Positions 1 through 64,000 of a DNA stretch of 64,000 bases are shown here, one piece after another. Each line of letters begins with the position of its first letter. The first letter of the stretch is position 1. Location: positions 4,596,205 to 4,660,204 of the forward strand of contig CP070811.1 of assembly GCA_020343875.1 (NCBI GenBank). Reading direction: 5' to 3'. This stretch comes from Anaerolineales bacterium. GTDB taxonomy: Bacteria > Chloroflexota > Anaerolineae > 4572-78 > NAK82. The notes under the pieces were generated by a model. That model worked only from the letters and a program-made list of their open reading frames with translations. It searched no databases and was not told where the DNA came from. The position numbers and the translations under genes were made by a program.

Positions 1-185
1 ACACTTTGCTGCACAATATCGCAACCTTGGGATTGGCCGCACGTGACCGACTGCTCTGCCAGATGAGCCCAGGTGAGGTAGGCCGATATGCCACTTCCGG
101 CCAGGGCCAGCAAGCGAATCACCCATCGCCGCCAATCAAGGCTGGGCGCGGTATGGGAACTTGTATCTACTGCAGAGTTTCTCAA
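1..185 (-). CDS. Vitamin K epoxide reductase (VKOR) family protein, truncated by window edge
   Basis: About 61 N-terminal residues are present; the rest lies beyond base 1. The reading has a hydrophobic first membrane segment (GISAYLTWAHL) followed by a Cys about 6 residues before a GCDIVQQS motif. This spacing is typical of VKOR proteins, which reoxidise DsbA-like partners using quinone. The proposed start is TTG at 185-183. It lies one base after the stop of the DsbA-like gene and is preceded by AGGGA at a suitable distance, so the two are probably translationally coupled. The CxxC active site of VKOR is not in the window. The family call is by motif; the start codon is inferred. Confidence 0.75.
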   Translation of the reverse strand, partial: MRNSAVDTSSHTAPSLDWRRWVIRLLALAGSGISAYLTWAHLAEQSVTCGQSQGCDIVQQS

Positions 186-186
186 G

Positions 187-888
187 TCAGGATCCCTGTG
201 GCATTTGAGCATCCAAGGCCTGTCGTAACTCGTCTTCGGGCAGTGCACCAACCTGAATCTGGCCATTTAGAAACCAGGTAGGCGTTGATTGCACGCCTTG
301 ACTCTTGCCTGTGTCGAGATCGGCCTGCACCTCTTCAGCCTTGGCGCCAGAATCGAGGCACTTGTTGAAGGTGGTATTGTCAAGCTCAATTTGTCTGGCA
401 TAAGCTTTCAGCCGTGCCTTGCTATAGGCTGACAGGCCAGTCCCCCGATTGGCAAAGAGGAGATCGTGATATTGCCAGAATTTGTCGGGACCCTGGTCCA
501 GGGCGCACTCTGCCGCCTGGGCTGCTTGGATAGACTCTGGGGCCAGGAAGGCGAAATTTCGGAAGATGATCTGAACTTTGCCGGTTTCGACGTAGTCTGA
601 GCTAATTGCACCGAGGGTGTCGGCGAAATTGCCGCAGTGATTGCACAGGAAGTCGGAATATTCTTCCAATTGCAGAGGGGCTTCTGGCGACCCTTTGTAA
701 GGCTCCCCTTCAGGGGTTATGCCCGTCGTGTAAGTCAGGTCCTTGACTGTGGGTGAGCGGTTGCTGTTCAGGATTACCAGCAAGGCGACAGCCACCACTG
801 CCGTGGCGACAACGATCAAGATTTTTGTAGTGGAGATAGTCCGTCCTGGTTTTCCGGAATGCCGGCGTCTCTTCTTCTTGGATGTCAT
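187..888 (-). CDS. DsbA-like thioredoxin-fold disulfide oxidoreductase, membrane-anchored
   Basis: A 233-residue protein with a basic N-terminus, one membrane segment (about residues 21-41) and an extracytoplasmic DsbA/Thioredoxin_4 domain. The active-site motif is CNHC in SDFLCNHCGNF, and STPTWFLNG near the C-terminus carries the cis-proline expected next to the active site. It would oxidise thiols of exported proteins. I place the start at the ATG at 888 because AGGGG lies 7 bases upstream; a TTG at 906 is possible. The next gene downstream encodes a VKOR-family protein, the usual reoxidising partner, so the two form an exported-protein disulfide pathway. Family assignment is firm; the physiological substrate is unknown. 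Confidence 0.9.
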   Translation of the reverse strand: MTSKKKRRRHSGKPGRTISTTKILIVVATAVVAVALLVILNSNRSPTVKDLTYTTGITPEGEPYKGSPEAPLQLEEYSDFLCNHCGNFADTLGAISSDYVETGKVQIIFRNFAFLAPESIQAAQAAECALDQGPDKFWQYHDLLFANRGTGLSAYSKARLKAYARQIELDNTTFNKCLDSGAKAEEVQADLDTGKSQGVQSTPTWFLNGQIQVGALPEDELRQALDAQMPQGS

Positions 889-1013
889 CTGGTTACCCCT
901 GATCAAAGGAAGCGCGGTTGCTTCTCCTTAAAGCGTCCTGAATTCTACGTCAAGACGCGGAGGCGCGCAAGTCGGCTCGGGCGCTATGCTGCTGTTCGTT
1001 GATTGGCGTCTGT

Positions 1014-1042
1014 TTGGCAGAACAGGCAGGGTTAGGTATAAT
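1014..1042 (+). promoter_or_regulatory. Sigma-70-type promoter upstream of the site-2 protease operon
   Basis: TTGGCA at 1014-1019 and TATAAT at 1037-1042 are separated by 17 bases. The -10 is perfect and lies 45 bases before the rseP-like start codon. An ACTTTCGAAAGG box (1063-1074) lies between it and the gene; the same 11-base core occurs upstream of a sigma-factor gene at 23578. Confidence 0.7.
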
Positions 1043-1087
1043 TATGCTCGAAATAGGTTATCACTTTCGAAAGGAACGGGTAGGTAG

Positions 1088-2401
1088 ATGTTGACGGTCA
1101 CGATTATTGCTTTTGCGTTGGTGTTGAGCATATTGGTGTTTGTGCACGAGTTGGGTCATTTTATCGCTGCGAAACGGACGGGGGTGGTGGTCGAGGAATT
1201 TGCTTTTGGCTACCCCCCACGTCTGCTGAAATACTGGCAGAACGAGGGCAGAATTCTGTTTGATGGGAAAGAGATGGTCATTGGGAGCAATACCGATGTT
1301 TCGCGCCAGATTGAAGTAGGCGGACGCGTGGTATATGAGACTGAGAAAGAGGCTGATGGACGGGTAGTGGTGACTCGCATCCGGCCAATCCCCGAAGATA
1401 TGTCCGACGACGATGTGATCGGGGGGCCTGGTCAGTCAGTTGGCGTGGTTAAGCGACTGGAGCGTGGCACTGAATACACCATAAACTTGATCCCTTTTGG
1501 CGGTTATGTCCGCATGCTCGGTGAAGAGGACCCCACCGCCCCAGGCAGTTTTGCCAGCAAGAGCAAGAGGATACGCATAACTGTGTTGGTAGCGGGTGCG
1601 TTGATGAACCTGTTGCTGGCCATCGTGGTCTTTGCCTCCGCATTTATGTTGGGCGCGCCCCAGGTTGTGGCGACCGATAACGTGATGATCACTGGTGTTT
1701 CTCCGGGCTCTCCAGCGGATGTGGCTGACTTGCGGGTGGGTGACATCGTGGTGTCGATTAACGGCATCTCTGTCAAGACGCCAGAAGAACTGATAGAGTT
1801 GACCGACGAGCAGCTTGGCCGGGAAGTGGTGTTGCTTGTCAAGCGTGGCCCAGATAGCGTCGAGGTCGCAGTCACACCCCGTATCAGCCCACCCGAGGGA
1901 GAAGGTGCGATTGGGATTGCCATCCAGCCATCCGCATCGAAGATCAGGTTGGAGTATTACCCAGTCGGTGAAGCTTTATGGTTGGGCGTGCAAGAAACAT
2001 TTCGGGTTGTGGCCCTGACTTTCAGTGTGCCCGTGCTCATTCTGCGGGGGCTGATCCCGGCTGAGTTGGTCCGGCCGATTGGCCCACCAGGCATCTACCA
2101 GCAAACTGCCTCCGCTGTGCAGGCTTCGGTGCAAACGGGCTGGTGGTTTCCTTTGTTGAACTTGGTGGGCCTGATTAGCACGGCCTTGGCTATCACCAAT
2201 CTATTGCCCTTGCCTGCTCTTGACGGGGGGCGCATATTTTTCATCTTCGTGGAAACGATTCGGGGACGGCGCGTTGACCCTGCCCGGGAAGGATTTATTC
2301 ACTTTGTTGGGCTCGCAATCCTGATGATGTTGATGTTGGTGGTCAGCTATTACGACATCATCCGTCCCATGACGACCGTGGACTGGGTCAGCCTGTTCTG
2401 A
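1088..2401 (+). CDS. rseP: RseP-like site-2 (M50) intramembrane metalloprotease
   Basis: A 437-residue membrane protease. The zinc-binding HELGH motif is at residues 20-24, the first membrane segment surrounds it, and the third zinc ligand region (NLLPLPALDGGR) is near residues 371-382. A PDZ domain occupies about 200-275 (GSPADVADLRVGDIVVSING). Site-2 proteases cleave membrane-spanning anti-sigma factors or signal-peptide remnants. The distance from HELGH to the conserved GGYVRM (about 138) is much longer than in E. coli RseP, so roughly 70-80 extra residues are inserted there. The gene has its own consensus promoter. It overlaps the next gene by one base (TGATG), indicating an operon. Two anti-sigma factors at 24438 and 25711 are possible but unproven substrates. 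Confidence 0.93.
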   Translation: MLTVTIIAFALVLSILVFVHELGHFIAAKRTGVVVEEFAFGYPPRLLKYWQNEGRILFDGKEMVIGSNTDVSRQIEVGGRVVYETEKEADGRVVVTRIRPIPEDMSDDDVIGGPGQSVGVVKRLERGTEYTINLIPFGGYVRMLGEEDPTAPGSFASKSKRIRITVLVAGALMNLLLAIVVFASAFMLGAPQVVATDNVMITGVSPGSPADVADLRVGDIVVSINGISVKTPEELIELTDEQLGREVVLLVKRGPDSVEVAVTPRISPPEGEGAIGIAIQPSASKIRLEYYPVGEALWLGVQETFRVVALTFSVPVLILRGLIPAELVRPIGPPGIYQQTASAVQASVQTGWWFPLLNLVGLISTALAITNLLPLPALDGGRIFFIFVETIRGRRVDPAREGFIHFVGLAILMMLMLVVSYYDIIRPMTTVDWVSLF

Positions 2402-3285
2402 TGGCGTTGCGTTGCCCGCGTTGCCGAAGTCCTATCCATAGCGAATGGGGGATGTGCCCGGCCTGTGGCCTTTCGCGCCCCAGCAGCCGGAGCAGGGTAA
2501 GATGTCGCAGTTGCGGGGCACAGGCGGATAGCCTCTACCATGTGTGCCCAACTTGTGGGTCTGACCTGGAAGCAGTTCCGTTACTACTCTGGTTTCTAAG
2601 AGGGAGCCTACAAATCGCCAAGGTCGGCGGCAGTGCACTTTTGGTGGGGGGTATGGTATTCGGTGCGATGCAGGTCAAGACAGGTGTGGAACGGGGTGCC
2701 AACCAAGTCATAACGTTCTTTATGCCTACCCCGACGCCCACGGCGACTGCCACTGGCACGCCGACGGCTACCCGGGCACCAACGCCCACGCCCACTGTAA
2801 CATCTACGTGGACGCCTCTGCCTACCTTGACGGCTACACCCACGGCCACGCCAACCGAAACCTTAGTGCCCACTTTGGCCCTGCCCGCGACAGCCACTCC
2901 CAGCCCGACTGCCTCTCCCACGCCGACGCCGCGCTTCGTGGCTCCGGTGCTGATCGATCCTCCTGACGGCCAGGTTTTTGTGGGCAGCGACCAGTTGGTT
3001 ATTCTGAGTTGGGAGCCGGCTGGGCAGCTGGCTGAAGACGAGTGGTATGCGATACGAATTTCGTGGTCCCAGGATGGTACGTTTGGCCAGCGAGGTGGCA
3101 ATAATTTGAAAGAGATCTGGTGGCGAATCCCGGCTGATTTCTACTGGGGCAAAGCTGATCAGGATACGGGACGTGCCTATGAATGGTATGTTTACGTTGA
3201 GCAAGTGACGGAGACAGAGGACGGTCAGCGGGTCGGGGAGCCTGTCAGCCCTCTGAGCGAGACTCGGACCCTCTATTGGCAGTGA
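2401..3285 (+). CDS. Double zinc-ribbon membrane protein with Thr/Pro-rich linker and extracellular domain
   Basis: A 294-residue protein of unrecognised function. Two CxxC...CxxC zinc ribbons lie at the N-terminus (Cys 5, 8, 19, 22 and 35, 38, 49, 52). A single hydrophobic segment follows at about 72-95, then a long linker of alternating Thr and Pro (about 110-180), then a C-terminal domain with a Trp-rich beta pattern resembling Ig/fibronectin-like modules. The topology would put zinc ribbons in the cytoplasm and the linker and domain outside. The ATG overlaps the rseP stop codon, so the two are translationally coupled. The Thr/Pro linker resembles those in the subtilase at 7856 and the GH3 protein at 43254. 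Confidence 0.8.
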   Translation: MALRCPRCRSPIHSEWGMCPACGLSRPSSRSRVRCRSCGAQADSLYHVCPTCGSDLEAVPLLLWFLRGSLQIAKVGGSALLVGGMVFGAMQVKTGVERGANQVITFFMPTPTPTATATGTPTATRAPTPTPTVTSTWTPLPTLTATPTATPTETLVPTLALPATATPSPTASPTPTPRFVAPVLIDPPDGQVFVGSDQLVILSWEPAGQLAEDEWYAIRISWSQDGTFGQRGGNNLKEIWWRIPADFYWGKADQDTGRAYEWYVYVEQVTETEDGQRVGEPVSPLSETRTLYWQ

Positions 3286-3299
3286 CCGGTGAGAAAAGG

Positions 3300-4244
3300 A
3301 TGGAATACGAGCAGGTACTTCTGCACGTTGGCAATAGTGGTGAACGCCTGAATACCCGGCATCTGTACGCACTCTCAGGCATGAACCGTGAAGAGCTTGC
3401 GCTCTTCCAAAGTGTGTGGCCGAACATCGAAGCCAGTCGCCGCCGGCTGGTGATGCGCAACCTGGTAGAACTAGCGGAACACAGCTTTGAGGTCAACTTC
3501 GACCCCATCTTTTTGCTGGCGATGGGGGACGAAGATAGCGAGGTTCGAATGGCGGCCGTTGATGGGTTATGGGAGAATGAAGATCAGGCCCTCATCGGTC
3601 CACTGGTTCACTTGCTGCGTGCGGATGAATCGCCTGGCGTGCGTGCTTCGGCCGCTATGGCCCTGGGGCGCTTCGTTTTGTTGGGCGAGCTTGAGGAAAT
3701 TGACCGTGCTCCTGCTATGTTGGCTGAAGAAGCATTGCTGGAAGCACTTCGCCAGGCGGGCGAGGAAGTAGAGGTGCGTCGCCGGGCCATCGAGTCCATT
3801 GGCTATTCCAGTGCCAGTGGCGTGCGTGAAATCATCGAGGCCGCCTATTATGACGATGACGAAAGGATGCAGTCCAGTGCTCTGTTTGCCATGGGCCGCA
3901 GCGTCGACCCCTATTGGTACAAGTTGCTCTACCAGGAGCTGGACAACCCCAATCCAGAACTGCGTTTCGAGGCGGCCCGAGCCTGTGGCGAGCTGGAAGC
4001 CCCTTTGGCAGTATCCCGACTGGCCCGGATGTCTCTTGATGATCCAGACCGGGAGGTTCAAGAAGCTGCGGTATGGGCACTGGGGCGCATTGGTGGCCGT
4101 GAGGCCCGCGAAGCTCTGGAAGCCTGCTGCGAGAGCGAAGACGAAGCCCTGAGTGAGGCAGCTGCCGAGGCCCTGGATGAGATGGACCTACTCGGTGAAG
4201 GTGTAGATATTTCACTTTTCGGCGATTCCGACGAATACGAATAG
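3300..4244 (+). CDS. HEAT-repeat protein
   Basis: A protein of 314 residues made of tandem alpha-helical repeats. Repeats of the type DEDSEVRMAAVDGLW, ESPGVRASAAMALGRF, PNPELRFEAARACGEL and DPDREVQEAAVWALGRIG are visible along most of its length. HEAT/PBS-lyase-like repeats usually mediate protein-protein contacts, and no catalytic motif is seen. I prefer the ATG at 3300 with GGTGAG upstream; a TTG at 3276 would overlap the preceding gene. The strongly acidic C-terminus is unusual but not diagnostic. It lies in the same run of genes as rseP and may share its promoter. Confidence 0.85.
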   Translation: MEYEQVLLHVGNSGERLNTRHLYALSGMNREELALFQSVWPNIEASRRRLVMRNLVELAEHSFEVNFDPIFLLAMGDEDSEVRMAAVDGLWENEDQALIGPLVHLLRADESPGVRASAAMALGRFVLLGELEEIDRAPAMLAEEALLEALRQAGEEVEVRRRAIESIGYSSASGVREIIEAAYYDDDERMQSSALFAMGRSVDPYWYKLLYQELDNPNPELRFEAARACGELEAPLAVSRLARMSLDDPDREVQEAAVWALGRIGGREAREALEACCESEDEALSEAAAEALDEMDLLGEGVDISLFGDSDEYE

Positions 4245-4287
4245 GCACTATGACCTCTTCCCCCCCTTCAACAACCTGCCTGGTCCT

Positions 4288-5196
4288 ATGACATCCTTCC
4301 TCTCGGTTGCATACAACGTCCTTGGCCCCATTTTCCTGGTTACCGGGCTGGCTGTGCTGATTGATCGGCGCTTTGCCCCTGACCCACGAGCTTTCTCGCG
4401 AGTTGCCGTTTATCTGTTTGCCCCTTGCCTTGTCTTTGGCGGCATTGCAAGCTCAAACCTGCAGGCCAAGGAGTTGGGGCTGCTGGTGGCTGTGGCGGCT
4501 CTCTCGTCGGTGCTGATGGCCCTATTGGGCTGGGGCTTGGCCCGCCTCTTCCGATTCGAACGCAAGCTCGAAAGCGCCTTTGTGCTGAGCGTGGTTCTGG
4601 TCAATGCTGGAAATTATGGTCTTCCCCTGAATGAGTTTGCCTTTGGGGAAGCTGGTTTTCAGCGGGCCATTGTCTTTTTTGTGATGACAGCTATTGTGTC
4701 CAACACGCTAGGCGTCTACCTGGCCTCACGCGGTCAGGCCTCGATCCAGCGATCCATATTGAATGTGGTCAGGGTCCCGCTGCCTTACGCGGCTGCACTG
4801 GGGCTATTGTTTAACATAAAGAATGTGGTGTTGCCCTTGCCGGTGGACCGGGCGGTGACTCTATTGGGTCAGGCAGCGGTGCCATGTATGCTGCTCATCT
4901 TGGGATTGCAGCTTTCGCGAACATCAGTGAAGGGTCGTTGGGGACCCATTCTGTTGGCCACGGTCATTCGGCTGGCGATCGGGCCGCTGATTGCATTTGC
5001 CCTAGTCACTCTGCTTGGCCTATCTGGGCTGGCGCGGCAGGTGGCCATCGTCCAGGCCAGCATGCCGACTGCTGTGATGGGGGGTGTGCTGGCCACCGAA
5101 TTTGGTAGCGACGCCGAGTTTACGACAGCCGTCATCCTGATTAGCACGCTGGCGAGCATCGTTACCCTAAGCATTTTGCTGTCCCTGGTGATGTAG
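4288..5196 (+). CDS. AEC (auxin efflux carrier) family transporter
   Basis: A 302-residue integral membrane protein with about ten hydrophobic segments arranged in two halves, typical of the AEC/Mem_trans family (YfdV/MdcF relatives). Characteristic elements are the N-terminal NVLGPIFLVTGLAVLIDRR, the FAPCLVFGGIASS region and the mid-protein NAGNYGLPLNEFAFG motif. Members export or exchange small organic acids. The substrate cannot be read from the sequence. It lies 43 bases after the HEAT-repeat gene on the same strand and may belong to that transcript. Confidence 0.9.
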   Translation: MTSFLSVAYNVLGPIFLVTGLAVLIDRRFAPDPRAFSRVAVYLFAPCLVFGGIASSNLQAKELGLLVAVAALSSVLMALLGWGLARLFRFERKLESAFVLSVVLVNAGNYGLPLNEFAFGEAGFQRAIVFFVMTAIVSNTLGVYLASRGQASIQRSILNVVRVPLPYAAALGLLFNIKNVVLPLPVDRAVTLLGQAAVPCMLLILGLQLSRTSVKGRWGPILLATVIRLAIGPLIAFALVTLLGLSGLARQVAIVQASMPTAVMGGVLATEFGSDAEFTTAVILISTLASIVTLSILLSLVM

Positions 5197-5252
5197 GCTG
5201 TGCCCGGCGGACTTCGGGAGTAGGGTTTGCTTCAAACTCAGTTGAACAACCG

Positions 5253-5816
5253 ATGAAGAAGAGAAGGTACCGAAAGAGAATGCCGTCTGGAAACGGGGAC
5301 AGGGGTGATACGCGCCGGCGTGTGTACAAGCTTTTGAACGAGGGGGCCAGGCTTCTGCGCGAGCGGCGGCCTGCCGAAGCAGTCGACCAGCTCAAACTTG
5401 CCTGGCAACTTGATCCCACCATGGTTGAGGTTGCCATCAACTTGGGGGGCGCCTACGTGATGCAGGGGAGGCACGCCGAGGCAGTATCGGTGCTCGAAGA
5501 AGCCAGCCGGGTGGAACCGGGCAACACGATGATTTGGATCAACCTGGCGGCTGCTTATCTGGGACCGCTAGAAGACTCGAGTGATGAAGGCCAGCTTATG
5601 GCCATCGCTGCATTCGAGAAGGCCTTGGCCCTCGACCCAAAGACGCCTGGCGTTAATTACAACTTAGGCCTTATCTACAGGCAACGGGATGAGATGGAAA
5701 AGGCAGCTGCTCACTTTTGGCGGGCTCTATATCCAGAGCCCGCGGACGACGACGCCCGCACCCGCCTGCGCCAGATCGGTTATCATGATACCCGGCTGCC
5801 GAGCGGGGATGATTGA
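5253..5816 (+). CDS. Tetratricopeptide-repeat protein
   Basis: A 187-residue soluble protein. After a basic N-terminus (MKKRRYRKRM) it contains at least three TPR units, seen as RRPAEAVDQLKLAWQLDP, GRHAEAVSVLEEASRVEP and AIAAFEKALALDPKTPG, ending with a fourth partial unit at about residue 150. TPRs form protein-binding scaffolds and no enzymatic motif is present. It follows the AEC transporter by 56 bases on the same strand and appears to be the last gene of this run; the next gene is convergent. Confidence 0.88.
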   Translation: MKKRRYRKRMPSGNGDRGDTRRRVYKLLNEGARLLRERRPAEAVDQLKLAWQLDPTMVEVAINLGGAYVMQGRHAEAVSVLEEASRVEPGNTMIWINLAAAYLGPLEDSSDEGQLMAIAAFEKALALDPKTPGVNYNLGLIYRQRDEMEKAAAHFWRALYPEPADDDARTRLRQIGYHDTRLPSGDD

Positions 5817-5875
5817 GGGCTGTTGCAGCAAGCCGCCCAAGTGGCGGTAGCTCTCCTCAGGATTGACCCCCTTTC

Positions 5876-6730
5876 TTAATCAGCGTGTCCTTCCTCCTGG
5901 TATCTTTGGGCTGCTTCCCAGCCCAGCATAGCTTTCTTTCGGGTTGGGTCCCAGCGGTAGTTGCCCATGAGGCCTACCTTGCGAATGGCTCGATGGCAGG
6001 GAATGATGTACGAGACAGGATTCGCCCCCACCGCGTTGCCGACGGCTCGGGCTGCTGTCGGTCTGCCGATGGTCCTGGCAATGTCTTCATACGAGCAGAC
6101 ATAGCCGGGCGGGATTCTGAGGAGTGCCTCCCAGACTTTCATCTGGAAGTTCGTTCCTCGCAGGAACAGGGTGACGGAGCGTCTGCCAGTATGTGAAGCG
6201 GGAGGAAAGATCTGGTCCATTAGGGGCAGAATGGTCTGTGGGCACTCAACCAGCTCTGCCCCCCGCCATCTTGTGTGCAGGTCAGCCACCGCCTCCTCGC
6301 GGCCGGCGTTGGTAATAAAAGACAGATCACAAATGCCGCGTTCGGTAGCCGCTAGCAAGCACTCGCCAAAAGGGCTGGCATGGATCCCGTAAAAGACCTG
6401 CAAACCAGCCCCTCGCACCCTGAATTCCCCAGGCGTGACCGCATCGATGGTGACAAACAGGTCGTGCATGCGTCCAGGGCTGGATAACCCCGATTCGTAG
6501 GTGGCGTCCAGGACTGTATGGGCTTCGTCCAGCAGCGTCTTAGCATAATCGATGGTCAGGAATTGTAGGAAGCGCTTGGGGCTGATGCCGGCCCAGCGCC
6601 TGAACATGCGCTGGAAGTGAAAAGGACTTAGGTTAAGGTAGCGGGCCATCTCTTCCAGGCTAGGTTGATCCCGAAAGTGCCCTTCCAGGTATTTGATGGC
6701 TTTTTCAATTCGCTGGTAGTCGCTTGACAT
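5876..6730 (-). CDS. Ada-like AraC-type regulator fused to O6-methylguanine-DNA methyltransferase
   Basis: A 284-residue two-domain protein. An AraC helix-turn-helix domain fills residues 1-100 (FRDQPSLEEMARYLNLSPFHFQRMFRRW). A methyltransferase domain fills about 115-275, with the acceptor cysteine at about residue 245 in IPCHRAI. The enzyme transfers alkyl groups from O6-alkylguanine to its own Cys. Unlike E. coli Ada it lacks the N-terminal four-Cys zinc domain that senses phosphotriester methylation, so activation by that route is not expected. This layout is common outside enterobacteria. A TATAAT lies only 14 bases upstream of the start codon. Confidence 0.92.
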   Translation of the reverse strand: MSSDYQRIEKAIKYLEGHFRDQPSLEEMARYLNLSPFHFQRMFRRWAGISPKRFLQFLTIDYAKTLLDEAHTVLDATYESGLSSPGRMHDLFVTIDAVTPGEFRVRGAGLQVFYGIHASPFGECLLAATERGICDLSFITNAGREEAVADLHTRWRGAELVECPQTILPLMDQIFPPASHTGRRSVTLFLRGTNFQMKVWEALLRIPPGYVCSYEDIARTIGRPTAARAVGNAVGANPVSYIIPCHRAIRKVGLMGNYRWDPTRKKAMLGWEAAQRYQEEGHAD

Positions 6731-6744
6731 AATTGTAATTCTCC

Positions 6745-6750
6745 ATTATA
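6745..6750 (-). promoter_or_regulatory. Probable -10 element for the Ada-like gene
   Basis: A perfect TATAAT on the minus strand ends 14 bases before the start codon. Transcription would begin about 7 bases from the ATG, so the GGAG next to the box would not be in the mRNA and the message may be leaderless. The best -35 candidate (ATGACA) has a short 15-base spacing. Confidence 0.4.
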
Positions 6751-6843
6751 CTTATGGTGTACATCTGTCATTTTAGACGGTTTGGAAAAGAAAAGCCACC
6801 CGGTTCTTGCTTTGTTTGTTGGCAGCCATTAACACCTGACTAT

Positions 6844-6991
6844 GCTCTGACCGGTTCTCAGGCCTGGTCAGAGCAAGCTTGGCTCATGTTCAGAGTTAGT
6901 GCTTGCTCGCCCTGCATAGACGTATCCAGCGGCGCCGGGGCGAGCATCTTGGGCAGCCTAATCTGCTCCGCACTTCTTTCAAACATGAGCC
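6844..6991. repeat. Two inverted repeats in the intergenic region between arfB and the Ada-like gene
   Basis: GCTCTGACC (6844-6852) and GGTCAGAGC (6866-6874) form a perfect 9-bp stem with a 13-base loop. A second perfect 10-bp pair, GGCTCATGTT (6881-6890) and AACATGAGCC (6982-6991), brackets 91 bases. Neither is followed by a T-run on either strand. The first could act as a transcript-end hairpin for arfB; the second could mark a small palindromic element. No gene is seen between 6731 and 7015. Confidence 0.55.
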
Positions 6992-7015
6992 GCAAATGTA
7001 ATCGGCGTTGTGAGG

Positions 7016-7441
7016 CTAATCCTCGGAGCGCGAAACAGGTCGGCGCAGGTGCTTGATATTGCTCCGGCGACGTTTGGTATCCAGCCGGCGCCTCTTCGAT
7101 GCGGGCGTCGGCTTTGTCTTGCGCCGTAGCTTGGGCTTGCGGGCCGCCGCGCGGATCAACGCGACCAAGCGGTCGATGGCATCCTGGCGGTTTCGTTCCT
7201 GGGTTCGGAAGCGCTGGGCGGTGATGATCAATATTCCATCTTCGGTCACCCGGTTCCCAGCTATGCGCATCAGGCGCTCGCGCACGTCGTCAGGTAGAGA
7301 AGGGGAGTTACTCACGTCGAAGCGAAGTTGCACGGCGGTGGAAGCTTTGTTGACATGTTGGCCACCTGGACCCGAGGCGCGAATGAAGTCTTGCTGGATT
7401 TCGCTCTCGTCAACGGCGATGGTGCGTGTGATGTGAAGCAT
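7016..7441 (-). CDS. arfB: ArfB-type peptidyl-tRNA hydrolase (alternative ribosome rescue)
   Basis: A 141-residue protein with the catalytic GGQ at residues 26-28 (RASGPGGQHVNKAS) and a strongly basic C-terminal tail rich in Lys/Arg (KPKLRRKTKPTPASKRRR), which in ArfB enters the empty mRNA channel of stalled ribosomes. It releases nascent chains from non-stop complexes. The ATG at 7441 gives the family's usual length. The frame stays open upstream to 7558, and no good Shine-Dalgarno precedes the ATG, so an upstream GTG (7462) or TTG start cannot be excluded. A consensus promoter and an intrinsic terminator lie in the leader, suggesting transcription attenuation. Confidence 0.93.
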   Translation of the reverse strand: MLHITRTIAVDESEIQQDFIRASGPGGQHVNKASTAVQLRFDVSNSPSLPDDVRERLMRIAGNRVTEDGILIITAQRFRTQERNRQDAIDRLVALIRAAARKPKLRRKTKPTPASKRRRLDTKRRRSNIKHLRRPVSRSED

Positions 7442-7462
7442 AGCAATTTGGTCGTTAGTCAC

Positions 7463-7494
7463 AAAAAAGCGCCCCGACGCGCAGGTCCGGAGCG
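7463..7494 (-). terminator. Intrinsic terminator in the arfB leader (candidate attenuator)
   Basis: Read on the minus strand: the arm CGCTCCGGAC, a short CTGCGC loop, the arm GTCGGGGCG, then C and six T residues. The stem is about 9 bp with one bulged G and one G-U pair. It lies about 22 bases upstream of the arfB ATG and downstream of the arfB promoter. No other minus-strand gene lies upstream that it could serve. Confidence 0.7.
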
Positions 7495-7529
7495 ATGAGA
7501 GACGCCAGGCCAATGAATTTACACGGATC

Positions 7530-7558
7530 ATTGTACCAGGCCGGTTGTATCTTGTCAA
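7530..7558 (-). promoter_or_regulatory. Consensus promoter for arfB
   Basis: On the minus strand, TTGACA (7558-7553) and TACAAT (7535-7530) are separated by exactly 17 bases. Predicted transcription starts near 7523, which leaves a leader of about 80 bases containing the terminator at 7463-7494. Confidence 0.75.
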
Positions 7559-7659
7559 AAGAGATTCTCTTGGAGATGCGCTGCAAAAGAGTCGGCCGAA
7601 AAATGGTGCGTGTTGCGGCGCGGTTCAGAAATGGAACAAGCTGTTTTGCCGGCTTGTAC

Positions 7660-7715
7660 TTGACATAGAGTCAGTAGCATGTCTATTGGCGTTATGTCTA
7701 ATTTTATGGTAACAT
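7660..7715 (+). promoter_or_regulatory. Possible promoter region for the subtilase gene
   Basis: TTGACA at 7660-7665 is followed after 18 bases by a weak TATTGG. A second pair, TTGGCG (7686-7691) and TAACAT (7710-7715), also has an 18-base spacing. Either could drive the subtilase 140-170 bases downstream. The rest of 7559-7855 holds no gene I can support. Confidence 0.35.
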
Positions 7716-7855
7716 ACGCTACTTAGTACCCCTGCTGAAGAGGTTTTCGGGTATTGGAGGCACACTATGCCAGGCTGTTTTTACTCTAGAAATCTATGGA
7801 ACGGGGCATTAGTTGACAGAATCCCACTGGGCAGAGCAAGATGAGGAGGGGTATT

Positions 7856-10060
7856 ATGAAAAATGTACATCCCCGAGCTATGTGCAGCCAGCGAGTGCTA
7901 ATCATGGTCGCTTTGGCCTTGGCGATGATCATTTCCAGCGCCTGTACAAGGGCCAGACCTCTGGCCCGCCAGGTGGAGCAGGGGCAGGCTGTCCCTGGAG
8001 CCGTACAATCTACGCCTGTGATCGCACCATCTATCCCCACGGCCACCTCTACACCCATCCCGCCGCCTGAGTTTCTCTCGGAGGCGGCTAGAATCATCGG
8101 CGATGAACCCAATATGGTGCTGGGCCAGGTCATTGTCAAGCTCAACGAGCAACCTGGCGTCCAGGCTCTGGATGCCAGGGCAGAAACTGACGGTATTATT
8201 GCAACTGGCCTGGAAGGGGTTGATCAGCTCAACCAGCAATTCAAGGTCGACGCCTTCGAACCGCTGATTGGACCATTGGCGCAGGCAGCGGGTGAAGGTG
8301 TTCAGGCCTTTGCGGCCCGTCAGCCAAAGCTGGCAGGCCTATATGTGGCAAAGTTTGACCCCCAGCTCGACCCCAATGCCGTGGCATCAGCATATGCCGC
8401 CGATGAGGATGTGGCTTACGCAGAACCCAACTTCTACGCCTATGCCAGCGATGGGCCCACAGCGCCATTGGCCTTGACACCCAACGACCCTTATTTCAGT
8501 TTTCAGTGGCACATGCCTCTTATCCAGGCAGCCCAGGCCTGGGATGTGTCTACGGGGCAGGATGTGTTGGTGGCTGTGCTCGACACGGGCATCGCCTACG
8601 AGGATTTTGAGAGTTATCGGCGGGCTCCGGACCTGTCCAACACACGCTTCACCCCAGGTTACGATTTCGTCAACAAAGACCCCCACGCAAACGACGATGA
8701 AGGCCACGGCACCCATATAGCAGGAACTATCGCCCAGAGTACCAACAACGGCCAGGGTGTGAGTGGCGTGGCATTTGGTGCTACGCTGATGCCGGTCAAA
8801 GTGCTTGATGGGCGAGGGCAGGGAAGCTACGACAGCATTGCCCAGGGTATCGTTTACGCCGCTGACCGAGGCGCGCGAGTCATCAATTTGAGTCTGAGTG
8901 GGCGTGGCAGCTCCAGTGCGCTGACCGAAGCAGTGGATTATGCTGTGCAAAAAGGAGTGCTGATTGTATCGGCTGCCGGCAATAGCGGTGGGTGGGTGGA
9001 ATATCCGGCCGCCTACGAGAATGTGTTGGCCGTTGGATCGGTGGGCTTCAATCGGGCCCGGGTGGATTACAGTAACTTTGGCCTTGAGCTTGACTTGGTG
9101 GCTCCGGGTGGCGACACTGACGTGGATTTGAATCAGGATGGTTATCCCGATGGCATTCTTCAGGAGACCTTCCGGGACGACGCTACGAAGTTTGGCTTTT
9201 ATCTTTACGAGGGGACTTCAATGGCAGCGGCGCACGTTTCTGGGGTAGCTGCGCTACTTTTTGGCCGCAACCCAGGGGCTACGGCCACCCAGGTACGTGA
9301 GGCTATGCAAAATACCGCCTTTGACCTGGGACCAGCTGGGCGCGACAATGAGTATGGAAACGGGTTAGTGTTGGCGGCGGACGCGCTGGCCGCCATTGGA
9401 GGGCCGCCAATCACGCCTACGCCCACGTCAACCTCCACCCCCATTCCAGGCCCATCGCCCACGCCTAGCGCCACCTCCACATCCGGCCCAGGCCCGTCAC
9501 CCACGCCCACCACGACTTCTACGCCGGGCCCTGGCCCGTCGCCCACGCCGACTATCACCCCTTCTCCGAGCGCGACGTCGGCTCCGACCACCGAGAATCT
9601 CATCGTCAACGGTGATTTCGAGACGGACGCTGGCTGGACCTTTGGCGTCACCCGCCACCCGGCTGGCTACAGTACCGCAGTCGTCCATGGCGGCGCTCGG
9701 GCCGCACGCCTGGGCATTGTGGATGGGGTGGATCGCTATAGTTTTTCCTCCATCTGGCAAGTGGTCACCATACCTGCCGACGCCCGGCGCGCAACTCTAA
9801 ATTACTGGGTATATCCGCTGAGTGACGACGTCTTCCCGTCAGACCTGCAATTGGTGCTGGTGCTGAACGAGCAGTTCCGGGTCGTTAACTATGTTGAGAA
9901 TTCGCTTTCGGACTCACGGCAGTGGAGGCAAGGCAGCTACGATATGACACCCTTCGCCGGCAAAAAGGTGTATGTCTACTTTGGTGTTGTCAACCGAGGA
10001 TACGGCAGCCTGACCAGTGCTATGTATGTGGACGATGTTTCGTTGACCGTTGAGCGGTAG
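7856..10060 (+). CDS. Secreted subtilisin-family (S8) serine protease lipoprotein with Thr/Pro linker
   Basis: A 734-residue protein starting at the ATG at 7856, which follows GAGGAGGGG. A signal segment ends in a lipobox-like ISSAC. A propeptide spans about residues 60-180, resembling the fervidolysin-type fold (QVIVKLNE...YAEPNFYAY). The S8 domain has Asp about 243 (AVLDTGIA), His about 284 (GHGTHIAGT) and Ser about 455 (GTSMAAAHVSG). A Thr/Pro/Ser linker (about 520-580) leads to a C-terminal beta-sandwich (NLIVNGDFETDAGW) of carbohydrate-binding type. It probably acts as a surface-anchored or shed protease. A strong hairpin follows at 10098. Confidence 0.93.
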   Translation: MKNVHPRAMCSQRVLIMVALALAMIISSACTRARPLARQVEQGQAVPGAVQSTPVIAPSIPTATSTPIPPPEFLSEAARIIGDEPNMVLGQVIVKLNEQPGVQALDARAETDGIIATGLEGVDQLNQQFKVDAFEPLIGPLAQAAGEGVQAFAARQPKLAGLYVAKFDPQLDPNAVASAYAADEDVAYAEPNFYAYASDGPTAPLALTPNDPYFSFQWHMPLIQAAQAWDVSTGQDVLVAVLDTGIAYEDFESYRRAPDLSNTRFTPGYDFVNKDPHANDDEGHGTHIAGTIAQSTNNGQGVSGVAFGATLMPVKVLDGRGQGSYDSIAQGIVYAADRGARVINLSLSGRGSSSALTEAVDYAVQKGVLIVSAAGNSGGWVEYPAAYENVLAVGSVGFNRARVDYSNFGLELDLVAPGGDTDVDLNQDGYPDGILQETFRDDATKFGFYLYEGTSMAAAHVSGVAALLFGRNPGATATQVREAMQNTAFDLGPAGRDNEYGNGLVLAADALAAIGGPPITPTPTSTSTPIPGPSPTPSATSTSGPGPSPTPTTTSTPGPGPSPTPTITPSPSATSAPTTENLIVNGDFETDAGWTFGVTRHPAGYSTAVVHGGARAARLGIVDGVDRYSFSSIWQVVTIPADARRATLNYWVYPLSDDVFPSDLQLVLVLNEQFRVVNYVENSLSDSRQWRQGSYDMTPFAGKKVYVYFGVVNRGYGSLTSAMYVDDVSLTVER

Positions 10061-10097
10061 CCTGCAAGCGGCGCTGAGACAGGTTAGAACTGGAACG

Positions 10098-10127
10098 GGG
10101 CCGCTCTCCCAATCGGGAGGGCGGCCC
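10098..10127 (+). terminator. Strong hairpin after the subtilase gene
   Basis: A 13-bp GC-rich stem (GGGCCGCTCTCCC and GGGAGGGCGGCCC, one G-T pair) with loop AATC begins 38 bases after the stop codon. No T-run follows on the plus strand, so it may be a non-canonical terminator or a 3' stabilising hairpin. Confidence 0.55.
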
Positions 10128-10175
10128 TTCAGATGTATGAGGCCACGTGCTTCTCCTTTTTTGTCCTCAGTTCCT

Positions 10176-10577
10176 TCAAACAACTTGCTTTTCGGAAAAG
10201 CCTGGATTCTTTTGGGGCAGGTGATCGACGCTGGTGATAATGCGGGGCCAGACGTTGTCATCGGCGTTCGAGGCAAAGGGCTTAGGCGGGTCATCTTTGA
10301 GGGTGGACTGGCTGCCGGTCGTACGCCAGGCCCACGCACCAACCGTTATCAAGATGAGAAGCGCCAGGACCCCAGCGAATGCCACATAATAGGGTAGCAG
10401 GCCATCCACCAGGGCCAGAAGCACCTCTGCTTCAGATCTGCCGTGTGGTGCAGACGTGGTCAGTTGCCTGTCCAGGAGGCGGTTCATGAGCAGCAACATA
10501 ACGCATCCACCCAGGACAAAGGCGTCCATAATCAGCAGAAGGTTGAACACGGGAACGGGCTTCTTTTTGAAGACCAT
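10176..10577 (-). CDS. Small two-segment membrane protein, paralogue of 11674-12099
   Basis: A protein of 133 residues that I do not recognise. It has a basic start (MVFKKKPVPVF) and two hydrophobic segments (about 8-31 and 56-80), with conserved NRLLD between them and a polar tail. It aligns clearly with the gene at 11674: both share K-K-x-x-x-x-x-x-LLxxxDAxVLGG, a following NRLLDxQL and a second segment ending in a Trp. I choose the ATG at 10577, which has GGGAG upstream and matches the paralogue's start. A GTG at 10664 overlapping the preceding stop (GTGA) is the alternative. It is the last gene of a leftward four-gene cluster with two lipoproteins. Confidence 0.7.
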   Translation of the reverse strand: MVFKKKPVPVFNLLLIMDAFVLGGCVMLLLMNRLLDRQLTTSAPHGRSEAEVLLALVDGLLPYYVAFAGVLALLILITVGAWAWRTTGSQSTLKDDPPKPFASNADDNVWPRIITSVDHLPQKNPGFSEKQVV

Positions 10578-10660
10578 ATCGATTTCTCCCAATAACTCTT
10601 TTCCAGGACCCGATTGGAAAGGCCCAGCCAATAGCCTGTCTCGAACGGTATCGCTGTCGC

Positions 10661-11044
10661 TCACCGGATTCCGGTGTCGATCTCCACATCCATACGGGTG
10701 GCTTGCTGGCTGAGGATTTCTATCGTTTGCGGCAGGCCAATCCCATGGTCAATGCCTATGTGGTTGATGTCCACAATATAAGTACCAACTGGCAATGTAA
10801 GCTGGTAGTTGCCATTGGCATCAATCGGAGCCCGGGCGACCTCGCTTCGGCCATTCCGAGCATAAATCACAATCTCTCGTGCGGCATAGACCTCAGGTGC
10901 TGGGGTCGGATCGGGTACCCCTTCTCTTGAGACCGGCGATAGAGGTCCAATGGTGACATGACCTTCAAGCGTACCTGTTTCTCGAGGCAGGGCGGTGCAG
11001 GCTGTGAGGAGTATGGCTGCTGCTACGAGCAAAAGTCTTCTCAT
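10661..11044 (-). CDS. Small lipoprotein with carboxypeptidase-regulatory-like (Ig-type) fold
   Basis: A 127-residue protein with a short signal peptide and lipobox LLTAC (Cys at residue 16). The mature part has the pattern TLEGHVTIGPLSPV...VIYARNGRSEVARAPIDANGNYQLTLPVGTYIVDI, typical of carboxypeptidase-regulatory-like or SpaA-type beta sandwiches that act as rigid surface modules. No catalytic residues are visible. AGGTGAGC precedes the ATG. It sits between two other putative exported or membrane proteins and is likely co-transcribed with them. Confidence 0.75.
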   Translation of the reverse strand: MRRLLLVAAAILLTACTALPRETGTLEGHVTIGPLSPVSREGVPDPTPAPEVYAAREIVIYARNGRSEVARAPIDANGNYQLTLPVGTYIVDINHIGIDHGIGLPQTIEILSQQATRMDVEIDTGIR

Positions 11045-11060
11045 AGTTAAGCATGCTCAC

Positions 11061-11594
11061 CTATGGCTGAGTGGTCGTGTCGTTGATGAAGCTGGCTAGA
11101 TCAGGGTCGCTTCTGGCGAAAGCCAGGCAGCTTTCACGGTTAGGTTGAACGTCTGATAGATTCCGGAATAGCTGCCTGACTTCGGTCTGGTCATTCTTTG
11201 TAGTGATGATGAATAGTGTACCCTTAGAAAGATCGTAGCCGGTATTGTCGATCATGAACTGTGCCGTCTTTCCGTCGGACGTCTGCAGTTCCCAGTCGAC
11301 ACGCCGTCCGTCCTGAGTCTCTGCATAGCTCTTAAGCTCATAAACGGGGCTTGCTGTGGAGCCCGAGCCACTGCTCATGTAAGCCGCGATAGCATCGTGC
11401 CAGATCATGAGCGCCAATCCTTCTTCCCATCGATAAAACGCATAGCCCGCTTGCTCAATTGCACCGGCGGTTGTATCTGGGCCAGGGGGAGTGGACTTGG
11501 GTGAGCAGGCGCTGAAGGTTGCCAAGAGCAGGGCTATCAGCAAAACAGTTGGCTTTTTCGACTGAGATTTTGGAATGTCGTTTCTCTTCTGCAT
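11061..11594 (-). CDS. Lipoprotein of unknown function
   Basis: A 177-residue protein with a basic N-terminus, a hydrophobic stretch (VLLIALLLATF) and a lipobox-like FSAC at about residue 30. The mature part is predicted soluble, with mixed alpha/beta character, and contains WEEGLALMIWHDAIAAY and a conserved-looking DGRRVDWELQTSDGKTAQF strand region. I do not recognise a family. It lies 16 bases upstream of the carboxypeptidase-like lipoprotein gene on the same strand. The Shine-Dalgarno is weak. Confidence 0.7.
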   Translation of the reverse strand: MQKRNDIPKSQSKKPTVLLIALLLATFSACSPKSTPPGPDTTAGAIEQAGYAFYRWEEGLALMIWHDAIAAYMSSGSGSTASPVYELKSYAETQDGRRVDWELQTSDGKTAQFMIDNTGYDLSKGTLFIITTKNDQTEVRQLFRNLSDVQPNRESCLAFARSDPDLASFINDTTTQP

Positions 11595-11652
11595 TTCGTC
11601 GTGCTTCTTCGTGCCACGTCTGGCGTCAAGGTCAGCGCTAGCTGATCTGGTA

Positions 11653-11691
11653 TCAATCCCCCGCCGTCAGCAATCAGCCCGGGGGGATTGA
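11653..11691 (-). terminator. Inverted repeat at the end of the paralogous membrane protein gene
   Basis: TCAATCCCCC (11653-11662) and GGGGGATTGA (11682-11691) are perfect 10-bp arms around a 19-base loop. The right arm lies within the last codons of the 11674-12099 gene. There is no T-run, so it may be a partial terminator or a processing hairpin in the cluster transcript. Confidence 0.45.
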
Positions 11692-12099
11692 CAACGGTGT
11701 GGTATCAGGTACTGCGGTTGGTGTTGGCGTCTGCGGCTTTATGAGCGGGGGCTTCGAGCGCAGACTGACTGCCCGCCATAATCCTACACCGATGATCAAC
11801 GCGAAGATCAGTGGAACTGCATAACGAAGGCGTGAGTTGGTCTTTCCCCATAGCCATACGCAGATGGTTACCAAGACGAGAGCCACCAAGGCCCCGGCGT
11901 AGACCACAAAGTAGATTAGGAGGTGGTCCATGAGATTTAGAATTGTGTCTGCTGCAACCATGTTGCGCGGCGCGTAGTCGTTCAGCTGAACGTCTAGGAG
12001 ACGATTGACGAATAGCAGGGCGATGAATCCCCCCAGCACAAGGGCATCCAGTATCAATAGAATAGTCAGAGTGGAAATACGTTTCTTGTTGAAGGTCAT
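11674..12099 (-). CDS. Small membrane protein, paralogue of 10176-10577
   Basis: A protein of 141 residues. The ATG at 12099 has AAAGG upstream. There are three hydrophobic segments (about 8-30, 55-80 and 88-105), then a short Pro/Thr-rich tail (KPQTPTPTAVPDTTP). The first two segments and the connecting NRLLDVQLNDYAPRN are clearly related to the gene at 10176. The third segment and the tail are extra. The function is unknown. Two paralogues bracketing two lipoprotein genes suggests duplication of an older membrane-protein/lipoprotein unit. Confidence 0.7.
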   Translation of the reverse strand: MTFNKKRISTLTILLILDALVLGGFIALLFVNRLLDVQLNDYAPRNMVAADTILNLMDHLLIYFVVYAGALVALVLVTICVWLWGKTNSRLRYAVPLIFALIIGVGLWRAVSLRSKPPLIKPQTPTPTAVPDTTPLSIPPG

Positions 12100-12228
12100 C
12101 TTTGCCTTTCTGAGACAATCTCTATTTGGGCCAACCACTATGTTCCTAACGTGATTGCTTTGTGATGCGGGACGGCGGCGAAATGCAAGCGCCCCACGCA
12201 TCACATCGGAAACAAGTCGCGCAAACTA

Positions 12229-13332
12229 TCAAATGACTGGCAAATCGGCGATGGCGACGCTGGTCCGAAGGTAGTAGGCATGGACCCAACCCCGTAAACC
12301 GGGCGCCACTTCTACCTTGAGCCACATACCAGCAGTGTCACGGCCGAGTAGTTGCACCTGCTGGCCCCGATACACCCAGCCCATAATGCCGTAATATAGA
12401 CTGGGTCCGGACCGGATGTTCAGCTTGGAGGCAGTTACCGTACCGGTCAAATCAGGTGGCGGGGGAGGTGGTGCATCGGCTGGAGCCCAGTCCAGCACAG
12501 CGAGGGCCCTGCCCGTGTTCTCGTAATACTCCATCTGGATCGAGGCCGAAGCACCCGGCAGGTAGATATCGCCTGTATAGGTCCGGGCCGGCTGATCTTT
12601 CCAAGCATCGATGAGAAGATGCCCATTCACGTATAGTCGTGCGCCGTCGTCGACGGTCATGGTGAAGCGGTAGGTTCCTGCCGTGAGGTCGAGAGAGCGG
12701 CTCCAACGGGCTGAGAAGCCATCAGCATCAATCATCCCAGGGGCGGGTGAGCTGTTGCCCCAGTGGAAATTAATGGCTGGCTCGTCCAGCACCAGCATAG
12801 GGATGCCACTCAGTGATTTATTGTTATAGTATTCTCCGCGCCATGCGCCTTTAGGTTGGGGCAACTCTTGCGTCCATCCCACTTTGGCTACCGCGACGCC
12901 AAGATTCTCGTAGTATTCTACCTTGATTAGGTGGTGACCCTGCCCCAGATGTTTTTGAGCCGTGTAGGTGGTGGGGGGCTGATCTTTCCACTGGTCAATG
13001 ATTAGATCGTTGTCGACCCAGACCCGAATGCCATCATCGGCGGTGGCGGTGAAACGGTAGGTGCCGGGGGCCACGTCGATGTAGCGCGTCCAACGGGCGG
13101 AGAATCGATCCGCAGTGACACCGGGCGCGGGGGAGCCGTTTCCCCAATCATGATCCAGGTGGGTTTCAGAGTGTTGAACCACGGGCGGCCCCGACAGTGT
13201 TGGGTTGTTCCAATACGACACTTGCCAATAGGGCGCTGAGTGCTGGGGCAAGATGGGCTCTTGAGCAAAAGCTGTGCTGGTCATTGTCAACGCAATCACC
13301 AACCCGATCAGCAAGGATACTTGTTTACTCAT
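12229..13332 (-). CDS. Secreted protein with two PA14 domains and an SH3b domain
   Basis: A 367-residue exported protein. A cleavable signal peptide ends near AFAQ (residues 1-23). Two PA14 domains follow (about 32-155 and 160-275), each with the W-x-x-x-Y-x-N...FSARW motif and a V-DDG-R-V/L-x-V-x-x-x-L-x-D-x-W core, which binds glycans in this family. A bacterial SH3 domain forms the C-terminus (about 295-360, LNIRSGPSLYYGIMGWV), a typical cell-wall-binding module. GAGAGGT precedes the ATG. It has no visible catalytic site and is likely a surface or wall-associated adhesin. It lies between the small-membrane cluster and the giant LVIVD lipoprotein. Confidence 0.9.
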   Translation of the reverse strand: MSKQVSLLIGLVIALTMTSTAFAQEPILPQHSAPYWQVSYWNNPTLSGPPVVQHSETHLDHDWGNGSPAPGVTADRFSARWTRYIDVAPGTYRFTATADDGIRVWVDNDLIIDQWKDQPPTTYTAQKHLGQGHHLIKVEYYENLGVAVAKVGWTQELPQPKGAWRGEYYNNKSLSGIPMLVLDEPAINFHWGNSSPAPGMIDADGFSARWSRSLDLTAGTYRFTMTVDDGARLYVNGHLLIDAWKDQPARTYTGDIYLPGASASIQMEYYENTGRALAVLDWAPADAPPPPPPDLTGTVTASKLNIRSGPSLYYGIMGWVYRGQQVQLLGRDTAGMWLKVEVAPGLRGWVHAYYLRTSVAIADLPVI

Positions 13333-13468
13333 GACCTACCTCTCTTGTGGCTGTTGAATTTCCGGATATCTTGGCTTTAGACATGGACAGCGGTTGCCGG
13401 GCAAAGCCGTACACCTATAGGGACGTTTTCAGAGTGAAGAAGGTTCCCGATTGGATCTCATCCCGATG

Positions 13469-16400
13469 TCAGGGGCGGGGCACAACCCGCAGAATGACCA
13501 ACCCCTGTTCAAGGGTGGCAAGATAGATATAGTCACCGGCCACCGCGATGCCACCCACCCGCCCGGCTGGGTTGTAGCTGGCAACTTCAGTGGGCGCAGC
13601 AGGCTCCGACAGGTCCACAATGCGCAAGATGCCTTGCTGGTCAATGAAGTAGATGTGACCATTGGCAGCCATTTCTAGCCGGTTCACCCCAGGGCCTTCC
13701 GGCTGATAGAGACCCACCCCTACAGGATTGGCCGAGCTGGACACGTCGACCACCTGGATCCCCCAAAGGGCACCTGTATCGGCATCGCCAGACCATTGAA
13801 TGAGAAGATAGACTCGACCGTCGGCTGCTATGACTTGCCGAATACTGCCTGGCTGCAAATCTGGAAAGAGACCGACTTCTGTGGGCGCAGCCGGGTTTGA
13901 AAGGTCTAGAATCTGCAACACAAACTGGCCCAAGGGTAGGTACGCATGGCCGTCTGCCACAAAAACGTCCCCTTGCCACCCGGGCGCCTGGTAAAGCCCG
14001 GCCTGGGTGGGCCGGACAGGATCTGATATGTCCAGCAGCAAAATGCCTTGCTCCGTGCCCACGTAAAGCGTATCGTTAAATACCGATATGGGACCGAACT
14101 GTTGCGGGAGGTCGTAGAAACCAAGCTCAACCGGAGCTGCTGGGTTCGAAACGTCCACCACCTTCAAGTTCCTGTCTACGTCCAGAACGTAAGCCAAAGC
14201 TTCTGTGGAAGCGGTTGTCGTGTCTGACGTGGGGTGGCCCACGACAGCCCGGATCTGTCCTTGGAGGTTAAGGAATCCGGCCTGGCTGGGGGCAGTGGGG
14301 TCAGAGATGTCTATCACCCAAATTTCTGGCACCGAATACGGATCATAGAGATAGGCGTAGCTGCCTATTATGGCAATCCTGTGAGCCGGCAAACCTGCAT
14401 CCGAATGGATGTAGCTGCCGATGTAGGCAGGTTGGGAAGGATTGGAGACATCCAGAATTTGCAGGCTATTGGGTCCAGCTAGCAGGTAAGCGTAAACTCC
14501 TGTGGCATGGGGCGAACCATCTGGCGCAGGGCCATCCGCTATTGCGACTTCCCTGATGTATTCTGCGGTTTCATAAGCACCGACTTCGGCCAGGGTGGTG
14601 GGATTTGAAGTATTGACTATCCGCAGCTTGCCTCCCACCAGCAAATAGGCATAGCCATCCCTGACCGCTGCTACCTTTTGCATGTCGTTCTCGGGCGCCT
14701 CATAGAAGCCAAGTTCAAGAGGGCTGGTCGGGTTTGATAAGTCTACGACCTGCAATCCACGACCGCCAGCGTTGTAGTAAACATAGCCGTCCGCCAGCAG
14801 CATGGTTGGGTCATAAGCCATGCGGAAGAAGCCCAGCTCGATAGGGGAGGCAGGGTCTGACAGATCAACTTCTTGCAGCCCTTCCAAGTATCTGCCGATG
14901 TAGGCGTGGCCAGCAGCGAAGTTCACATCCAGAACGTTGCCAATGCTGGTGGATTTGAAGAAGCCCACTTCCTCAGGTCCAGTAGGCTTCAGCAGGTCAA
15001 TAATCTGTATACCGGCCTCCCCTGTCACATAGGCATGACCATCCACGACGGCCAGGATGCGTTGCCCTTCGCGGGGTGCATACGACCTAAGCTCAGTAGG
15101 TGCGAGCGGGTCCGAAACATCTATTACGCGCACGCCTTCCTGCTCATCTCCCAGGAAGAGATACTCATCATGCTGTCCCCAGATGTGACTTGAAGCCTGC
15201 TGGGCGTGCAAGCCGAGTGGGATTGGATCAGCCGGATTTGTGATATCTACTACCTGCAGTCCCTGGCTCTGGTTAACCAGGTATACATAGTCACCAGCCA
15301 CGGCTATGTCTCTGACATCAAGCAGGCCTGGCGGGCTGTAGAAGCTGATTTCCGACGGAGCGACCGGATTAGATATATCCACGATGCGCAGCCCTGGCGA
15401 TTGGATGGTTTGGAGGATGTAGGCGTACTCGTTAACGATGGTCTCAATCACAGACCCCCATTTGCCGCGTGCGATCTCGATGGGGTTGGCCGGGTCGGCG
15501 ATATCCAAGATGTAGAGGTCATCTGCGTACAGGTAGTCTCCCACCAGTTCGATGCTCCAAATTGGCTGATCGTACTGGGCAATTTCGCGAGGGGCACTGG
15601 GATTCGAGACGTCGAGGATCTGTAATTGGCCATCGCAGCCACTGTCCATATCGCAATGCGCTTGCGCGACGTAGGCGTAGCTGTCTCTGACTGCTACTTC
15701 CCTGGCCCAGGTCTGTAGTTCATGGAGGGCAATTTCAGCCGGAGCCGTCGGATCAGTTACATCCAAGATGCGAAGACTCCCGCTACATTCGACGCCCAGA
15801 CTGGCGGCGGCCTGGCACGTGTGTCGTTCAGCCAGGTAGGCATAGGCCCGCTCCGAGTCAGTGACCAAGGCTACATTTGAGGGTTGCCCGCCTGTTTGCT
15901 GCACGCCAAGGATAGAGGGCAGAGCTGGATTTGAAAGGTCCAACACCAGCAACCCGCCAGTCTCGAAGGTATCAGCGTAGGTCACGTAAGCGTAAACCTG
16001 GTCTGACCCTAATTGGGCGTCAGGCATGGTTACGTCGGTGACCGAGCCCGCGAGTTGGTAGGAGCCGGCGATGGCCGGGGCAGTTGGGTCCCTAATATCG
16101 ATGATATGTAGGCTGTGGCCGGTGCCAATGTAAGCGTAGTCGCCCCAGCTATGAATGGCTGTGAGCTGGCTTGGAAGCAACAACTCGCCAGTCAACGTAG
16201 GAAGCATTGGATCGGAAATATCCAGAACCATTAGCTTGAGGCCTACACCCAGATAGGCGTGGCTACCCCGGATGAAGGCCGTGGTGATTTGGCCTCCCAA
16301 CTGGCTCACCAGTTCGACGTTATGAGCATCGAATACCTCGGACGAAGACGACGCCAACGTGGACGTTGGCGAAGTTGCACGGCCTTCCCTAGCAACAAAG

Positions 16401-17644
16401 ACCAGGGTCCGTCCGTCGCCTGTTTCGAGCCAGAGTTGGTTGCCACGGATGCGGTGGACGGTCGCATTGGCCAGATATTCCAGATAGCGTTGTTCCTGCT
16501 GCATGATGTCCGCTGGCTCAGCACAGGCCATCTCCGTGGCACTAGGGGCCTCAATGCGGAGGGAGGGTCCGTCAACGGAATAGGCGGCTCCGTAGGTGTT
16601 GCACCCTGCCGAACCGCTCACCGTGGCGTCCTCAAATACGGCTGTGATTTCTGTCCCGGCCAATACATCCAGGGGTATCAGGGTGGGTGTGTCCATATTT
16701 TCGACCCTTTTCTCCTGGATGAAGGTGATCAACTCCCAGGTGATTCCCTCCAGGCTGGATTGGACATCTGCCGGCAATGGTTCAAATAGGAGCGTCTCAC
16801 CCCGAGCCGTGAAAAGTTCAAGCTGGCTGGGGCTTAAGCGATAATCAGTCGCCAATTCGAGTTGGGTGGTGTACTCGCCTTCCTGCACCAATAGCGCTTC
16901 CGAGCAGGGCTCGGATGGCCCAATCATGGCAAGTATAGGGAACCTGATGTCGTCACCGCTGGCTTGGTAGGCGCCAATGTACCCCCTGCATCCCGCCTGT
17001 CCATTAATCTTGCTGCCCTGCTCAAAGGCGATCGTAATGGTTGAGCCCTCAAGGGGGCTGCCGCCATTCACTGAGAGAAGCTGCCACTTGGAGCCCAGCA
17101 GGTGATTGGGGTCCATCGGGAATTCTTCTTTCGCGGCGAAGATTAGAATGGTCTGGCCCAAGGTATTCTCTATCTCCAGGCGGCTCCCTGCAATGTGATA
17201 GGCGGTGGCGCTCTGCAGGGCTTCCAGGTAGGACGATTCTTGATCCATCACACCCTCCGGCCCGTCACAAAGCTGCAACTGCACAGCGATCTCTGGAATT
17301 GATAGAGTGCCTTGGTCAGCTACGGCGTATTCGCCGCTGTAGCCGTTACAGCCTGCAAACCCGCCCGCCGACTCTGCAGTAAAGCTCAGGGTGATATTGG
17401 AGTTGGGTACGAGACCATGCCCGTTCAAGGAAATGAGCACCCACTCAGTTTCGTCCAGGTCGATCGGCTGGTCGACCCATTGGGCCCCAGTGCTCTGTGG
17501 TTCGGCTGTCTCACCCATGCTCCAGGTTACAGGGGTGCGTGTCGCTGACTGTGCTGTGCCAGAGTCAGGTCTTTGAACTGCGCAGGCAGCCAGAGCCAGA
17601 GCCAATGTGCCTATGCCTAGAGTAACCGCCTTTATCCGATGCAT
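13469..17644 (-). CDS. Giant lipoprotein with three META domains and about twenty LVIVD repeats
   Basis: A protein of 1391 residues. The start is the ATG at 17644 with GGGAGG upstream; longer frames would overlap the LLM gene. A lipobox ALAAC anchors it. Three META/HslJ-like domains come first (about 40-150, 155-270 and 280-410), each with a G-C-N/R-G/T-Y core (AGCNGYSG, AGCRGYIG, AGCNTYGA). From about residue 430 to the end I count 20 LVIVD repeats of the type VDLSNPAAPTEVG, spaced about 43-55 residues apart, predicted to form beta-propeller-like surfaces. The function is unknown; large ligand- or wall-binding surface protein is an inference. The META-plus-LVIVD combination is unusual. Confidence 0.9.
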   Translation of the reverse strand: MHRIKAVTLGIGTLALALAACAVQRPDSGTAQSATRTPVTWSMGETAEPQSTGAQWVDQPIDLDETEWVLISLNGHGLVPNSNITLSFTAESAGGFAGCNGYSGEYAVADQGTLSIPEIAVQLQLCDGPEGVMDQESSYLEALQSATAYHIAGSRLEIENTLGQTILIFAAKEEFPMDPNHLLGSKWQLLSVNGGSPLEGSTITIAFEQGSKINGQAGCRGYIGAYQASGDDIRFPILAMIGPSEPCSEALLVQEGEYTTQLELATDYRLSPSQLELFTARGETLLFEPLPADVQSSLEGITWELITFIQEKRVENMDTPTLIPLDVLAGTEITAVFEDATVSGSAGCNTYGAAYSVDGPSLRIEAPSATEMACAEPADIMQQEQRYLEYLANATVHRIRGNQLWLETGDGRTLVFVAREGRATSPTSTLASSSSEVFDAHNVELVSQLGGQITTAFIRGSHAYLGVGLKLMVLDISDPMLPTLTGELLLPSQLTAIHSWGDYAYIGTGHSLHIIDIRDPTAPAIAGSYQLAGSVTDVTMPDAQLGSDQVYAYVTYADTFETGGLLVLDLSNPALPSILGVQQTGGQPSNVALVTDSERAYAYLAERHTCQAAASLGVECSGSLRILDVTDPTAPAEIALHELQTWAREVAVRDSYAYVAQAHCDMDSGCDGQLQILDVSNPSAPREIAQYDQPIWSIELVGDYLYADDLYILDIADPANPIEIARGKWGSVIETIVNEYAYILQTIQSPGLRIVDISNPVAPSEISFYSPPGLLDVRDIAVAGDYVYLVNQSQGLQVVDITNPADPIPLGLHAQQASSHIWGQHDEYLFLGDEQEGVRVIDVSDPLAPTELRSYAPREGQRILAVVDGHAYVTGEAGIQIIDLLKPTGPEEVGFFKSTSIGNVLDVNFAAGHAYIGRYLEGLQEVDLSDPASPIELGFFRMAYDPTMLLADGYVYYNAGGRGLQVVDLSNPTSPLELGFYEAPENDMQKVAAVRDGYAYLLVGGKLRIVNTSNPTTLAEVGAYETAEYIREVAIADGPAPDGSPHATGVYAYLLAGPNSLQILDVSNPSQPAYIGSYIHSDAGLPAHRIAIIGSYAYLYDPYSVPEIWVIDISDPTAPSQAGFLNLQGQIRAVVGHPTSDTTTASTEALAYVLDVDRNLKVVDVSNPAAPVELGFYDLPQQFGPISVFNDTLYVGTEQGILLLDISDPVRPTQAGLYQAPGWQGDVFVADGHAYLPLGQFVLQILDLSNPAAPTEVGLFPDLQPGSIRQVIAADGRVYLLIQWSGDADTGALWGIQVVDVSSSANPVGVGLYQPEGPGVNRLEMAANGHIYFIDQQGILRIVDLSEPAAPTEVASYNPAGRVGGIAVAGDYIYLATLEQGLVILRVVPRP

Positions 17645-17741
17645 TTGCTCATCCTCCCAGCGGAACAGAAACGTGATCATGGTTCTAGGACGCCCCGGGC
17701 CTGCAAACGGTTCCCAAAAGGGGATGCCGCAGCTCGGTAAT

Positions 17742-18578
17742 TCAATTCCTGGCCTCTTCTTTGAAGCGGCGGATTGCATCGATATGCTCTTGTGGGGATT
17801 TCATGCCTGCTTCTCGGGTAGTGACATCCAAGTGAGTGGCGCCCAGGTCACCCCAATCCTGTATCAGCTTACCCCAATCCTGGGGTTTTGTTATATCCAC
17901 GCCGACCACATTCAGGCCGACTTCTTCAGGTTTACGATTAGCTTCTTGAAGGTAATAATTCAGTTTGTCTAGCTGGTCGGGGGCCGTCTTCGGCGTCAGC
18001 CCGTGAGCAAGCCAGCCATCTCCAATATGAGCGATGCGCCGCAGAACGGCGTCGGCGTATCCGCCCATCCAAATCGGAATAGGGCGTTGAATGGGCGGGG
18101 GATAGATTCCGATAGTCTCGAGGGTATGGTATTGTCCCTTGAATGTGACGAACGGTTTGGTCCAGAGCTCTCGCATCACGGCCATCTGCTCTTCTACGCG
18201 CCGACCACGGTCGTGGAAATCAGCTCCCATCGCTTTATACTCAGTCTGATTCCATCCAACTGAGATGCCCAGGCGCAGACGCCCGCCCGACAGGACATCA
18301 ACTTCGGCAGCCTGCTTGGCAAGTAGTACCGTTTGCCTTGATGGTAAAACCACGACTCCTGTCGCAAGTTCCATTCTCCGGGTCAGGCCAGCCAGATAGC
18401 TCAAAAGGGTCAGGGGTTCGTACCAGCCGGCAGGTGGTTGATCAGATTGTGTATCAATAATCAGTTCGTAGGTCATCAGATAGTCATAACCCAGGTCTTC
18501 GGCGGCTTGCGCAAAGTCTTTAGCAGCTACTGGGTCATAACCTATTTCGCCTTGGGGAAAGCCAACACCGATTTTCAT
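17742..18578 (-). CDS. Luciferase-like (LLM class) flavin/F420-dependent oxidoreductase
   Basis: A 278-residue TIM-barrel monooxygenase-like protein. It starts MKIGVGFPQGEIGYD and carries the family signatures GLTRRMELATGVVVLPSRQTVLLAKQ (positions about 85-110) and GGRLRLGISVGWNQTEYKAMG (about 117-137), plus IPIWMGGYADAVLRRIAHIGDGW. These match the F420-dependent LLM subgroup, so the cofactor is probably F420, though FMN is possible. The substrate is unknown. AAAGGAATTC precedes the ATG. The gene lies immediately upstream of the LVIVD lipoprotein gene but shares no obvious function with it. Confidence 0.9.
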   Translation of the reverse strand: MKIGVGFPQGEIGYDPVAAKDFAQAAEDLGYDYLMTYELIIDTQSDQPPAGWYEPLTLLSYLAGLTRRMELATGVVVLPSRQTVLLAKQAAEVDVLSGGRLRLGISVGWNQTEYKAMGADFHDRGRRVEEQMAVMRELWTKPFVTFKGQYHTLETIGIYPPPIQRPIPIWMGGYADAVLRRIAHIGDGWLAHGLTPKTAPDQLDKLNYYLQEANRKPEEVGLNVVGVDITKPQDWGKLIQDWGDLGATHLDVTTREAGMKSPQEHIDAIRRFKEEARN

Positions 18579-18696
18579 TCTTGAATTCCTTTGTTCGCAG
18601 TTATTTTGGCCCTATCCTTCATTTCGTTCACCACGTGGGGTCAGGAGTCAAGGTACACAGCCATCTCCTCCCGGGAGCCAGCAGACAATGCTCCCG

Positions 18697-19008
18697 TCAG
18701 GTTGCTCGAAGATCTTGCGCCCGAATCGGAAATCGCCTCAACCGTTTGCTGGTTGCAGGGTTCACAGCATTTAGCAAGGCCGGGACAGCAGGCGATACAG
18801 CCAATTCGCCCACGCCCGTAGGCTTGCCGTCATTTGGCACCATGTTAACTTCAATATCCAGGTGACCGGTACACGCGCCATACAGCCCTTTGTCGCAGCT
18901 GTATCCGGTGCCGATCAAGGCCAACGTGTCACGCAACACCCACTGCAAGGGCGTGTCAGAGCTCAGGCCCAGTGTGTGCTCTCTATGGTTGACGGTGATC
19001 CGGGTACC
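18697..19008 (-). pseudogene. Deletion relic: IorA-type ferredoxin start joined to IorB-type C-terminus
   Basis: The open frame encodes TRITVNHREHTLG...DTPLQWVLRDTLALIG, the N-terminus of the 2Fe-2S subunit of isoquinoline-1-oxidoreductase-type molybdenum enzymes. After GACTGHLD (residue about 75, near base 18855) it switches directly to EVNMVPNDGKPTGVGE...LLNAVNPATSKRLRRFPI, the extreme C-terminus of the large molybdopterin subunit. The cluster motif GLYGAC lacks one of the expected cysteines (LCGAC in the family), and no in-frame family-like start codon is present. About two kilobases of the original pair appear deleted. Confidence 0.75.
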
Positions 19009-19107
19009 ATTCTTCCGTCTCCATAATCGTTCAAAAACAACCTGGCATTTGCGCTTTGCATTGCTACTCGAAAATGCCAACTTATGAATTGGGGAGTGCT
19101 TTGCTTG

Positions 19108-19299
19108 TTAATCGCGAAGCACGGCATTTGCCAACAGTCCAAACGACAGGGCGGCGGCGATCAGGCACAAGCCGGCAGCAGCGTAATCGGCCCCGAAGAG
19201 TGGGAATAGGGCCGAGATAAAGCTGGCAATCCCGGTAATGCTGCTGCCAATTGTGACCAAGCCGATGATTCCATCCAGTTTATTGCGTTGCTCGCTCAC
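19108..19299 (-). CDS. Small two-segment membrane protein
   Basis: A 63-residue protein beginning with a GTG at 19299, preceded by AAGGAG at a good distance. It has a polar start (MSEQRNKLDG) and two hydrophobic segments (about 11-34 and 38-60) separated by a short loop with one Asp. It ends NAVLRD. No family is recognised. The Shine-Dalgarno and clean composition support expression. It is alone between the Ior remnant and a lone receiver-domain gene. Confidence 0.6.
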   Translation of the reverse strand: MSEQRNKLDGIIGLVTIGSSITGIASFISALFPLFGADYAAAGLCLIAAALSFGLLANAVLRD

Positions 19300-19462
19300 G
19301 GGTCTATCTCCTTCTGCAGATCTCTAAAATCCGGGGCACTGGCGTCTACGTAGCTCGGGGGCTGTCTCGAATTGTCCGAGACGGGTATTCTCAGGTCCAC
19401 GCAGAACAACATCTACTAGAGAATAGCCTGAGTCCTGACAATCATAATGCTTTTTTGTGGTA

Positions 19463-19831
19463 TTATTCTTTATCCTGGTCTGAGATGGCTTCCAGTAGTT
19501 GCTCGGACGGGCATCCTTTCAGCAGGAAGCTATCCGCGCCAGCAGCCAAAGCATTGTCCCGATACTGGTAACCCATGCTCAGAGCAACGACTTTGACATG
19601 TGGCCATCTGCTTTTGATGAGGCGAGTGGCTGCTATGCCATCCAGCTTTGGCATGTGCATGTCCATCAAGACCACATCAGGCCGGGATTCCTCCACGAAC
19701 TGCGTGGCTTCCTGTCCATTGCTTGCCTCGCAGACTACCTCGACTGTTGACCAGCAGGACAGCAGGGCCCTCAACCCGTCGCGAGCACGAGGGCGATCAT
19801 CGGCGATCAAGACTTGGATGCGTGGCTTCAT
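19463..19831 (-). CDS. Single-domain response regulator (receiver only)
   Basis: A protein of 122 residues from the ATG at 19831, consisting of one CheY-like receiver domain and no output domain. The acidic pair (ADDRP) and phospho-acceptor Asp (VVLMDMHMPKLDG, residue about 55) are present, followed by the Ser of VVALSMG in the usual Thr/Ser position and the Lys of SFLLKGC. It may relay phosphate or be a truncated NarL-type regulator; the frame ends where the linker would begin. It lies 239 bases from the NarL/kinase pair at 20070-23407. Confidence 0.85.
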   Translation of the reverse strand: MKPRIQVLIADDRPRARDGLRALLSCWSTVEVVCEASNGQEATQFVEESRPDVVLMDMHMPKLDGIAATRLIKSRWPHVKVVALSMGYQYRDNALAAGADSFLLKGCPSEQLLEAISDQDKE

Positions 19832-20069
19832 GGTTTTCTCTCTTCCGGTATGCATAGAACGGGAATCTATATCGTGTTCAGAGCCTCAAACTCTTGCCTT
19901 TCTATTCAGCATCGCATGCAGTGTACCAGGGACGGAGAATTCTGTCATCAGACGGACGTCGATTCGCTTTACGCAAAAAGACCACCCTTTAGGCGGCCCT
20001 TTCTACGTAGCTTGTATGGGATTTGTACAACAAATGTTGTGTTTCAGGCTAAAGCGGCCCCATTTGACC

Positions 20070-20753
20070 TCAACCCGAGCCTTGGCCTGACACCTTTTCA
20101 TCGTCATCCAGCGACGCCAATCCTTCCCGCAAGGCGTATAAAGCAGCCTGGGTTCGGCTGGCCAGGTGCAATTTGCTCAGGATGTTACTGACGTGGGTAC
20201 GCACCGTCGTCTCGCCGATCACCAACTTTTCAGCAATCTCCCGGTTTTCAATTCCTTGGGCTACCAGTTGTAGTACTTCCAATTCTCGTTGAGTCAGTGG
20301 GTCAGGCGTTGGCGGCGCCTGTGATGGGCGGGATAGCTCCTGCAATACTTTCCTGGCGATGGTCGGGTGCAGCGATGACTCACCGCGATACACCTGGCGG
20401 ATGGCATCCATCAGTTCGTTGGGGCTGGAGTCTTTCAGGTGATAGCCTAGCGCACCAGCTTTGATAGCAGGGAATATCTTGTCCTCGCCGGCAAAGGTGG
20501 TGAGGACAAGAATGCGTGCTTCTGGCTGATGGTTCTTGATGCGACGGATAGCTTCAATGCCGTCCACCTGGGGCATCATCAGGTCCATCAGGACGACATC
20601 AGGTTGGAGTCTCTCCGTTTCCGCCACCGCTTCTTCGCCGTTGGTAGCTTCCCCAATCACCTCGATGTCAGGCACCACCTCTAGCACAGCTCGGATCCCT
20701 TTTCGGATGATGGCGTGATCGTCTGACACTAAGATGCGGATTGTATCGGTCAT
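20070..20753 (-). CDS. NarL/LuxR-type response regulator
   Basis: A 227-residue two-domain regulator. The receiver domain (1-122) has SDDHA, the acceptor Asp in DVVLMDLMMPQVDG (about residue 56), Thr in VLTTF and Lys in YHLKDSS. The LuxR-type helix-turn-helix (about 150-215) reads LTQRELEVLQLVAQG...TVRTHVSNILSKL. It overlaps the stop of the upstream kinase gene by four bases (ATGA), so the two are translationally coupled and form a cognate pair. Targets are unknown. Confidence 0.95.
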   Translation of the reverse strand: MTDTIRILVSDDHAIIRKGIRAVLEVVPDIEVIGEATNGEEAVAETERLQPDVVLMDLMMPQVDGIEAIRRIKNHQPEARILVLTTFAGEDKIFPAIKAGALGYHLKDSSPNELMDAIRQVYRGESSLHPTIARKVLQELSRPSQAPPTPDPLTQRELEVLQLVAQGIENREIAEKLVIGETTVRTHVSNILSKLHLASRTQAALYALREGLASLDDDEKVSGQGSG

Positions 20754-23407
20754 GCAGACACCTCCACCTGCACTCGCGTCCCTTCTCGTAGTTTTGCGTG
20801 GATCGTCAGCTGTCCCCCCAGCTCTGCAGCCCGCTCGTGCATAGCAGCCAACCCCAGTCCGCCCCGCTCTCGGGCAGTCACGGGATCAAAACCTACGCCG
20901 TCGTCGGCGATTTCCAGCGTCACGATTTGTGCATCCTGGTGCAGGGATAACCTGATGTTGCGGGCATCGGCGTGTTTGAGGGCATTATTCAGCGCCTCTT
21001 GAGCGATGCGATACAGTCCTTCCTCAGTTTCAGGTTGCAGCCGGATTTCGCCGTCTACTTTGAACTCTGTGTTCAGTCCCAACCTTCCCTCGACGGCCAG
21101 CAAGCGGGCCTGCAAGGCGGCCACCAATCCCTCCTCCTCTAGCACAGGCGGACGCAACTCATAGACCAGCAAGCGCATCTCCATCAAGGCTTCTCGGGCG
21201 GTGTCCTGCAACTGACTGAGATGCCTAGCGACGCGATCTAAGGCCCCCAATGAGAGTTGCCCTGCCGCTGCCTCAGAGTACAGCGCCATACCATACAGGG
21301 ACTGGGTCACCGAGTCATGTAGGTCCCGCGCCAGGCGCTGACGTTCCTCCATCACCGCCAACTGCTGGGCCTGCCGGTAGAGGCGGGCATTCTCGATAGC
21401 CACCGACATCTGGTTGGCCAGGGATTGAAGCACCACGACATCTCGCTCGTTGAAAGCATCTAGCTGGTCACTCTCGATATTGAGCACGGCGATAACCTTT
21501 CCTTTGGCTGTGATGGGTACCGCCAGTTCTAAACGGGTCTCGCTCTCACCTAGCTGGACGTAGCGTGGCTCCTGGTGCACATCCGTCGTCAAGAAATGTT
21601 GGCCGCTGCTGGCGGACCAGTCGGTGATTCCTGGCTGCCTGGTCTTGGGCTGAATAGCCTCATGCACGCCTTCCCAATCTCGGGCAGCCGTTGTCAATGT
21701 GACTACCTGGTCACCTTCAATAAGTCCGAATTCCACCCGATAGTAACCGAATGTCTCCTGGATCATTTTGGCTATCTGGTTCAGTAGTTCATCAATATCC
21801 AGGATGGAGGTCATGCGGCGTCCCACCTCATTGATGAGGCGGAATTGCTCTGCCTGTCTCTGCTCGGCCTCGAAGAGGCGTGCGTTTTCGATGGCCATGG
21901 CGGCCTGGGTGGCCAGGGACTGGAGCACCACCGTATCGCTCTGGTCAAAGGCGTCTAGTTGGATACTTTCCACATTCAGCACACCGATGACGGTATCCTT
22001 CGTCTTGAGAGGTACGGCCAATTCAGACTGAGATGGGGGTGACACCGGCGTGGGGACGAAGCGCGGCTCTTGGCTGACGTCGGGCACCAGGAGCGGTCGG
22101 CCAGTGCTGGCTACCCAACCGGTGACCCCATCTCTACCCACCTTAAGGCGCATATGCCGACCCTCCAGGGATTCCCAGCCGGGCCCGAGCGCCGCTTTGA
22201 AAACGAGGTCGTTGCCTTCGATGAGGCCAATGCTAACCCTGTGGTATCCCATAGTCGCCTGTATCAACTGGATCATCTGCTTCAGCAGCTCATCAACGGC
22301 CAGGATAGCAGTGAGACGGCGTCCGACCTCATTAATGAGGGAGACTTGCTCAGTTTGCTTCTGCTTGTCCTCGAAGAGGCGAGCGTTTTCGATGGCCATC
22401 GCAGCCTGGTTGGCCAGGGATTGAAGCACCACCACGTCATTGTCATCGAAGGCATCCAAACGCCTGCTCTGAATATCAAGAACGCCGATGACCTTATCCT
22501 TGGTTCTCAAGGGAACGGCCAACTCAGAGCGGGTTTCGGTGATCTGCGGCACGTGGTAATAGTTTGGTTCCTGAGTCACGTCGGGCGCCAACAGGGGCTG
22601 ACCAGTGCCGGCTACCCGGCCGACAATGCCCTCTTGGCCTATCCTGAAGCTCAAAGGTTGGCGGCTGGTTTCCCAGTATGGGCCAGCCCCGGTCTTTATA
22701 ATCACTTCATCGCCCACAATCAGGCCGATGCCAACCAGGTAGTACCCCAGAATCTCTCTCACCCGACGTACGATTTCTTTCAGCAACTGGTCAACATCGA
22801 GGATGGAGATGATTTGACGGCCGACCTCGCTAATCGCTCGAAATTGCTCTGCTCGCCGTTTCTCGGCCTCAAAGAGTCCTGCGTTCTCGACGGCTACACC
22901 AACCTGGTGCCCGATGTAGGTCAGCAACTGGACGTCCGGGTTGGCAAACTGGCGATAGCCGCGGCTCACAGTGAATAGCCTGCCGAGTACCTTCCCCTTT
23001 GAACTCAGAGGGGCACTGACCAGGGAGCGAAAACCTTCTTCGTGGGCGGCTATTCCGCTCAGGCGTTGATGGGTGGAGATGTCCCTAACTACCAGGGGCT
23101 GGCCAAACTTGGCAACGTGTCCGGAGAACCCTTCCTCCAGCTGCAGTTCGTGTAGTTGCTTGATAGACTCGGGCTTAAGCCCGCGATGAATGGCAATGGT
23201 TATTGCGCCGGTTTCTTGATCCAGTAGATACACGCCCCCAGCATCGGTATCTAGGACCTCCAGTGTCTTTTCCAGGGCGTCGTTCAGGATCTCTTGCAGG
23301 TCCAAGGAGCGGCTGGCGACCGCAGCAATGGCATTGAGAGCGGCCAGTTCTTTGGTTGGGTCGGTCCCCCTCTTTTCCAGGGGAGTATATGACTCAGTCA
23401 TCGTCAT
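20750..23407 (-). CDS. Four-GAF soluble histidine kinase (NarX/DesK type)
   Basis: A protein of 885 residues from the ATG at 23407 (GGGGG upstream; other starts lie within 7 codons). It has four GAF domains in tandem (about 20-170, 190-340, 360-515 and 535-685). GAF 2, 3 and 4 share the pattern ELLxQ/K...LIEGDxV...SELAVPLxTKxKVIGVL, which indicates internal duplication. A HisKA_3 dimerisation domain follows, with the phosphorylated His in LARDLHDSVTQ, and a HATPase domain (NNALKHADA, DDGVGFD, GLGLAAM). No membrane segments are seen, so the signal is cytoplasmic, possibly small molecules or redox. It is coupled to the regulator gene at 20070. Confidence 0.94.
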   Translation of the reverse strand: MTMTESYTPLEKRGTDPTKELAALNAIAAVASRSLDLQEILNDALEKTLEVLDTDAGGVYLLDQETGAITIAIHRGLKPESIKQLHELQLEEGFSGHVAKFGQPLVVRDISTHQRLSGIAAHEEGFRSLVSAPLSSKGKVLGRLFTVSRGYRQFANPDVQLLTYIGHQVGVAVENAGLFEAEKRRAEQFRAISEVGRQIISILDVDQLLKEIVRRVREILGYYLVGIGLIVGDEVIIKTGAGPYWETSRQPLSFRIGQEGIVGRVAGTGQPLLAPDVTQEPNYYHVPQITETRSELAVPLRTKDKVIGVLDIQSRRLDAFDDNDVVVLQSLANQAAMAIENARLFEDKQKQTEQVSLINEVGRRLTAILAVDELLKQMIQLIQATMGYHRVSIGLIEGNDLVFKAALGPGWESLEGRHMRLKVGRDGVTGWVASTGRPLLVPDVSQEPRFVPTPVSPPSQSELAVPLKTKDTVIGVLNVESIQLDAFDQSDTVVLQSLATQAAMAIENARLFEAEQRQAEQFRLINEVGRRMTSILDIDELLNQIAKMIQETFGYYRVEFGLIEGDQVVTLTTAARDWEGVHEAIQPKTRQPGITDWSASSGQHFLTTDVHQEPRYVQLGESETRLELAVPITAKGKVIAVLNIESDQLDAFNERDVVVLQSLANQMSVAIENARLYRQAQQLAVMEERQRLARDLHDSVTQSLYGMALYSEAAAGQLSLGALDRVARHLSQLQDTAREALMEMRLLVYELRPPVLEEEGLVAALQARLLAVEGRLGLNTEFKVDGEIRLQPETEEGLYRIAQEALNNALKHADARNIRLSLHQDAQIVTLEIADDGVGFDPVTARERGGLGLAAMHERAAELGGQLTIHAKLREGTRVQVEVSA

Positions 23408-23469
23408 ATCTTTTCCCCCAACTGGGGTGAGTACCGGTTCGGTTGGGAGTCTAAGGGCTAGGCGCCTCA

Positions 23470-23498
23470 ATCATATCACGGCTCACTTATACGCGCAA
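23470..23498 (-). promoter_or_regulatory. Possible promoter for the four-GAF kinase operon
   Basis: On the minus strand, TTGCGC (23498-23493) and TATGAT (23475-23470) are separated by 17 bases. They lie 63 bases upstream of the chosen kinase start. The -35 is weak. Confidence 0.4.
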
Positions 23499-23577
23499 CG
23501 TGGGTAATGCACCGAGTGTTCAACTCGAACGAAGCGGTGGTTTCAACACATTCGCTGCCATGTTGAGAATTTCTGAG

Positions 23578-23589
23578 ACTTTCGAAAGT
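23578..23589. promoter_or_regulatory. Perfect 12-base palindrome ACTTTCGAAAGT
   Basis: The palindrome lies two bases upstream of the -35 element of the sigma-factor promoter. Its first 11 bases also occur at 1063-1073 in the rseP leader. It could be an operator shared by both genes, or chance. Confidence 0.35.
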
Positions 23590-23591
23590 TC

Positions 23592-23620
23592 TGGACATCT
23601 GATTGGGCCTGTGGTAGAAT
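23592..23620 (+). promoter_or_regulatory. Promoter for the ECF-like sigma factor gene
   Basis: TGGACA (23592-23597) and TAGAAT (23615-23620) with 17-base spacing, 25 bases before the TTG start and its GGAGG ribosome-binding site. Confidence 0.55.
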
Positions 23621-23644
23621 TGTTTCTATTCCGGAGGTAGTATC

Positions 23645-24340
23645 TTGGCCTGGGGAGGGCCGGCGCCCTTCGTGCGGAGATTGTTCTTGGAACAGGAGAT
23701 CCTTTTGTCTGAGCGCAGCAACGAAGAATGGATAGTGGCCTTGGGGCAATCAGGTCCCCAGCAGGACGCGGCGCTGGAAGATTTACGGGCCGTACTCGTA
23801 CGTGGATTGAGCTACGCGCTGGCGGATTGGCCAAAGGTAAAGGACTCAGACTTACAAGACTTCGCACAGGATGCGCTGCTGAGAATTCTCAAGGGTCTGC
23901 ACACGTTTCGGGGGGAGAGCCGCTTTACTACCTGGGCAAACAAGATTGCTGTGCGCGTGGCGTTCACCGAACTGCGCCGCCGCCGCTGGCGTGATGTGTC
24001 GCTGAATGAGTTGATGGAGTCTGAAGAAGGCGATACCGACTTTATACCCAGAGAGCTGTCCGATCCGTCGATTGGTCCAGAACAGCAGGTAATGCAACGG
24101 GCAATCTTGGACAGGCTGCGCCAGCTGATAGGTGAGGAGTTGACCGACAAGCAACGCCAGGCCATGCAGGCTGTGTTGCGCGGGATGTCCCTGCAGGAGA
24201 TAGCCGATCGTATGGATACCAACCGGAACGCGCTCTACAAGCTTTTGTACGATGCGCGCTGGCGACTTCAGGCTTGCTTGCTGGACGAAGGGTTATCCGC
24301 ACAGGAAGTGTTGTCTGCTTTTGAGCTGGAGGCGGGGTAA
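23645..24340 (+). CDS. ECF-type RNA polymerase sigma factor
   Basis: A 231-residue sigma-70-family protein. Region 2 spans about 45-115 (DLQDFAQDALLRIL, FTTWANKIAVRVAFTELRRR), and region 4 is at about 160-215 (LTDKQRQAMQAVLRGMSLQEIADRMDTNRNALYKLLY). Regions 1 and 3 are missing, as in ECF sigma factors. It starts at a TTG with GGAGG seven bases upstream. The next gene (24438) encodes a small zinc-binding domain typical of anti-sigma partners. Region 4 ends with a Tyr-Lys-rich helix and a short C-terminal extension (SAQEVLSAFELEAG). Confidence 0.92.
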   Translation: MAWGGPAPFVRRLFLEQEILLSERSNEEWIVALGQSGPQQDAALEDLRAVLVRGLSYALADWPKVKDSDLQDFAQDALLRILKGLHTFRGESRFTTWANKIAVRVAFTELRRRRWRDVSLNELMESEEGDTDFIPRELSDPSIGPEQQVMQRAILDRLRQLIGEELTDKQRQAMQAVLRGMSLQEIADRMDTNRNALYKLLYDARWRLQACLLDEGLSAQEVLSAFELEAG

Positions 24341-24437
24341 GAGCTGAGCGCCTCAAAACGTCTAATCTGTTGACAGGTTCAAGCAAGTAAAGATGACATC
24401 CTCCACGCAGCAATACCGATGAAGCTCGGGTTCTAAT

Positions 24438-24722
24438 ATGCTTAGAAAGATCGTAAGCGCGGTTTTCCGCACACGCTCAGAGGAGACAGCCAAGTTGGAA
24501 GCGCAGAAGCTCAGACAGTTGGTGCGTGGAATCATGACCACCCGCCCAGATGAGATTGGGTGCGACGAGTGCTTTGAGCAACTGGACCGATTTGTTGAGA
24601 TGGAACTGGTGGGTAAAGCACCAGCTGAGGCAATGCCACTGGTCAAGGACCATCTCGAGCGGTGCCGAGATTGTCGTGAAGAGTTTGAAGCGCTCCTGGC
24701 CGCATTGCGCGCTTTTGTCTGA
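24438..24722 (+). CDS. Small soluble zinc-finger (ZAS/zf-HC2-like) anti-sigma candidate
   Basis: A 94-residue protein with CDECFEQLDRF at about residues 38-48 and HLERCRDCREEFEALL at about 74-89. The H-x3-C-x2-C arrangement matches the zinc-binding anti-sigma domain. It has no membrane segment, so it would be a soluble anti-sigma factor or co-regulator for the sigma factor 97 bases upstream. The similarity to zf-HC2 domains is clear; partner assignment rests on adjacency. Confidence 0.75.
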   Translation: MLRKIVSAVFRTRSEETAKLEAQKLRQLVRGIMTTRPDEIGCDECFEQLDRFVEMELVGKAPAEAMPLVKDHLERCRDCREEFEALLAALRAFV

Positions 24723-24777
24723 GCTTAAGAAGTCTCTGAGTACCAGTTGTTACCCTGTGCAGGGGTTTGTGACGGCG

Positions 24778-24828
24778 GCCGGATGGGTGAGTAGCGCGAA
24801 TGCGCTATGGCGGTTTTTGTGATCCGGC
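24778..24828. repeat. Nested inverted repeat with internal T-run
   Basis: An outer 7-bp pair GCCGGAT/ATCCGGC (24778-24784 and 24822-24828) encloses a perfect 6-bp hairpin TAGCGC-GAAT-GCGCTA (24792-24807), then a run of five T (24814-24818). It lies 55 bases after the anti-sigma candidate. It could be an intrinsic terminator or a structured RNA. Apart from this, the hairpin at 24903 and the promoter at 24973, the stretch 24723-25147 shows no gene. Confidence 0.5.
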
Positions 24829-24902
24829 AGAATCTCTAAGCGGGTTCGGGGTAGCGCTGGTGATTATGTAGCAAGGTTCGCAATGAATAAGCGGTTGATT
24901 CT

Positions 24903-24944
24903 GGACCTCCATGGCCTTCCAAAACCATGGGGGTCCGTTTTATT
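24903..24944 (+). terminator. Intrinsic terminator
   Basis: GGACCTCCATGG (24903-24914) pairs with CCATGGGGGTCC (24925-24936), with one G-T pair and a 10-base loop, followed by GTTTTATT. It would end the first sigma/anti-sigma transcript and separate it from the second module. Confidence 0.7.
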
Positions 24945-24972
24945 AGCGATGAAAACATCTCGCTAAAAGGCG

Positions 24973-25001
24973 TTGATCTCAGCAACCAAATCTGTTATCA
25001 T
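24973..25001 (+). promoter_or_regulatory. Possible promoter for the second sigma/anti-sigma operon
   Basis: TTGATC (24973-24978) and TATCAT (24996-25001) with 17-base spacing, directly after the terminator at 24903-24944. Confidence 0.45.
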
Positions 25002-25147
25002 AGGATGTATATCGCCAGCCTGCGTAGGTTTTCCAACGTATTTAGGCCTTGTGGCGGCGGTTTGGCCTGAGCCGCAAAAGGGGCAATGGAACCCGACCGA
25101 ATAAAACGAGGAGCAGCCACGTTATAAGGGTAGAAAAGGCGGTCAGT

Positions 25148-25714
25148 GTGGTGAACAGCCGATCATGGCCTTCGGAGGAAACCGAACTCGAACTGATCAC
25201 ACAGGCTCAAAGGGGAGACCGGAGGGCCTTCGGTGAACTGATCCGCCGCCATCGGGAGGGGGTTGTCAACGTCGTGTATCGGATGTGTGGCGACGCGCAT
25301 TTGGCAGAGGACGCGGCCCAGGAGGCCTTCATCCGGGCCTGGCGGCACTTGCCTAAGTTCCGGCCCCGTTCCCCCTTTCGTAATTGGCTGTATCGCATTG
25401 CTACCAATGTGGCGTTGGATGTGCTGCGGCGCGAACGGCCCACGATCGGCCTGGATGAGCTGTCCCTGGCTTCCTCTGCCAAAGGCCCACAGGAGAGGGT
25501 AGAGGAGGAAGAACGGGGCGAGCAAGTACGACGGGCGGTGTTGGCGCTGGCGCCGGGCAGCCGGACGGTGCTGGTGCTACGAGAGTACGAGGGCCTCTCT
25601 TATCGAGAGATTGCCGAGACGCTAGAGATCCCCATTGGCACAGTGATGTCGCGCCTGAACTATGCTCGCAAGTGTCTGCGCGAGTCCCTGGCCTTTTACC
25701 TGGAGGCAATATGA
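25148..25714 (+). CDS. ECF-type (RpoE-like) RNA polymerase sigma factor
   Basis: A typical ECF sigma factor of about 188 residues from a GTG at 25148 (a second GTG at 25151). An upstream TTG at 25049 would add 33 unlikely residues. Region 2 reads LAEDAAQEAFIRAWRHLPKF and FRNWLYRIATNVALDVLRR. Region 4 reads LVLREYEGLSYREIAETLEIPIGTVMSRLNYARKCL. Its stop overlaps the ATG of the membrane anti-sigma gene by four bases, giving a classical sigma/anti-sigma operon. The start codon choice is uncertain. Confidence 0.92.
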   Translation: MVNSRSWPSEETELELITQAQRGDRRAFGELIRRHREGVVNVVYRMCGDAHLAEDAAQEAFIRAWRHLPKFRPRSPFRNWLYRIATNVALDVLRRERPTIGLDELSLASSAKGPQERVEEEERGEQVRRAVLALAPGSRTVLVLREYEGLSYREIAETLEIPIGTVMSRLNYARKCLRESLAFYLEAI

Positions 25715-26316
25715 GCGAGCACGTGATAGCCTGGCTGGGGGCGTACCATGACGGTGAGTTGGGAAGGCGCCAAGTCCGCCAGGTGGAAGCCCACTTGGAA
25801 GGCTGTGAGGTGTGCCGCGCAGCGTTAGAGGGTCTGCGACAACTGTCGGCGCTGCTGCTGGAAAGCCCTGCAACGAGCGACCTGTCGCCTCCGGAGCACT
25901 TCATAGCGCAGGTGGGCTTGCGGCTGCCGCGCCGACCGGAGCGGCCTGCTTGGTACCGGGCGTTAGAGATGGCATGGCGGCTAACCCCACTGGGCCTGCT
26001 CGCCGCCTGGGCCATCGCCCAGGCCGTGCTGGTTGTGAGCGGAGCGACCCTAATCGCACTGCAAATGGGCCTGGGAGGCGAAGCTGCGGCGTGGTTGCTT
26101 CCTGTCCTGACGCCAGTGTCAGCGGAAGTTGATCTCTTCAGCCTGTCAGGTTCAGGTCTGAACGATATGCGCCGGATCGCAGGAGGATTGCTGAGTTATG
26201 GAGGGCCGCTGGGCTGGGGCGCTGTTTTGAATCTGCTATCCCTGGTCGTGATCGGCCTGCTGTATTGGAGCTGGCTGGCCAGCTGGTGGGTTCGTCATCG
26301 GCGCCAGCAGCTTTGA
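25711..26316 (+). CDS. Membrane anti-sigma factor with zf-HC2 domain
   Basis: A protein of 201 residues. The N-terminal zinc-binding anti-sigma motif is HVIAWLGAYHDGEL...HLEGCEVCRAAL (H-x3-C-x2-C at about residues 30-37). Three hydrophobic segments follow (about 95-120, 130-145 and 170-195), with a basic C-terminus. It is translationally coupled to the ECF sigma gene through ATGA overlap and would hold that sigma factor at the membrane until a signal releases it. Regulated intramembrane cleavage by the RseP-like protease encoded at 1088 is possible but purely inferred. Confidence 0.88.
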   Translation: MSEHVIAWLGAYHDGELGRRQVRQVEAHLEGCEVCRAALEGLRQLSALLLESPATSDLSPPEHFIAQVGLRLPRRPERPAWYRALEMAWRLTPLGLLAAWAIAQAVLVVSGATLIALQMGLGGEAAAWLLPVLTPVSAEVDLFSLSGSGLNDMRRIAGGLLSYGGPLGWGAVLNLLSLVVIGLLYWSWLASWWVRHRRQQL

Positions 26317-26339
26317 TGTTGCTTAAGGAGGTAAGCAAA

Positions 26340-27386
26340 ATGGATCATTTCAAAGTTTTGAAACGGGCTCTGGAGATCACCTGGCGCTACCGGGTGCTAT
26401 GGGTGTTTGGCATTATCCTGGCGCTGACCACAGGTGGCGGCGGCGGTAACGGCGGAGCTCAGGGGCGCTTCGATGGTAATGCATTCCTTAGAGATTTCTC
26501 CATACCGGAGGGCACACTGGATGAAATCTTTCCTATGCCGGTCGTTCCAGAGGCAATCGTAGGCACTTTGATTGCTATCGGTGTCGGGCTGGCATGCTTG
26601 ATCCTCCTTCTGATTGTAGTGTCGGCGGTGGCCCGCTACGTGGCAGAGACGGCACTGATTCGTTTGGTGGATGACTACGAAGAGACGGGCGAACGGCGCA
26701 GCATAGGCCAGGGTTTCAGGATGGGCTGGTCGCGTGCCGCATGGCGGCTCTTCTTGATGAACTTGCTGATTGTCCTGCCAACCATCCTGGTGTTTTTGGT
26801 ACTGCTTCTTGTGGTGGCTGCCCCAGTGCTGCTATTCATGGATACGCCGGTTCGGGCCATCGGCATTGTTGGCACTATTGGTCTGGCCTTCTTGCTCATT
26901 CTGCTGCTCATCGTCGTGATCGTGGTACTTACCTTGTTGATGAAGTTCTTCTACCGAGCTTGCGTCCTGGAGGGGTTGGGGGTAGTCGAATCGATTCGCC
27001 GGGGCTACTCTGTGGTGCGGCGAAACCTGAAGGACGTGGTGGTTATGTGGTTGTTGATGGTCGGTGTAAGTATCGGTATCGCAATCGCGATGTTCATTGT
27101 CATGCTCTTGCTGCTGGCCTTGGGGGTATTGGCGGGCGGTTTGCCGGCGCTCTTGGCTGGCGGGCTGGCCAGCCAGGCCTTTGAGGGTGCAGTACCGTGG
27201 ATCCTAGGGGCCGTCGTGGGCATTCCGATCTTTATTGTGGTGGTTGCGTTGCCATTGCTGTTCCTGGGAGGCCTGGTCGAGGTGTTCAAGTCCAGCGTGT
27301 GGACGCTGGCCTACCGGGAATTGCTGGCCCTGGAGAGCGTGGAGGCAGACCAGCCCCCTCAGCCCGAGACGAAAGAGCTTGAGTAG
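26340..27386 (+). CDS. Polytopic membrane protein of unknown function
   Basis: A protein of 348 residues from the ATG at 26340, with a strong AAGGAGGT ribosome-binding site. It opens with a conserved-looking cytoplasmic piece (MDHFKVLKRALEITWRYRVLWVFGIILAL) and a Gly-rich loop (GGGGGNGG). It has about six hydrophobic segments and a glycerophosphodiesterase-membrane-domain-like pattern (VLEGLGVVESIRRGYSVVRRNLKDVV). Related proteins are common in Actinobacteria and Chloroflexota. It follows the anti-sigma gene by 23 bases and is probably the third gene of that operon, perhaps in envelope-stress adaptation. Confidence 0.75.
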   Translation: MDHFKVLKRALEITWRYRVLWVFGIILALTTGGGGGNGGAQGRFDGNAFLRDFSIPEGTLDEIFPMPVVPEAIVGTLIAIGVGLACLILLLIVVSAVARYVAETALIRLVDDYEETGERRSIGQGFRMGWSRAAWRLFLMNLLIVLPTILVFLVLLLVVAAPVLLFMDTPVRAIGIVGTIGLAFLLILLLIVVIVVLTLLMKFFYRACVLEGLGVVESIRRGYSVVRRNLKDVVVMWLLMVGVSIGIAIAMFIVMLLLLALGVLAGGLPALLAGGLASQAFEGAVPWILGAVVGIPIFIVVVALPLLFLGGLVEVFKSSVWTLAYRELLALESVEADQPPQPETKELE

Positions 27387-27423
27387 CGCTTGGATGAGAG
27401 CGGCAAACCATAAGGGAGATCGA

Positions 27424-27498
27424 GTGAAGACCGAATTGGAAGGATTAACCGAGGTGCGCTTAGAGGACATCCGGGTCCCGATGGGGGAGTTGGGGTGA
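27424..27498 (+). CDS. Possible 24-codon small ORF
   Basis: A GTG-initiated frame with AAGGGAG upstream encodes a short peptide containing LTEVRLEDIRVPMGELG, which resembles the first strand of ParB-like N-terminal domains. It may be a truncated gene start or chance. The remainder of 27387-27690 shows nothing else I can support. Confidence 0.2.
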   Translation: MKTELEGLTEVRLEDIRVPMGELG

Positions 27499-27690
27499 TG
27501 GGGCTGTGTAAAACATACGTTGGTCAAATGGGCGCCGCAACCTTTGTGCACGAGTTGAACAAGTGCGTCTCTCAGGTTGGATGGGGGGTGTAGTGCGTTT
27601 GGGGGTGTTTCTTCTTATAAGAGCTGCTACCCTTTGTGTGTGCGTAAAGGGACCCATGAAGCGGCCTGGGGAGCATAGGGGAGGTAATTG

Positions 27691-28683
27691 ATGCGACTGG
27701 AAGAGCGAGCGGTTTCGGCTGCGAGAGGGACGATATTGGCTCACAATGTGGCGGACAACGAAGGGCGCAGGGTTCTAAAAAAGGGTACGCTGCTAAAAGA
27801 GGAAAACGTTGAACGACTGGCACAACTGGGTCATTCTAAGGTGATGGTGGCTGTTCTCCACGAGGATGATGTGCTTGAGGATGAGGCGGCGCTGGCTTTG
27901 GCCGCTGCTCTGCAGACCGACGACTTACGCCAGACGCGGGTGACGGGTGGGCGGGTGAATCTGGCCGCTAAGGTGGATGGGCTGCTGAAGGTAGACGCTG
28001 ACCGGCTGCTTGAGCTTAACATAATTCCCGGTATCACGCTGGCCACCGTTCCACCTGGGACGGTCGTCGGTCCCAGGCAAAGTACAGCCCAGGTGGCTAC
28101 CCTTAAGATCATCCCCTACGCGGTCCCGCGTGATGACTTGGAGCGGGCATTGGCAGTGGCTCGTCCTCGACCCGGCATCGTGGAGCTGCGGCCCTTGCCT
28201 GTGGGGCGTCGGGCGGCCTTGCTGTTGACAGGCGAGTCCGCCGCTCACGAAAAGGTGTACGCCGATTTCGTGCCCCCCACCCGTACCCGGCTGGAACGCC
28301 TGGGGGCCGCGTTGGTCTGGATCGAGGCAGTTCCGCAGGAAGTAGCCGCGATTCGCCAGGCGGCCAAGCGTCTGGCCGCCGATGCCGACTTGCTTATCGT
28401 AGCTGGCCAGACCTCGATTATGGACGAAGACGACGTTACCCCTCGAGCGTTGCGGGAGGCGGGGGCAGAGGTGGTGGTGCACGGAGCTCCCGTAGAGCCA
28501 GGCAATCTGCTGTCGCTGGCTTATTTTCCGAACACGCCAGTGCTCTGCGCTCCCGGCTGTGCACGGGGCCTGAGCTACAACGTGGTGGATATCGTTTTGC
28601 CGCATCTCCTGCTTGGGGATCGGCTGGAGCGCGCCGACGTAGCCGCTCTGGGGCTGGGCGGCCTGTTGGTGAAGACTTCTTAG
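27691..28683 (+). CDS. Molybdopterin-binding (MoeA/MogA-like) domain protein
   Basis: A protein of 330 residues from the ATG at 27691 with GGGGAGG upstream. The C-terminal half (about 165-325) has the MoCF-biosynthesis fold signatures: ALLLTGESAAHEKVYADFVPP, then ADLLIVAGQTSIMDEDDVTPRAL and GAPVEPGNLLSLAYFPNTPVLCAPGCAR. The pattern follows the G-T-S and P-G motifs of MoeA/Mog. The N-terminal part (GTILAHNVAD, VLKKGTLL) resembles an HPr-like or barrel-sandwich segment found in such stand-alone proteins. It probably binds molybdopterin for transfer to a molybdenum enzyme. No molybdoenzyme is intact in the window; an IorAB remnant is at 18697. Confidence 0.8.
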   Translation: MRLEERAVSAARGTILAHNVADNEGRRVLKKGTLLKEENVERLAQLGHSKVMVAVLHEDDVLEDEAALALAAALQTDDLRQTRVTGGRVNLAAKVDGLLKVDADRLLELNIIPGITLATVPPGTVVGPRQSTAQVATLKIIPYAVPRDDLERALAVARPRPGIVELRPLPVGRRAALLLTGESAAHEKVYADFVPPTRTRLERLGAALVWIEAVPQEVAAIRQAAKRLAADADLLIVAGQTSIMDEDDVTPRALREAGAEVVVHGAPVEPGNLLSLAYFPNTPVLCAPGCARGLSYNVVDIVLPHLLLGDRLERADVAALGLGGLLVKTS

Positions 28684-28708
28684 CCTCAGGATTGGGAAAT
28701 CGCGCCAA

Positions 28709-29632
28709 CTATTGTGGCTGGGGGCGGCCCAGGTTCCATAGTATGGCCAGGCTGGCCCAGAAGGTGGCGGCTACGGCCAGGTGCAGCACTCGGGACCACA
28801 TCGGTAAGTGCAGCAGGACGTTGCTTGCGCCCAGGCCTAGTTGGACCACTATCAAAGCGCCTACCACGTAAGCGAAACGCTTTAGCCGTTGGTCTTGCAC
28901 CCGGGTCAACAACCAAATAACCAACACCAGGCTTAGGGTGGCCACGCAGTAGGCTGTATAGCGATGTAGCATCTGGATGTCGATCAGACGGCGTAAGGCC
29001 GACGTTTCGGAGCCGCAAAAGGGAAACGAAGGACAGGCCAGCGAAGCGCCGCTGCGGGTCACATATGAGCCGGTCAACAGCAGGAGATAGGTGACGCCCG
29101 TGGTCACGGAAAGCCAGGCGGTGAAGCGTCGGTTGCGGAAAATGGCCGTTTCTCTTAGTGGCTGGATCGCCGGCAGAGTACCCCCCAATTGGAGCGCTAC
29201 CAGCCCCACGATCAGCATAGCCACGCCGGTGTGTATCCAGCCCGTCACAGGGGGGATTTCAAAGATTACGTGCAAGCCTCCCAGCGAAACCTGGACAATT
29301 AGTAGGGCAAATGCTGCCACGGCTGGCCAGAAAACCCACGGCCGATCTCGGTTCTCACGCCAGGCCAGCACAGCCAGGAGGACAATTTGTGCGCCCGCGG
29401 CGGCTCCCAGCAAGCGGTGGCTGAATTCCACCCAGGCGCCGGTCAGGCCGGGAGGGATCACCCGCCCGTAACAGAGTGGCCAGTCGGGGCAACCCAGGCC
29501 GTGCCCGGTGACGCGGACGATGCTCCCCATAGTAATCAACAGGATAGTAGTGATCAGGGCTGATACGGCCAGACTGGGCATTAGCGAGCGCCCCGACACT
29601 CCAGATCTTCGGTCAATGGTTGAGATAGCCAT
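28709..29632 (-). CDS. ctaA: Heme A synthase (COX15/CtaA family)
   Basis: A 307-residue membrane protein with eight hydrophobic segments. It carries the family motifs RVTGHGLGCPDWPLCYG (about 40-56), EFSHRLLG (about 68-75), GWIHTGVAM (about 128) and a second-half HRYTAY. These histidines ligate the hemes used to oxidise heme O to heme A. It has the CxxxxxxC pair (CPDWPLC) and a second pair (CPSFPFC). It is the last gene of the leftward oxidase operon, 135 bases after ctaB, with heptamer-like repeats in the gap. Confidence 0.95.
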   Translation of the reverse strand: MAISTIDRRSGVSGRSLMPSLAVSALITTILLITMGSIVRVTGHGLGCPDWPLCYGRVIPPGLTGAWVEFSHRLLGAAAGAQIVLLAVLAWRENRDRPWVFWPAVAAFALLIVQVSLGGLHVIFEIPPVTGWIHTGVAMLIVGLVALQLGGTLPAIQPLRETAIFRNRRFTAWLSVTTGVTYLLLLTGSYVTRSGASLACPSFPFCGSETSALRRLIDIQMLHRYTAYCVATLSLVLVIWLLTRVQDQRLKRFAYVVGALIVVQLGLGASNVLLHLPMWSRVLHLAVAATFWASLAILWNLGRPQPQ

Positions 29633-29709
29633 GGGAACCTCCTGGAAGCGGTCCGAGGTAGCGGACGGAACAGGGTAATGAGATGAAACGCAGAACCCAA
29701 AAAGGAAAG

Positions 29710-29765
29710 ACGTAAAACGTGAGGCATGATGTGCGTTAAAACTTCACGTTCTACCTGCTACGTAT
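29710..29765. repeat. Degenerate 7-base repeat array between ctaB and ctaA
   Basis: In units of 7 bases: ACGTAAA, ACGTGAG, GCATGAT, GTGCGTT, AAAACTT, CACGTTC, TACCTGC, TACGTAT. AACGTGA and TCACGTT are also an inverted pair. The array resembles the one at 34249. Confidence 0.5.
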
Positions 29766-29767
29766 CA

Positions 29768-30739
29768 TTATACCATGACGTCCACGCAAATCATAAGCAG
29801 AACCAGAGCCAGGTACAGGTTGGAGGCCTTGAATAGAGAAAGAGCCTGTTTGCCTCCTGGGTGTATCAACAGATGGATGTTGCGGACCATCAGGTCGATG
29901 CTGGCAATACCCACAGGAACGAAATAAAGCCAGCCCAAGGCAGGATGCGCGGCCAGCAACAGGGCTGCCAGGGCAGTAGTCCCGGTGTGGATGAATACCC
30001 AAATGGCTGACTGGCGGGGCCCGGTTTGCACAGGTAGCATGGGAATCCCGCCTCGGGCATAGTCGTTCCGATAAACGGTGGCCAGGCTCCAGAAATGGCT
30101 GGGCGTCCATAGGAAGACCAGCAAGGCCAGCACTACAGCGCCTGGATCGTTCCAGGCTCCAACCGCCGCGCTGCCACTCAGCACCGCTGCACTGCCGGCC
30201 GCGCCGCCGATTACGATGTTGAGCAGGGTGCGCGGTTTGAGCCAGACGGTGTAGATGCCGACGTAGATGGCTGCGCCGATGAACAAGAAGAAGGCCATGG
30301 CGGGATTAGAGGGCAACACTGCCAGCGAAGGCAGGGCGATCATCAGTCCGGCTACGTAGGGCACCCAACCTGGCCGGGGGATGGCACCAGTGACCAGCGG
30401 GCGCTTGCGAGTGCGGTGCATCATTGCATCGGCTTCTCTTTCGATATATTGGTTGAGAGCGGATGCGCCTGAGGCTGCCAACCCGCCGGTGATCAGCAGC
30501 ACCACCAGCCTGCCGGCCCCCGGCCAGCCACTCGCCCCCAGAAATGCTCCCCCCACCGCTGCGAATAGAAGTAGGGTTACGACCCGGAATTTAAAGAGTA
30601 CCGGCAGCGCTTTCAGAAGGGAGGTTTCGGGCCGGGCTACGCTGGCGGACGTAGCGCCCAGCCGCATGGCCTCCGGCCTGGCAAGCTCATTAGGAAGTAG
30701 TTCAACGGGTGGATAGGTTCGGGGCTTGAGTGTGCTCAT
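29768..30739 (-). CDS. ctaB: Protoheme IX farnesyltransferase (heme O synthase)
   Basis: A protein of 323 residues from the ATG at 30739, with AAGGAG upstream. UbiA-superfamily prenyltransferase with about nine membrane segments and the first Asp-rich prenyl-diphosphate site NQYIEREADAMMHRTRKRPL. It converts heme B to heme O for the oxidase encoded upstream. Its ATG overlaps the SURF1 stop codon (ATGA), so it belongs to the same operon. Confidence 0.96.
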   Translation of the reverse strand: MSTLKPRTYPPVELLPNELARPEAMRLGATSASVARPETSLLKALPVLFKFRVVTLLLFAAVGGAFLGASGWPGAGRLVVLLITGGLAASGASALNQYIEREADAMMHRTRKRPLVTGAIPRPGWVPYVAGLMIALPSLAVLPSNPAMAFFLFIGAAIYVGIYTVWLKPRTLLNIVIGGAAGSAAVLSGSAAVGAWNDPGAVVLALLVFLWTPSHFWSLATVYRNDYARGGIPMLPVQTGPRQSAIWVFIHTGTTALAALLLAAHPALGWLYFVPVGIASIDLMVRNIHLLIHPGGKQALSLFKASNLYLALVLLMICVDVMV

Positions 30740-31548
30740 TGAGTCTCCTTTTTGCTGACGTAGCGGACGTATATCGCCCCTAGAATCAAGGCAAAGATGA
30801 ACCATTGGATGGCATAGCCCAGGTGTGGCCCTTCGGACAGATCAAATTCAGGCTTGGCTCGATAGGGCAACCCCCCCGCCTCGTCACCCGTTGGTGATTG
30901 GAGGAGGTAGAATGGCAGCAGGTCATACGGCATCTGCGCTTGGACAGCCTCGACGTCGACCCGATACCATTCGGTCCGGGGCTCAACCGGAATATTCCGA
31001 GCGACGCCCTGGGTGCTTGCGGGCAGAGTTTGCGTCAGCTGAATGAAGCCAGTCACATTTTCCGGGCCGGATTCATCGAACTGTGACCACTTTTCCGGGG
31101 CTGCCTGCTCACTTGGGAGCCAGCCCCGGTCAACCAGCACTGCCTGAGCACCACCTTCGATGACCAGCGGCGCAATTAGATGAATGCCTGGTGCGTTGGC
31201 CTGATTTTGGTGCATTAGCGCAATTTGATGGGAGAAGTCAAATTCGCCGCGAGCGGTGGCCCGGCGGTTCTTGAGGCTTCTCAGGTCTTGTGGCAGAGGC
31301 TCAGCGCCCAGAGACAAAGGGGGGAGCGCCAGTTGTTGGATAAGCTCGGCGTTGCGCGCCCGGCGTTGATCCAGCCGATCCAGCTGCCAGACGCCTAATC
31401 GGGCCAGCACCGCCATCCCCAGCAGAACCACTAGCGTGACCCACCACCATTGGCGGTTGAACAGAGTGCTGAGCAATGACAACCCGGCCTGAGATAACGA
31501 GCCAGGTTGGTCAGACAGTCGACCGCTTTTGGTCGTGACCATTCTCAT
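30736..31548 (-). CDS. SURF1-family cytochrome oxidase assembly protein
   Basis: A 270-residue protein with an N-terminal and a C-terminal membrane segment enclosing an extracytoplasmic domain, as in SURF1/Shy1. Signatures are LGVWQLDRLDQRRARN (about 51-66), AVLVDRGWLPSEQA (about 135-148) and the C-terminal LGYAIQWFIFALIL. SURF1 helps insert heme A into subunit I. It overlaps both neighbours by ATGA-type junctions, so translation is coupled to the YtkA-like gene upstream and ctaB downstream. Confidence 0.93.
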   Translation of the reverse strand: MRMVTTKSGRLSDQPGSLSQAGLSLLSTLFNRQWWWVTLVVLLGMAVLARLGVWQLDRLDQRRARNAELIQQLALPPLSLGAEPLPQDLRSLKNRRATARGEFDFSHQIALMHQNQANAPGIHLIAPLVIEGGAQAVLVDRGWLPSEQAAPEKWSQFDESGPENVTGFIQLTQTLPASTQGVARNIPVEPRTEWYRVDVEAVQAQMPYDLLPFYLLQSPTGDEAGGLPYRAKPEFDLSEGPHLGYAIQWFIFALILGAIYVRYVSKKETQ

Positions 31549-32318
31549 GGTTCTCCATGAACGTCGGCGGCTGGGGCCCGATCAGCGTGCAGGGTGGTGA
31601 TGGTGGTCGGAGATGGTAGATTCCTGCGTGCACGGAACGCATAGACCGACCAGCCCACAGCCAAGAGGGCCAGGCCTGCTCCGCCCCAAAGGGGCCAGCG
31701 CCTAACCAGAGTATTGGAGGCGGAAGATGGCAATGCCTCCATATGGAAGTCTGCGCTGCCGGCGCCAGCTGGCCCTTCCACTTCCACCAGCACCTGCCAT
31801 TCACCTTCGGTCGGCACATCCAGGTCTGTCTCGTAGAAGAGTTTGTTCACCGCGTTCTCGTGAGTAGCAAAGGCGGCTAGCGTTTCACTGGTTGGGGTGA
31901 GATGTACTAGCTGCACATGTACCGTTGCATCCAGCACAAGATTGCTGGTTTCCGCCTGGTTGGAGGATTCGGAGACGGCGACGCTGATGTGTAATTTCTG
32001 GCCTGCCCGAATCGAGTCAGGCTGTGTCCAGACAGAAACCTGGTATGGTCCTGCTGGGGCGTTGACCAGTTGCGGCGTGCCGCCGCCGTGAGCCTGGGCG
32101 GTGCCTGGAGCTCCCCCCAAGATGAAGGGCAGAGCCAGAGCCAGCCCCGCCAGATGTCTTAACGCCTTTCGGCCCAACCTGGTCAGATGTGAGATTGTCC
32201 GACATGGACTGTCCCATTTGTCCTGGCAGGCAGAGCCAGGGAGTCTCCGATGTCGGCTCTGACCAGGCCATCCAGACTGGGCCAGCCTGTATCCCTTACA
32301 TGTGCGATGAAGTCTCAT
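31545..32318 (-). CDS. Exported oxidase-operon protein, YtkA/FixH-like domain
   Basis: A protein of 257 residues from the ATG at 32318, which overlaps the ctaG stop (ATGA) as at the other junctions here. A long polar N-region precedes a signal-like segment (LAGLALALPFILG, ending TAQAHGGG), so a more internal start is possible. The mature domain (about 85-195) is a beta sandwich (AGPYQVSVWTQPDSIRAGQ) resembling YtkA-like modules, followed by a single C-terminal membrane segment and a short basic tail. Such proteins are often found with copper-dependent oxidase assembly genes. The function is not established. Confidence 0.75.
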   Translation of the reverse strand: MRLHRTCKGYRLAQSGWPGQSRHRRLPGSACQDKWDSPCRTISHLTRLGRKALRHLAGLALALPFILGGAPGTAQAHGGGTPQLVNAPAGPYQVSVWTQPDSIRAGQKLHISVAVSESSNQAETSNLVLDATVHVQLVHLTPTSETLAAFATHENAVNKLFYETDLDVPTEGEWQVLVEVEGPAGAGSADFHMEALPSSASNTLVRRWPLWGGAGLALLAVGWSVYAFRARRNLPSPTTITTLHADRAPAADVHGEP

Positions 32319-33226
32319 GTTTCCCATCCGGGAGCTACCATTCCTTCATCCGTAGCCCATACTGGTTCGGACAGCGAGTGCCTGTTGTCATCTGCCCGCA
32401 TCAGGCCAGAGATGAGGATCAGGGCAGCCAACAGGTACATCATGCTGCCGGGGATCCACATGATCACGCCTCCGATCATCTGATCCTGCATCACCGACAT
32501 CCCCAATAAGCGGGGAACCGTAGTGTAGTAAGTATAGATCGGTTGGCTGGCAAAGGCAATAGCGATCCCAGCCGCTGCGTTGACGGGTACTGTGAGCAGC
32601 AGAAATGCGATGCGCACGCCATGCGAGAGCGATCGCAAACGCGGGCCAGCACCGGTCACCTGCCACCAGTAAAGCATGGACGAGCCGAAAAATGTCACGT
32701 GCTCCAGGTCGTGGATCAGGTCACTTCGCAAGGCTGCGTTGTATGCATTGGGGTCATGCCATCCCAGGAAAAAGGCGACGAAAAGCATCCAAACCATGCC
32801 AGGGGCAGTCAAGGTGCGCAAGGCGCGCCGAAAGGCGGAGCCGCTGTTGAACAATTGCCCCAGGGCGCGACGAGCTCTGACCGACAGCCCCCACATAAAG
32901 AAGGGCAGTGGATTGGCGATCAGCAATAGAGGTGGGGCAATCATAACCAACAGCAAGTGCTGGATCATATGCATCAGGAAGAGTTGCCCTCCCAACACGT
33001 CGATTGGCGAAATCAGTGCCAAGCCAAGGGCTGCCAGACCACCCAGGTAGGCCGCCAGCCGCCATCCAGTGGCCAGGCGGTGCGAGGGGGTCCCTCTACG
33101 ACGCAGGCGCCACCAGCCCCGGCTATAGACACTCCCGGTCAGGAGCAAGATTACTATTACTTCCACGCGCCAGTCCCAGGAAAGCAGCAGCGCGTTCAAT
33201 AACGGGTCCATGCAATCATCCAACAA
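32315..33226 (-). CDS. ctaG: CtaG-type caa3 oxidase assembly factor
   Basis: A 303-residue membrane protein with about seven hydrophobic segments and the motifs SPIDVLGGQLFLMHMIQHLLL (about 70-90), WHDPNAYNAALRSDLIHDLEH and WIPGSMMYLLAAL. It matches the B. subtilis CtaG family, needed for caa3-oxidase copper-centre formation, not the Cox11-type CtaG. An alternative ATG at 33211 has a similarly weak ribosome-binding site. It is 67 bases downstream of the subunit III gene. Confidence 0.93.
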   Translation of the reverse strand: MLDDCMDPLLNALLLSWDWRVEVIVILLLTGSVYSRGWWRLRRRGTPSHRLATGWRLAAYLGGLAALGLALISPIDVLGGQLFLMHMIQHLLLVMIAPPLLLIANPLPFFMWGLSVRARRALGQLFNSGSAFRRALRTLTAPGMVWMLFVAFFLGWHDPNAYNAALRSDLIHDLEHVTFFGSSMLYWWQVTGAGPRLRSLSHGVRIAFLLLTVPVNAAAGIAIAFASQPIYTYYTTVPRLLGMSVMQDQMIGGVIMWIPGSMMYLLAALILISGLMRADDNRHSLSEPVWATDEGMVAPGWET

Positions 33227-33293
33227 TCAGCGAGTGCAGATGCGAGATTCGGCGACTGAGAAGTTTGCCAATCTCGATCTCCTACCCCAAGAA

Positions 33294-33866
33294 TTAGTGT
33301 ACCACGGTGCCTATCAGATATAGGGCCGGGTAGAAGAAAACCCAGACCAGGTCTACGTAGTGCCAGTAGATGGCGCAGGCCTCAACACCCCAGTGTCGCT
33401 CGCCTGAATAATGCCCTTTGCGACCATTGTTCCAGACGATGAGGATAAAGATAATGCCGCTCAACACGTGCAGAGCATGCATACCTGTCATCCCGTAGAG
33501 CACCGCGCCGTAGGCTCCGTGCCATGGCTTGATGTGCCCGCTCCATTCAAAACCTACTACGCCGATCAGGAAAATAACGCCCAGGATAGCCGTGACCAAA
33601 AGGCTTTCGAGGAAGGTCTTGCGGTCGTCGTGCGCGATGGCCGTCTCTGCCCGGTTCATGAAGAAACTGCTGATGAGCAGGACGGCGGTGATGGTCAGGC
33701 CCAGGGCCTGATCCAGATCAGGGCGACTGTTACCCCAAAGGTAAAATCGAGCCGCCAGCAAACCACCGAATAGGAAGGCCTCGGAGATGAAGAACAACCA
33801 TAATCCCAGGCGGTTGCTGCGGAGTTGTTGCTGATATGCTTCAAGGGTTGATGTGATGGCGCTCAT
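33294..33866 (-). CDS. coxC: Cytochrome c oxidase subunit III
   Basis: A 190-residue protein with five membrane segments. Signatures are LRSNRLGLWLFFISEAFLFG (about 14-34), ALYGMTGMHALHVLSG-type (residues about 122-137) and the C-terminal HWGVEACAIYWHYVDLVWVFFYPALYL. The shorter, five-segment form is common in bacterial caa3 operons. Its ATG overlaps the subunit IV stop by one base. It stabilises subunit I. Confidence 0.96.
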   Translation of the reverse strand: MSAITSTLEAYQQQLRSNRLGLWLFFISEAFLFGGLLAARFYLWGNSRPDLDQALGLTITAVLLISSFFMNRAETAIAHDDRKTFLESLLVTAILGVIFLIGVVGFEWSGHIKPWHGAYGAVLYGMTGMHALHVLSGIIFILIVWNNGRKGHYSGERHWGVEACAIYWHYVDLVWVFFYPALYLIGTVVH

Positions 33867-34231
33867 TAGTGTCTCTCCTCAGACCAAACACGGGTTACGT
33901 GCATAAAGTATTGCACAATCAGCCCCGCCTTGAACAAGCCAAGGATGAGCAAGATAACCACCGAAGACCAGGCAACACCTACCACGTACTCCACGGCGGT
34001 CAACACGGCCAGGCCAGCCAATATGATCGCTCCCAGGCGATAGGCAGAAGTGCGCTTGGCCAACAGAGCCGGATCCATAGCCGGTTCTTCTATTTCCCTT
34101 TCTGGGATGTCAAGGGGGTATTCTCGTCGAACGATTATGCCGAAGAAGGCCAAGCTGCCTCCCAACATAAGAATTCCCACCAGTATCGAAAGTCCGGTTA
34201 AAACCAGGCTGGCTTGAGTGATGCTTATCAT
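33866..34231 (-). CDS. coxD: Prokaryotic cytochrome c oxidase subunit IV-like protein
   Basis: A 121-residue protein with three hydrophobic segments (about 8-32, 65-85 and 88-110). The C-terminal part (VILLILGLFKAGLIVQYFMHVTRVWSEER) is the typical COX4_pro pattern. Between segments one and two there is a longer polar loop (DIPEREIEEPAMDPAL). It lies between subunits I and III as in other caa3 operons. Confidence 0.88.
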   Translation of the reverse strand: MISITQASLVLTGLSILVGILMLGGSLAFFGIIVRREYPLDIPEREIEEPAMDPALLAKRTSAYRLGAIILAGLAVLTAVEYVVGVAWSSVVILLILGLFKAGLIVQYFMHVTRVWSEERH

Positions 34232-34248
34232 AGGCTATCTCCTGTCAA

Positions 34249-34276
34249 ACGTAATGCGTGGGATGTAAAGCGTAAC
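34249..34276. repeat. Short 7-base-phased repeat between subunit I and IV genes
   Basis: ACGTAAT, GCGTGGG, ATGTAAA and GCGTAAC follow one another in 7-base steps and resemble the array at 29710. Confidence 0.45.
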
Positions 34277-34282
34277 ATATGT

Positions 34283-36172
34283 TTATTCAGGCGCACCAGA
34301 TGCACCGACCGGGCTCATTCTGGCGTACACCGAGCCGGGCAGACCATAATCGTAGGGCTCACCCACGATGACGACGGGCCTGGCATAGCTTTCCTCCGGG
34401 ATAGGGGAGGGAATCTGCCATTCCGGTGAGCGGGATCTCCAGGGATTGGATTCGGCTACCTCTTGTGATCGTGCGCTGGTGATCAGATTGTAGAGCATAA
34501 TCAGTACCGAGAACGCGATCACGAAGCCGGCGATGGTGATCAACAATTGGCCGGTGTCGATGCCCAGAGCCGGGTCGTAGTCAACGATGCGTCGTCGCAT
34601 GCCCAGCAGCCCAATTCGCATCTGCCCAAGGCTCTGGAGCCAGAAGCCAGGAGTCATGAGCCAGAAGTGCAGCTTGCCCAAAGTCTCGTTGTATTTGCGC
34701 CCGGTCACCTTTGGGAACCAGTAGTAGACCGCCGCAAAGAAGGGGAAGACGAAGCCGCCGAACATGGTGGCGTGGAAGTGTCCAACCACCCAGTAGGTGT
34801 CGTGCAGGAACATGTCGGTGCTCACGGTTGCATTAGGGGGACCACTGAGACCACCAATCAGGAAAACGGAGATGGCGGCCAGCACGAAGAGCATAGGGGT
34901 GGGGAAGGAAAGCTTTCCCTGCCAGATAGTCGCCACCCAACTGAAGAACTTGACCCCGGTGGGCACGGCAACCAACATGGTGCTGAACATCATGGGCACC
35001 CGCAGGCTCGATTCGATGCCAGCAACAAACATATGATGTCCCCAAACCAGGAACCCGACCAGAGCGATGGCCATGCTGGACATAGCGATCCACTTGTAGC
35101 CGAAGAGCGGTTTGCGGGCGAATACCGGCAGTAATTCGCTGATGATACCCAGTCCCGGCAACACGAAGACATAAACCGCCGGATGCGAGTAAAACCAGAA
35201 GAGGTGCTGGAACAAAACGGGCGCCCCTGGTGTTGAGCCCAAAATGATGGCCTCATTGGTCAGACTGGGATCGAAGAAGCCCATACCCAGCAAGCGCTGC
35301 ACTACCACCATCAAGAATGAAAGGCCAATCAGCTGGGTGGCGGTCAGCTGGATGATTGAGGTGGCCAACATAGCCCATACAAAGATGGGCATGCGGAACA
35401 AGGTCATGCCCGGAGCGCGCATGCGCAGAGTGGTGACGATCAAGTTGACTGCCCCCAGGATGGAGGACAGGCCGATGAAGTAAACGCCCAGGAAGAAGAG
35501 TTGTACTCCCATTGGTGCCTGAGCGCTGAGGGGCGGATAGCCGGTCCAGCCAGTGTTCCAGCCGCCGACCACCATACCGGCAAGGACCAACAATGCACCC
35601 GGGACGTTGACCCAATAGCCCAGAGCATTCAGGCGAGGAAAGGCCATATCCGAAGCCCCAATCATCAGGGGTACCAGATAGTTAGCCATGCCGCCAACCC
35701 CAAGCAGGATGGAGGCAATCATGACGATACCATGAGCGCTCATGTACGTGTTATAGGTAGCGGCATCCAGGAACTGGATACCGGAATGGGCCAGCTCAAG
35801 CCGGAAAACCATGGCCAGTGAACCGGCTACCAGTAGCAACAGGATGCCGGTGACTGTATATTGGACGCCGATCACCTTGTGACTGTAGTCCACCCCAAAA
35901 TAGCGGGTCCAGGCAGGCTTGCCTTCAGGCGGGCCGTGACGCATTGGCGTTTCTTCCCCCCGCGTCCATTTGAACCAATCACTGAAGACACCAGCGCCTA
36001 TTAGAAGACCAATAGCTCCGACCAAGGCACCTACCACGACAATGGGCTCGGCCTCCCAGGCTGGCCGCCCTCCGAGTAGCCGGATGACTATCACCAAACC
36101 CATACCAAGGGCTGTGCCGATGATTTGGGCGATGAGCCCTTTGACAATTCCTAGCGCGAGAACTGTTCTCAT
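34283..36172 (-). CDS. coxA: Cytochrome c oxidase subunit I, A2 type
   Basis: A 629-residue protein with two extra N-terminal hydrophobic segments (about 5-32 and 41-63) before the usual twelve helices. The low-spin heme region is MSAHGIVMI. The CuB/tyrosine segment is YSHPAVYVFVLPGLGIISE and the CuB histidines are WGHHMFVAG. The heme a3/a ligand pair is HFHATMFGG. YSHP replaces the glutamate-bearing GHPEV of A1 enzymes, which is the A2-family D-channel signature. It reduces oxygen to water while pumping protons. The gene lies 87 bases after the subunit II gene; the gap carries repeats. Confidence 0.97.
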   Translation of the reverse strand: MRTVLALGIVKGLIAQIIGTALGMGLVIVIRLLGGRPAWEAEPIVVVGALVGAIGLLIGAGVFSDWFKWTRGEETPMRHGPPEGKPAWTRYFGVDYSHKVIGVQYTVTGILLLLVAGSLAMVFRLELAHSGIQFLDAATYNTYMSAHGIVMIASILLGVGGMANYLVPLMIGASDMAFPRLNALGYWVNVPGALLVLAGMVVGGWNTGWTGYPPLSAQAPMGVQLFFLGVYFIGLSSILGAVNLIVTTLRMRAPGMTLFRMPIFVWAMLATSIIQLTATQLIGLSFLMVVVQRLLGMGFFDPSLTNEAIILGSTPGAPVLFQHLFWFYSHPAVYVFVLPGLGIISELLPVFARKPLFGYKWIAMSSMAIALVGFLVWGHHMFVAGIESSLRVPMMFSTMLVAVPTGVKFFSWVATIWQGKLSFPTPMLFVLAAISVFLIGGLSGPPNATVSTDMFLHDTYWVVGHFHATMFGGFVFPFFAAVYYWFPKVTGRKYNETLGKLHFWLMTPGFWLQSLGQMRIGLLGMRRRIVDYDPALGIDTGQLLITIAGFVIAFSVLIMLYNLITSARSQEVAESNPWRSRSPEWQIPSPIPEESYARPVVIVGEPYDYGLPGSVYARMSPVGASGAPE

Positions 36173-36190
36173 ACGCTCCTCCTTACTGTT

Positions 36191-36251
36191 AGCAAATCAA
36201 CAAGTCGGTAACTTAACAAGTCAACCAGTTGGATAATCTAACAGGTTGACT
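36191..36251. repeat. Degenerate 7-base-phased repeats between subunit II and I genes
   Basis: AACAAGTC occurs twice (near 36199 and 36215) among related heptamers such as AACCAGT and AACAGGT. It resembles CAGCAAG/CCAGCAA units at 53338. Confidence 0.5.
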
Positions 36252-36259
36252 CTTGGGCG

Positions 36260-37270
36260 TTACTCTTCTCCGAGACTCTTGATGTACTCAACCAGTGCTG
36301 CAACTTCTTCTTGGGACAGAGAGTCTTTGTAGGTCGGCGGCATCACATTGGGAAACCCTTTGGTGATCTGAGCCGCCGGGTCAAGGATTGACTGCTGCAG
36401 ATATTCTTCATCCACCAAGACGCTGCTGCCGTCCTCCAAGGCCTCTTGCGTACCGTACAGGCCTAGCCAAGTTGGCCCGACCCGCTGGCTACCATCGACA
36501 GAGTGACAGCCGATGCAACCCTGCAGCTGGGCAATCTGAGCGCCCAACTCGGAACCCGTCGCTGACGGCTGGGGAGCTGTCTGCTGGGCAACCCATGCCT
36601 CAAAGTCAGCTGGCTGCATAACGTTCACCGTTGCCAGCATACTGTGGTGCCCAGTGCCGCACAGTTCGGCACAGCGGATTTTATATTGGCCTGTCTCCGT
36701 GGGTGTGACCCGCAAGGTTGTGGTCTTGCCGGGCACAGCGTCTTGCTTTACCCGAAACTCAGGCACCCAAAAGGAATGGATCACGTCGGTGGCCGTAAGC
36801 TTGAAGAGGATCTGGCGGCCTTGTGGCAGGTTCAACTCCGCCGAACTGATGCCGTATTCAGGGTAGTCGAAGCGCCACGCAAATTGTTGAGCCGTGACTT
36901 CGATCACCATTTCGTCGGGGCTGGCTGCGGTGATGTCGGCCAGCTGCCGGGCGCCCAGAAAGGAGAAGAAAAGCACGGCAGCCAGGGGGGCTACGGTCCA
37001 GGCTATCTCCAATTTCGTGTTCCCGTGGATGTTAGCGCCGTCGCCGGTGTCCCCACGTTTGCGTCGGAAGACGACGATGCTATATACCATAAATACTACG
37101 ATTAAGGAGAATAGAAAGGCAATAACCTGGATATGCAACCCAAACAGGCGATCTACTTGCTGGCCTTCTGCACTTGCGACGGGGGGCAACAACTGTGCGC
37201 TTTCCAATCCGAAGGTCACTATTGCGGTGACAATGGCAACCAGCACGGCGACAATGATGAAATGTCTCAT
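36260..37270 (-). CDS. coxB: Cytochrome c oxidase subunit II fused to cytochrome c (caa3 type)
   Basis: A 336-residue protein. An N-terminal signal/membrane segment and a second one (about 45-68) precede the cupredoxin domain. CuA ligands lie in CAELCGTGHHSM (Cys, Cys+4, His+8, Met+11) and an upstream VIHSFWVPEF. A C-terminal cytochrome c domain (about 255-330) has CIGCHS and a distal Met in FPNVMPPTY. Electrons pass from the cytochrome to CuA and on to subunit I. It is 36 bases downstream of the degenerate receiver gene. Confidence 0.97.
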   Translation of the reverse strand: MRHFIIVAVLVAIVTAIVTFGLESAQLLPPVASAEGQQVDRLFGLHIQVIAFLFSLIVVFMVYSIVVFRRKRGDTGDGANIHGNTKLEIAWTVAPLAAVLFFSFLGARQLADITAASPDEMVIEVTAQQFAWRFDYPEYGISSAELNLPQGRQILFKLTATDVIHSFWVPEFRVKQDAVPGKTTTLRVTPTETGQYKIRCAELCGTGHHSMLATVNVMQPADFEAWVAQQTAPQPSATGSELGAQIAQLQGCIGCHSVDGSQRVGPTWLGLYGTQEALEDGSSVLVDEEYLQQSILDPAAQITKGFPNVMPPTYKDSLSQEEVAALVEYIKSLGEE

Positions 37271-37306
37271 ATTAACTCTCCTTGGTCGCGTTGGGTTAAT
37301 CTTCTG

Positions 37307-37699
37307 TTACTTAGAAACACTTTCCGACGGCTCAGTGTCTGTACCCTCCCCCGCCTGCCACTGGATGGCAGTTGCCTGGATAGCTGTCATCAAGTCGTCT
37401 ACTGTGGCCTGGTCCACCTGATGCCGACGGTACACCCGCATTGTTCCGTCGGTAGGGCTGATGCGAATGATTGAGGAGCAGACTTCCTCCAGCAGGCGAA
37501 AGGTGCTGCTGCGGACAATCTCTGGCCCTGCAATGAGCAACAGAACGTGGGGGCGCAGGGATTTGGCCTGGGAATAAGCCGAATCCAAGTCGCGGTACAC
37601 ACCTACAATCTCTACAGCAGGGTGCTGGCCCAATGCAGCCCGGAGACCTTGGTCAAACAGCGGGTATTGTGACAGGATCATTATGTGCTTTTGGCTCAC
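37307..37699 (-). CDS. Degenerate receiver-domain protein at the head of the oxidase operon
   Basis: A 130-residue protein starting at a GTG with GGAGG upstream. It has a receiver-like beginning (MSQKHIMILSQYPLFDQGLRAALG) as in NarL regulators. The position of the phospho-acceptor Asp reads HVLLLIAGP, with no Asp, and the acidic pair is absent. There is no helix-turn-helix; a C-terminal segment includes a YRRHQVDQATVDDL helix. It is therefore probably not phosphorylated and may act as a partner or signal-binding protein. It lies first in the operon, behind the promoter at 37781-37808. Confidence 0.7.
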   Translation of the reverse strand: MSQKHIMILSQYPLFDQGLRAALGQHPAVEIVGVYRDLDSAYSQAKSLRPHVLLLIAGPEIVRSSTFRLLEEVCSSIIRISPTDGTMRVYRRHQVDQATVDDLMTAIQATAIQWQAGEGTDTEPSESVSK

Positions 37700-37774
37700 A
37701 GGTTGCCTCCATCAAGCAGGGAGGAGGGAAAATAGGGGATCTGCCGCCAATCCCCTGCTTCGTTTTTCTCTTAC

Positions 37775-37798
37775 AGATATATTTTACCTTATATATCT
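37775..37798. promoter_or_regulatory. Perfect inverted repeat overlapping the oxidase operon promoter
   Basis: AGATATAT (37775-37782) and ATATATCT (37791-37798) are perfect 8-base arms around an 8-base spacer. The repeat covers the -10 and most of the spacer of the minus-strand promoter, as expected for an operator. Confidence 0.55.
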
Positions 37799-37808
37799 AT
37801 TTTGTCCA
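37781..37808 (-). promoter_or_regulatory. Promoter for the oxidase operon
   Basis: On the minus strand, TGGACA (37808-37803) and TAAAAT (37786-37781) are separated by 16 bases, 82 bases before the GTG of the degenerate receiver gene. Confidence 0.55.
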
Positions 37809-37920
37809 TCCTTCGAGAGGCGATTTGGTGGGTGATTTACAGACAGGCAAAGGATGAAGTCAGGGTGACACCGATCACCCTAATGGGTGAGATGAGAGGT
37901 GGTCGTTTGGGGAGAGGGAC

Positions 37921-38559
37921 TTAGGAAAAGAGGCGTCGTGCGTAGGCGGCCACTTCGCTACGATTGCGCAATTCCAGTTTTTCGAGGATGCTGCGTACGT
38001 GGGTCTTGACGGTGTTTTCAGTGATCGTCAGCGCTTCGGCAATCTGACGGTTGCTGGCGCCCCGGGCCAGCAAATCGAACACATCCTGTTCTCGGGAGGT
38101 CAAGGGCAATTCAGGTGGGGGGGCCAGGACTCCTCCACTGCGCAGGGCTTTCATCAGGCGGAAGGTCATGGCTGGCGAGATCATGGCCTCGCCAGCATGT
38201 ACACGACTTATGGCCTCCAGAAGCTCATCAGCATCGGCATTCTTGAGAATGTATCCCCGCGCCCCAGCCTGGATAGCGGCAAAGAGGTTTTCTTCCTCTT
38301 CGGAGACGGTGAGCATCAAGATGCGGGTCTGGGGCATGCGTTCTACCAAGCGTCGCGTGGCTTCAACCCCGCCAATCCCTGGCATCTTCACGTCCATCAA
38401 CACCACGTCTGGTCGCAGTTTGGGGACCAGCTGCAGGGCCTCTTCCCCGCTGGCTGCCTCGCCGATTACCTCTAATTCAGGTTCGCTATGCAATAAGCTG
38501 ACCAATCCCTGGCGGAATAGGGTATGATTGTCTACAATCAACAGGCGAATGAATGCCAT
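37921..38559 (-). CDS. NarL/LuxR-type response regulator
   Basis: A 212-residue regulator. The receiver (1-120) has VDNHTLF, acceptor Asp in DVVLMDVKMPGIGG (about 55), Thr in MLTVS and Lys in YILKNAD. The LuxR-type output domain (about 148-207) reads LTSREQDVFDLLARGASNRQIAEAL and ENTVKTHVRSIL. It lies 3 bases after the stop of the histidine kinase gene. Its position directly upstream of the oxidase operon makes control of that operon plausible. A small inverted repeat (AGGGTGA/TCACCCT, 37862-37881) follows it and may end the transcript. Confidence 0.95.
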   Translation of the reverse strand: MAFIRLLIVDNHTLFRQGLVSLLHSEPELEVIGEAASGEEALQLVPKLRPDVVLMDVKMPGIGGVEATRRLVERMPQTRILMLTVSEEEENLFAAIQAGARGYILKNADADELLEAISRVHAGEAMISPAMTFRLMKALRSGGVLAPPPELPLTSREQDVFDLLARGASNRQIAEALTITENTVKTHVRSILEKLELRNRSEVAAYARRLFS

Positions 38560-38562
38560 TTC

Positions 38563-40455
38563 TCACTTGCCTTTCGGTGCAGTGCCTGGTGGCTGCGTAG
38601 CATCTAAGGAGGGCGCAGTATCCAGAGGATAAGTAACTATGGGATTTGAGATACCTGCCCTGACCTGCAAGCGGGTGCCCTGGCCGGGCACGGAATGTAC
38701 AGACAATTGGCCGCCCATTGCTTCGGCTCGTTCTTGCAGGATGCGCAAGCCAAAGTGTTTGAGGGCATCTGGCGAGACCGTGTCCCGATCATATGCTTCC
38801 GGCGATATGCCCCTCCCGTCATCTTCTACGTCCAAGACAGTCTCTTCTGGCCCGGCCCGCAACCGAACCCAGGCGTGTTGGGCTTGAGCGTGCTGGTGTA
38901 CATTGGCCAGGGCTTCCTGGACAATGCGGAACAGATGAACTTCATCTTGGGGTTGCAGACATGGCTCGCCCTCCACAACCAGAGAGACATCCAGCCCGGT
39001 ACGGTTGCCAAAAGCCAGTACGTATTCATGCAGGCTTGCGAGCAAGCTCCCTCCATTCTCCGGGAACCAGCGCAAGTCCTGGATGGTCAGCCTCGCCTCA
39101 GCATACAGGTCCTGAACGGCTTCCCTCATCTCCTGGAGCATCGCCTGAGCTTCGCCCCGTTGTTCGCGGGCCAAGAGGCGATCTACTTGCTGAATCTTGA
39201 AGTTGAGGAAGCCAAGCGACTGCGCCAGACCATCGTGAAGCTCTCGGGCCAGCCGGTTGCGCTCTTCGAGTATGGCCTGGTTTTCGAGCTCAGAGTAAAG
39301 CTGGCTGTTGCGAATCATCAGAGCTATCATACTAGAAGCCACTTTCAGGAAAGCTCGCTGGGCAGAGGTGAAGGGATGTGGGCCAGCTAGCACCAGAGCT
39401 CCCGTGGCGAGTCCTTCTGCCGTCAGGGGAATAGAAATCAGGTGTTCTGCGTTTTGAGAACTGGTGGTGGTGACTGTATCAGCATCGACTAGTGCCTGCT
39501 GGGCCGGAAAAACGAGGTGAGGGAGGGGTTCCTTCTCAGGCCAGGCGGCAATGGGAACTAATGCTGGTCTATCGCGTTCTCTTGACGTCAGAAATATGCC
39601 GCCTGCCTGAGCGTGCTGCGCCACGGCTACGTCCGCCAAGATGTGCTCCAGGGTTACCCTCAGCCCCTCCCGCAGGCTCGCAGCCTGTTCCATACGGTGC
39701 AGCATCTGCAACTCTCGTGCTCTCAGGCGAGCGTGATCCAGGGCCACTGACAACACAGATGCCATCGACTCCAGCACCTGGCGTGTGCTGGCGGACAGGT
39801 CCTGCTGCGTGAACAAATACACGTTGAGCAGTGCCAGGGGGGGACGTTCGGTGGACAGGGGCAGACAGATCACAGAGTTGGCTGTTGGCTGCAAATGTGT
39901 CTGGGGCAGGTGGAATTGCATGGGGCAGTCTTGATGGGCTGTGGCTTCCAAAGACTCACACCTGCCACAGTACAGCTCACTGCCCGCAATGACCAGCCGC
40001 GCCGCCAGAATTTCTCTCTCCTCTGCGCGCAGGCCGCGGGTACCCGCCAACGTCCATGGCCCCTCGGGCTGTTCACGCAGAATCAAGCTGGTGCCCACCG
40101 GCTGGACAATCTGCTCAGGCATTTCCAGGGTAATGTTAATCAGCGCCTCCATGTCGGTGGCCCTGGCTGCCTGGCGGCTTATCTGGTACAGGGAATGGAG
40201 ATGGGCCCTGGCTTCATCACGCTTTCGGACCCATCGAGCGAACCAGCCCAGGGCAAGCCAAATTACGAGTGGGCCGATTGTCCCATAGGGCAACACCTGC
40301 CACAAGAAATGCTGGAACCATGGGGTTGGGCTGAGCCAGGTGTGGACCAGAGACTGGTGGACCACGACCAGCAAGAAAGCAGTGATGGGCAAGATATAGC
40401 GCAGCATTCGGGCCCTGCGGTAGAGGGGGCTGGCCCAATTGTGTGAATCCTTCAT
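38563..40455 (-). CDS. Membrane histidine kinase with GAF domains and Cys-rich insert
   Basis: A 630-residue protein. Two N-terminal membrane segments (about 18-36 and 50-70) are followed by a first GAF-like domain (about 95-240) containing CGRCESLEATAHQDC, then a second GAF domain (about 260-395). The HisKA_3 domain has the phosphorylated His in LARELHDGLAQS (about 415). A HATPase domain (IVQEALANVHQHAQA, DDGRGIS, GLRILQERAEAMGG) ends near 600, and a Pro/Thr-rich tail follows. The three Cys could bind a metal, an Fe-S cluster or sense redox state. It forms a two-component system with the gene at 37921. Confidence 0.94.
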   Translation of the reverse strand: MKDSHNWASPLYRRARMLRYILPITAFLLVVVHQSLVHTWLSPTPWFQHFLWQVLPYGTIGPLVIWLALGWFARWVRKRDEARAHLHSLYQISRQAARATDMEALINITLEMPEQIVQPVGTSLILREQPEGPWTLAGTRGLRAEEREILAARLVIAGSELYCGRCESLEATAHQDCPMQFHLPQTHLQPTANSVICLPLSTERPPLALLNVYLFTQQDLSASTRQVLESMASVLSVALDHARLRARELQMLHRMEQAASLREGLRVTLEHILADVAVAQHAQAGGIFLTSRERDRPALVPIAAWPEKEPLPHLVFPAQQALVDADTVTTTSSQNAEHLISIPLTAEGLATGALVLAGPHPFTSAQRAFLKVASSMIALMIRNSQLYSELENQAILEERNRLARELHDGLAQSLGFLNFKIQQVDRLLAREQRGEAQAMLQEMREAVQDLYAEARLTIQDLRWFPENGGSLLASLHEYVLAFGNRTGLDVSLVVEGEPCLQPQDEVHLFRIVQEALANVHQHAQAQHAWVRLRAGPEETVLDVEDDGRGISPEAYDRDTVSPDALKHFGLRILQERAEAMGGQLSVHSVPGQGTRLQVRAGISNPIVTYPLDTAPSLDATQPPGTAPKGK

Positions 40456-40516
40456 GGCACTGTTTCTCTACGTCTCCTGGCTATCCTTCCCCAACTGCTG
40501 ACACCTATAGCTACTC

Positions 40517-40545
40517 ATTTTAACATACCTGATTGCCACTGCCAA
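40517..40545 (-). promoter_or_regulatory. Promoter for the kinase/regulator operon
   Basis: On the minus strand, TTGGCA (40545-40540) and TAAAAT (40522-40517) are separated by 17 bases, 62 bases before the kinase start. Confidence 0.6.
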
Positions 40546-40564
40546 TTCTCGGATAAGGGGTATG

Positions 40565-41959
40565 CTACTTGCTGGTGATCGGGGAGGAGATGGCTTGAAG
40601 GGGCATAGCCTGTGCGTCCCGAGCCCGCAGGTCTCGCAGGACGGGCCGGCTGCGATACCACAGCCAGGCCGTCTGGGCCAGGCTTCCAATGCCAAAGCCT
40701 GCCATGCCGATGAAAAGTCCAGTTACCTGTCCCCAGCCTACCCCGGCCGCAAGAATTGCACTGCTGGCGAGCAAGAAGATGGCAACTGCCTCGGTGATGG
40801 CGCGAGTGCGGCGCTTGTGCATAATCGCGCCCTGATACCAGCTTTGGAGCGCGTTCAGTCCTGGTATCGGCAGAGCGATCCATAGACTTAGATGCGCCAT
40901 GGTGGCCAGTTGCGGTGTCAGCGCCGAAAGATGCTTAAACCACATGATTGACAGCGGTGTGCTGGCTATGGCCAGTAGCAAGAGGGTTGTCAGTATGCTC
41001 AACCAGGTGGCAAAGCGGTGTAGGCTGTGAGTCGACTTAGGCTCGTCCAGGAGCGCAACCACAACTTCGTTGTAGGCAATACCCAGGCTGCGATGCATGA
41101 AGATCAGCCCAGAGACAATCGGCCACACCGCGAGGGATTCCAGCGCCTGGGGCATACGACTCAACGCTGCACTGCCGATAGGTTGCACCAGTAAGTTCAG
41201 CAGCGAGGTCATAGCCAGGGGGATGTAAAAGGCCATCAGATCGGTGAAGGTCAGCGGCGACTCGATAGGTGCCGCCCGCTTGAGTTGATTTCGGAGCACA
41301 GGACGCACGCACAAGCCTGAATAGATTGCCTCAATGATGACCCCGGCAATGACGGTGCTGGTGGCAACCACAATGCCAGGGATGGTACCTTGCAGATAGC
41401 CCACGGTCAGTACCACGCCATCGGCGCCCAGCCGGAGTATCGTCCCCAAGCCCACTGCTCGTGAGTGACCGAAGCGGATCAGCACGCCCTGGTTGAAGCG
41501 CCGGTAGGCGATAGCCCACGTCCAAGGTGTCATAATCATCAAGCCTACCCGGGCTGGCTCGAGAATCTCCGGTGGTGCTCCGATCACTTCTGCCACGACC
41601 ACGTAGTAAAGTGGCGTAAAAGCAACCAGCACGTGGAGTGTGGTCAACAGAGCCCCCGCGCGCATCATAAAGCGACGCAACTTGAGGTACGAGTCCCAGT
41701 CCTTGCTGAGAGCGGTTGAAGCCGCCAGCAGCATAATGATGGGCGACTCGACAAGCAGCGCCAGGGGAAAGACAACCCCGCCGTAGGCCGCCAGATGGAT
41801 CTTGGGTTCGGCCAGCCGGGCCACGATGGCGCTTATGGCCGGGAGTTCGGCACCCATTAGCAGCCAACTGGCGGCCAGTGGCCACCAGGTCTGCGCAACC
41901 CGCCGCAATGGTAATGATTCATGATAGGTTGAGTGGTGGCTGCCATTATATGGGTTCAA
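40565..41959 (-). CDS. MOP-superfamily-like polytopic transporter (ANK/MATE-like)
   Basis: A 464-residue membrane protein with about twelve hydrophobic segments. Local features such as ASWLLMGAELPAISAIVARL (start), LVESPIIMLLAASTALSKDW, and the conserved-looking GIAYNEVVVALLDEP and ALQSWYQGAIM resemble the ANKH-like branch of the MOP flippase superfamily rather than classical MATE pumps. The start is a TTG with AGGAG upstream. The substrate is unknown; a lipid-linked or small organic solute is possible. It lies between a two-component system and a divergent phosphatase gene. Confidence 0.75.
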   Translation of the reverse strand: MNPYNGSHHSTYHESLPLRRVAQTWWPLAASWLLMGAELPAISAIVARLAEPKIHLAAYGGVVFPLALLVESPIIMLLAASTALSKDWDSYLKLRRFMMRAGALLTTLHVLVAFTPLYYVVVAEVIGAPPEILEPARVGLMIMTPWTWAIAYRRFNQGVLIRFGHSRAVGLGTILRLGADGVVLTVGYLQGTIPGIVVATSTVIAGVIIEAIYSGLCVRPVLRNQLKRAAPIESPLTFTDLMAFYIPLAMTSLLNLLVQPIGSAALSRMPQALESLAVWPIVSGLIFMHRSLGIAYNEVVVALLDEPKSTHSLHRFATWLSILTTLLLLAIASTPLSIMWFKHLSALTPQLATMAHLSLWIALPIPGLNALQSWYQGAIMHKRRTRAITEAVAIFLLASSAILAAGVGWGQVTGLFIGMAGFGIGSLAQTAWLWYRSRPVLRDLRARDAQAMPLQAISSPITSK

Positions 41960-42274
41960 TGAACAAGCTCCTGGGGGATTTATGACGCGGCTTTGCTCCT
42001 CTAGAAACCTGAAGACAAGCTTTAAATGCAGTGTGGTCAGATTAATTACAGCAGGATAATTCGTTTCGCACTGGGTGGCAAATCTCGGCGACGTATTTGT
42101 GAGAGAATCTCTAGGCCGAATCGTTTCCGGAGGTCAAGGCCTAACTGACCGAATTAGGTTAAGTTCAAGTCTTTGGCTTGCGGGTACTTGCGTGGTGACC
42201 ATACTCAGTGTAAACTGGGCCAGATGACTACTTGGCTTCAACAATGTAGAAAGAGGTGAGACAGGCTTCGCCAA
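41960..42274. other. Divergent intergenic region
   Basis: A 315-base gap between divergently transcribed genes. A weak plus-strand promoter-like pair (TTGCGT, 17 bases, TAAACT, ending near 42215) could serve the phosphatase. I see no hairpin, repeat or small gene I can support. Confidence 0.4.
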
Positions 42275-43030
42275 ATGCAATTGTATATGATTCGTCATGG
42301 CCAATCAACCAACAATGCGCTGACTGATCAAAGGAATCGGGTCTCCGATCCTCCTCTAACAGAGTTGGGCAAGCAACAGGCGCAAGTCCTTGCCCAGCAT
42401 CTGGCCACTGGGACAGAACTGGAGCCTGCAGGCAACACAGGCCGTGAGCGTGATCAAAAGGGCTATGGCATTACCCGTATTTATTGCAGCCCTATGTGGC
42501 GCGCCCTGCAGACTGCTGAGCCCATCGGGCAGGCATTGGGACTGGCGCCCAAAGTCTGGACCGATCTACACGAAAGGGGAGGTATCTTCTTTGATCACGG
42601 AGACGGGCGTGGTCCAATTGGGTATCCTGGCAAGACCCGGGCGGAAATGCGGACAACTTTCCCTTCCTATGTCCTGCCAGAGGGGATTCAGGAACAGGGA
42701 TGGTGGGACGGGGGTTATGAAGACTGGCCGGCCTGCCACCGGCGGGCTGGCAAGGTGGCTGAGGCGGTTCGAGAATTGGCTACCGCCAGCAATGGTGAAC
42801 GAATTGTGATTGTATCTCACGTCGATTTCATGGATGCTTTTCTGAAGGCGCTATCCAACCAGTTGCCGGACGATCAAATCTTCTACTACCATTACAATAC
42901 GGCTGTCTCACGGGTTGATTTCCACTCTAATGGCTGCCTGGACATCCGTTATTTGAATCGGGTGAGCCATCTGCCGGCAACGTTGATCTCCGGAAACCCA
43001 CGCAGACCTTTTGCTTGCCCCTCGCCCTAG
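42275..43030 (+). CDS. Histidine phosphatase family protein
   Basis: A 251-residue protein of the phosphoglycerate-mutase-like superfamily. The catalytic N-terminal motif MIRHGQS (His about 8) and a second His in IVSHVDFMDAFL (about 186) are present, along with Arg and Glu residues expected in the phosphate pocket (YCSPMWRALQTAEPIG, LHERGGIFFDHGDGRG). The extra segment between 65 and 120 suggests substrate specificity unlike glycolytic mutases. The physiological substrate is unknown. Only a weak ribosome-binding site is visible. Confidence 0.9.
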   Translation: MQLYMIRHGQSTNNALTDQRNRVSDPPLTELGKQQAQVLAQHLATGTELEPAGNTGRERDQKGYGITRIYCSPMWRALQTAEPIGQALGLAPKVWTDLHERGGIFFDHGDGRGPIGYPGKTRAEMRTTFPSYVLPEGIQEQGWWDGGYEDWPACHRRAGKVAEAVRELATASNGERIVIVSHVDFMDAFLKALSNQLPDDQIFYYHYNTAVSRVDFHSNGCLDIRYLNRVSHLPATLISGNPRRPFACPSP

Positions 43031-43183
43031 CTGACGCCCCATTCGTTGGTTGAGCGCCCCCTGGGGGTCAAGTCGATTTCCTTCTGGCATAATATGCTGA
43101 AAGTACCCTGCCCTGTGCCATAGGTACACATAGTCAGACCGGTGCGCGTGCTTCCCGTTCCCATAGCCCGAGCGGCGTATACT

Positions 43184-43212
43184 TTGTTAGCTGCACACTT
43201 TTGAGGTAATAT
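43184..43212 (+). promoter_or_regulatory. Probable promoter for the GH3 gene
   Basis: TTGTTA (43184-43189) and TAATAT (43207-43212) with 17-base spacing, 42 bases before the TTG start codon. Confidence 0.45.
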
Positions 43213-43253
43213 ACGCAGCGGCTCCAAAAGTCTGATTCTTTAGGTGACAGATT

Positions 43254-46124
43254 TTGCGACGTTACTTGTCGGTTTTTCTAATTCTGTGCATCTTGCTGAT
43301 GCTGATGCCCGTTCCGTCGTCAGCCCAGGCTGATCCAGTGGCAGAGATACTGGCCGGCATGACGGTGGAGGAACGGGTAGGACAGATTTTCATCGTGCCC
43401 TTCGTCGGCCCCAATGCGGAGGATAATTCTAGCATTGCTGAACTTGTCGTCGAGTACAAGATCGGCGGCGTCGTGCTGCTGGCCGCCAACCAAAACTTCA
43501 GCAACGACCATACCACGCCACGGCAGGTGGCTCAGCTGGCTAACCAGTTGCAGGGCCTGGCGCTGGCGGGCCCCCGCCCGCAAGCAGGCACGTCCGCGCC
43601 GGTCCCCCTGCTGGTGGCCATAGATCATGAGGGCGATGGCTGGCCCTATACCCGCATCACGGGTGGCGCTACGCCTTTGCCCAGCCCGATGTCCATCGGC
43701 GCCACATGGGATCCAGCCAATGCCGAAGCGATCGGGGAGATCGTGGGTCGGGAGCTCTCGGCGATGGGGATCAACTTGCTACTGGGCCCCACCGTGGATG
43801 TGCTCAACGACCCACGCCCCACCGCGCGAGGAGACATCGGCATAAGGGCTTTTGGGGGCGACCCCTTCTGGGTAGGGACCATGGGGCGGGCCTATATTCG
43901 CGGCGTCCATCGGGGTAGCAAGGGCCAAGTCGCTACTGTGGCCAAGCACTTCCCGGGCCACGGTGGCAGCGACCGCTTGCCCGACGACGAAGTGGCCACC
44001 GTGGACAAGTCTTTCAGCGAGTTACGCCGCATCGAGCTGGCTCCTTTCTTCCAAATCACTGATCTGAGCGACGGGGATGAGGGGACAGGTGTCACCGATA
44101 CGCTTATGTCCAGCCACATCCGCTATCGTGGTTTTCAGGGAGACATCCGCCAATTCACCGCGCCCTTCAGCTTTGACCCCGAAGGCATGGCCACGATGTT
44201 GAGCCTGTCGGAGTTCATCCCGTGGCAGGACCGAGGGGGGCTCATCGTCAGTGACGCGTTGGGTGTGCCCGCTGTTCGTAAATACTTCGATCCGACGCTC
44301 AGCACCTACCCCCATCGACGTATTGCCAAAGAGGCATTTTTGGCCGGCAACGACTTGCTCATCCTGGCTCAATTTGACCTGAACAACTATTGGCCGGATC
44401 AGTTCGAGAATATCAAAGACACCATTCTCTTCTTTAGAAATGAGTACCGTACCAACCTAACCTTTGCTGCCCGCGTGGATGAGGCGGCTGGTCGGATTCT
44501 GCGCCTGAAGCTCAAACTGCATCCTGACCCGACCCAGGGTTCGGTGTTGGTGGATCCCGAGGCGGCAATGGCCGTCGCTGGCGGCGGGCGAGAGGTGGTA
44601 AATGAAATTGCTCGACGGGCATTGACGCAGATCTACCCTGATGGCCGAGCAGGAACATCTTGGACCGCGGCGCTGCCAGCTCCACCTCGCCTGGACGAGA
44701 CTTTGCTGATCATCAGCGACGTCAGAGAGGTGCGCGATTGCTATGATTGCCCAATCTACAACGCGGTGCCTGTGGATGCGGTGCAGCAGACTATACTGCG
44801 TCTGTATGGGCCGGACGGCACGGGACAAGTGTCGCCCGAGCGGATCAGTTCGCTCACTTTTGCTCAGCTCAAGTCGTTGCTGACCGGCCCATTGAATCTG
44901 CTAGCCGAGGAGCCAGCGCTTCCAGACAGGGTGGCGGGCGAGGATTATGTGCCAGCCGAGGAAGTCTTGGCCCGTGTCCAGGCCGCGGATTGGATCATCT
45001 TCGTCACGCTGGACTTGAACACCGCGCGCTATCCCGAATCCGATGCGATGAAACTCTTTTTGGCTCAGGGGGCGCCTGTTCTATTCGACAAGCGGTTGGT
45101 GGTGCTGGGCCTGAATGCGCCCTACTACCTGGACACGACGGAGATCAGCAAGCTGGACGCCTACTTCTGCATTTATAGCAAAACCGAGCCGTTTGTTGAG
45201 ACAATCGTACGCGCTCTTTTTGGGGAAGTGACGGCTGACGGAGCGTCGCCGGTGAATGTGGAGGGGGTGGGTTACGATCTGGGCATTCAGCTCTCGCCCG
45301 ATCCAGATCAAGCCTTGGCCGTGAGGCTGCTGGAAGAGCTACCTGAGACCCTGTTGCCGCCGGCGACAGTGCGGGTAGGCGCCGGCCCAGTACTTGACCG
45401 CAACGGCCACCCGGTGCCTGATGGTACGACCGTCACCTTCGTGGCCATCTACCGGAACGGAGGTGGGTCACTGGTATCAGTTACCGCTGCGACGATGGAT
45501 GGGGTGGCAGAGGCGAGCTTCAGCCTGCCTGACCCGGGTCGGGTGGAGATCATAGCCGAAAGCGGGGGGGCGAGCAGTCAGCGCCCTCTGCCGGTGACGA
45601 TCGCTGCTCCACCCACCCCCACGCCGACCACGACGCCTACGCCTTCCCCGACATCTACACCCACCCCGACCGCACTTCCGAGTGCCACGCCGAGTGCTAC
45701 GTCAACTCCCACCGCCACCTCTGTGCCTGTGCCTACCCCAACGCCCACAGCAGCACCCCCCTTGGTTCCGGAAGGGGAAACTGGGGAAAAGGACGAGAGC
45801 GGGGGGCTGCGGGCGGTGGACGGGCTGGACTTGCTGGCTGCGCTGAGCGCGACGCTGCTGGCTGGAGTCACTGGCTTCAGCGTACGACAGCGAACCGGAC
45901 GGTCCGCCTCAAGGCAAGTGCGGCTGGGGCTGCTGGTGCTTATTGGAGGGCTGGCTGGCTATCTGCTGTATGGCACGGGCTGGCTGCGCCCGGAGCTGTG
46001 GCTGGTTCCAGAAGTAGCATCTAGGTTGGTTGTGGGGCGTCTTACGGTGGCAGCCCTGGCCTTTCTGTCAGGATTGGCTTCGTTGGTGCTGGAGCGGCCG
46101 CTGGATCCTGACGATAGGCATTAG
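43254..46124 (+). CDS. Membrane-anchored glycoside hydrolase family 3 protein
   Basis: A 956-residue exported enzyme. A signal peptide (1-24) precedes a GH3 N-terminal barrel (about 27-390) with KHFPGHGGSD and the nucleophile Asp of LIVSDALG. The loop after KHFPGHG lacks the D-x-H dyad of NagZ-type N-acetylglucosaminidases, so the acid/base is unclear. An alpha/beta sandwich follows (about 450-680), then an invasin-like beta domain (about 700-790), a Thr/Pro-rich linker (about 793-840) and three C-terminal membrane segments. The TTG start has AGGTGA upstream. The substrate, perhaps cell-wall or extracellular glycan, is not determined. Confidence 0.88.
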   Translation: MRRYLSVFLILCILLMLMPVPSSAQADPVAEILAGMTVEERVGQIFIVPFVGPNAEDNSSIAELVVEYKIGGVVLLAANQNFSNDHTTPRQVAQLANQLQGLALAGPRPQAGTSAPVPLLVAIDHEGDGWPYTRITGGATPLPSPMSIGATWDPANAEAIGEIVGRELSAMGINLLLGPTVDVLNDPRPTARGDIGIRAFGGDPFWVGTMGRAYIRGVHRGSKGQVATVAKHFPGHGGSDRLPDDEVATVDKSFSELRRIELAPFFQITDLSDGDEGTGVTDTLMSSHIRYRGFQGDIRQFTAPFSFDPEGMATMLSLSEFIPWQDRGGLIVSDALGVPAVRKYFDPTLSTYPHRRIAKEAFLAGNDLLILAQFDLNNYWPDQFENIKDTILFFRNEYRTNLTFAARVDEAAGRILRLKLKLHPDPTQGSVLVDPEAAMAVAGGGREVVNEIARRALTQIYPDGRAGTSWTAALPAPPRLDETLLIISDVREVRDCYDCPIYNAVPVDAVQQTILRLYGPDGTGQVSPERISSLTFAQLKSLLTGPLNLLAEEPALPDRVAGEDYVPAEEVLARVQAADWIIFVTLDLNTARYPESDAMKLFLAQGAPVLFDKRLVVLGLNAPYYLDTTEISKLDAYFCIYSKTEPFVETIVRALFGEVTADGASPVNVEGVGYDLGIQLSPDPDQALAVRLLEELPETLLPPATVRVGAGPVLDRNGHPVPDGTTVTFVAIYRNGGGSLVSVTAATMDGVAEASFSLPDPGRVEIIAESGGASSQRPLPVTIAAPPTPTPTTTPTPSPTSTPTPTALPSATPSATSTPTATSVPVPTPTPTAAPPLVPEGETGEKDESGGLRAVDGLDLLAALSATLLAGVTGFSVRQRTGRSASRQVRLGLLVLIGGLAGYLLYGTGWLRPELWLVPEVASRLVVGRLTVAALAFLSGLASLVLERPLDPDDRH

Positions 46125-46137
46125 CCAGGGAGTCGGG

Positions 46138-47205
46138 CTAGATCGGCCCAATGAGGCCGAGGGTCATGGCCAGAGCCAGGCTCAGCAAAGCCAGTGCGAT
46201 GCCGATGAGCCACAAGTTTTGGCCGAAGATCACGCGCCAGCCAGCATTCCAAGATACTGTGGCTGGTGCACCTGGGGGAGCGATAGGTCCAGGTTTGCCG
46301 GTAAGCGCGGCCTGCCACTCGCCGATGCTGGTGGGGCGTTCATGCGGGTGCAGCGCCATTGCCAAGAGAATGCTCTCTTCAAGGGCAGGTGCGAGTGCCG
46401 GGTTGATGCGCCGGGGCGGGATAAGGACGCTGGGGTTCAGAAAGCGAGCCTGGGCGCTGGGTGGCGCCTGCCCGGTCAGCAGGTGGTACAGAGTGGCCCC
46501 CAGTGCGTACAAATCCGAGCGGGGGTCGGTGTGGCCGATTTCGTCTACATATTGTTCCATAGGGGTGTAGGGCAGGCTACCAACCCCATGCAGACCAGTC
46601 ATGGTCTGGGGGTCGTCGGGGTCCAACGGTTTGACCAGGCCAAAGTCTACCAGCTTCACCCGGCCTTCAGGAGTAAGCTTGATGTTGGCTGGTTTAACGT
46701 CCCGGTGTAGCACAGGGGGTTTTTGGTTGTGTAGGTAGCTTAGGGCGTCGCAAAGTTGGGTTGCCCAGTCCATTACCTTAGCCTCACCCAAAAAACGATC
46801 TTGGCGGTGGGCGTCGGCTGCCATCTGATGTAAGTCTGGACCGGAGACATAGTCCATCACCAGGTAGTCGCGGTCGCCCGCGGAAAAATAGTCGCTTACC
46901 TTGGGCAGATTGGGATGATCCAGCCGGGCCAGGGTGCTGGCTTCCCGGTGAAATTGGTCACGCATGGCCTGTACTGCCCGATCGCTCAGACCAGGCAGGA
47001 GCCGCGTCTCTTTAACGGCGCAGCGACGGCCGTCCAGCCGGTTATCGTCGGCCAGGTATACGGCTCCCATTCCACCGCTGCCGATGAGGCCAATAATTCG
47101 ATATCGCTGGTACAAGGTGGTACCGGGTTCAAGGTGGCCGGTCAAGTTACGAAACCTGGTTAGAACTCGAAGTGTGAAGCATAAGCATCTGAGGCGTATA
47201 TGCAC
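46138..47205 (-). CDS. Ser/Thr protein kinase with C-terminal membrane segment
   Basis: Up to 355 residues from a GTG at 47205; a TTG at 47145 (AGG upstream) may be the true start because homology begins there. The kinase domain (about 30-290) has the P-loop GSGGMGAVY, catalytic Lys in CAVKET, HRDVKPANIKL and DFG, and ends with HPHERPT. A single membrane segment forms the C-terminus (about 333-352), with no extracellular sensor. It is divergent from an FHA-winged-helix gene starting 62 bases away, which could bind its phosphothreonine products. Confidence 0.92.
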   Translation of the reverse strand: MHIRLRCLCFTLRVLTRFRNLTGHLEPGTTLYQRYRIIGLIGSGGMGAVYLADDNRLDGRRCAVKETRLLPGLSDRAVQAMRDQFHREASTLARLDHPNLPKVSDYFSAGDRDYLVMDYVSGPDLHQMAADAHRQDRFLGEAKVMDWATQLCDALSYLHNQKPPVLHRDVKPANIKLTPEGRVKLVDFGLVKPLDPDDPQTMTGLHGVGSLPYTPMEQYVDEIGHTDPRSDLYALGATLYHLLTGQAPPSAQARFLNPSVLIPPRRINPALAPALEESILLAMALHPHERPTSIGEWQAALTGKPGPIAPPGAPATVSWNAGWRVIFGQNLWLIGIALALLSLALAMTLGLIGPI

Positions 47206-47221
47206 AACTCTCTACACCTGA

Positions 47222-47250
47222 AATGTACCAGTACCCTGATGTTCTGTCAA
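47222..47250 (-). promoter_or_regulatory. Consensus promoter for the Ser/Thr kinase gene
   Basis: On the minus strand, TTGACA (47250-47245) and TACATT (47227-47222) are separated by 17 bases. Transcription would start near 47215. It overlaps the upstream region of the divergent FHA gene. Confidence 0.65.
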
Positions 47251-47267
47251 GCGGAGGTGCGTTTGAG

Positions 47268-47918
47268 ATGAATGAACTCGGACGTGAACCGGGCTTACTG
47301 GTGTGGCAAGACGGTGACCTGATTAAAGATCAATGGGTCTTGAATCGAGCCACGATGACAATAGGCCGTGCACCAGACTGCGATGTGCGACTTGACTCGC
47401 GGTGGGTCTCACGCACGCATGCCCTTATCCGGATAGAGGGGAATCATTACGTGCTGGAGGATATGGGCAGCAAGAATGGTGTTTTCGTCGGCGGCCAGCG
47501 GGTGGCTCAGCCGCGACCCTTGGAGGATGGAGACCGGATTCAAGTCGCACCCGGCCTGGAGCTGACTTTTGTAGATAGCGAGGCAACTGCACCCCTACCG
47601 GGGCGGCCGGGCCCGGGCCTGAGCTTGGATCGAGCCGAGCGACGGGTGCTAGTAGGCGGGCGGGAGTTGGTACCACCTCTGTCTATAGCTCAATACGATT
47701 TCCTGGCGCTGCTGGCGGAGGAACCAGGACGGGTTTATAGCCGGCAGGAGGTCATCTTGTCTGTCTGGCCCGGTGTGGAACCGTCAGGGGTCAGCGACGA
47801 TGCTATTGATGCCCTGGTGCGGCGGCTGCGCCAGCGCCTGAGCGAGATGGAACCGGGCCACGAGTATGTAGTCACGGTGCGGGGGTACGGGTTCCGCCTG
47901 GATTTGGGCAAGGGCTGA
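47268..47918 (+). CDS. FHA domain fused to OmpR-type winged-helix transcriptional regulator
   Basis: A protein of 216 residues from the ATG at 47268 with GGAGGT upstream. The FHA domain (about 15-100) has the phosphothreonine-binding residues of IGRAPDCDV, WVSRTHALI and GSKNGVFVGG. A short linker leads to an OmpR/PhoB winged helix (about 125-212) with YDFLALLAEEPGRVYSRQEVI and DDAIDALVRRLRQRL. The order FHA then winged helix differs from EmbR (winged helix, BTAD, FHA). It probably reads threonine phosphorylation by the divergent kinase and controls genes directly. Confidence 0.9.
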   Translation: MNELGREPGLLVWQDGDLIKDQWVLNRATMTIGRAPDCDVRLDSRWVSRTHALIRIEGNHYVLEDMGSKNGVFVGGQRVAQPRPLEDGDRIQVAPGLELTFVDSEATAPLPGRPGPGLSLDRAERRVLVGGRELVPPLSIAQYDFLALLAEEPGRVYSRQEVILSVWPGVEPSGVSDDAIDALVRRLRQRLSEMEPGHEYVVTVRGYGFRLDLGKG

Positions 47919-47967
47919 CACGGATGTGACCGTGAGGGAGCCCCGGATTCTATCAGGAGGCAAGGCT

Positions 47968-49131
47968 TTGGGGGAGGAGCACGGCATTTCACGTGCGGAA
48001 TTTCTGGCCCGGCAGGCGCAGACCCGGGAACTTGCCGCCGCTGCCGGCTATGCCGGGGTGATGGTCATCGGGCGAGCTTTTTACGACCGGCCTGGCTCAC
48101 TGGCCTATCTTACCAATCACTTTCCCCCATTCCCGCCGACGGAGTTCGATGGGGTGACTCGGGGCCTGGGGCATGGGGTCCTGATCCTGCCCGTTGAAGG
48201 GCCGACCACCCTGTTGGTCGATGGGGCTTTCTATCGAGATGACCTGATCGTTTCTGACGATGTTCGTATCGCTCCGAACCTGCCTGCAGGGACAGGGGCC
48301 GCGCTGCACGATCTGGGTCTGGTCTCGGCCCAAATGGGGCTGGTGGGAGAAGATATTTTGCCGCTGGCCTTCTTGGGTGAGTTGCTGGATGGAGCACCTG
48401 ACCTTGACCTGTGCCCTGACGAACGGCTTGTGGCACAGCAACGCCTGGTGAAGAGCCAGGCCGAGCAAGCTTTACTGCGCCGGGCGGCTGAAGTGGCGGG
48501 AGCTGGATTGCGGGCGGCATTGGAGGCGATTCAGCCAGGGGTTACGGAACGTCAGGTATGCGCGGCAGGGACCGGGGCGGCACTGGCCGCTGGCGCTGAC
48601 TTCGTGCGCTATTTGCGGGTCCATTCGGGGGCCTGGTCTGCATGGCCCAGTCGCTGGCCCCAGGCAACGGGTAGGGCGCTGGAACTGGGGGACATTGTGA
48701 CGTTGGACATCATCGGTGCTTATCAGGGCTACGGCTTTGACGTGCTGCGTACAACCGCTTGCGGCAGCCCGAGCCCTGTGGCCCGAAAGCTGTTCGGGGC
48801 AGCGCTTCTGGCAACTGAGCGAGCGGTGGACACAGCACGAGCTGGTGTCAAGGCGGGATCTGTGTACCAGGTAGGCTGTAGGGTTTTGGATGAGGCGGGC
48901 TTTGGCGATAATCTGCCTGGCTTTGTTGGGCACGGCATTGGGCTGGAAACCGTGGAAGGGCCACAACTGCGCCGGGGGGTTGAGATACGATTGGAGCCTG
49001 GCATGGTTCTTTGCATCGAGCCGGGGATCTTCGTTCCAGGCCTGGGTGGTGCTTGTGTGGAACAGGAGGTGATCGTCACCGAAAGCGGTCCGCCAGAGCT
49101 TATCACCAAATTTGAGACTCGTTGGTGGTGA
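47968..49131 (+). CDS. M24-family (Xaa-Pro-type) metallopeptidase
   Basis: A protein of 387 residues. The preferred start is a TTG at 47968 with AGGAGG seven bases upstream; a GTG at 47926 lacks a clear site. It has a creatinase-like N-terminal domain (about 10-140) and a pita-bread M24 domain. The metal ligands are visible: Asp and Asp of LDIIGAYQGYGFDV, His of VGHGIGLE, Glu of CIEPGIF and Glu of VEQEVIV. Xaa-Pro peptidase or prolidase activity fits, but related creatinases cannot be excluded. It lies 49 bases after the FHA regulator. Confidence 0.9.
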   Translation: MGEEHGISRAEFLARQAQTRELAAAAGYAGVMVIGRAFYDRPGSLAYLTNHFPPFPPTEFDGVTRGLGHGVLILPVEGPTTLLVDGAFYRDDLIVSDDVRIAPNLPAGTGAALHDLGLVSAQMGLVGEDILPLAFLGELLDGAPDLDLCPDERLVAQQRLVKSQAEQALLRRAAEVAGAGLRAALEAIQPGVTERQVCAAGTGAALAAGADFVRYLRVHSGAWSAWPSRWPQATGRALELGDIVTLDIIGAYQGYGFDVLRTTACGSPSPVARKLFGAALLATERAVDTARAGVKAGSVYQVGCRVLDEAGFGDNLPGFVGHGIGLETVEGPQLRRGVEIRLEPGMVLCIEPGIFVPGLGGACVEQEVIVTESGPPELITKFETRWW

Positions 49132-49133
49132 CC

Positions 49134-50348
49134 TTATTCTCTTTCGCTTCCTATTGCCTCTCTTCCCTCTTCGACCTCACCCCACGTCAGTCCCTCGGCC
49201 AGGAAGGCCCAGGCGCCCAACGCCACCTCGGGTGCCGCCTGTGAAAAATGCATTAGCAGCGAAAAGGCGGCCGCTTGCTCAGGGAAGTCAGCAGCCAGCC
49301 CATCGCCGGCCGCCGCAAAGCTGAGCCGCAGCGCCAGCACGCCCATATACTGAATGATTCCCACCCCTCCGGGCGCGCCGGGAATGGTGAGACCCAGAGC
49401 CAGCAAGGGTAACAGCAAGAATGGCGCAAAAAGGGGCATCGGCGGGCCGAAGTCAAAGGCCAGCATGACCGGGTAGAAGGACCAGCCGAGGACGAACCAG
49501 ATTAAGAGTGATTGCAGCGATACGATCAGCAGTTGCCGGCCGTCGCGCAGCACGTGCAGGCCATCGGCGAAGGCGTTCAACAGGTTCAGGGCGCGGCTGG
49601 CCCAGTTCTCTGGCAGCAGGCGTTCGGCCAGAGAGGCAAACCACGCCTGCCGGAAGTAGAAGAGAGATACTCCGACCAGGGCACCCGCGTAGAAGACTCC
49701 ACCTACGACACCAATGCGCTTCACCTCTGGCGACCGCACACCCAGAAGGACCACTCCCACCAAGGAGAGCAGGATGGTCAAGCCGTCGAAGATACGCTCC
49801 ACGACTAAGGTGGCAAAGATCGCCGTCTTGGAGCTGTGGGTGGCCCGGCCCAAGGCGTAGGCGCGCAAGAATTCGCCTGCCCGGGCTGGCAACACCATGT
49901 TGGCCCCGATGCCGATGTTGGTGGCCCGGAAGGCGGGTCCGAAAGGCACCTGTCCTACCGCTCGCAACAGCCACTGCCATCGCCAGGTCCGCAGAAAGAG
50001 GCTAAGGACCACCAGTCCCATAGCCGGCGGCAGCGTCCAGTAGTTGGCTTTTGCGAACGCACCCAGCATTGAGGCCCATTCGATCTGGCCGAATACCAGG
50101 TCGAGGAAGACCAGGCTGATGCCCAGGTTCAGGATCAGTGTTTGCTGTCTGATGCTGAGCAAGGTCTTGTAGCGGGGCAGCCTCACCAGCCCTGCTGCAG
50201 CGGTCAGCCACGAAGCCAGTGCAGCCGTGGCGTGAAACAGGCCGCCCAGCGTCCACCAGCGATAGGCAAAGAAGGCCCCTATTAGCCACAGGATCAGGAG
50301 GCGAGGCCACTTCTTTCGCCCTGACTGGCGGGCGTGTTCACCGTTCAT
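49134..50348 (-). CDS. Lysylphosphatidylglycerol-synthase-like (UPF0104) membrane protein
   Basis: A protein of about 404 residues from the ATG at 50348 (an upstream in-frame start exists at 50414). Eight or nine hydrophobic segments and family motifs (LRTWRWQWLLRAVG, NMVLPARAGEFLRAYALG, VVERIFDGLTILL, PGAPGGVGIIQYMGV) identify the LPG_synthase_TM/UPF0104 group, which contains flippase-like and lipid-modifying proteins without the aminoacyl-transfer domain. It is the last gene of the leftward glycan cluster and may flip or handle a lipid-linked substrate. Convergent with the M24 gene, two bases apart. Confidence 0.85.
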   Translation of the reverse strand: MNGEHARQSGRKKWPRLLILWLIGAFFAYRWWTLGGLFHATAALASWLTAAAGLVRLPRYKTLLSIRQQTLILNLGISLVFLDLVFGQIEWASMLGAFAKANYWTLPPAMGLVVLSLFLRTWRWQWLLRAVGQVPFGPAFRATNIGIGANMVLPARAGEFLRAYALGRATHSSKTAIFATLVVERIFDGLTILLSLVGVVLLGVRSPEVKRIGVVGGVFYAGALVGVSLFYFRQAWFASLAERLLPENWASRALNLLNAFADGLHVLRDGRQLLIVSLQSLLIWFVLGWSFYPVMLAFDFGPPMPLFAPFLLLPLLALGLTIPGAPGGVGIIQYMGVLALRLSFAAAGDGLAADFPEQAAAFSLLMHFSQAAPEVALGAWAFLAEGLTWGEVEEGREAIGSERE

Positions 50349-50410
50349 AAACAACTCTACCCTCGTGAAACTATAGATGCTATATGGGCTACTGTGTTCT
50401 GGATTGAGTT

Positions 50411-51172
50411 TCACCCATTGCGGTCTGCGTATTCCGTTGGCGGTTTCTGGGCCAGGCAGAACACGCTACTGCCGGCGGGAAAGGCGCCCCGGCGCAGCCA
50501 CCAGGCCTCCAGGCTTAGCGCACCGGCAAGCAGCTGGTTCAGCCAGGAGGGAAGCGGGTGCATCTCGGCGCTACTTGCAGCAGGCAAGCGACGTGCCAGC
50601 CAGCGGACGGCCGCCGTCATTGGCAAAAGCAGGGTATTGGCGTATGAGAATTTGTACAGCCTGAAACCTGCCCCGCTCACCATCTGGCACATCTCTTCCA
50701 GCGTATAGCGCTGCCGGGCATAAAAAATCTCGTCGTGGCGACTCCATAGAGCCGGCAAGGCTGAGTCCATGACCAACAACCAGCCACCTGGTCGCAGCAC
50801 CCGGTGACATTCCTGGAGGACGCGATTGTCGTTGGTGACCCAGCGGTGGTACAACAGGTCAAACACAGTCACTAGGCCGAAGCTGGAGTTGGCATAGGGC
50901 AGTGCCATAGCTGAAGCCTGGGCCAATCGAGGTATGCTCCGGCGGCGGGCGAAATCCAAGGCCAGTGGGCTGATGTCAATGCCGGCCGCAACCCCCCATG
51001 GCTCCAGAAATGTCAGGTTGCCGCCAGTGCCGCATCCCACGTCCAGTATGGACCCTACCAGGCCGGGCAGCATCCATTGCTCAATCAGGGCTTTCACCAG
51101 TTGCCGTCGGCCAACAAACCACCAGTACGAGTCTTCCAGCTCGTACAACTTTTGATATTCAGGCCGTTCCAT
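50411..51172 (-). CDS. SAM-dependent methyltransferase (class I)
   Basis: A 253-residue protein with a Rossmann methyltransferase domain (about 35-150). The SAM motif is ILDVGCGTGGNL (about 41-52), followed by an acidic Asp in GIDISPLAL, and the motif RPGGWLLVMDSALPAL. The C-terminal half contains an amphipathic or membrane-associated stretch (LLPMTAAVRWLARRLPAASSAE). The acceptor is unknown; glycan or lipid-linked sugar is inferred from neighbours (flippase-like, DegT aminotransferase, GT2). It overlaps the untrimmed frame of the downstream gene but not its chosen start. Confidence 0.88.
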   Translation of the reverse strand: MERPEYQKLYELEDSYWWFVGRRQLVKALIEQWMLPGLVGSILDVGCGTGGNLTFLEPWGVAAGIDISPLALDFARRRSIPRLAQASAMALPYANSSFGLVTVFDLLYHRWVTNDNRVLQECHRVLRPGGWLLVMDSALPALWSRHDEIFYARQRYTLEEMCQMVSGAGFRLYKFSYANTLLLPMTAAVRWLARRLPAASSAEMHPLPSWLNQLLAGALSLEAWWLRRGAFPAGSSVFCLAQKPPTEYADRNG

Positions 51173-51227
51173 CGACGATCAACCTGCCAGTGGCCCTTTC
51201 GATGGGCCAGAAGATAAGCTTGCCAGC

Positions 51228-52478
51228 TCAACTTGCCGATGCTGCTGCATGTCGCCGTGCGCCTCGTACCACATCCAAGATGTAATCAATCTGGTGAGGG
51301 GTCAGCGACGATGCCGACGGCAGGTAGAAGCCTCTCTGGCACAGCATCTCGGCCACCGGATAGCGTTGCCCCTTAAATGCCTGATAATAGATAGGCTGAA
51401 AGTGCATCGGGATAAAGAAGGTGCGGGTCTCGATACCGCGTTCTGCCAGATAGGCCCTCAACTGGTCGCGGGTCATGCCGAATTCGTCTTCCACCAAGAT
51501 GGAATACATCCAGAAGACGTTTTTGGCCCACTCCATCTCGGGTGGTGTGACAATGCCGGGTATTTCCCGCAGGGAGGCGGTGTACCGGGCGGCATTGGCT
51601 CGCCTGGCCTGCACGAAGCCGGCCATCTGCTCGGTTTGGGCCAGGCCCACCGCGGCCTGCAAGTTGGTCATCCGGTAGTTGAAGCCCAGGTATTTGTGCC
51701 AGAAATGACGCTCTTCCGAGAAGGCGTGGTCACGCAGATTGCTGGCTAGCCGATAAATGTCGGGGTCATTGGTGGTGATCATCCCCCCCTCGCCGGTGGT
51801 GATGATCTTGTTGGCGTAGAAGCTGAAACAGGCAGCGTGTCCCAGCGAGCCGGCCCTACGCCCTCTGTATTCTGCTCCGTGGGCCTCCGCAGCATCTTCA
51901 ACGACGTAGAAGCCGTGTCGTTCCGCGAGTTCCACGAGGGGATCCATATCGACTGGGTGGCCATAGGTGTGAACCGGCATCACGGCGCGCGTGCGAGGTG
52001 TGATCTTGTCGGCGACCTGGTTCAGGTCCATGTTCCAGGTGGCGGGCTCTGAGTCCACCAGCACTGGCGTGGCGCCAGTGTAGGTTACGGCATTGATGGT
52101 GGCGATCATGGTGAAGGTGGGCAAGATCACCTCGTCGCCGGGACCAATGCCCAGCGTGGCCAGAGCCAGGTGCAAAGCCACCGTGCCGTTAGCGCAGGCA
52201 ATGCCATAGTGTGCATCGCTGGCTGCGGCAAAGGCTTCTTCGAAGCGCGGGATGTACTTGCCAGCCGACGAGATCCAGTTGCTCTCGATGCAATCCAAGA
52301 CGTACTTGGCCTCGTTTTCGCCCAGTGTCGGCTCACAGACGGGGATAACGCGTGACTGCAAATTGGTCTCGCTGACGGGTATGCGGGGAATGCTGACGCG
52401 CAATTCCGGATCGCGACCTGGGATGACCTTCGCCGCGTCACCCAGGTCTTCAGGTTTGAGTTCAGCCGGTTTCAGCAT
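51228..52478 (-). CDS. DegT/DnrJ/EryC1/StrS-family sugar aminotransferase
   Basis: A 416-residue PLP-dependent enzyme. It shows FAAASDAHYGIACANGTVALHLAL (about 78-101), DAAEAHGAEYRG (about 185), the PLP-binding Lys in YANKIITTGEGGM (about 219-231) and NYRMTNLQAAVGLAQ (about 270). It would aminate a nucleotide-keto-sugar to form an amino sugar for surface glycans. AAGGAG precedes the ATG. An N-terminal extension of about 45 residues before the first family motif is longer than usual. Confidence 0.94.
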   Translation of the reverse strand: MLKPAELKPEDLGDAAKVIPGRDPELRVSIPRIPVSETNLQSRVIPVCEPTLGENEAKYVLDCIESNWISSAGKYIPRFEEAFAAASDAHYGIACANGTVALHLALATLGIGPGDEVILPTFTMIATINAVTYTGATPVLVDSEPATWNMDLNQVADKITPRTRAVMPVHTYGHPVDMDPLVELAERHGFYVVEDAAEAHGAEYRGRRAGSLGHAACFSFYANKIITTGEGGMITTNDPDIYRLASNLRDHAFSEERHFWHKYLGFNYRMTNLQAAVGLAQTEQMAGFVQARRANAARYTASLREIPGIVTPPEMEWAKNVFWMYSILVEDEFGMTRDQLRAYLAERGIETRTFFIPMHFQPIYYQAFKGQRYPVAEMLCQRGFYLPSASSLTPHQIDYILDVVRGARRHAAASAS

Positions 52479-52494
52479 TTGTGGTGGCTCCTTA

Positions 52495-53214
52495 TCAGCT
52501 GTGTTTGGCCAGCCGTAGCCTTGCTATGGCGAGCACATAGTTCCAACCGCGTGTGACAAGCCCGAGTGAGTTGGTGGCTGTTTTCGACTCGCCTGTTTTG
52601 CGCGGTACCAATTGGTATGGAATTTCCTTCACGCGAAAGCCAGCGCGGGCTGCGCGATAGAGCAGGTCTATACAGTATTCACCGTAGTCGCCTTGCAGGT
52701 GGATCTGGTCGAAGACTTGGCGCCGGGCCAGGATGAAGCCGCTGGTGTAATCCCTGATGTGCCGCTCGAGTAGCAGCGAGGCTGTCATGTTGATGGTCCA
52801 GCTGAAGGCTTTGCCCACCCATGAGTGACCTATATCGCTCCCGCCGTTGATAAAGCGGGAACCGACGGCCAGGTCTGCTCCGTCGGCCAGGGCGGCGGCC
52901 AGACGAGGCAAGTCTTCGGGGGGCATGGAGAGGTCGCAATCCATCCAGCCGATCCAGCCTCCCTTGGCGTGGGCAATGCCCGTGGCGATGGCGGTGGTCA
53001 GGCCCCGCTCCTCGGTGCGTCGGATGAGGCGCACCCGCGAGTCTTGTTCAGCCAACTTGGACACTACCCGCCAGGTTCCGTCTGGAGAGTCGTCGTCCAC
53101 CACCAGCATCTCAACTTCGTAATCGGACAGGCTTGTTAAGCCTCGTTGGATGAGAGTGACAATGTTATCACGTTCATTGAAAGTGGGCAACACAATGGTA
53201 ATATCTGTGGGCAA
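52495..53214 (-). CDS. Family 2 glycosyltransferase (polyprenol-phosphate mannosyltransferase-like)
   Basis: A 239-residue protein with a TTG start and AAAGGG upstream. It has TFNERDNI (about 11-18), DDDSPDGTW (about 39-47), DCDLSMPPEDLPRL (about 93-106), and the GSRFINGGSD motif (about 117-126). These match dolichol/polyprenol-phosphate mannosyl or glucosyl transferases. There are no C-terminal membrane segments. It probably charges a lipid carrier with sugar for the large GT-C-like proteins divergently encoded at 53628-59008. Confidence 0.93.
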   Translation of the reverse strand: MPTDITIVLPTFNERDNIVTLIQRGLTSLSDYEVEMLVVDDDSPDGTWRVVSKLAEQDSRVRLIRRTEERGLTTAIATGIAHAKGGWIGWMDCDLSMPPEDLPRLAAALADGADLAVGSRFINGGSDIGHSWVGKAFSWTINMTASLLLERHIRDYTSGFILARRQVFDQIHLQGDYGEYCIDLLYRAARAGFRVKEIPYQLVPRKTGESKTATNSLGLVTRGWNYVLAIARLRLAKHS

Positions 53215-53226
53215 TCTGGATACCCT

Positions 53227-53255
53227 TTGACTAGTCTCTCATGGGTGACTATAAT
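53227..53255 (+). promoter_or_regulatory. Near-consensus plus-strand promoter in the divergent region
   Basis: TTGACT (53227-53232) and TATAAT (53250-53255) with exact 17-base spacing. The next plus-strand gene starts 373 bases later, so a long leader or a separate small RNA is possible. Confidence 0.6.
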
Positions 53256-53337
53256 GAGCGCAGCCCGCCAGACTTGACGGACGCCGATACAAAGTGCGTG
53301 GGATGACCTTACGCTGGAATTCGTCCGCTCAGATCGC

Positions 53338-53388
53338 CCAGCAAGCCAGCAAGTCAGCCGGCCAAGCGATCAATCCATCCCGACCAAG
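53338..53388. repeat. Degenerate 7-base-phased repeats in the divergent region
   Basis: Steps of 7 bases show related units such as CAGCAAG, CCAGCAA, GGCCAAG, CGATCAA and CGACCAA. The stretch 53215-53627 otherwise holds the two promoter candidates and an 80-codon frame (53389-53631) without a ribosome-binding site. Confidence 0.45.
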
Positions 53389-53568
53389 ATGCATTTTTCT
53401 CTGCCGTGCTGCCTATATGCATTGTTAGGGCTCTGTCAGCCTCCGACTGGGTGTGGATCGGTGGCCCTTTCCCGGCTGCTGGGCTACGATTGGGTCCTTG
53501 CCGGGCCCGTGCTCACCCTTTTGTGGCGCGCCGACCGATCACTGGCAGATGACGATATAAGACTTAGC

Positions 53569-53597
53569 TTGCCTGGTCATAGTGCGGGTATTGTAAT
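53569..53597 (+). promoter_or_regulatory. Possible proximal promoter for the GT-C-like operon
   Basis: TTGCCT (53569-53574) and TGTAAT (53592-53597) with 17-base spacing, 31 bases before the GTG start. Confidence 0.4.
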
Positions 53598-53627
53598 CAC
53601 AAAGCAACGTCTTGGCAATAACTTTGG

Positions 53628-56627
53628 GTGAAGATGCGCTTAAGAGACAGGGCAGTAAGTCAGTTCTCAATTTCTGTGGATCCTGGGCTGGTGGTGGCAC
53701 TGATCCTGGCCCTGTTCGCCATTTTCCCGCTAGTGGCTCATTCCGGGCTGCCCAATACGGCAGATGGCCCGGTACACCTGATGCGCCAAGCAGAACTGAA
53801 TCAAGCCTGGAAGGACGGAATTCTCTATCCCCGTTGGGCGCCGGATCTGGCCTATGGCTATGGGATGCCTCTTTTTCACTACGCCCCACCTCTACTGTAT
53901 TTCGTGACCCAGGCCATTCATCTGACCGGCTTGCCCCTTGACACCGCGATGAAGGGGGCCCTGGTACTGATGATGAGTCTCTACAGCCTGGGGATGTACC
54001 TCTTCGCACGAGACCTGTTCGGTCCGCGGGCGGGGTTGCTGGCGGCCGCTGTCTATCTCTACGCTCCTTACCGCCTGCGAGAGGCGTACATCCAGGGGAA
54101 TTACGGCCAATTCTGCGGTCTGGCTTTCTATCCCCTTATCCTGTGGTCCTTTCGAGGCCTGGTCAGTGACCGGCGCTCTGGATATTTGCCGCTAGCAGCG
54201 CTATCGCTGGCCGGGCTACTGCTGAGCCACAACATCAGTGCCATGATCTTTGCGCCGTTCTTTGGGGCATATTTGGTCTTTTTGTGGGTGGAGAATCGGC
54301 GGACCAAGAACCAGGCGACTCACCGACTCAGGGCGTCGAGGGACCAGGAAATCGAGCGAGTGGAAGGCAGGGAAAGCGGTACACTGGGGAGTCAGGAACC
54401 GAGGTTGCCCGATGCGCTGATACCTGATTTCTTGAATTTAGCCGTTGCTATCGGCCTGGGCCTGGGCCTGTCGGCCTTCTTCTGGCTGCCGGCCTTTGGC
54501 GAGCGAGACTTGATCCGCCTGGCGGGCATCACCAGCGGTTTTTTCGATTTCCGGCATAATTTCATCGACCTGACTGAGTTGGTGGCCTTGCCTCGGCCCC
54601 TGGACCTGTCGGCTATCAATCCCTACTATCCGCTGAGCCTGGGACTGCCGCAGATGGTGTTGGCTGCCCTGGGCGTGCTAGGCCTGGTAGCTTATGGCGT
54701 GTTGCGAATTGCGCAGCGCTGGGGCCTGGGCGCCGGGCCCAGGTACCTGAAGGCTGATCGGCGTTGGGGGTCTGCGGCAGGTCACGCGCTGTTCTTTACT
54801 GTTGCCCTGCTGTTGGCCGCCTTTCTGACCTTGCCCTATTCGCGGTTGATCTGGGAGAAAGTTCCTTTGCTGGAACTGGCTGAGTTTCCCTGGCGGCTGC
54901 TAGGGCCAGCGCTTCTGAGTGCGGCGGTGCTATCTGGGGCGGCTTTGCATCTGTCTGAGAGGCTGGGGGCGGGCCGAGGGGACCTGAGGATATTGGGGGT
55001 TGGCCTGTTCTTTACGCTGGCTGCCAATCTTTTCTATCTCTACCCGGTCCAGTTCATCCCCTGGGGCACGCCTACCCCGGCCGAGGTGCTGGCCTATGAG
55101 GCCCAATCGGGGGCCATTGGCACCACCAGCACCGGCGAATTTCTGCCCCGCTGGGCGAATCGCTATCCATCTCCTGGGGCCCTCGGCACTGACTACGCGG
55201 CCGGCCGGCTGCCTGGCAAGTTGGAACCAACCTCTCTACCCGTGGGAGCGACTGCTACCACGCTGAGCCATACGGCGCGCGAGACACGGGTGGCCGTCAG
55301 CAGCCCGGTGCCGTTCATAGCTACTTTCCGCGCGCTGTACTGGCCCGGCTGGCGGGTGGCGCTAGTGGAGGGGAGCGAAGCGCGCCAGCTCGACAATGTC
55401 CAGATCACTCAGCCGGATGGCCTCATCCGTGTTCAGCTTCCGGCCGGCGAATACCAGGTCGGTTTGCGCCTCTTTCCTACTCCCCTCCGGCGGGCGGCGA
55501 CGGTTATTTCGCTTGTATCGATGGTGATTCTTCTTGGCTGGGTCCTAGGCCGGCCCCTGAACCGGAGGACTGGGGGATGGGAGGCTTGGACGGCTGGAAG
55601 ACTGGCAGCTGTCCAAGGCCTCACACTCTCAATTTTACAGGCCGCAGTGATCGGCACTGGCCTGGTGGTCGGACTGGTGGTCACACGCCCCATGGCCAGT
55701 TGGTTCCAGGTTCAGTCGCCGCCGGATGTGGCCTACGGTGCGCAACACACTTTGCGGGCCGATTTTGGCGATCAAATTCGCCTGCTGGCTTTTGACCTCC
55801 CCGCTGGAGGCTGGGGGGACGGAGAGACGACAAGTGATTCGTTGCTTCCTACAATCCAGGCCGAGGCCGGAAGCACATTGCCGATTGTGCTCTACTGGCG
55901 GGCGCTGGAGCCGTTGGTGACTGACTATAGCGTCTTTGTCCACCTCGATGCGCCGGATGGGAACACTTACGCTGGTGCCGACGAGCTGAACCCAGAGGAC
56001 ATTCCTACCTCCCACTGGCCGCCCTCGCTCTACCTGCGCAACCCGATGAGTGTGACGTTGGAGGCCGGTCTGCCGCCTATTCGCTACATGCTGACGGTTG
56101 GCCTCTATGATGACCAGAATGGGCAGCGGTTGCCGGTGACTGGCTGCGACGGGTGCTCCGCGATCGGTGCCTTTGGGGATGCTCTACCGCTGGCCTACGT
56201 ATGGCTCTCGGCGCCCCGACCGTTGTCCGAGCGTAACGTGCCGCGCAGGCTCGATTACCGCCTGGACGATAAGATTACGCTCCTGGGATATACGCTGAGC
56301 GCAGCTGATCCCCCTACGCTCACTCTCTATTGGCGGGCCGACTCCCCAGTGGCAGAGCGGTATGTTGTCTTCGTTCACGCACTGGGAGCGGGCGGAGAGA
56401 TGTTGGAGCAGTTCGACGGGGAGCCACTGAACGGGCTCTATCCTACGCATACCTGGCGAATTGGTCAGATTATTGAAGATTCGCGCGCAGTCGCAATAAC
56501 AGAGTCGACGGCGGCCCTAGTCGTCGGTTTGTACGATCCAGCCAGCCTAATGCGGCTGTCGGTGACTGACTCAAGCGGCCGGCTTGTTCCCGAGGATGCG
56601 ATCAGGTTGCAGGTAGCAGGCGACTGA
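53628..56627 (+). CDS. Large GT-C-like membrane protein (6-pyruvoyl-tetrahydropterin-synthase-related domain)
   Basis: A 999-residue protein from a GTG (or ATG at 53634). The N-terminal half contains about ten membrane segments with the motif NTADGPVHLMRQAELNQAW (about 43-61) and YAPPLLYFVTQAIH, typical of the PTPS-related/GT-C-like membrane family. It has extracytoplasmic beta domains toward the C-terminus (about 715-830 and 870-990), both containing LTLYWRA-type cores. It likely transfers sugars from a lipid carrier to surface glycans or proteins. Stretches at 54302 and 55567 look like low-complexity insertions. It overlaps the next gene by one base. Confidence 0.82.
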   Translation: MKMRLRDRAVSQFSISVDPGLVVALILALFAIFPLVAHSGLPNTADGPVHLMRQAELNQAWKDGILYPRWAPDLAYGYGMPLFHYAPPLLYFVTQAIHLTGLPLDTAMKGALVLMMSLYSLGMYLFARDLFGPRAGLLAAAVYLYAPYRLREAYIQGNYGQFCGLAFYPLILWSFRGLVSDRRSGYLPLAALSLAGLLLSHNISAMIFAPFFGAYLVFLWVENRRTKNQATHRLRASRDQEIERVEGRESGTLGSQEPRLPDALIPDFLNLAVAIGLGLGLSAFFWLPAFGERDLIRLAGITSGFFDFRHNFIDLTELVALPRPLDLSAINPYYPLSLGLPQMVLAALGVLGLVAYGVLRIAQRWGLGAGPRYLKADRRWGSAAGHALFFTVALLLAAFLTLPYSRLIWEKVPLLELAEFPWRLLGPALLSAAVLSGAALHLSERLGAGRGDLRILGVGLFFTLAANLFYLYPVQFIPWGTPTPAEVLAYEAQSGAIGTTSTGEFLPRWANRYPSPGALGTDYAAGRLPGKLEPTSLPVGATATTLSHTARETRVAVSSPVPFIATFRALYWPGWRVALVEGSEARQLDNVQITQPDGLIRVQLPAGEYQVGLRLFPTPLRRAATVISLVSMVILLGWVLGRPLNRRTGGWEAWTAGRLAAVQGLTLSILQAAVIGTGLVVGLVVTRPMASWFQVQSPPDVAYGAQHTLRADFGDQIRLLAFDLPAGGWGDGETTSDSLLPTIQAEAGSTLPIVLYWRALEPLVTDYSVFVHLDAPDGNTYAGADELNPEDIPTSHWPPSLYLRNPMSVTLEAGLPPIRYMLTVGLYDDQNGQRLPVTGCDGCSAIGAFGDALPLAYVWLSAPRPLSERNVPRRLDYRLDDKITLLGYTLSAADPPTLTLYWRADSPVAERYVVFVHALGAGGEMLEQFDGEPLNGLYPTHTWRIGQIIEDSRAVAITESTAALVVGLYDPASLMRLSVTDSSGRLVPEDAIRLQVAGD
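54302..54365. repeat. Heptamer-phased insertion inside the GT-C-like gene
   Basis: Units GACCAAG, AACCAGG, CGACTCA, CCGACTC, AGGGCGT, CGAGGGA, CCAGGAA, ATCGAGC follow in 7-base steps. They encode a hydrophilic loop between membrane segments that breaks the otherwise conserved hydrophobic pattern. Confidence 0.5.
55567..55615. repeat. Second heptamer-phased insertion inside the GT-C-like gene
   Basis: Units GGACTGG, GGGATGG, GAGGCTT, GGACGGC, TGGAAGA, CTGGCAG, CTGTCCA follow in 7-base steps between two membrane segments. Confidence 0.45.
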
Positions 56628-59008
56628 TGACAGACAGCAGAGGGAAGGGTTTAGAGCGCAGGGAGGCGGAAGTCAGATTGACGCAGGGAGGGGCCAGCGG
56701 TCGGCAGTTGAAGGACCACAGCTTGCGACGAGGCCTGGTTTTCACGCTGTTGATCCTGACTCTATATCTCTGCCTCACGCTCATCATCACCCATCCGCTG
56801 TGGTTGCATCTGACTTCTTCGGTGCCAGGAGATATTGGTGACCCACTGCTCAACACCTGGATCCTAGCCTGGGATGCCCATGCGCTGCTGACCGATCCGC
56901 TCCATTTGTTCGACGCCAACATCTTCTATCCTTTGCCCAATACGTTGGCTTACTCAGAGCATTTGCTCTCCACAGCGATGCTGGTGCTGCCGCTGACATG
57001 GGTCAGCGGTGAGCCGGTGCTGGGTTATAATCTGGGTCTGCTGTTGAGCTTTCCGCTGGCCGGGCTGGGGATGTATCTGCTGACCCTGTTCTGGACGGGT
57101 CGCCGGGGACCCGCCTTGCTGGCTGGCTTGGCTTTCGCTTTTGCTCCCTACCGGCTGGCGTCCATCGCCCACTTGCAACTGCTGACTGTTCAATGGCTTC
57201 CCTTCAGCTTGCTGGCGCTGGACCGTTTGCTGAGTCAAGGATTGCGGAGTACAGAACATGGGACAGGAAGAACGGGGGCTACGCAGCAAAAGGGCCGGAT
57301 TTCATCTTTCACCCTCCAGCTCTCATCCTTTGTCATTTTTACCAGCCTGCAAATCCTGGCCAGTTGGTATTTGGCGGTTTTCAGCGGCCTGGTTTTGGGG
57401 CTATACGTGTTGGTCTGGTTGCTGGCCCGTTCGAGTCCAAAGGTAGTTGCAGGAAGGGGCTGGGGGCTGATTGGCGCTGTGGTGCTCGTGGCTGGATTTA
57501 CAACCCTCTTGGCGTTGCCGTACCTGGAGGTTCTGCCCGAATTGCAGGCAGCACGTCCGGTGTCACTGGCTGCCTCGTTTGCTGCCTGGCCCACTGATTA
57601 CCTGATAGCCCCTTCCTACTTGCGTATCGCCGGCCCGTTAATGCGGAAATTTGCGGAACGTCCCGGCTTCACCGAAGAGAACGCGCTTTTCCCGGGCATC
57701 GTTGGCCCGCTGCTGGCTTTGATAGGGCTGACAGTGGCTTCGCTCCGCCTGCGGGGCGCCAGGCGCGGGAAAATCATTGGGCTGGGAGTGATTTTGGTTA
57801 CTTCGCTGGCCCTGACCTTCGGGGGGCCATACCAAGCTCTGACCCGCTTGCTGCCAGCGCTGACAGTGGTGCGCGTGCCGCCGCGTTGGGTCATCCCGGC
57901 TACCTTCGCCCTGGCCGCCCTGGCAGGTTATGGGGCTGCCTGGTTGCGTGGCGGAGGATGGGCGGCAGACCGTAGACAGCAGGAAGTTGTTCCACGCGCT
58001 TCTCGGCGCCGCTCCGGATGGAGGGCGCCTGCCGTCTATAGCCTGCTTTTCTTGCTACTATTTGCAGAGTCTTTCGCCGCCCCACTGCCGCTGGCACGCG
58101 TTGGGGCCAGGGACGAGCTGCCGCCCGTCTACTATGCCTTGCGGGAGGTGTCGCTTCAGGAGCCAGGAGAGTGGGCGGTGGTGGAACTGCCGATGCATGT
58201 GGCGCCAGCCCCAGAGTTTCCGGAGACCAAGCGACTATACGCCAGCACCCTGGGTTGGTGGGGGTTGGTGAATGGTTATAGCGGTTTTACGCCCGCAGGC
58301 CAGATGGCGTTGGGCCAGGTTATGGCGGACTTTCCCGGGGAGAGGGCACTTGAAGCCGTGCGAACGTTGGGCGCTGCCGGCGTGCGCTACCTGGTGATAC
58401 ATCCTGGTGAAGCGCCTCTGGACCGAGAGCGATGGGAGGAGCACGAGCGCTGGCAGGTCGAGCGACAGGCCAGCCTGCTGCCGCTGGGTGATTTCGGTCC
58501 CGATGGGCTGTACCTCATAAACCCCTACGGTGAGGGCTTGATCACCCAGCCAGACGGGGTTGGGGATGCGTATTGGTCATCTCATAAGCCGAGTCCGGTG
58601 GATGTGCGTTTCAAGGTGCCAGGCTTGGAGGGTGAACTTCGGTTGTTGGCTTATCTTCTGACTGAAACCAGATTGGCCCCTGAGTTGAGACTTACGCCTC
58701 AAACGAGACTTACGCTTTACTGGCAGGCGACAGGCCCGCTAGGCGCAGACTATACGGTCTTCGTGCATAGCCTGGGCGCTGGTGGAGAGCTAATTGGCCA
58801 GGCCGATAGCCAGCCGGTGGCAAACCACTACCCGACGAGCGGGTGGCGGCCGGAGGAGATTGTGCAAGACAGTCGCCCGGTACTCGCTGGCGACCGTTAC
58901 CTGGTAGGTCTGTACCATCCGGCCACCGGCGAGCGATTGCCTGCTTTCACACCCGATGGGTCGCGCCTGACAGATGATGCAGTGATCTTGCCGGACACCC
59001 AGCCGTAA
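56627..59008 (+). CDS. Large GT-C-like membrane protein, second of pair
   Basis: A 793-residue protein. About ten membrane segments cover residues 40-490, with PGDIGDPLLNTWILAWDAHAL (about 67-87) and FDANIFYPLPNTLAYSEH (about 92-110), a motif pair that recurs in this family. A C-terminal extracytoplasmic beta domain (about 660-790) has LTLYWQATGPLGADYTVFVH, clearly related to the C-terminal domains of the preceding gene. Its ATG overlaps that gene's stop by one base, so both are co-translated. The role, by analogy, is lipid-carrier-dependent glycosylation outside the membrane. Confidence 0.82.
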   Translation: MTDSRGKGLERREAEVRLTQGGASGRQLKDHSLRRGLVFTLLILTLYLCLTLIITHPLWLHLTSSVPGDIGDPLLNTWILAWDAHALLTDPLHLFDANIFYPLPNTLAYSEHLLSTAMLVLPLTWVSGEPVLGYNLGLLLSFPLAGLGMYLLTLFWTGRRGPALLAGLAFAFAPYRLASIAHLQLLTVQWLPFSLLALDRLLSQGLRSTEHGTGRTGATQQKGRISSFTLQLSSFVIFTSLQILASWYLAVFSGLVLGLYVLVWLLARSSPKVVAGRGWGLIGAVVLVAGFTTLLALPYLEVLPELQAARPVSLAASFAAWPTDYLIAPSYLRIAGPLMRKFAERPGFTEENALFPGIVGPLLALIGLTVASLRLRGARRGKIIGLGVILVTSLALTFGGPYQALTRLLPALTVVRVPPRWVIPATFALAALAGYGAAWLRGGGWAADRRQQEVVPRASRRRSGWRAPAVYSLLFLLLFAESFAAPLPLARVGARDELPPVYYALREVSLQEPGEWAVVELPMHVAPAPEFPETKRLYASTLGWWGLVNGYSGFTPAGQMALGQVMADFPGERALEAVRTLGAAGVRYLVIHPGEAPLDRERWEEHERWQVERQASLLPLGDFGPDGLYLINPYGEGLITQPDGVGDAYWSSHKPSPVDVRFKVPGLEGELRLLAYLLTETRLAPELRLTPQTRLTLYWQATGPLGADYTVFVHSLGAGGELIGQADSQPVANHYPTSGWRPEEIVQDSRPVLAGDRYLVGLYHPATGERLPAFTPDGSRLTDDAVILPDTQP

Positions 59009-59338
59009 TGGGATTGCAGGATCAGCCTGCCTGTGGCACCTACGGCGCTGGCAGGCCAGCGGCGGCGTTGGTGATTCATAACCCGTGAGGCATATCCCCC
59101 AAGGAGCCTGGCTGGCGAGCGACGCCCGGAGCTTGTTCAACGGAAAGTACACCTCCCGCCTGGTATTGGCTGGCCAATGCCTGCTCGCCTACGTGTTCGA
59201 AGGGGACGTAATATCCTGGTTTCGTAGCACCCAACCTTGAGAGCTTTGGGCAAGGCCGGTTGGCCAGTTAGTTGCCAGGCCATTCCAATGCCCATTTAAG
59301 TCATGTGGGATAGGGCTGAGGTGAGTGGCGATTTTCAT
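59009..59338. other. Intergenic region after the GT-C-like pair
   Basis: No gene is supported in these 330 bases. Two short palindromes are present: CGCTGGC-AG-GCCAGCG (59046-59061) and ATTGGC-TG-GCCAAT (59165-59178). Neither is followed by a T-run. An open stretch near 59150-59240 could be a worn gene end, but no family is recognisable. Confidence 0.4.
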
Positions 59339-59367
59339 TTGAAGGAATGCGTCGGTTATGTTATAAT
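59339..59367 (+). promoter_or_regulatory. Promoter for moaC
   Basis: TTGAAG (59339-59344) and TATAAT (59362-59367) with 17-base spacing. The leader before the ATG at 59387 would be only about 12 bases, so a molybdenum-cofactor riboswitch is not present here. Confidence 0.6.
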
Positions 59368-59386
59368 CGCTGCCCAGGTGAAGGAA

Positions 59387-59875
59387 ATGAAATTGAGCCA
59401 CATTGACGAGCAAGGCCGCGCCCGCATGGTAGACGTGGGACACAAAGCAGATACCCAGCGTGAAGCGATTGCCAAGGGGCGTGTTTTGATGCAGCCTGAA
59501 ACGCTGACGCTCATCCAGGAGGGGGGTCTGCCCAAGGGAGACGTTTTGGCTGTGGCCCAGGTGGCCGGGGTCATGGCGGCCAAGCGAACTCACGAACTCA
59601 TTCCTATGTGCCATCCTCTGTTGCTGACCCACGTTGGTGTGGAATTTGAGTCGCAGGGGCCAGATGAAGAGCATGACCTGGCTGCCATTGACATCACCGT
59701 TACGGTACGAACCACAGGCAAGACCGGGGTGGAGATGGAAGCTCTCACCGGCGTGGCCCTGGCCGGGTTGACGATTTACGATATGTGCAAAGCGGTGGAC
59801 CGGGGCATGCGACTGGAGGCTGTGCGGTTGGTGCGAAAGAGCGGGGGCAAGATAGGGGAGTGGGTCGGGGCATAG
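59387..59875 (+). CDS. moaC: Cyclic pyranopterin monophosphate synthase MoaC
   Basis: A protein of 162 residues from the ATG at 59387, the usual MoaC length. The family signatures are VDVGHKADTQREAIAKG (about 15-31), AAKRTHELIPMCHPLLLT (about 65-82) and GVEMEALTGVALAGLTIYDMCKAVD (from about 115), including the catalytic Lys and Asp regions. It makes cyclic pyranopterin monophosphate, the first stable intermediate of molybdenum-cofactor synthesis, together with MoaA (not in the window). The MoaD-MoaE fusion gene follows 87 bases later. Confidence 0.97.
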   Translation: MKLSHIDEQGRARMVDVGHKADTQREAIAKGRVLMQPETLTLIQEGGLPKGDVLAVAQVAGVMAAKRTHELIPMCHPLLLTHVGVEFESQGPDEEHDLAAIDITVTVRTTGKTGVEMEALTGVALAGLTIYDMCKAVDRGMRLEAVRLVRKSGGKIGEWVGA

Positions 59876-59962
59876 CAGACGGCCTACCGCGTGCATCGTT
59901 AGTCGCACGAAATGAACAACTTGGTGGGAACTGGACTGCGCGTTGGCGCATTTGAGGCGGTG

Positions 59963-60649
59963 ATGATGAAAGTAACGCTTAAACTCTTCGCGCAATTGCG
60001 GGAAATTGCTGGGGCTGGAAAGCTAGAGCGCGAGCTGAACGACGGGGCGAGCGTCAAGGATTTGCTGGACATCCTCTATGCTGAGTTTCCGCGTCTTTCC
60101 GAACTGACATCGCGCGCAGTTATTACCGTTAACCAGGAATTTAGCACGCCCGATAGCCGGCTGGAGGATGGGGACGAGGTGGCAATCTTCCCACCGGTCA
60201 GCGGCGGGAGAGACTCGTTTCGGGTTACATTTGACCCGCTCTCTATTGACGAAGTGGCACGAACGGTTATCCGCCCACATACCGGAGCGGTGGCGACTTT
60301 CGCCGGCGTGGTGCGTAATGTATCGGATGGCAAGGAAGTAGCTCACCTGATGTATGAAGCCTACGAAGAAATGGCTACGACCAAAATGCGCCAGGTGGCC
60401 GAGGAAGCGCGTGCCAGGTGGCCGTCCGTTGTGGACATGACCATCGTACAACGCATTGGGCACCTGGAAGTGGGCGAGGTGGCAGTCGTGATTGCCGTAT
60501 CCAGTGGTCACCGGCATGAAGGCTGTTTTGAGGCATGCCGCTATGCTATTGACCGACTCAAGCAGATCGTACCTATCTGGAAGAAAGAAGTGGGCCCGAC
60601 TGGCGAAGAGTGGGTGGAGGGGGATTATATACCCACGAAGGCTGACTGA
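59963..60649 (+). CDS. MoaD-MoaE fusion (molybdopterin synthase)
   Basis: A protein of about 228 residues from the ATG at 59963 (or 59966). The MoaD ubiquitin-like part (1-83) ends in PPVSGG, the glycine pair that normally carries the thiocarboxylate. It runs straight on into a MoaE domain (about 85-228), with MYEAYEEMATTKM, VIAVSSGHRHEGCFEACRYAID and the active-site Lys in PIWKKE. Because the Gly-Gly is internal, the fusion must be cleaved, or work in some other way, to be thiolated. Mycobacterial MoaX is a known precedent. Confidence 0.93.
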   Translation: MMKVTLKLFAQLREIAGAGKLERELNDGASVKDLLDILYAEFPRLSELTSRAVITVNQEFSTPDSRLEDGDEVAIFPPVSGGRDSFRVTFDPLSIDEVARTVIRPHTGAVATFAGVVRNVSDGKEVAHLMYEAYEEMATTKMRQVAEEARARWPSVVDMTIVQRIGHLEVGEVAVVIAVSSGHRHEGCFEACRYAIDRLKQIVPIWKKEVGPTGEEWVEGDYIPTKAD

Positions 60650-60667
60650 GGTAAGTACCTGAACGAG

Positions 60668-60886
60668 CTACAAGTCCAGGTCCATAACTTCGTCTGGACC
60701 TAATAGATGACCACGCGTAGCCACCACTGTGGAGTCTTGCTGCTCACTTGAACGCACGCGCTCCTGGGCCAGATACACGTCTAGTGCCCGCCGCACCACT
60801 TCCTCAAGCGAAATCTCTTCAGCTTGGGCTACCCCTTCCAGAAATTCCCATTCATGCCAGGTCAGTTCCACTGTCAACTTGGGCAT
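60668..60886 (-). CDS. Small ribbon-helix-helix-like protein
   Basis: A protein of 72 residues from the ATG at 60886 with AGGAGA upstream. The N-terminal strand and helix pair (KLTVELTWHEWEFLEG, EEISLEEVVRRALDVYLAQER) resembles ribbon-helix-helix DNA-binding proteins and type II antitoxins. The rest is a short acidic tail (HLLGPDEVMDLDL). No toxin-like partner gene is adjacent. The promoter at 60940-60969 is a good match, supporting expression. Confidence 0.65.
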   Translation of the reverse strand: MPKLTVELTWHEWEFLEGVAQAEEISLEEVVRRALDVYLAQERVRSSEQQDSTVVATRGHLLGPDEVMDLDL

Positions 60887-60939
60887 CGGGCATCTCCTAC
60901 GCCAGCATTCTCCCCGATAGGGTGCAAATGGCTGAGTTA

Positions 60940-60969
60940 TTATACCACATCGCAGCCCGCTGCTGCAAT
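60940..60969 (-). promoter_or_regulatory. Promoter for the small RHH-like gene
   Basis: On the minus strand, TTGCAG (60969-60964) and TATAAT (60945-60940) are separated by 18 bases, 54 bases before the start codon. Confidence 0.55.
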
Positions 60970-61033
60970 CTAGCTCCAACTGACGCGTCGGGGCTTTCCC
61001 CAAGACTCCTTTGAGAAGCCGCTATCAGAGCAT

Positions 61034-62623
61034 TTGTGCACATTGTCACCAGAGTCGATTGCCAGTGATAGGCTGGCATTCTATACTTATCCAGCCCTGA
61101 GCGGGATCTATGAAATTGTGAGGGCACGTCTCGTTCTAGGTGTGGGGGAGAATCTAATTATCTCTAGGATTGGCTTACAGCCTGATCCATGGAAAGCAGC
61201 CAAAGTCGGGATTGGGACGCCCTGTGGGCTGGTGTTTCTAGATGATTACCATTTCATCGAAACCCAATCCATTGACAATGCGCTTACATTTCTGCTGGAC
61301 CACCTGCCGCCCCAAATGCACCTGGTCATCGCCAGCCGGACCGACCCTGCCCTGCCGCTGTCCCGTCTGCGTGCTGGCAGACAACTCGTAGAGTTGCGTG
61401 CTGCCGACCTGCGCTTCACGCCCGACGAAGTGGCAGCCTTCCTGAATGAGGTAATGGACTTGGGACTTGGGACAGATCACGTGGCTTCCCTGGAGGTTCG
61501 TACCGAGGGCTGGATAGCCGGATTGCATTTGGCGGCGCTCTCTATGCAAGATCATGAAGATACTCCCAGTCTTGTGGCTGCGTTCCTCGTTAGCCAGCAC
61601 TATGTCCTGGACTATCTGGTGGAGGAGGTTCTTGCGCGTCAGGTCGAGAGTGCCCAGAACTTCTTGTTGCAGACCTCGATTTTGGGTCGTATGACCGGCC
61701 CCCTGTGCGATGCCGCCACCGGCGAGGGTGCGGAGCTAGACCAGTGGGGTGTGGCCGAAAGTGTAGCTGAATCGGTCACAAATGGACAGGCAATGCTGGA
61801 TAGGTTGGAACACGCTAACTTGTTCGTGGCCCCGCTGGACGACCGGCAGCGATGGTATCGCTATCACCGCCTTTTTTCCGATTTCCTGCGCGCGCGTCTG
61901 CATCAGATGCATCCTGACTGGGTGCCAGTCTTGCACCGCAGAGCCAGCGAGTGGTGTGCACAAGATGAACTAATGGATGAGGCAATTGGCCATACTTTGG
62001 CAGCACGGGATTTTGAGCGAGCGGCAGACCTGATCGAGATGGCTGCCGAAGGGGCCATGATGCGCAGTGAGGTGGCCACCCTCTTGGGTTGGCTGGAGGG
62101 CTTGCCTGATCGGGTGTTGAGTGGTCGACCCAGCTTGATTGTTTACCAAGCTGGCATGCTGTTTGCCCCCGAGGCAGCCGCCCAGGGTCCGCAGGGCGCC
62201 CAGGTCCTGCAGACGGTCAGCGGGGGCCCCATCTACGCGCTCGAGGCAGGCGGCCTGGGGCAGACCCGGCCGCGCTACCTGACCACCGGCATGGACCCCG
62301 CCCTCTCACCCGACGGACAGCAGGTGGCCTTCACCCGCTGGGAGGACACCCAACACGGCGCCCCCGGCAGCCTGTGGGTGATCAACCTGGATGGCACGGG
62401 CGAACGCATGCTCTTAAGTGACATCAACCAACCCAAATCACCGGCCTGGTCGCCGGATGGGTCGCAGATTGCCTTTCTGGCCGATCGCACCGGTGGATGG
62501 CAAGTCTGGCTTATGGCTGCCGACGGAAGCAATCAACGCCCGCTCTTCCCGGACGAGGTGCAGGCCCAGCTCAACTTGCAGTACCACGGCGTGGACGAGC
62601 GCGTGATCTCCTGGCAGAAGTAG
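61034..62623 (+). pseudogene. Chimeric relic: MalT-family regulator fragment joined to TolB-like propeller tail
   Basis: One open frame of 529 residues. Residues about 65-370 match the middle of MalT/LuxR-type STAND regulators (VFLDDYHFIETQSID, LTFLLDHLPPQMHLVIASR, GWIAGLHLAALSM, YHRLFSDFLRARLHQ). The P-loop start, TPR region and LuxR helix-turn-helix are missing. From about residue 385 (base about 62190) it becomes a TolB/PD40 beta-propeller C-terminus (DPALSPDGQQVAFTRW, PAWSPDGSQIAFLADRTGG), ending normally. The tail has visibly higher GC. This is most simply a deletion or recombination fusion without function. Confidence 0.75.
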
Positions 62624-62760
62624 GGCCAGCTGCTGGCGAATTGAGGAAGATAGAATAGATTCAGGCAAGACCAGCAACCACATTGGATATCCCTTGCTTT
62701 CGACGAGAAGTATGGCTTAACTGTTGGCTGGTGATCCTGAGAGCCTTGCCCATGCTGTAT

Positions 62761-62789
62761 TTGCACATATTGGCGGCATAGGATAAAAT
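62761..62789 (+). promoter_or_regulatory. Promoter for the RNase III operon
   Basis: TTGCAC (62761-62766) and TAAAAT (62784-62789) with 17-base spacing. The leader before the rnc start is about 110 bases; RNase III leaders are often self-cleaved, but I see no long hairpin here. Confidence 0.5.
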
Positions 62790-62905
62790 ATCAATCCTAT
62801 TATGATTCTTAATCACAGAACTGATGGCGCCGAAGGAATGGAGAATTGCTCGATTCTTTCGGCTCCCTCAGTTCGCCATACGGATAATCCTAGCAAGGAT
62901 GGGAT

Positions 62906-63634
62906 ATGCCAATGGGCGAACTACCTGCTGCTGAGGCCAGCTTGGGCCTCTCCTTCCGCGATAAGACCCTACTACAGCGCGCTCTGACTCACCGCTCGTA
63001 CGTCAATGAGAACACCGATTTTCCCTTTGAGGACAATGAACGGCTCGAGTTCTTGGGTGACGCGGTGCTAGATTTTGTGACTGCCGAGTATCTCTACCAC
63101 CGTTGCCCTGAAATGAGCGAGGGCCAGCTCACCAGCCTGAGAGCCGCCTTGGTACGAACTGAGACGCTGGCTGACTTTGCGTCACGAATAGGGCTTGGCC
63201 AGCACATTTTCCTGGGGCGAGGCGAATTGGAGAACGGTGGGCGGGCGCGTCCGGCAATTCTATGTGATTGCTACGAGGCTTTGGTGGGTGCGCTCTACCT
63301 GGACCAAGGGCTGGAAGTGGCCAAAGCCTTTGTCATCCAGTCCGTTGGACTGGCCTTACCTCAAATCTTGGAGGACGCAGCCGACAAAGATGCCAAGAGC
63401 GCCCTTCAGGAACTGAGCCAGAAATACCGGCGGATCACGCCCACCTATCGAACAGTTGGCGAGCGGGGACCCGACCATGCCAAAGTTTTTACGTTGGTGG
63501 CTATGATTGGAAGGGAGGCCTATGGGTTTGGCCAAGGACACAGCAAGCAGGCCGCAGCCCAAGCTGCAGCTCAGGCCGCGTTAGCGCGACTGGAACAAGA
63601 GGTGCTTCGGGAAGTGGCGCCGGATGAGGCGTGA
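62906..63634 (+). CDS. rnc: Ribonuclease III
   Basis: A 242-residue double-strand-specific endoribonuclease. The catalytic domain has ALTHRSYVNE, NERLEFLGDAVLDF (signature motif, about 46-59), and DCYEALVGALYLDQG with the catalytic acidic residues. A double-stranded RNA-binding domain forms the C-terminus (about 165-235: DAKSALQELSQKYRRITPTY, GHSKQAAAQAAAQAAL). It processes rRNA and structured mRNAs. An alternate ATG lies two codons downstream. It overlaps the next gene's ATG by 11 bases. Confidence 0.97.
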   Translation: MPMGELPAAEASLGLSFRDKTLLQRALTHRSYVNENTDFPFEDNERLEFLGDAVLDFVTAEYLYHRCPEMSEGQLTSLRAALVRTETLADFASRIGLGQHIFLGRGELENGGRARPAILCDCYEALVGALYLDQGLEVAKAFVIQSVGLALPQILEDAADKDAKSALQELSQKYRRITPTYRTVGERGPDHAKVFTLVAMIGREAYGFGQGHSKQAAAQAAAQAALARLEQEVLREVAPDEA

Positions 63635-64000
63635 TTTTGGTTTAGGTGGCACCCGCAACAACAGGGTACTGGTGATTGGTGGCAGTGGCGAACTGGGACA
63701 ACAGGTGGTCGCGGCTGCCAAAGGCCGGGCAGCTGTGCATGCCACCTTTTTCACGCGCCCTCGACAGCTTTTCAATGAAACCTGGCATAAACTCGACATA
63801 ATCGATGCTCAGGGCGTTCACCGCCTGATGGCGCAACTGCGTCCCGACGCTGTTATTCATGCTGCCCACAGTGCCCATGACCGGGCAAAGTTCTCTTCAG
63901 ATGCTGACTTCCAAGCTGCTGTCGTAGATGGTGGAAGACACGTGGCCGAGGCTGCCGCTGAGGTCGGGGCGCGCTGTATTGTTCTTTCCACCGATCTGGT
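63624..64000 (+). CDS. RmlD-like NAD(P)-dependent sugar reductase, truncated by window edge
   Basis: The first 125 codons are present. After MRRDFGLGG and NRVLVIGGSGELGQQVV (a Rossmann G-x-G-x-x-G motif), it continues DIIDAQGVHRLMAQLRPDAVIHAAHSAHDRAKF, then a strand and LSTDLV, where the catalytic region would follow. This matches dTDP-4-dehydrorhamnose reductase or related extended SDR enzymes. The ATG at 63624 overlaps the rnc stop by 11 bases; a later start is possible. The catalytic Tyr-x3-Lys lies outside the window. Confidence 0.8.
   Translation, partial: MRRDFGLGGTRNNRVLVIGGSGELGQQVVAAAKGRAAVHATFFTRPRQLFNETWHKLDIIDAQGVHRLMAQLRPDAVIHAAHSAHDRAKFSSDADFQAAVVDGGRHVAEAAAEVGARCIVLSTDL

Follow-up and report, generated by a model that had tools for sequence, protein, structure and literature searches.

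In a 64,000-nucleotide stretch of the genome of an Anaerolineales bacterium (positions 4,596,205 to 4,660,204 of contig CP070811.1, referred to here as the window), we describe a gene whose product, a predicted lipoprotein, carries three META domains followed by 21 LVIVD units, a combination of two known, ordinary families that is so far singular. The gene is genuine and looks intact. Its product is better described as three META domains and 21 units, the latter probably arranged as three propellers, than as a repeat array that has grown recently. A sequence-only reading of the window had placed the gene correctly at 13469-17644 and given the right product length of 1391 residues; the coding strand is the minus strand, on which the open reading frame (ORF) extends from 17779 to 13469, with a likely ATG start at 17644 and a stop codon at 13469-13471. 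The features of the gene are as follows.

13469..17644, minus strand: META-LVIVD lipoprotein gene, 1391 amino acids (ORF list and Pfam)
17653..17658, minus strand: likely ribosome-binding site, GGGAGG (from reading the sequence)
17582..17644, minus strand: signal peptide with lipobox LAAC, residues 1-21, ending in Cys21 (by inspection)
17120..17467, minus strand: META domain 1, residues 60-175, Cys99/Cys126 (Pfam; boundaries by profile)
16769..17110, minus strand: META domain 2, residues 179-292, Cys219/Cys247 (Pfam; boundaries by profile)
16382..16756, minus strand: META domain 3, residues 297-421, Cys348/Cys374 (Pfam; boundaries by profile)
16337..16381, minus strand: Ser/Thr-rich linker joining the META and LVIVD halves, residues 422-436 (from sequence)
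15362..16336, minus strand: LVIVD units 1-7, proposed propeller A, residues 437-761 (fold extrapolated from units 8-14)
14432..15361, minus strand: LVIVD units 8-14, predicted propeller B, residues 762-1071 (AlphaFold2 model)
13472..14431, minus strand: LVIVD units 15-21, proposed propeller C, residues 1072-1391 (33% identity to propeller B)

Both halves of the protein are recognised by Pfam, with three META stretches (PF03724) scoring 182.1 bits against a cut-off of 24, and 18 tandem LVIVD stretches (PF08309) scoring 323.4 bits against a cut-off of 20.2. A repeat profile made from this one protein, and hence biased towards it where Pfam is not, finds 20 units between residues about 459 and 1374, and a 21st unit (GLVILRVVPRP) that closes the chain is recognised by a profile of homologues' C-terminal caps. 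Together, these matches put the original estimate of three META domains and about twenty LVIVD repeats far above chance. The META profile matches the solved structures 2la7 and 2kts (HslJ), and by homology the META part is predicted to adopt the small HslJ-type barrel fold. Each META domain has a conserved cysteine pair, the six residues making up the three expected pairs, and Cys-paired inserts in LVIVD units 4 and 5 contain four more, a cysteine content in keeping with export; Cys21 of the lipobox would be the lipidated residue.

The units of the LVIVD array were initially described as closely similar between neighbours, and the array as a probable product of internal duplication. The first claim is wrong and the second is not supported: identity averages 30% between neighbouring units versus 29% for other pairs, with a maximum of 47% for any pair, and neighbours do not resemble each other more than distant units do, apart from a similarity score marginally above that of shuffled order (permutation p about 0.04). 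A seven-unit period gave no signal when unit i was compared with units i+7 and i+14 (p 0.59 and 0.73), so that any duplication of whole propellers is untraceable. At the DNA level, Tandem Repeats Finder reported no array in the LVIVD part, its sole report being a run of 17 bases where the signal peptide is encoded, and a direct-repeat search of the array returned matches of only 22-44 bases at 60-81% identity, most of them falling on the conserved motif. By contrast, an LVIVD gene in a genome of another family (G081) contains 161-base DNA copies, spaced mostly by 126 bases or a multiple thereof. The low identity of its units and the scarcity of DNA repeats, unlike the situation in G081, mark the array as old and diverged, and the near-equal identities together with the absence of a tandem DNA repeat spanning the array give no support to recent internal duplication.

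The LVIVD repeat was described in 2004 (PMC2447325), predicted to form a propeller by Adindla and colleagues in 2007 (cited in PMC3192720), and modelled as a propeller on template 4jsn_B in 2021 (PMC8078820). AlphaFold2 prediction of the whole 961-residue LVIVD region from the single sequence reached a pLDDT of 40.2. A search of viral contigs for LVIVD relatives that might deepen the alignment found none. The model of units 8-14, for which units 15-21 served as a second alignment row, reached a pLDDT of 85.5 and a pTM of 0.83, with 28 strands in seven sets of four, although a chain cut to exactly seven units is biased towards closing at seven. Foldseek matches this model to propellers of the WD40 and G-beta kinds, but also to two proteins with eight blades, the designed Tako8 and BamB. 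With VIA-align, the PALB2 WD40 domain scored Z 23.9 and the Sphingobium phosphotriesterase structure 5hrm Z 23.8, the latter over 298 aligned residues at 3.0 A and with the best coverage among the matches listed; the top Z values differ by under 1, and all 987 of the 987 aligned chains have Z of at least 8. Units 8-14 are thus confidently modelled as a seven-bladed beta-propeller, and all 21 units probably form three such propellers, the folds of units 1-7 and 15-21 being proposed from their sequences. The sequence-only reading had named separate, unrelated folds as grounds against its proposal, and this applies in part, in that the predicted META barrel (by homology) and LVIVD propeller (by model) are two unrelated folds, here joined in one chain.

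The size of the array fits whole seven-unit propellers. Among 38 distinct LVIVD ORFs bounded by stops in the loci examined, counting profile hits plus one unit for each missing period plus the terminal unit, 14 units were found in 26 ORFs, 7 in three, and 21 in one, the META-LVIVD gene; the remaining eight had counts of 13 (five), 12 (two), or 8 (one), some of them probably because units were missed. When the set is restricted to the 32 ORFs with at most one filled gap, 14 units occur in 21, 7 in three, 21 in one, 13 in four, 12 in two, and 8 in one. The final counts use a widened rule for the last unit, a stricter version of which had given the META-LVIVD protein 20 units.

Independently of this counting rule, the ends of the array were compared with 14 profiles, one for each position in 19 fourteen-unit homologues, among them a second, separate LVIVD protein encoded in the same genome. 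Unit 1 is of the N-terminal cap type, scoring 54.3 bits with the position-1 profile and 17.8 with the next best, and unit 21 is of the C-terminal cap type, with 48.0 bits for position 14 and 34.7 for the next. In cross-validation, positions 1 and 14 were each classified correctly in 19 of 19 cases, and these account for 38 of the 78 correct assignments among 266 over all positions; because the inner position profiles are mostly poor, they do not resolve which inner seven units are extra. With both end caps matched, a full LVIVD array is present, seven units above the usual 14, and a whole LVIVD protein thus seems to have been fused behind a three-META lipoprotein.

The suggestion that this architecture is unusual was borne out. 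A search with the whole protein matched 35 of 61 genomes (its own and 60 relatives), and in the loci examined all matches outside its own genome were to META or LVIVD on different ORFs. META was found in 41 (E <= 1e-20) and LVIVD in 51 (E <= 1e-25) of 396 genomes of the class, and only the gene's own genome has both in one ORF, a count that leaves room for cases hidden by the thresholds, by flanks of 1.5 kb, by broken-off contigs, or by genomes that are incomplete. The 225 loci examined yielded seven ORFs with both domains, all of them pieces of the META-LVIVD gene itself. The remaining six genomes of its family, four of which are only 63-82% complete, gave no match for either half at the same thresholds. 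In named genomes, none of the 80 loci examined out of 173 related to META included an LVIVD ORF, and a scan with the whole protein produced 14 pattern matches and no relatives. In the limited paper collection searched, no paper combined a META domain with a beta-propeller, or a META domain with a lipoprotein and Chloroflexi.

Separate versions of the two halves can be recognised in relatives. The genome G037 (a contig of MAG TumbabinsA95) encodes a lone 403-residue three-META lipoprotein with a lipobox, 46% identical to the META-LVIVD protein and colinear with it over residues 32-420, but ending after the third META domain without LVIVD. Stand-alone LVIVD proteins are common: in a survey of 150 genomes of the class, LVIVD was found in 53 (E <= 1e-15, its own genome included) and META in 48 (E <= 1e-7), and judged by eye among the matches listed, its own genome and G081 are the only ones with the two less than 20 kb apart. 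In G081, an LVIVD gene (718-2676), the gene of an unrelated lipoprotein (about 2693-3382), and a four-META lipoprotein gene (3482-5035) lie in a row on one strand.

META domains of the class have a range of other partners. Among 64 distinct META ORFs (META-LVIVD included), the joined domains were SH3_3 in seven, SBP_bac_3 in five, LysM in three, PD40 in two, and LVIVD, WD40, and PKD in one each. Three of the 64 are propeller fusions: META-LVIVD, the G362 protein, in which a lipobox and two META domains are followed by WD40 (best matches spanning residues about 430-950), and the G368 protein, with a lipobox, two META domains, SH3_3, and then PD40. A META protein of G392 has C-terminal SPDG-like motifs but no Pfam propeller match and was not counted. 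After G037 and G081, the nearest relatives of META domains 1 and 2 are the META pairs of G085 and G052 (52% and 46% identity), both preceded by a zf-HC2 anti-sigma-type zinc finger and, from reading of the sequence, a membrane helix; the ORF directly upstream in G085 encodes an ECF sigma factor, with Sigma70_r2 and r4_2 above cut-off.

Compared with known systems, the META half resembles the META/HslJ family in its three above-cut-off domains and conserved cysteine pairs, whereas HslJ has a single domain and META-LVIVD has three in tandem, behind a lipobox and fused to predicted propellers. The other half shares with LVIVD surface proteins the repeat sequence, secretion, and a whole array with both end caps, yet typical members in the class have 14 units behind their own signal peptide and META-LVIVD has 21 behind META. 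The G362 and G368 proteins share with it a META tandem behind a lipobox and then beta-propeller repeats, although these propellers are of other families, the META domains are two, and SH3_3 intervenes in G368. Leishmania META2 (PMC3270026) is likewise a larger protein with three META domains at one of its ends, but is eukaryotic and has a calpain-like domain instead of propellers.

The gene lies, as first proposed, in a cluster of genes for exported proteins: reading of the N-termini shows lipoboxes in the subtilase (7841-10060) and in two small proteins (10661-11044 and 11061-11594), and a signal peptide in the PA14-SH3 protein. The neighbouring small lipoprotein is found in only two of 150 genomes, one being its own; it is thus not conserved, and the neighbourhood of the gene gives no hint of function. 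A neighbour shared with G081 was considered and rejected, as the small lipoproteins there and here are not homologous and the one beside the META-LVIVD gene is nearly unique.

Propellers mostly bind partners. Members of the META fold group (HslJ, MxiM, ToxS, VtrC, and META1) are described as periplasmic chaperones or stabilisers, of which MxiM binds lipid and ToxS binds bile salt (PMC13042144, PMC3270026), and HslJ protects Acinetobacter baumannii from peroxide (PMC11724541). Taking these chaperone roles together with partner-binding propellers, we lean, by a little, towards the protein being a secreted, lipid-anchored scaffold formed by fusion of a tandem-META (HslJ-like) lipoprotein, as its N-terminal half, with a whole, mature LVIVD propeller protein, as its C-terminal half. 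The META domains would lie next to the membrane, where they may act as chaperone-like or ligand-sensing modules in the manner of the HslJ/MxiM/ToxS fold group, and the three propellers would project outwards and may have proteins or glycans as binding partners. We propose no enzymatic activity. By analogy, the role is probably that of a surface binding or chaperone scaffold.

Second to the scaffold, and doubtful in our judgement, is a reading as an envelope sensor, the input side of a signalling system: META would detect a ligand or damage to the envelope, and the propellers would pass the signal on to a partner. The zinc finger and membrane helix ahead of the META pairs in G085 and G052, the sigma factor gene upstream in G085, and bile salt binding by ToxS (PMC13042144) point this way, but META-LVIVD has a lipobox, no cytoplasmic part, and, by Pfam scan, no zf-HC2 zinc finger, and no sigma or anti-sigma gene is among the neighbours scanned. 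Hydrolysis of a small molecule by the LVIVD propellers, as in the Sphingobium phosphotriesterase (haloalkylphosphorus hydrolase), is highly unlikely; 5hrm is the only enzyme matched by the LVIVD sequence profile (E 3.5e-10) besides being the best-covered structural match among those listed, yet its match in sequence comes from short LVIVD-like segments, its Z is tied with those of non-enzymes, and all propellers score alike.

For a protein known from one genome only, one might suspect that two neighbouring genes were merged through loss of a stop by an error of assembly or sequencing, the more so as G081 has a META gene and an LVIVD gene close together. Such a merger is nevertheless the least credible of the explanations, since the reading frame is uninterrupted across the junction between the third META domain and LVIVD, GC and GC3 are level along the whole gene (GC3 0.64 and 0.65), and the META-first order is opposite to that in G081. 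Moreover, the LVIVD half lacks a separate signal peptide, the stand-alone LVIVD ORFs whose starts were read begin with one, and a single base error would not remove a signal peptide.

A broader conjecture, which we rate as improbable, is that tandem META is an exchangeable front end of the Anaerolineae, independently joined to LVIVD, WD40, and PD40 propellers, wall-binding domains, and anti-sigma factors; META-LVIVD, on this view, would serve as a holdase or sensor at the surface, with three META barrels that bind lipid or peptide feeding a docking tower of three propellers, MxiM-like and BamB-like in one chain. Setting this conjecture aside, META-LVIVD joins two families of poorly known function in a new way. 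LVIVD arrays in the class mostly have a unit number divisible by seven (30 of the 38 complete ORFs), as expected of whole propellers, and the links of META pairs to ECF anti-sigma factors and to propellers in relatives provide testable hints to the roles of META domains outside model bacteria.

The LVIVD array of the 1391-residue lipoprotein carries inserts with paired cysteines and also DxDxG-like loops at residues 665 and 1287, the latter being possible calcium sites.

Window 15630-15820 (-), residues 610-671: LVIVD units 4 and 5, inserts with paired cysteines
Window 13772-13786 (-), residues 1287-1291: DxDxG-like loop

The same genome encodes a second LVIVD protein (G000:C1:2752707-2754497, locus L005), an ORF of 876 residues that joins a staphylococcal-nuclease domain to 14 LVIVD units.

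Near the lipoprotein gene, two small membrane proteins with 39% identity over the 138 residues compared are the product of a local duplication, and two small lipoprotein genes lie between them.

Window 10176-10664 (-): small membrane protein 1
Window 11674-12204 (-): small membrane protein 2

Elsewhere in the window, a histidine kinase with four GAF domains (20750-23470, -) is accompanied by response-regulator-like ORFs (20070-20753 and 19463-19855), and a 793-residue ORF (56627-59008, +) with no Pfam match at 1e-5 immediately follows the gene of a 999-residue membrane protein matching PTPS_related/PMT_2.

META domains also occur in other architectures of the class, with NlpE-like and DUF4377 domains or with the solute-binding domain SBP_bac_3 (L245:2221-4818; L242:422-3079, loci in other genomes). 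On contig C26 of the relative G085, the ORF of an ECF sigma factor overlaps that of a putative anti-sigma factor, whose outer portion META would form.

L148:655-1254: ECF sigma factor
L148:1251-3344: zinc-finger, membrane-helix and double-META protein

Follow-up and report, generated by a model that had tools for sequence, protein, structure and literature searches.

A divergent Ser/Thr kinase and FHA-winged-helix regulator next to an exported GH3 protein in an Anaerolineales bacterium: a putative phosphothreonine-based transcription switch

We analysed a locus within a 64,000-nucleotide stretch of Anaerolineales DNA (the window), in which a Ser/Thr kinase gene and a small regulator gene lie head-to-head and a third gene, encoding an exported glycosidase-like protein, lies tail-to-tail with the kinase. 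An earlier note, made from the letters alone, had described a kinase with only a C-terminal membrane segment and a divergent regulator in which an FHA domain with intact phosphothreonine-binding residues precedes a winged helix. Pfam finds both proteins in this arrangement, with the kinase on the minus strand and the FHA-Trans_reg_C regulator on the plus strand. The glycosidase-like protein was recognised as a locus member by clustering of neighbouring proteins. The features are as follows.

43254-46124, plus strand: exported GH3 glycosidase-like protein, tail-to-tail with the kinase (Pfam PF00933, 6.8e-41)
46138-47139, minus strand: Hanks-type Ser/Thr kinase (Pfam PF00069), likely start TTG 47139
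46150-46206, minus strand: single C-terminal hydrophobic (predicted transmembrane) segment of the kinase
46597-46605, minus strand: activation-loop T-x-T, candidate site of autophosphorylation and FHA docking
47222-47250, minus strand: predicted kinase promoter, TTGACA-17-TACATT
47268-47918, plus strand: FHA and OmpR-type winged-helix regulator, likely start ATG 47268
47358-47546, plus strand: FHA domain (Pfam PF00498, 1.9e-22)
47586-47588, plus strand: codon of linker Thr T107 (in FVDSEATAPL), candidate phospho-acceptor
47679-47900, plus strand: OmpR/PhoB-type winged-helix DNA-binding domain (Pfam PF00486, 1.9e-14)

Because GGAGGT at 47253-47258 precedes the ATG at 47268, and the ATG at 47223 lacks a Shine-Dalgarno sequence, the regulator most likely starts at 47268 and comprises 216 aa. 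A GTG at 47205 would give a kinase of 355 aa, probably an overlong reading: the frames of the two closest orthologs open only from residue 18 (L017) or 21 (L022) of the window kinase, and conservation begins at about residue 27 of the 355-aa reading, the earlier residues being variable. The likely start is TTG 47139 (codon 47139-47137, about 333 aa), at a place matching the ortholog frames. With both starts revised, the intergenic region spans about 47140-47267.

The kinase matches Pkinase with 123 bits (1.9e-35; cut-off 31.7), and its catalytic Lys, HRD and DFG are conserved among orthologs. In the activation loop, the first Thr of the T-x-T is present in 54/54 orthologs and the second in 53/54, with Ser in the remaining one. 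Hydropathy shows one hydrophobic segment, at the C-terminus, in the window protein and in 51 of 55 orthologs, which agrees with the membrane topology first described. The protein lacks an extracellular sensor domain; nothing of any size lies beyond the transmembrane segment. The model for PASTA kinases of the PknB/Stk1 type (NF033483) scores 191.1 bits over the kinase part only, below its cut-off of 450.

The regulator consists of an FHA domain followed by a Trans_reg_C domain (53.9 bits; cut-off 26.2), and the PDB matches of the latter are PhoB and other OmpR-family chains. We aligned 71 homologs that span several classes of the phylum and share 29-76% identity with the window protein. The FHA residues for phosphothreonine binding (G33, R34, S48, H51 and N70) are indeed intact, being invariant in 71/71 homologs, as are S68 and G71. 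T107, in the linker just after the FHA domain, is likewise Thr in all 71. An AlphaFold2 model built with the 71 sequences (mean pLDDT 91, pTM 0.53) predicts an FHA sandwich at residues 9-102 and a winged helix at 118-212, joined by a linker of low confidence (about 103-117; pLDDT of about 67-73 over residues 101-120), with no further domain in the 216 aa. In Foldseek searches the FHA domain finds those of OdhI and GarA as its best matches, with EmbR also scoring high. From the alignment and the model, T107 in its seemingly flexible linker is the best candidate phospho-acceptor, and the combination of this invariant Thr with an intact domain for reading phosphothreonine offers the most promising clue to the mechanism. 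Its invariance may also be structural. Several other FHA proteins of the source genome carry Thr-containing tails, so a linker Thr may be a general feature of kinase substrates.

A consensus scan of the intergenic region returned a single promoter-like site, directed toward the kinase, against 0.7 expected by chance, which is weak alone. However, TTGACA in the kinase orientation occurs in 44 of 55 orthologous intergenic regions (expected 3.6, maximum 8 in 200 Markov samples), and the conserved form is TTGACA-17-TAnnnT, mostly with a 17-bp spacer before a -10-like box. This phylogenetic conservation indicates that TTGACA-17-TACATT, to which the kinase promoter had previously been assigned, is real. 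The same note suggested cross-control, given that this promoter lies just upstream of the regulator start. Although the promoter itself is conserved, orthologs place it anywhere between 34 and 742 nt from a fixed point in the regulator gene; overlap with the regulator translation start thus occurs only in close relatives, and we rejected a conserved overlap. No direct-repeat operator of the OmpR winged-helix type was seen by eye in the intergenic alignments, and cross-control of the kinase by the regulator is possible without specific support. A conserved CTGTCAA, which we take to resemble a PhoB half-site, is the reverse complement of the kinase -35 box at the 17-bp spacing, and inspection of the same alignments by eye revealed no second PhoB-like half-site next to it. 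An operator shared with the GH3 gene was rejected as well, since only 1 of 11 GH3 genes has the CTGTCAA motif upstream. For the regulator, the consensus scan gave no promoter on the plus strand. In several intergenic regions, at L028, L022 and L025, the part nearest the kinase is taken up by short tandem repeats, for example of ACAAATG.

Of 298 genomes in the source genome's class, 236 encode FHA-winged-helix proteins (E <= 1e-15). We chose 40 class loci among the better-scoring matches of the ranked list and away from contig ends, so that this sample is not strictly random. A kinase lies head-to-head with the regulator in 27 of them and on the same strand just upstream in 4, and the remaining 9 have no kinase within about 4 kb. 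The earlier note had asked whether the architecture is conserved next to kinases or widespread without them; since 31 of the 40 sampled regulators adjoin a kinase, the latter does not hold. For comparison, the source genome (5.35 Mb) encodes 28 kinases and 21 FHA domains, and we estimate that a given gene adjoins a kinase by chance in about 1% of cases. Its four compact FHA-winged-helix paralogs comprise three that are head-to-head with a kinase and a fourth with a kinase just downstream. In other classes, 14 of 20 regulators are head-to-head with a kinase, and these partner kinases are longer and of different types. One is fused to a NACHT domain (L113:128-3802) and another to PD40 beta-propeller repeats (L101:4748-7390), and regulators of this kind may therefore receive input from different sensors.

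Several genomes with a lone regulator encode a same-family kinase (54-58% identical) elsewhere, often still beside a GH3 gene. Four genomes (G127, G232, G222 and G270) keep the regulator with no same-family kinase at 1e-60, and their lone regulators retain the FHA residues and the linker Thr. Among other neighbours, 14 loci (L127, L128, L083, L084 and others) encode, about +900 nt after the regulator and in its orientation, a radical-SAM protein that resembles HemW (CxxxCxxC, as judged by eye), and 12 further loci have a CpXC-type protein lying opposite. A 566-aa protein with no adjoining kinase (L117:5836-7533) has about 360 N-terminal residues without a Pfam match ahead of FHA and a winged helix.

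Kinase and regulator diverge together: across 54 pairs their distances correlate with a Mantel r of 0.892, against 0.234 for the best of 5000 permutations, although species phylogeny contributes to this correlation. Four genomes carry two copies, and in them the kinases split into the same two groups as the regulators (distances about 0.32-0.35 within and 0.50-0.57 between groups), so the two genes were duplicated together.

The duplication extends to the third gene. The source genome has only three GH3 matches, two of which sit at this locus and at its paralog, which means that all three genes were duplicated. GH3 adjoins the kinase in 20 of the 29 class-sample loci that have a neighbouring kinase and enough sequence, with 17 in convergent order beside a divergent pair and 3 on the same strand. 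It also stays beside the kinase where the regulator has moved away (L139, L141-L144). No GH3 gene was found near the regulator-kinase pairs of other classes, which confines the link to the source genome's own class. The protein has a signal-peptide-like N-terminus, an N-terminal GH3 domain with a KHFPG motif and C-terminal hydrophobic segments, and its best PDB matches are N-acetylglucosaminidases. The NagZ beta-N-acetylhexosaminidase model (NF003740) gives a partial match of 64.1 bits, below the cut-off of 207, and what we presume to be the counterpart of the NagZ-type DSH loop apparently reads SDRxP. The presumed nucleophile Asp is missing in three of 27 relatives (L069, L085 and L086), so some copies may be binding proteins rather than enzymes. 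The conserved presence of an exported GH3 protein, which the earlier note did not connect with the pair, also makes the description of the kinase and regulator as a one-step switch uncertain.

The kinase-regulator pair looks like a dedicated signalling switch, and it probably sits within a three-gene, envelope-related locus. We modestly favour a reading in which the kinase is dedicated to the FHA transcription factor, the switch is phosphorylation of T107, and the system is linked to GH3. In this model, the membrane-anchored kinase would autophosphorylate its activation-loop T-x-T, and the regulator's FHA domain would dock on the resulting phosphothreonine. The kinase would then phosphorylate T107 in the linker between the FHA domain and the winged helix. 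Phosphorylated T107 could bind the FHA domain in cis, or in trans within a dimer, repositioning two winged helices and thereby switching DNA binding. The exported GH3 protein probably connects the pair with sugar metabolism, either of the cell wall or outside the cell, acting as a target, a source of the signal or a sensor. Behind this reading stand the observed domains, invariant residues, conserved adjacency, co-divergence, promoter conservation and GH3 synteny. Against a dedicated pair stand the nine of 40 sampled loci with no kinase nearby, the four genomes that keep regulator and T107 but no same-family kinase, the different kinase type and missing GH3 in other classes, and the failure to find an operator repeat. 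A more ambitious version, which we hold only tentatively and regard as rather doubtful, unites the trio in one envelope-signalling system: an exported, membrane-anchored GH3 protein would sense or process a wall sugar and signal through the membrane to the sensor-less kinase, leading to phosphorylation of the regulator's linker Thr.

Among the alternatives, an unlikely one is that the FHA domain binds the autophosphorylated kinase and thereby holds the regulator at the membrane. The regulator would be freed when the kinase is dephosphorylated, without itself being phosphorylated, and T107 would be structural. Such tethering would suit the invariant FHA ligand residues, the anchoring of the kinase by one transmembrane segment, its conserved T-x-T, and an FHA domain most like that of GarA, which was crystallised with PknB. 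An invariant Thr in a flexible linker, however, fits modification better than structure, and some genomes keep the regulator without this kinase family. We give still less credence to the idea that shared ancestry explains the arrangement, with the regulator reading phosphothreonines of several kinases or other proteins and the pair kept together only through common expression from the intergenic region. The many kinases and FHA domains of the source genome and the persistence of regulators without a neighbouring kinase are compatible with it. Yet kinases and regulators co-diverge and duplicate jointly, and the fact that regulators of other classes lie head-to-head with kinases of an unrelated type points to a coupling that either recurred or was kept for long. 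Finally, a phosphate-independent FHA domain acting in dimerisation or protein docking, with the winged helix answering another signal, is very improbable. An FHA domain can serve in oligomerisation, a role proposed in EspM (PMC7002343), but all phosphate-contacting residues are invariant over 71 divergent sequences.

The textbook example in which a Ser/Thr kinase controls a transcription factor by way of an FHA domain is EmbR/PknH, which, to our knowledge, is regarded as peculiar to mycobacteria. The version described here is smaller, has its domains in reverse order and is retained by most genomes of the class, normally beside its kinase. The pair would be a cleaner model, in which phosphothreonine replaces the phospho-aspartate receiver ahead of the same DNA-binding domain, and GH3 suggests a testable role for the sensor-less kinase in an envelope-sugar response. 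If the trio does form one system, it would parallel a two-component system, but with three parts and with phosphothreonine as its basis, and would be conserved throughout a bacterial class. Our search of the open literature found no paper on this kinase/FHA-winged-helix pair.

Each component has known relatives from which it departs. The GH3 protein shares an N-terminal GH3 domain with KHFPG with N-acetylglucosaminidases of the NagZ/YbbD type, and differs from them in its C-terminal hydrophobic segments, the altered DSH loop and the loss of the Asp in some relatives. The regulator has the OmpR-type winged helix of PhoB/OmpR response regulators; those carry a receiver domain with phospho-Asp, whereas the regulator has no Response_reg match and carries FHA instead. 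By both sequence and fold, the closest FHA domains are those of GarA and OdhI, partners of PknB/PknG, which bind to phosphothreonine on the kinase and receive their own phosphate in a flexible tail (PMC8546545). In contrast to the regulator, GarA and OdhI have no DNA-binding domain and control metabolic enzymes, and their acceptor Thr is N-terminal, whereas the candidate T107 lies in a linker C-terminal to the FHA domain. EspM, a mycobacterial ESX-1 regulator, combines an N-terminal FHA domain with a C-terminal helix-turn-helix DNA-binding half (PMC7002343). That half is of another, longer kind, and EspM's reported context is ESX-1 secretion rather than a neighbouring kinase; the EspM equivalog model (NF052403) reaches 23.7 bits, to the FHA part, against an NCBIfam cut-off of 550. 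The closest parallel in working is EmbR, whose activation by PknH and other kinases depends on recognition by its FHA domain (PMC4601284). Both transcription factors join an OmpR-type winged helix to FHA in one protein, and the FHA domain of EmbR (2fez, 2ff4) matches that of the regulator. Unlike PknH, the kinase here lacks an extracellular sensor domain, and a GH3 gene forms part of the locus. The contrast drawn in the earlier note also proved correct: EmbR is ordered winged helix-BTAD-FHA, whereas Pfam finds in the regulator only FHA and then Trans_reg_C. Judged by its sequence, the regulator shares with EmbR the intact FHA residues and a probable way of working, but its domain order and lack of BTAD mean that it is not of the EmbR (SARP) type.
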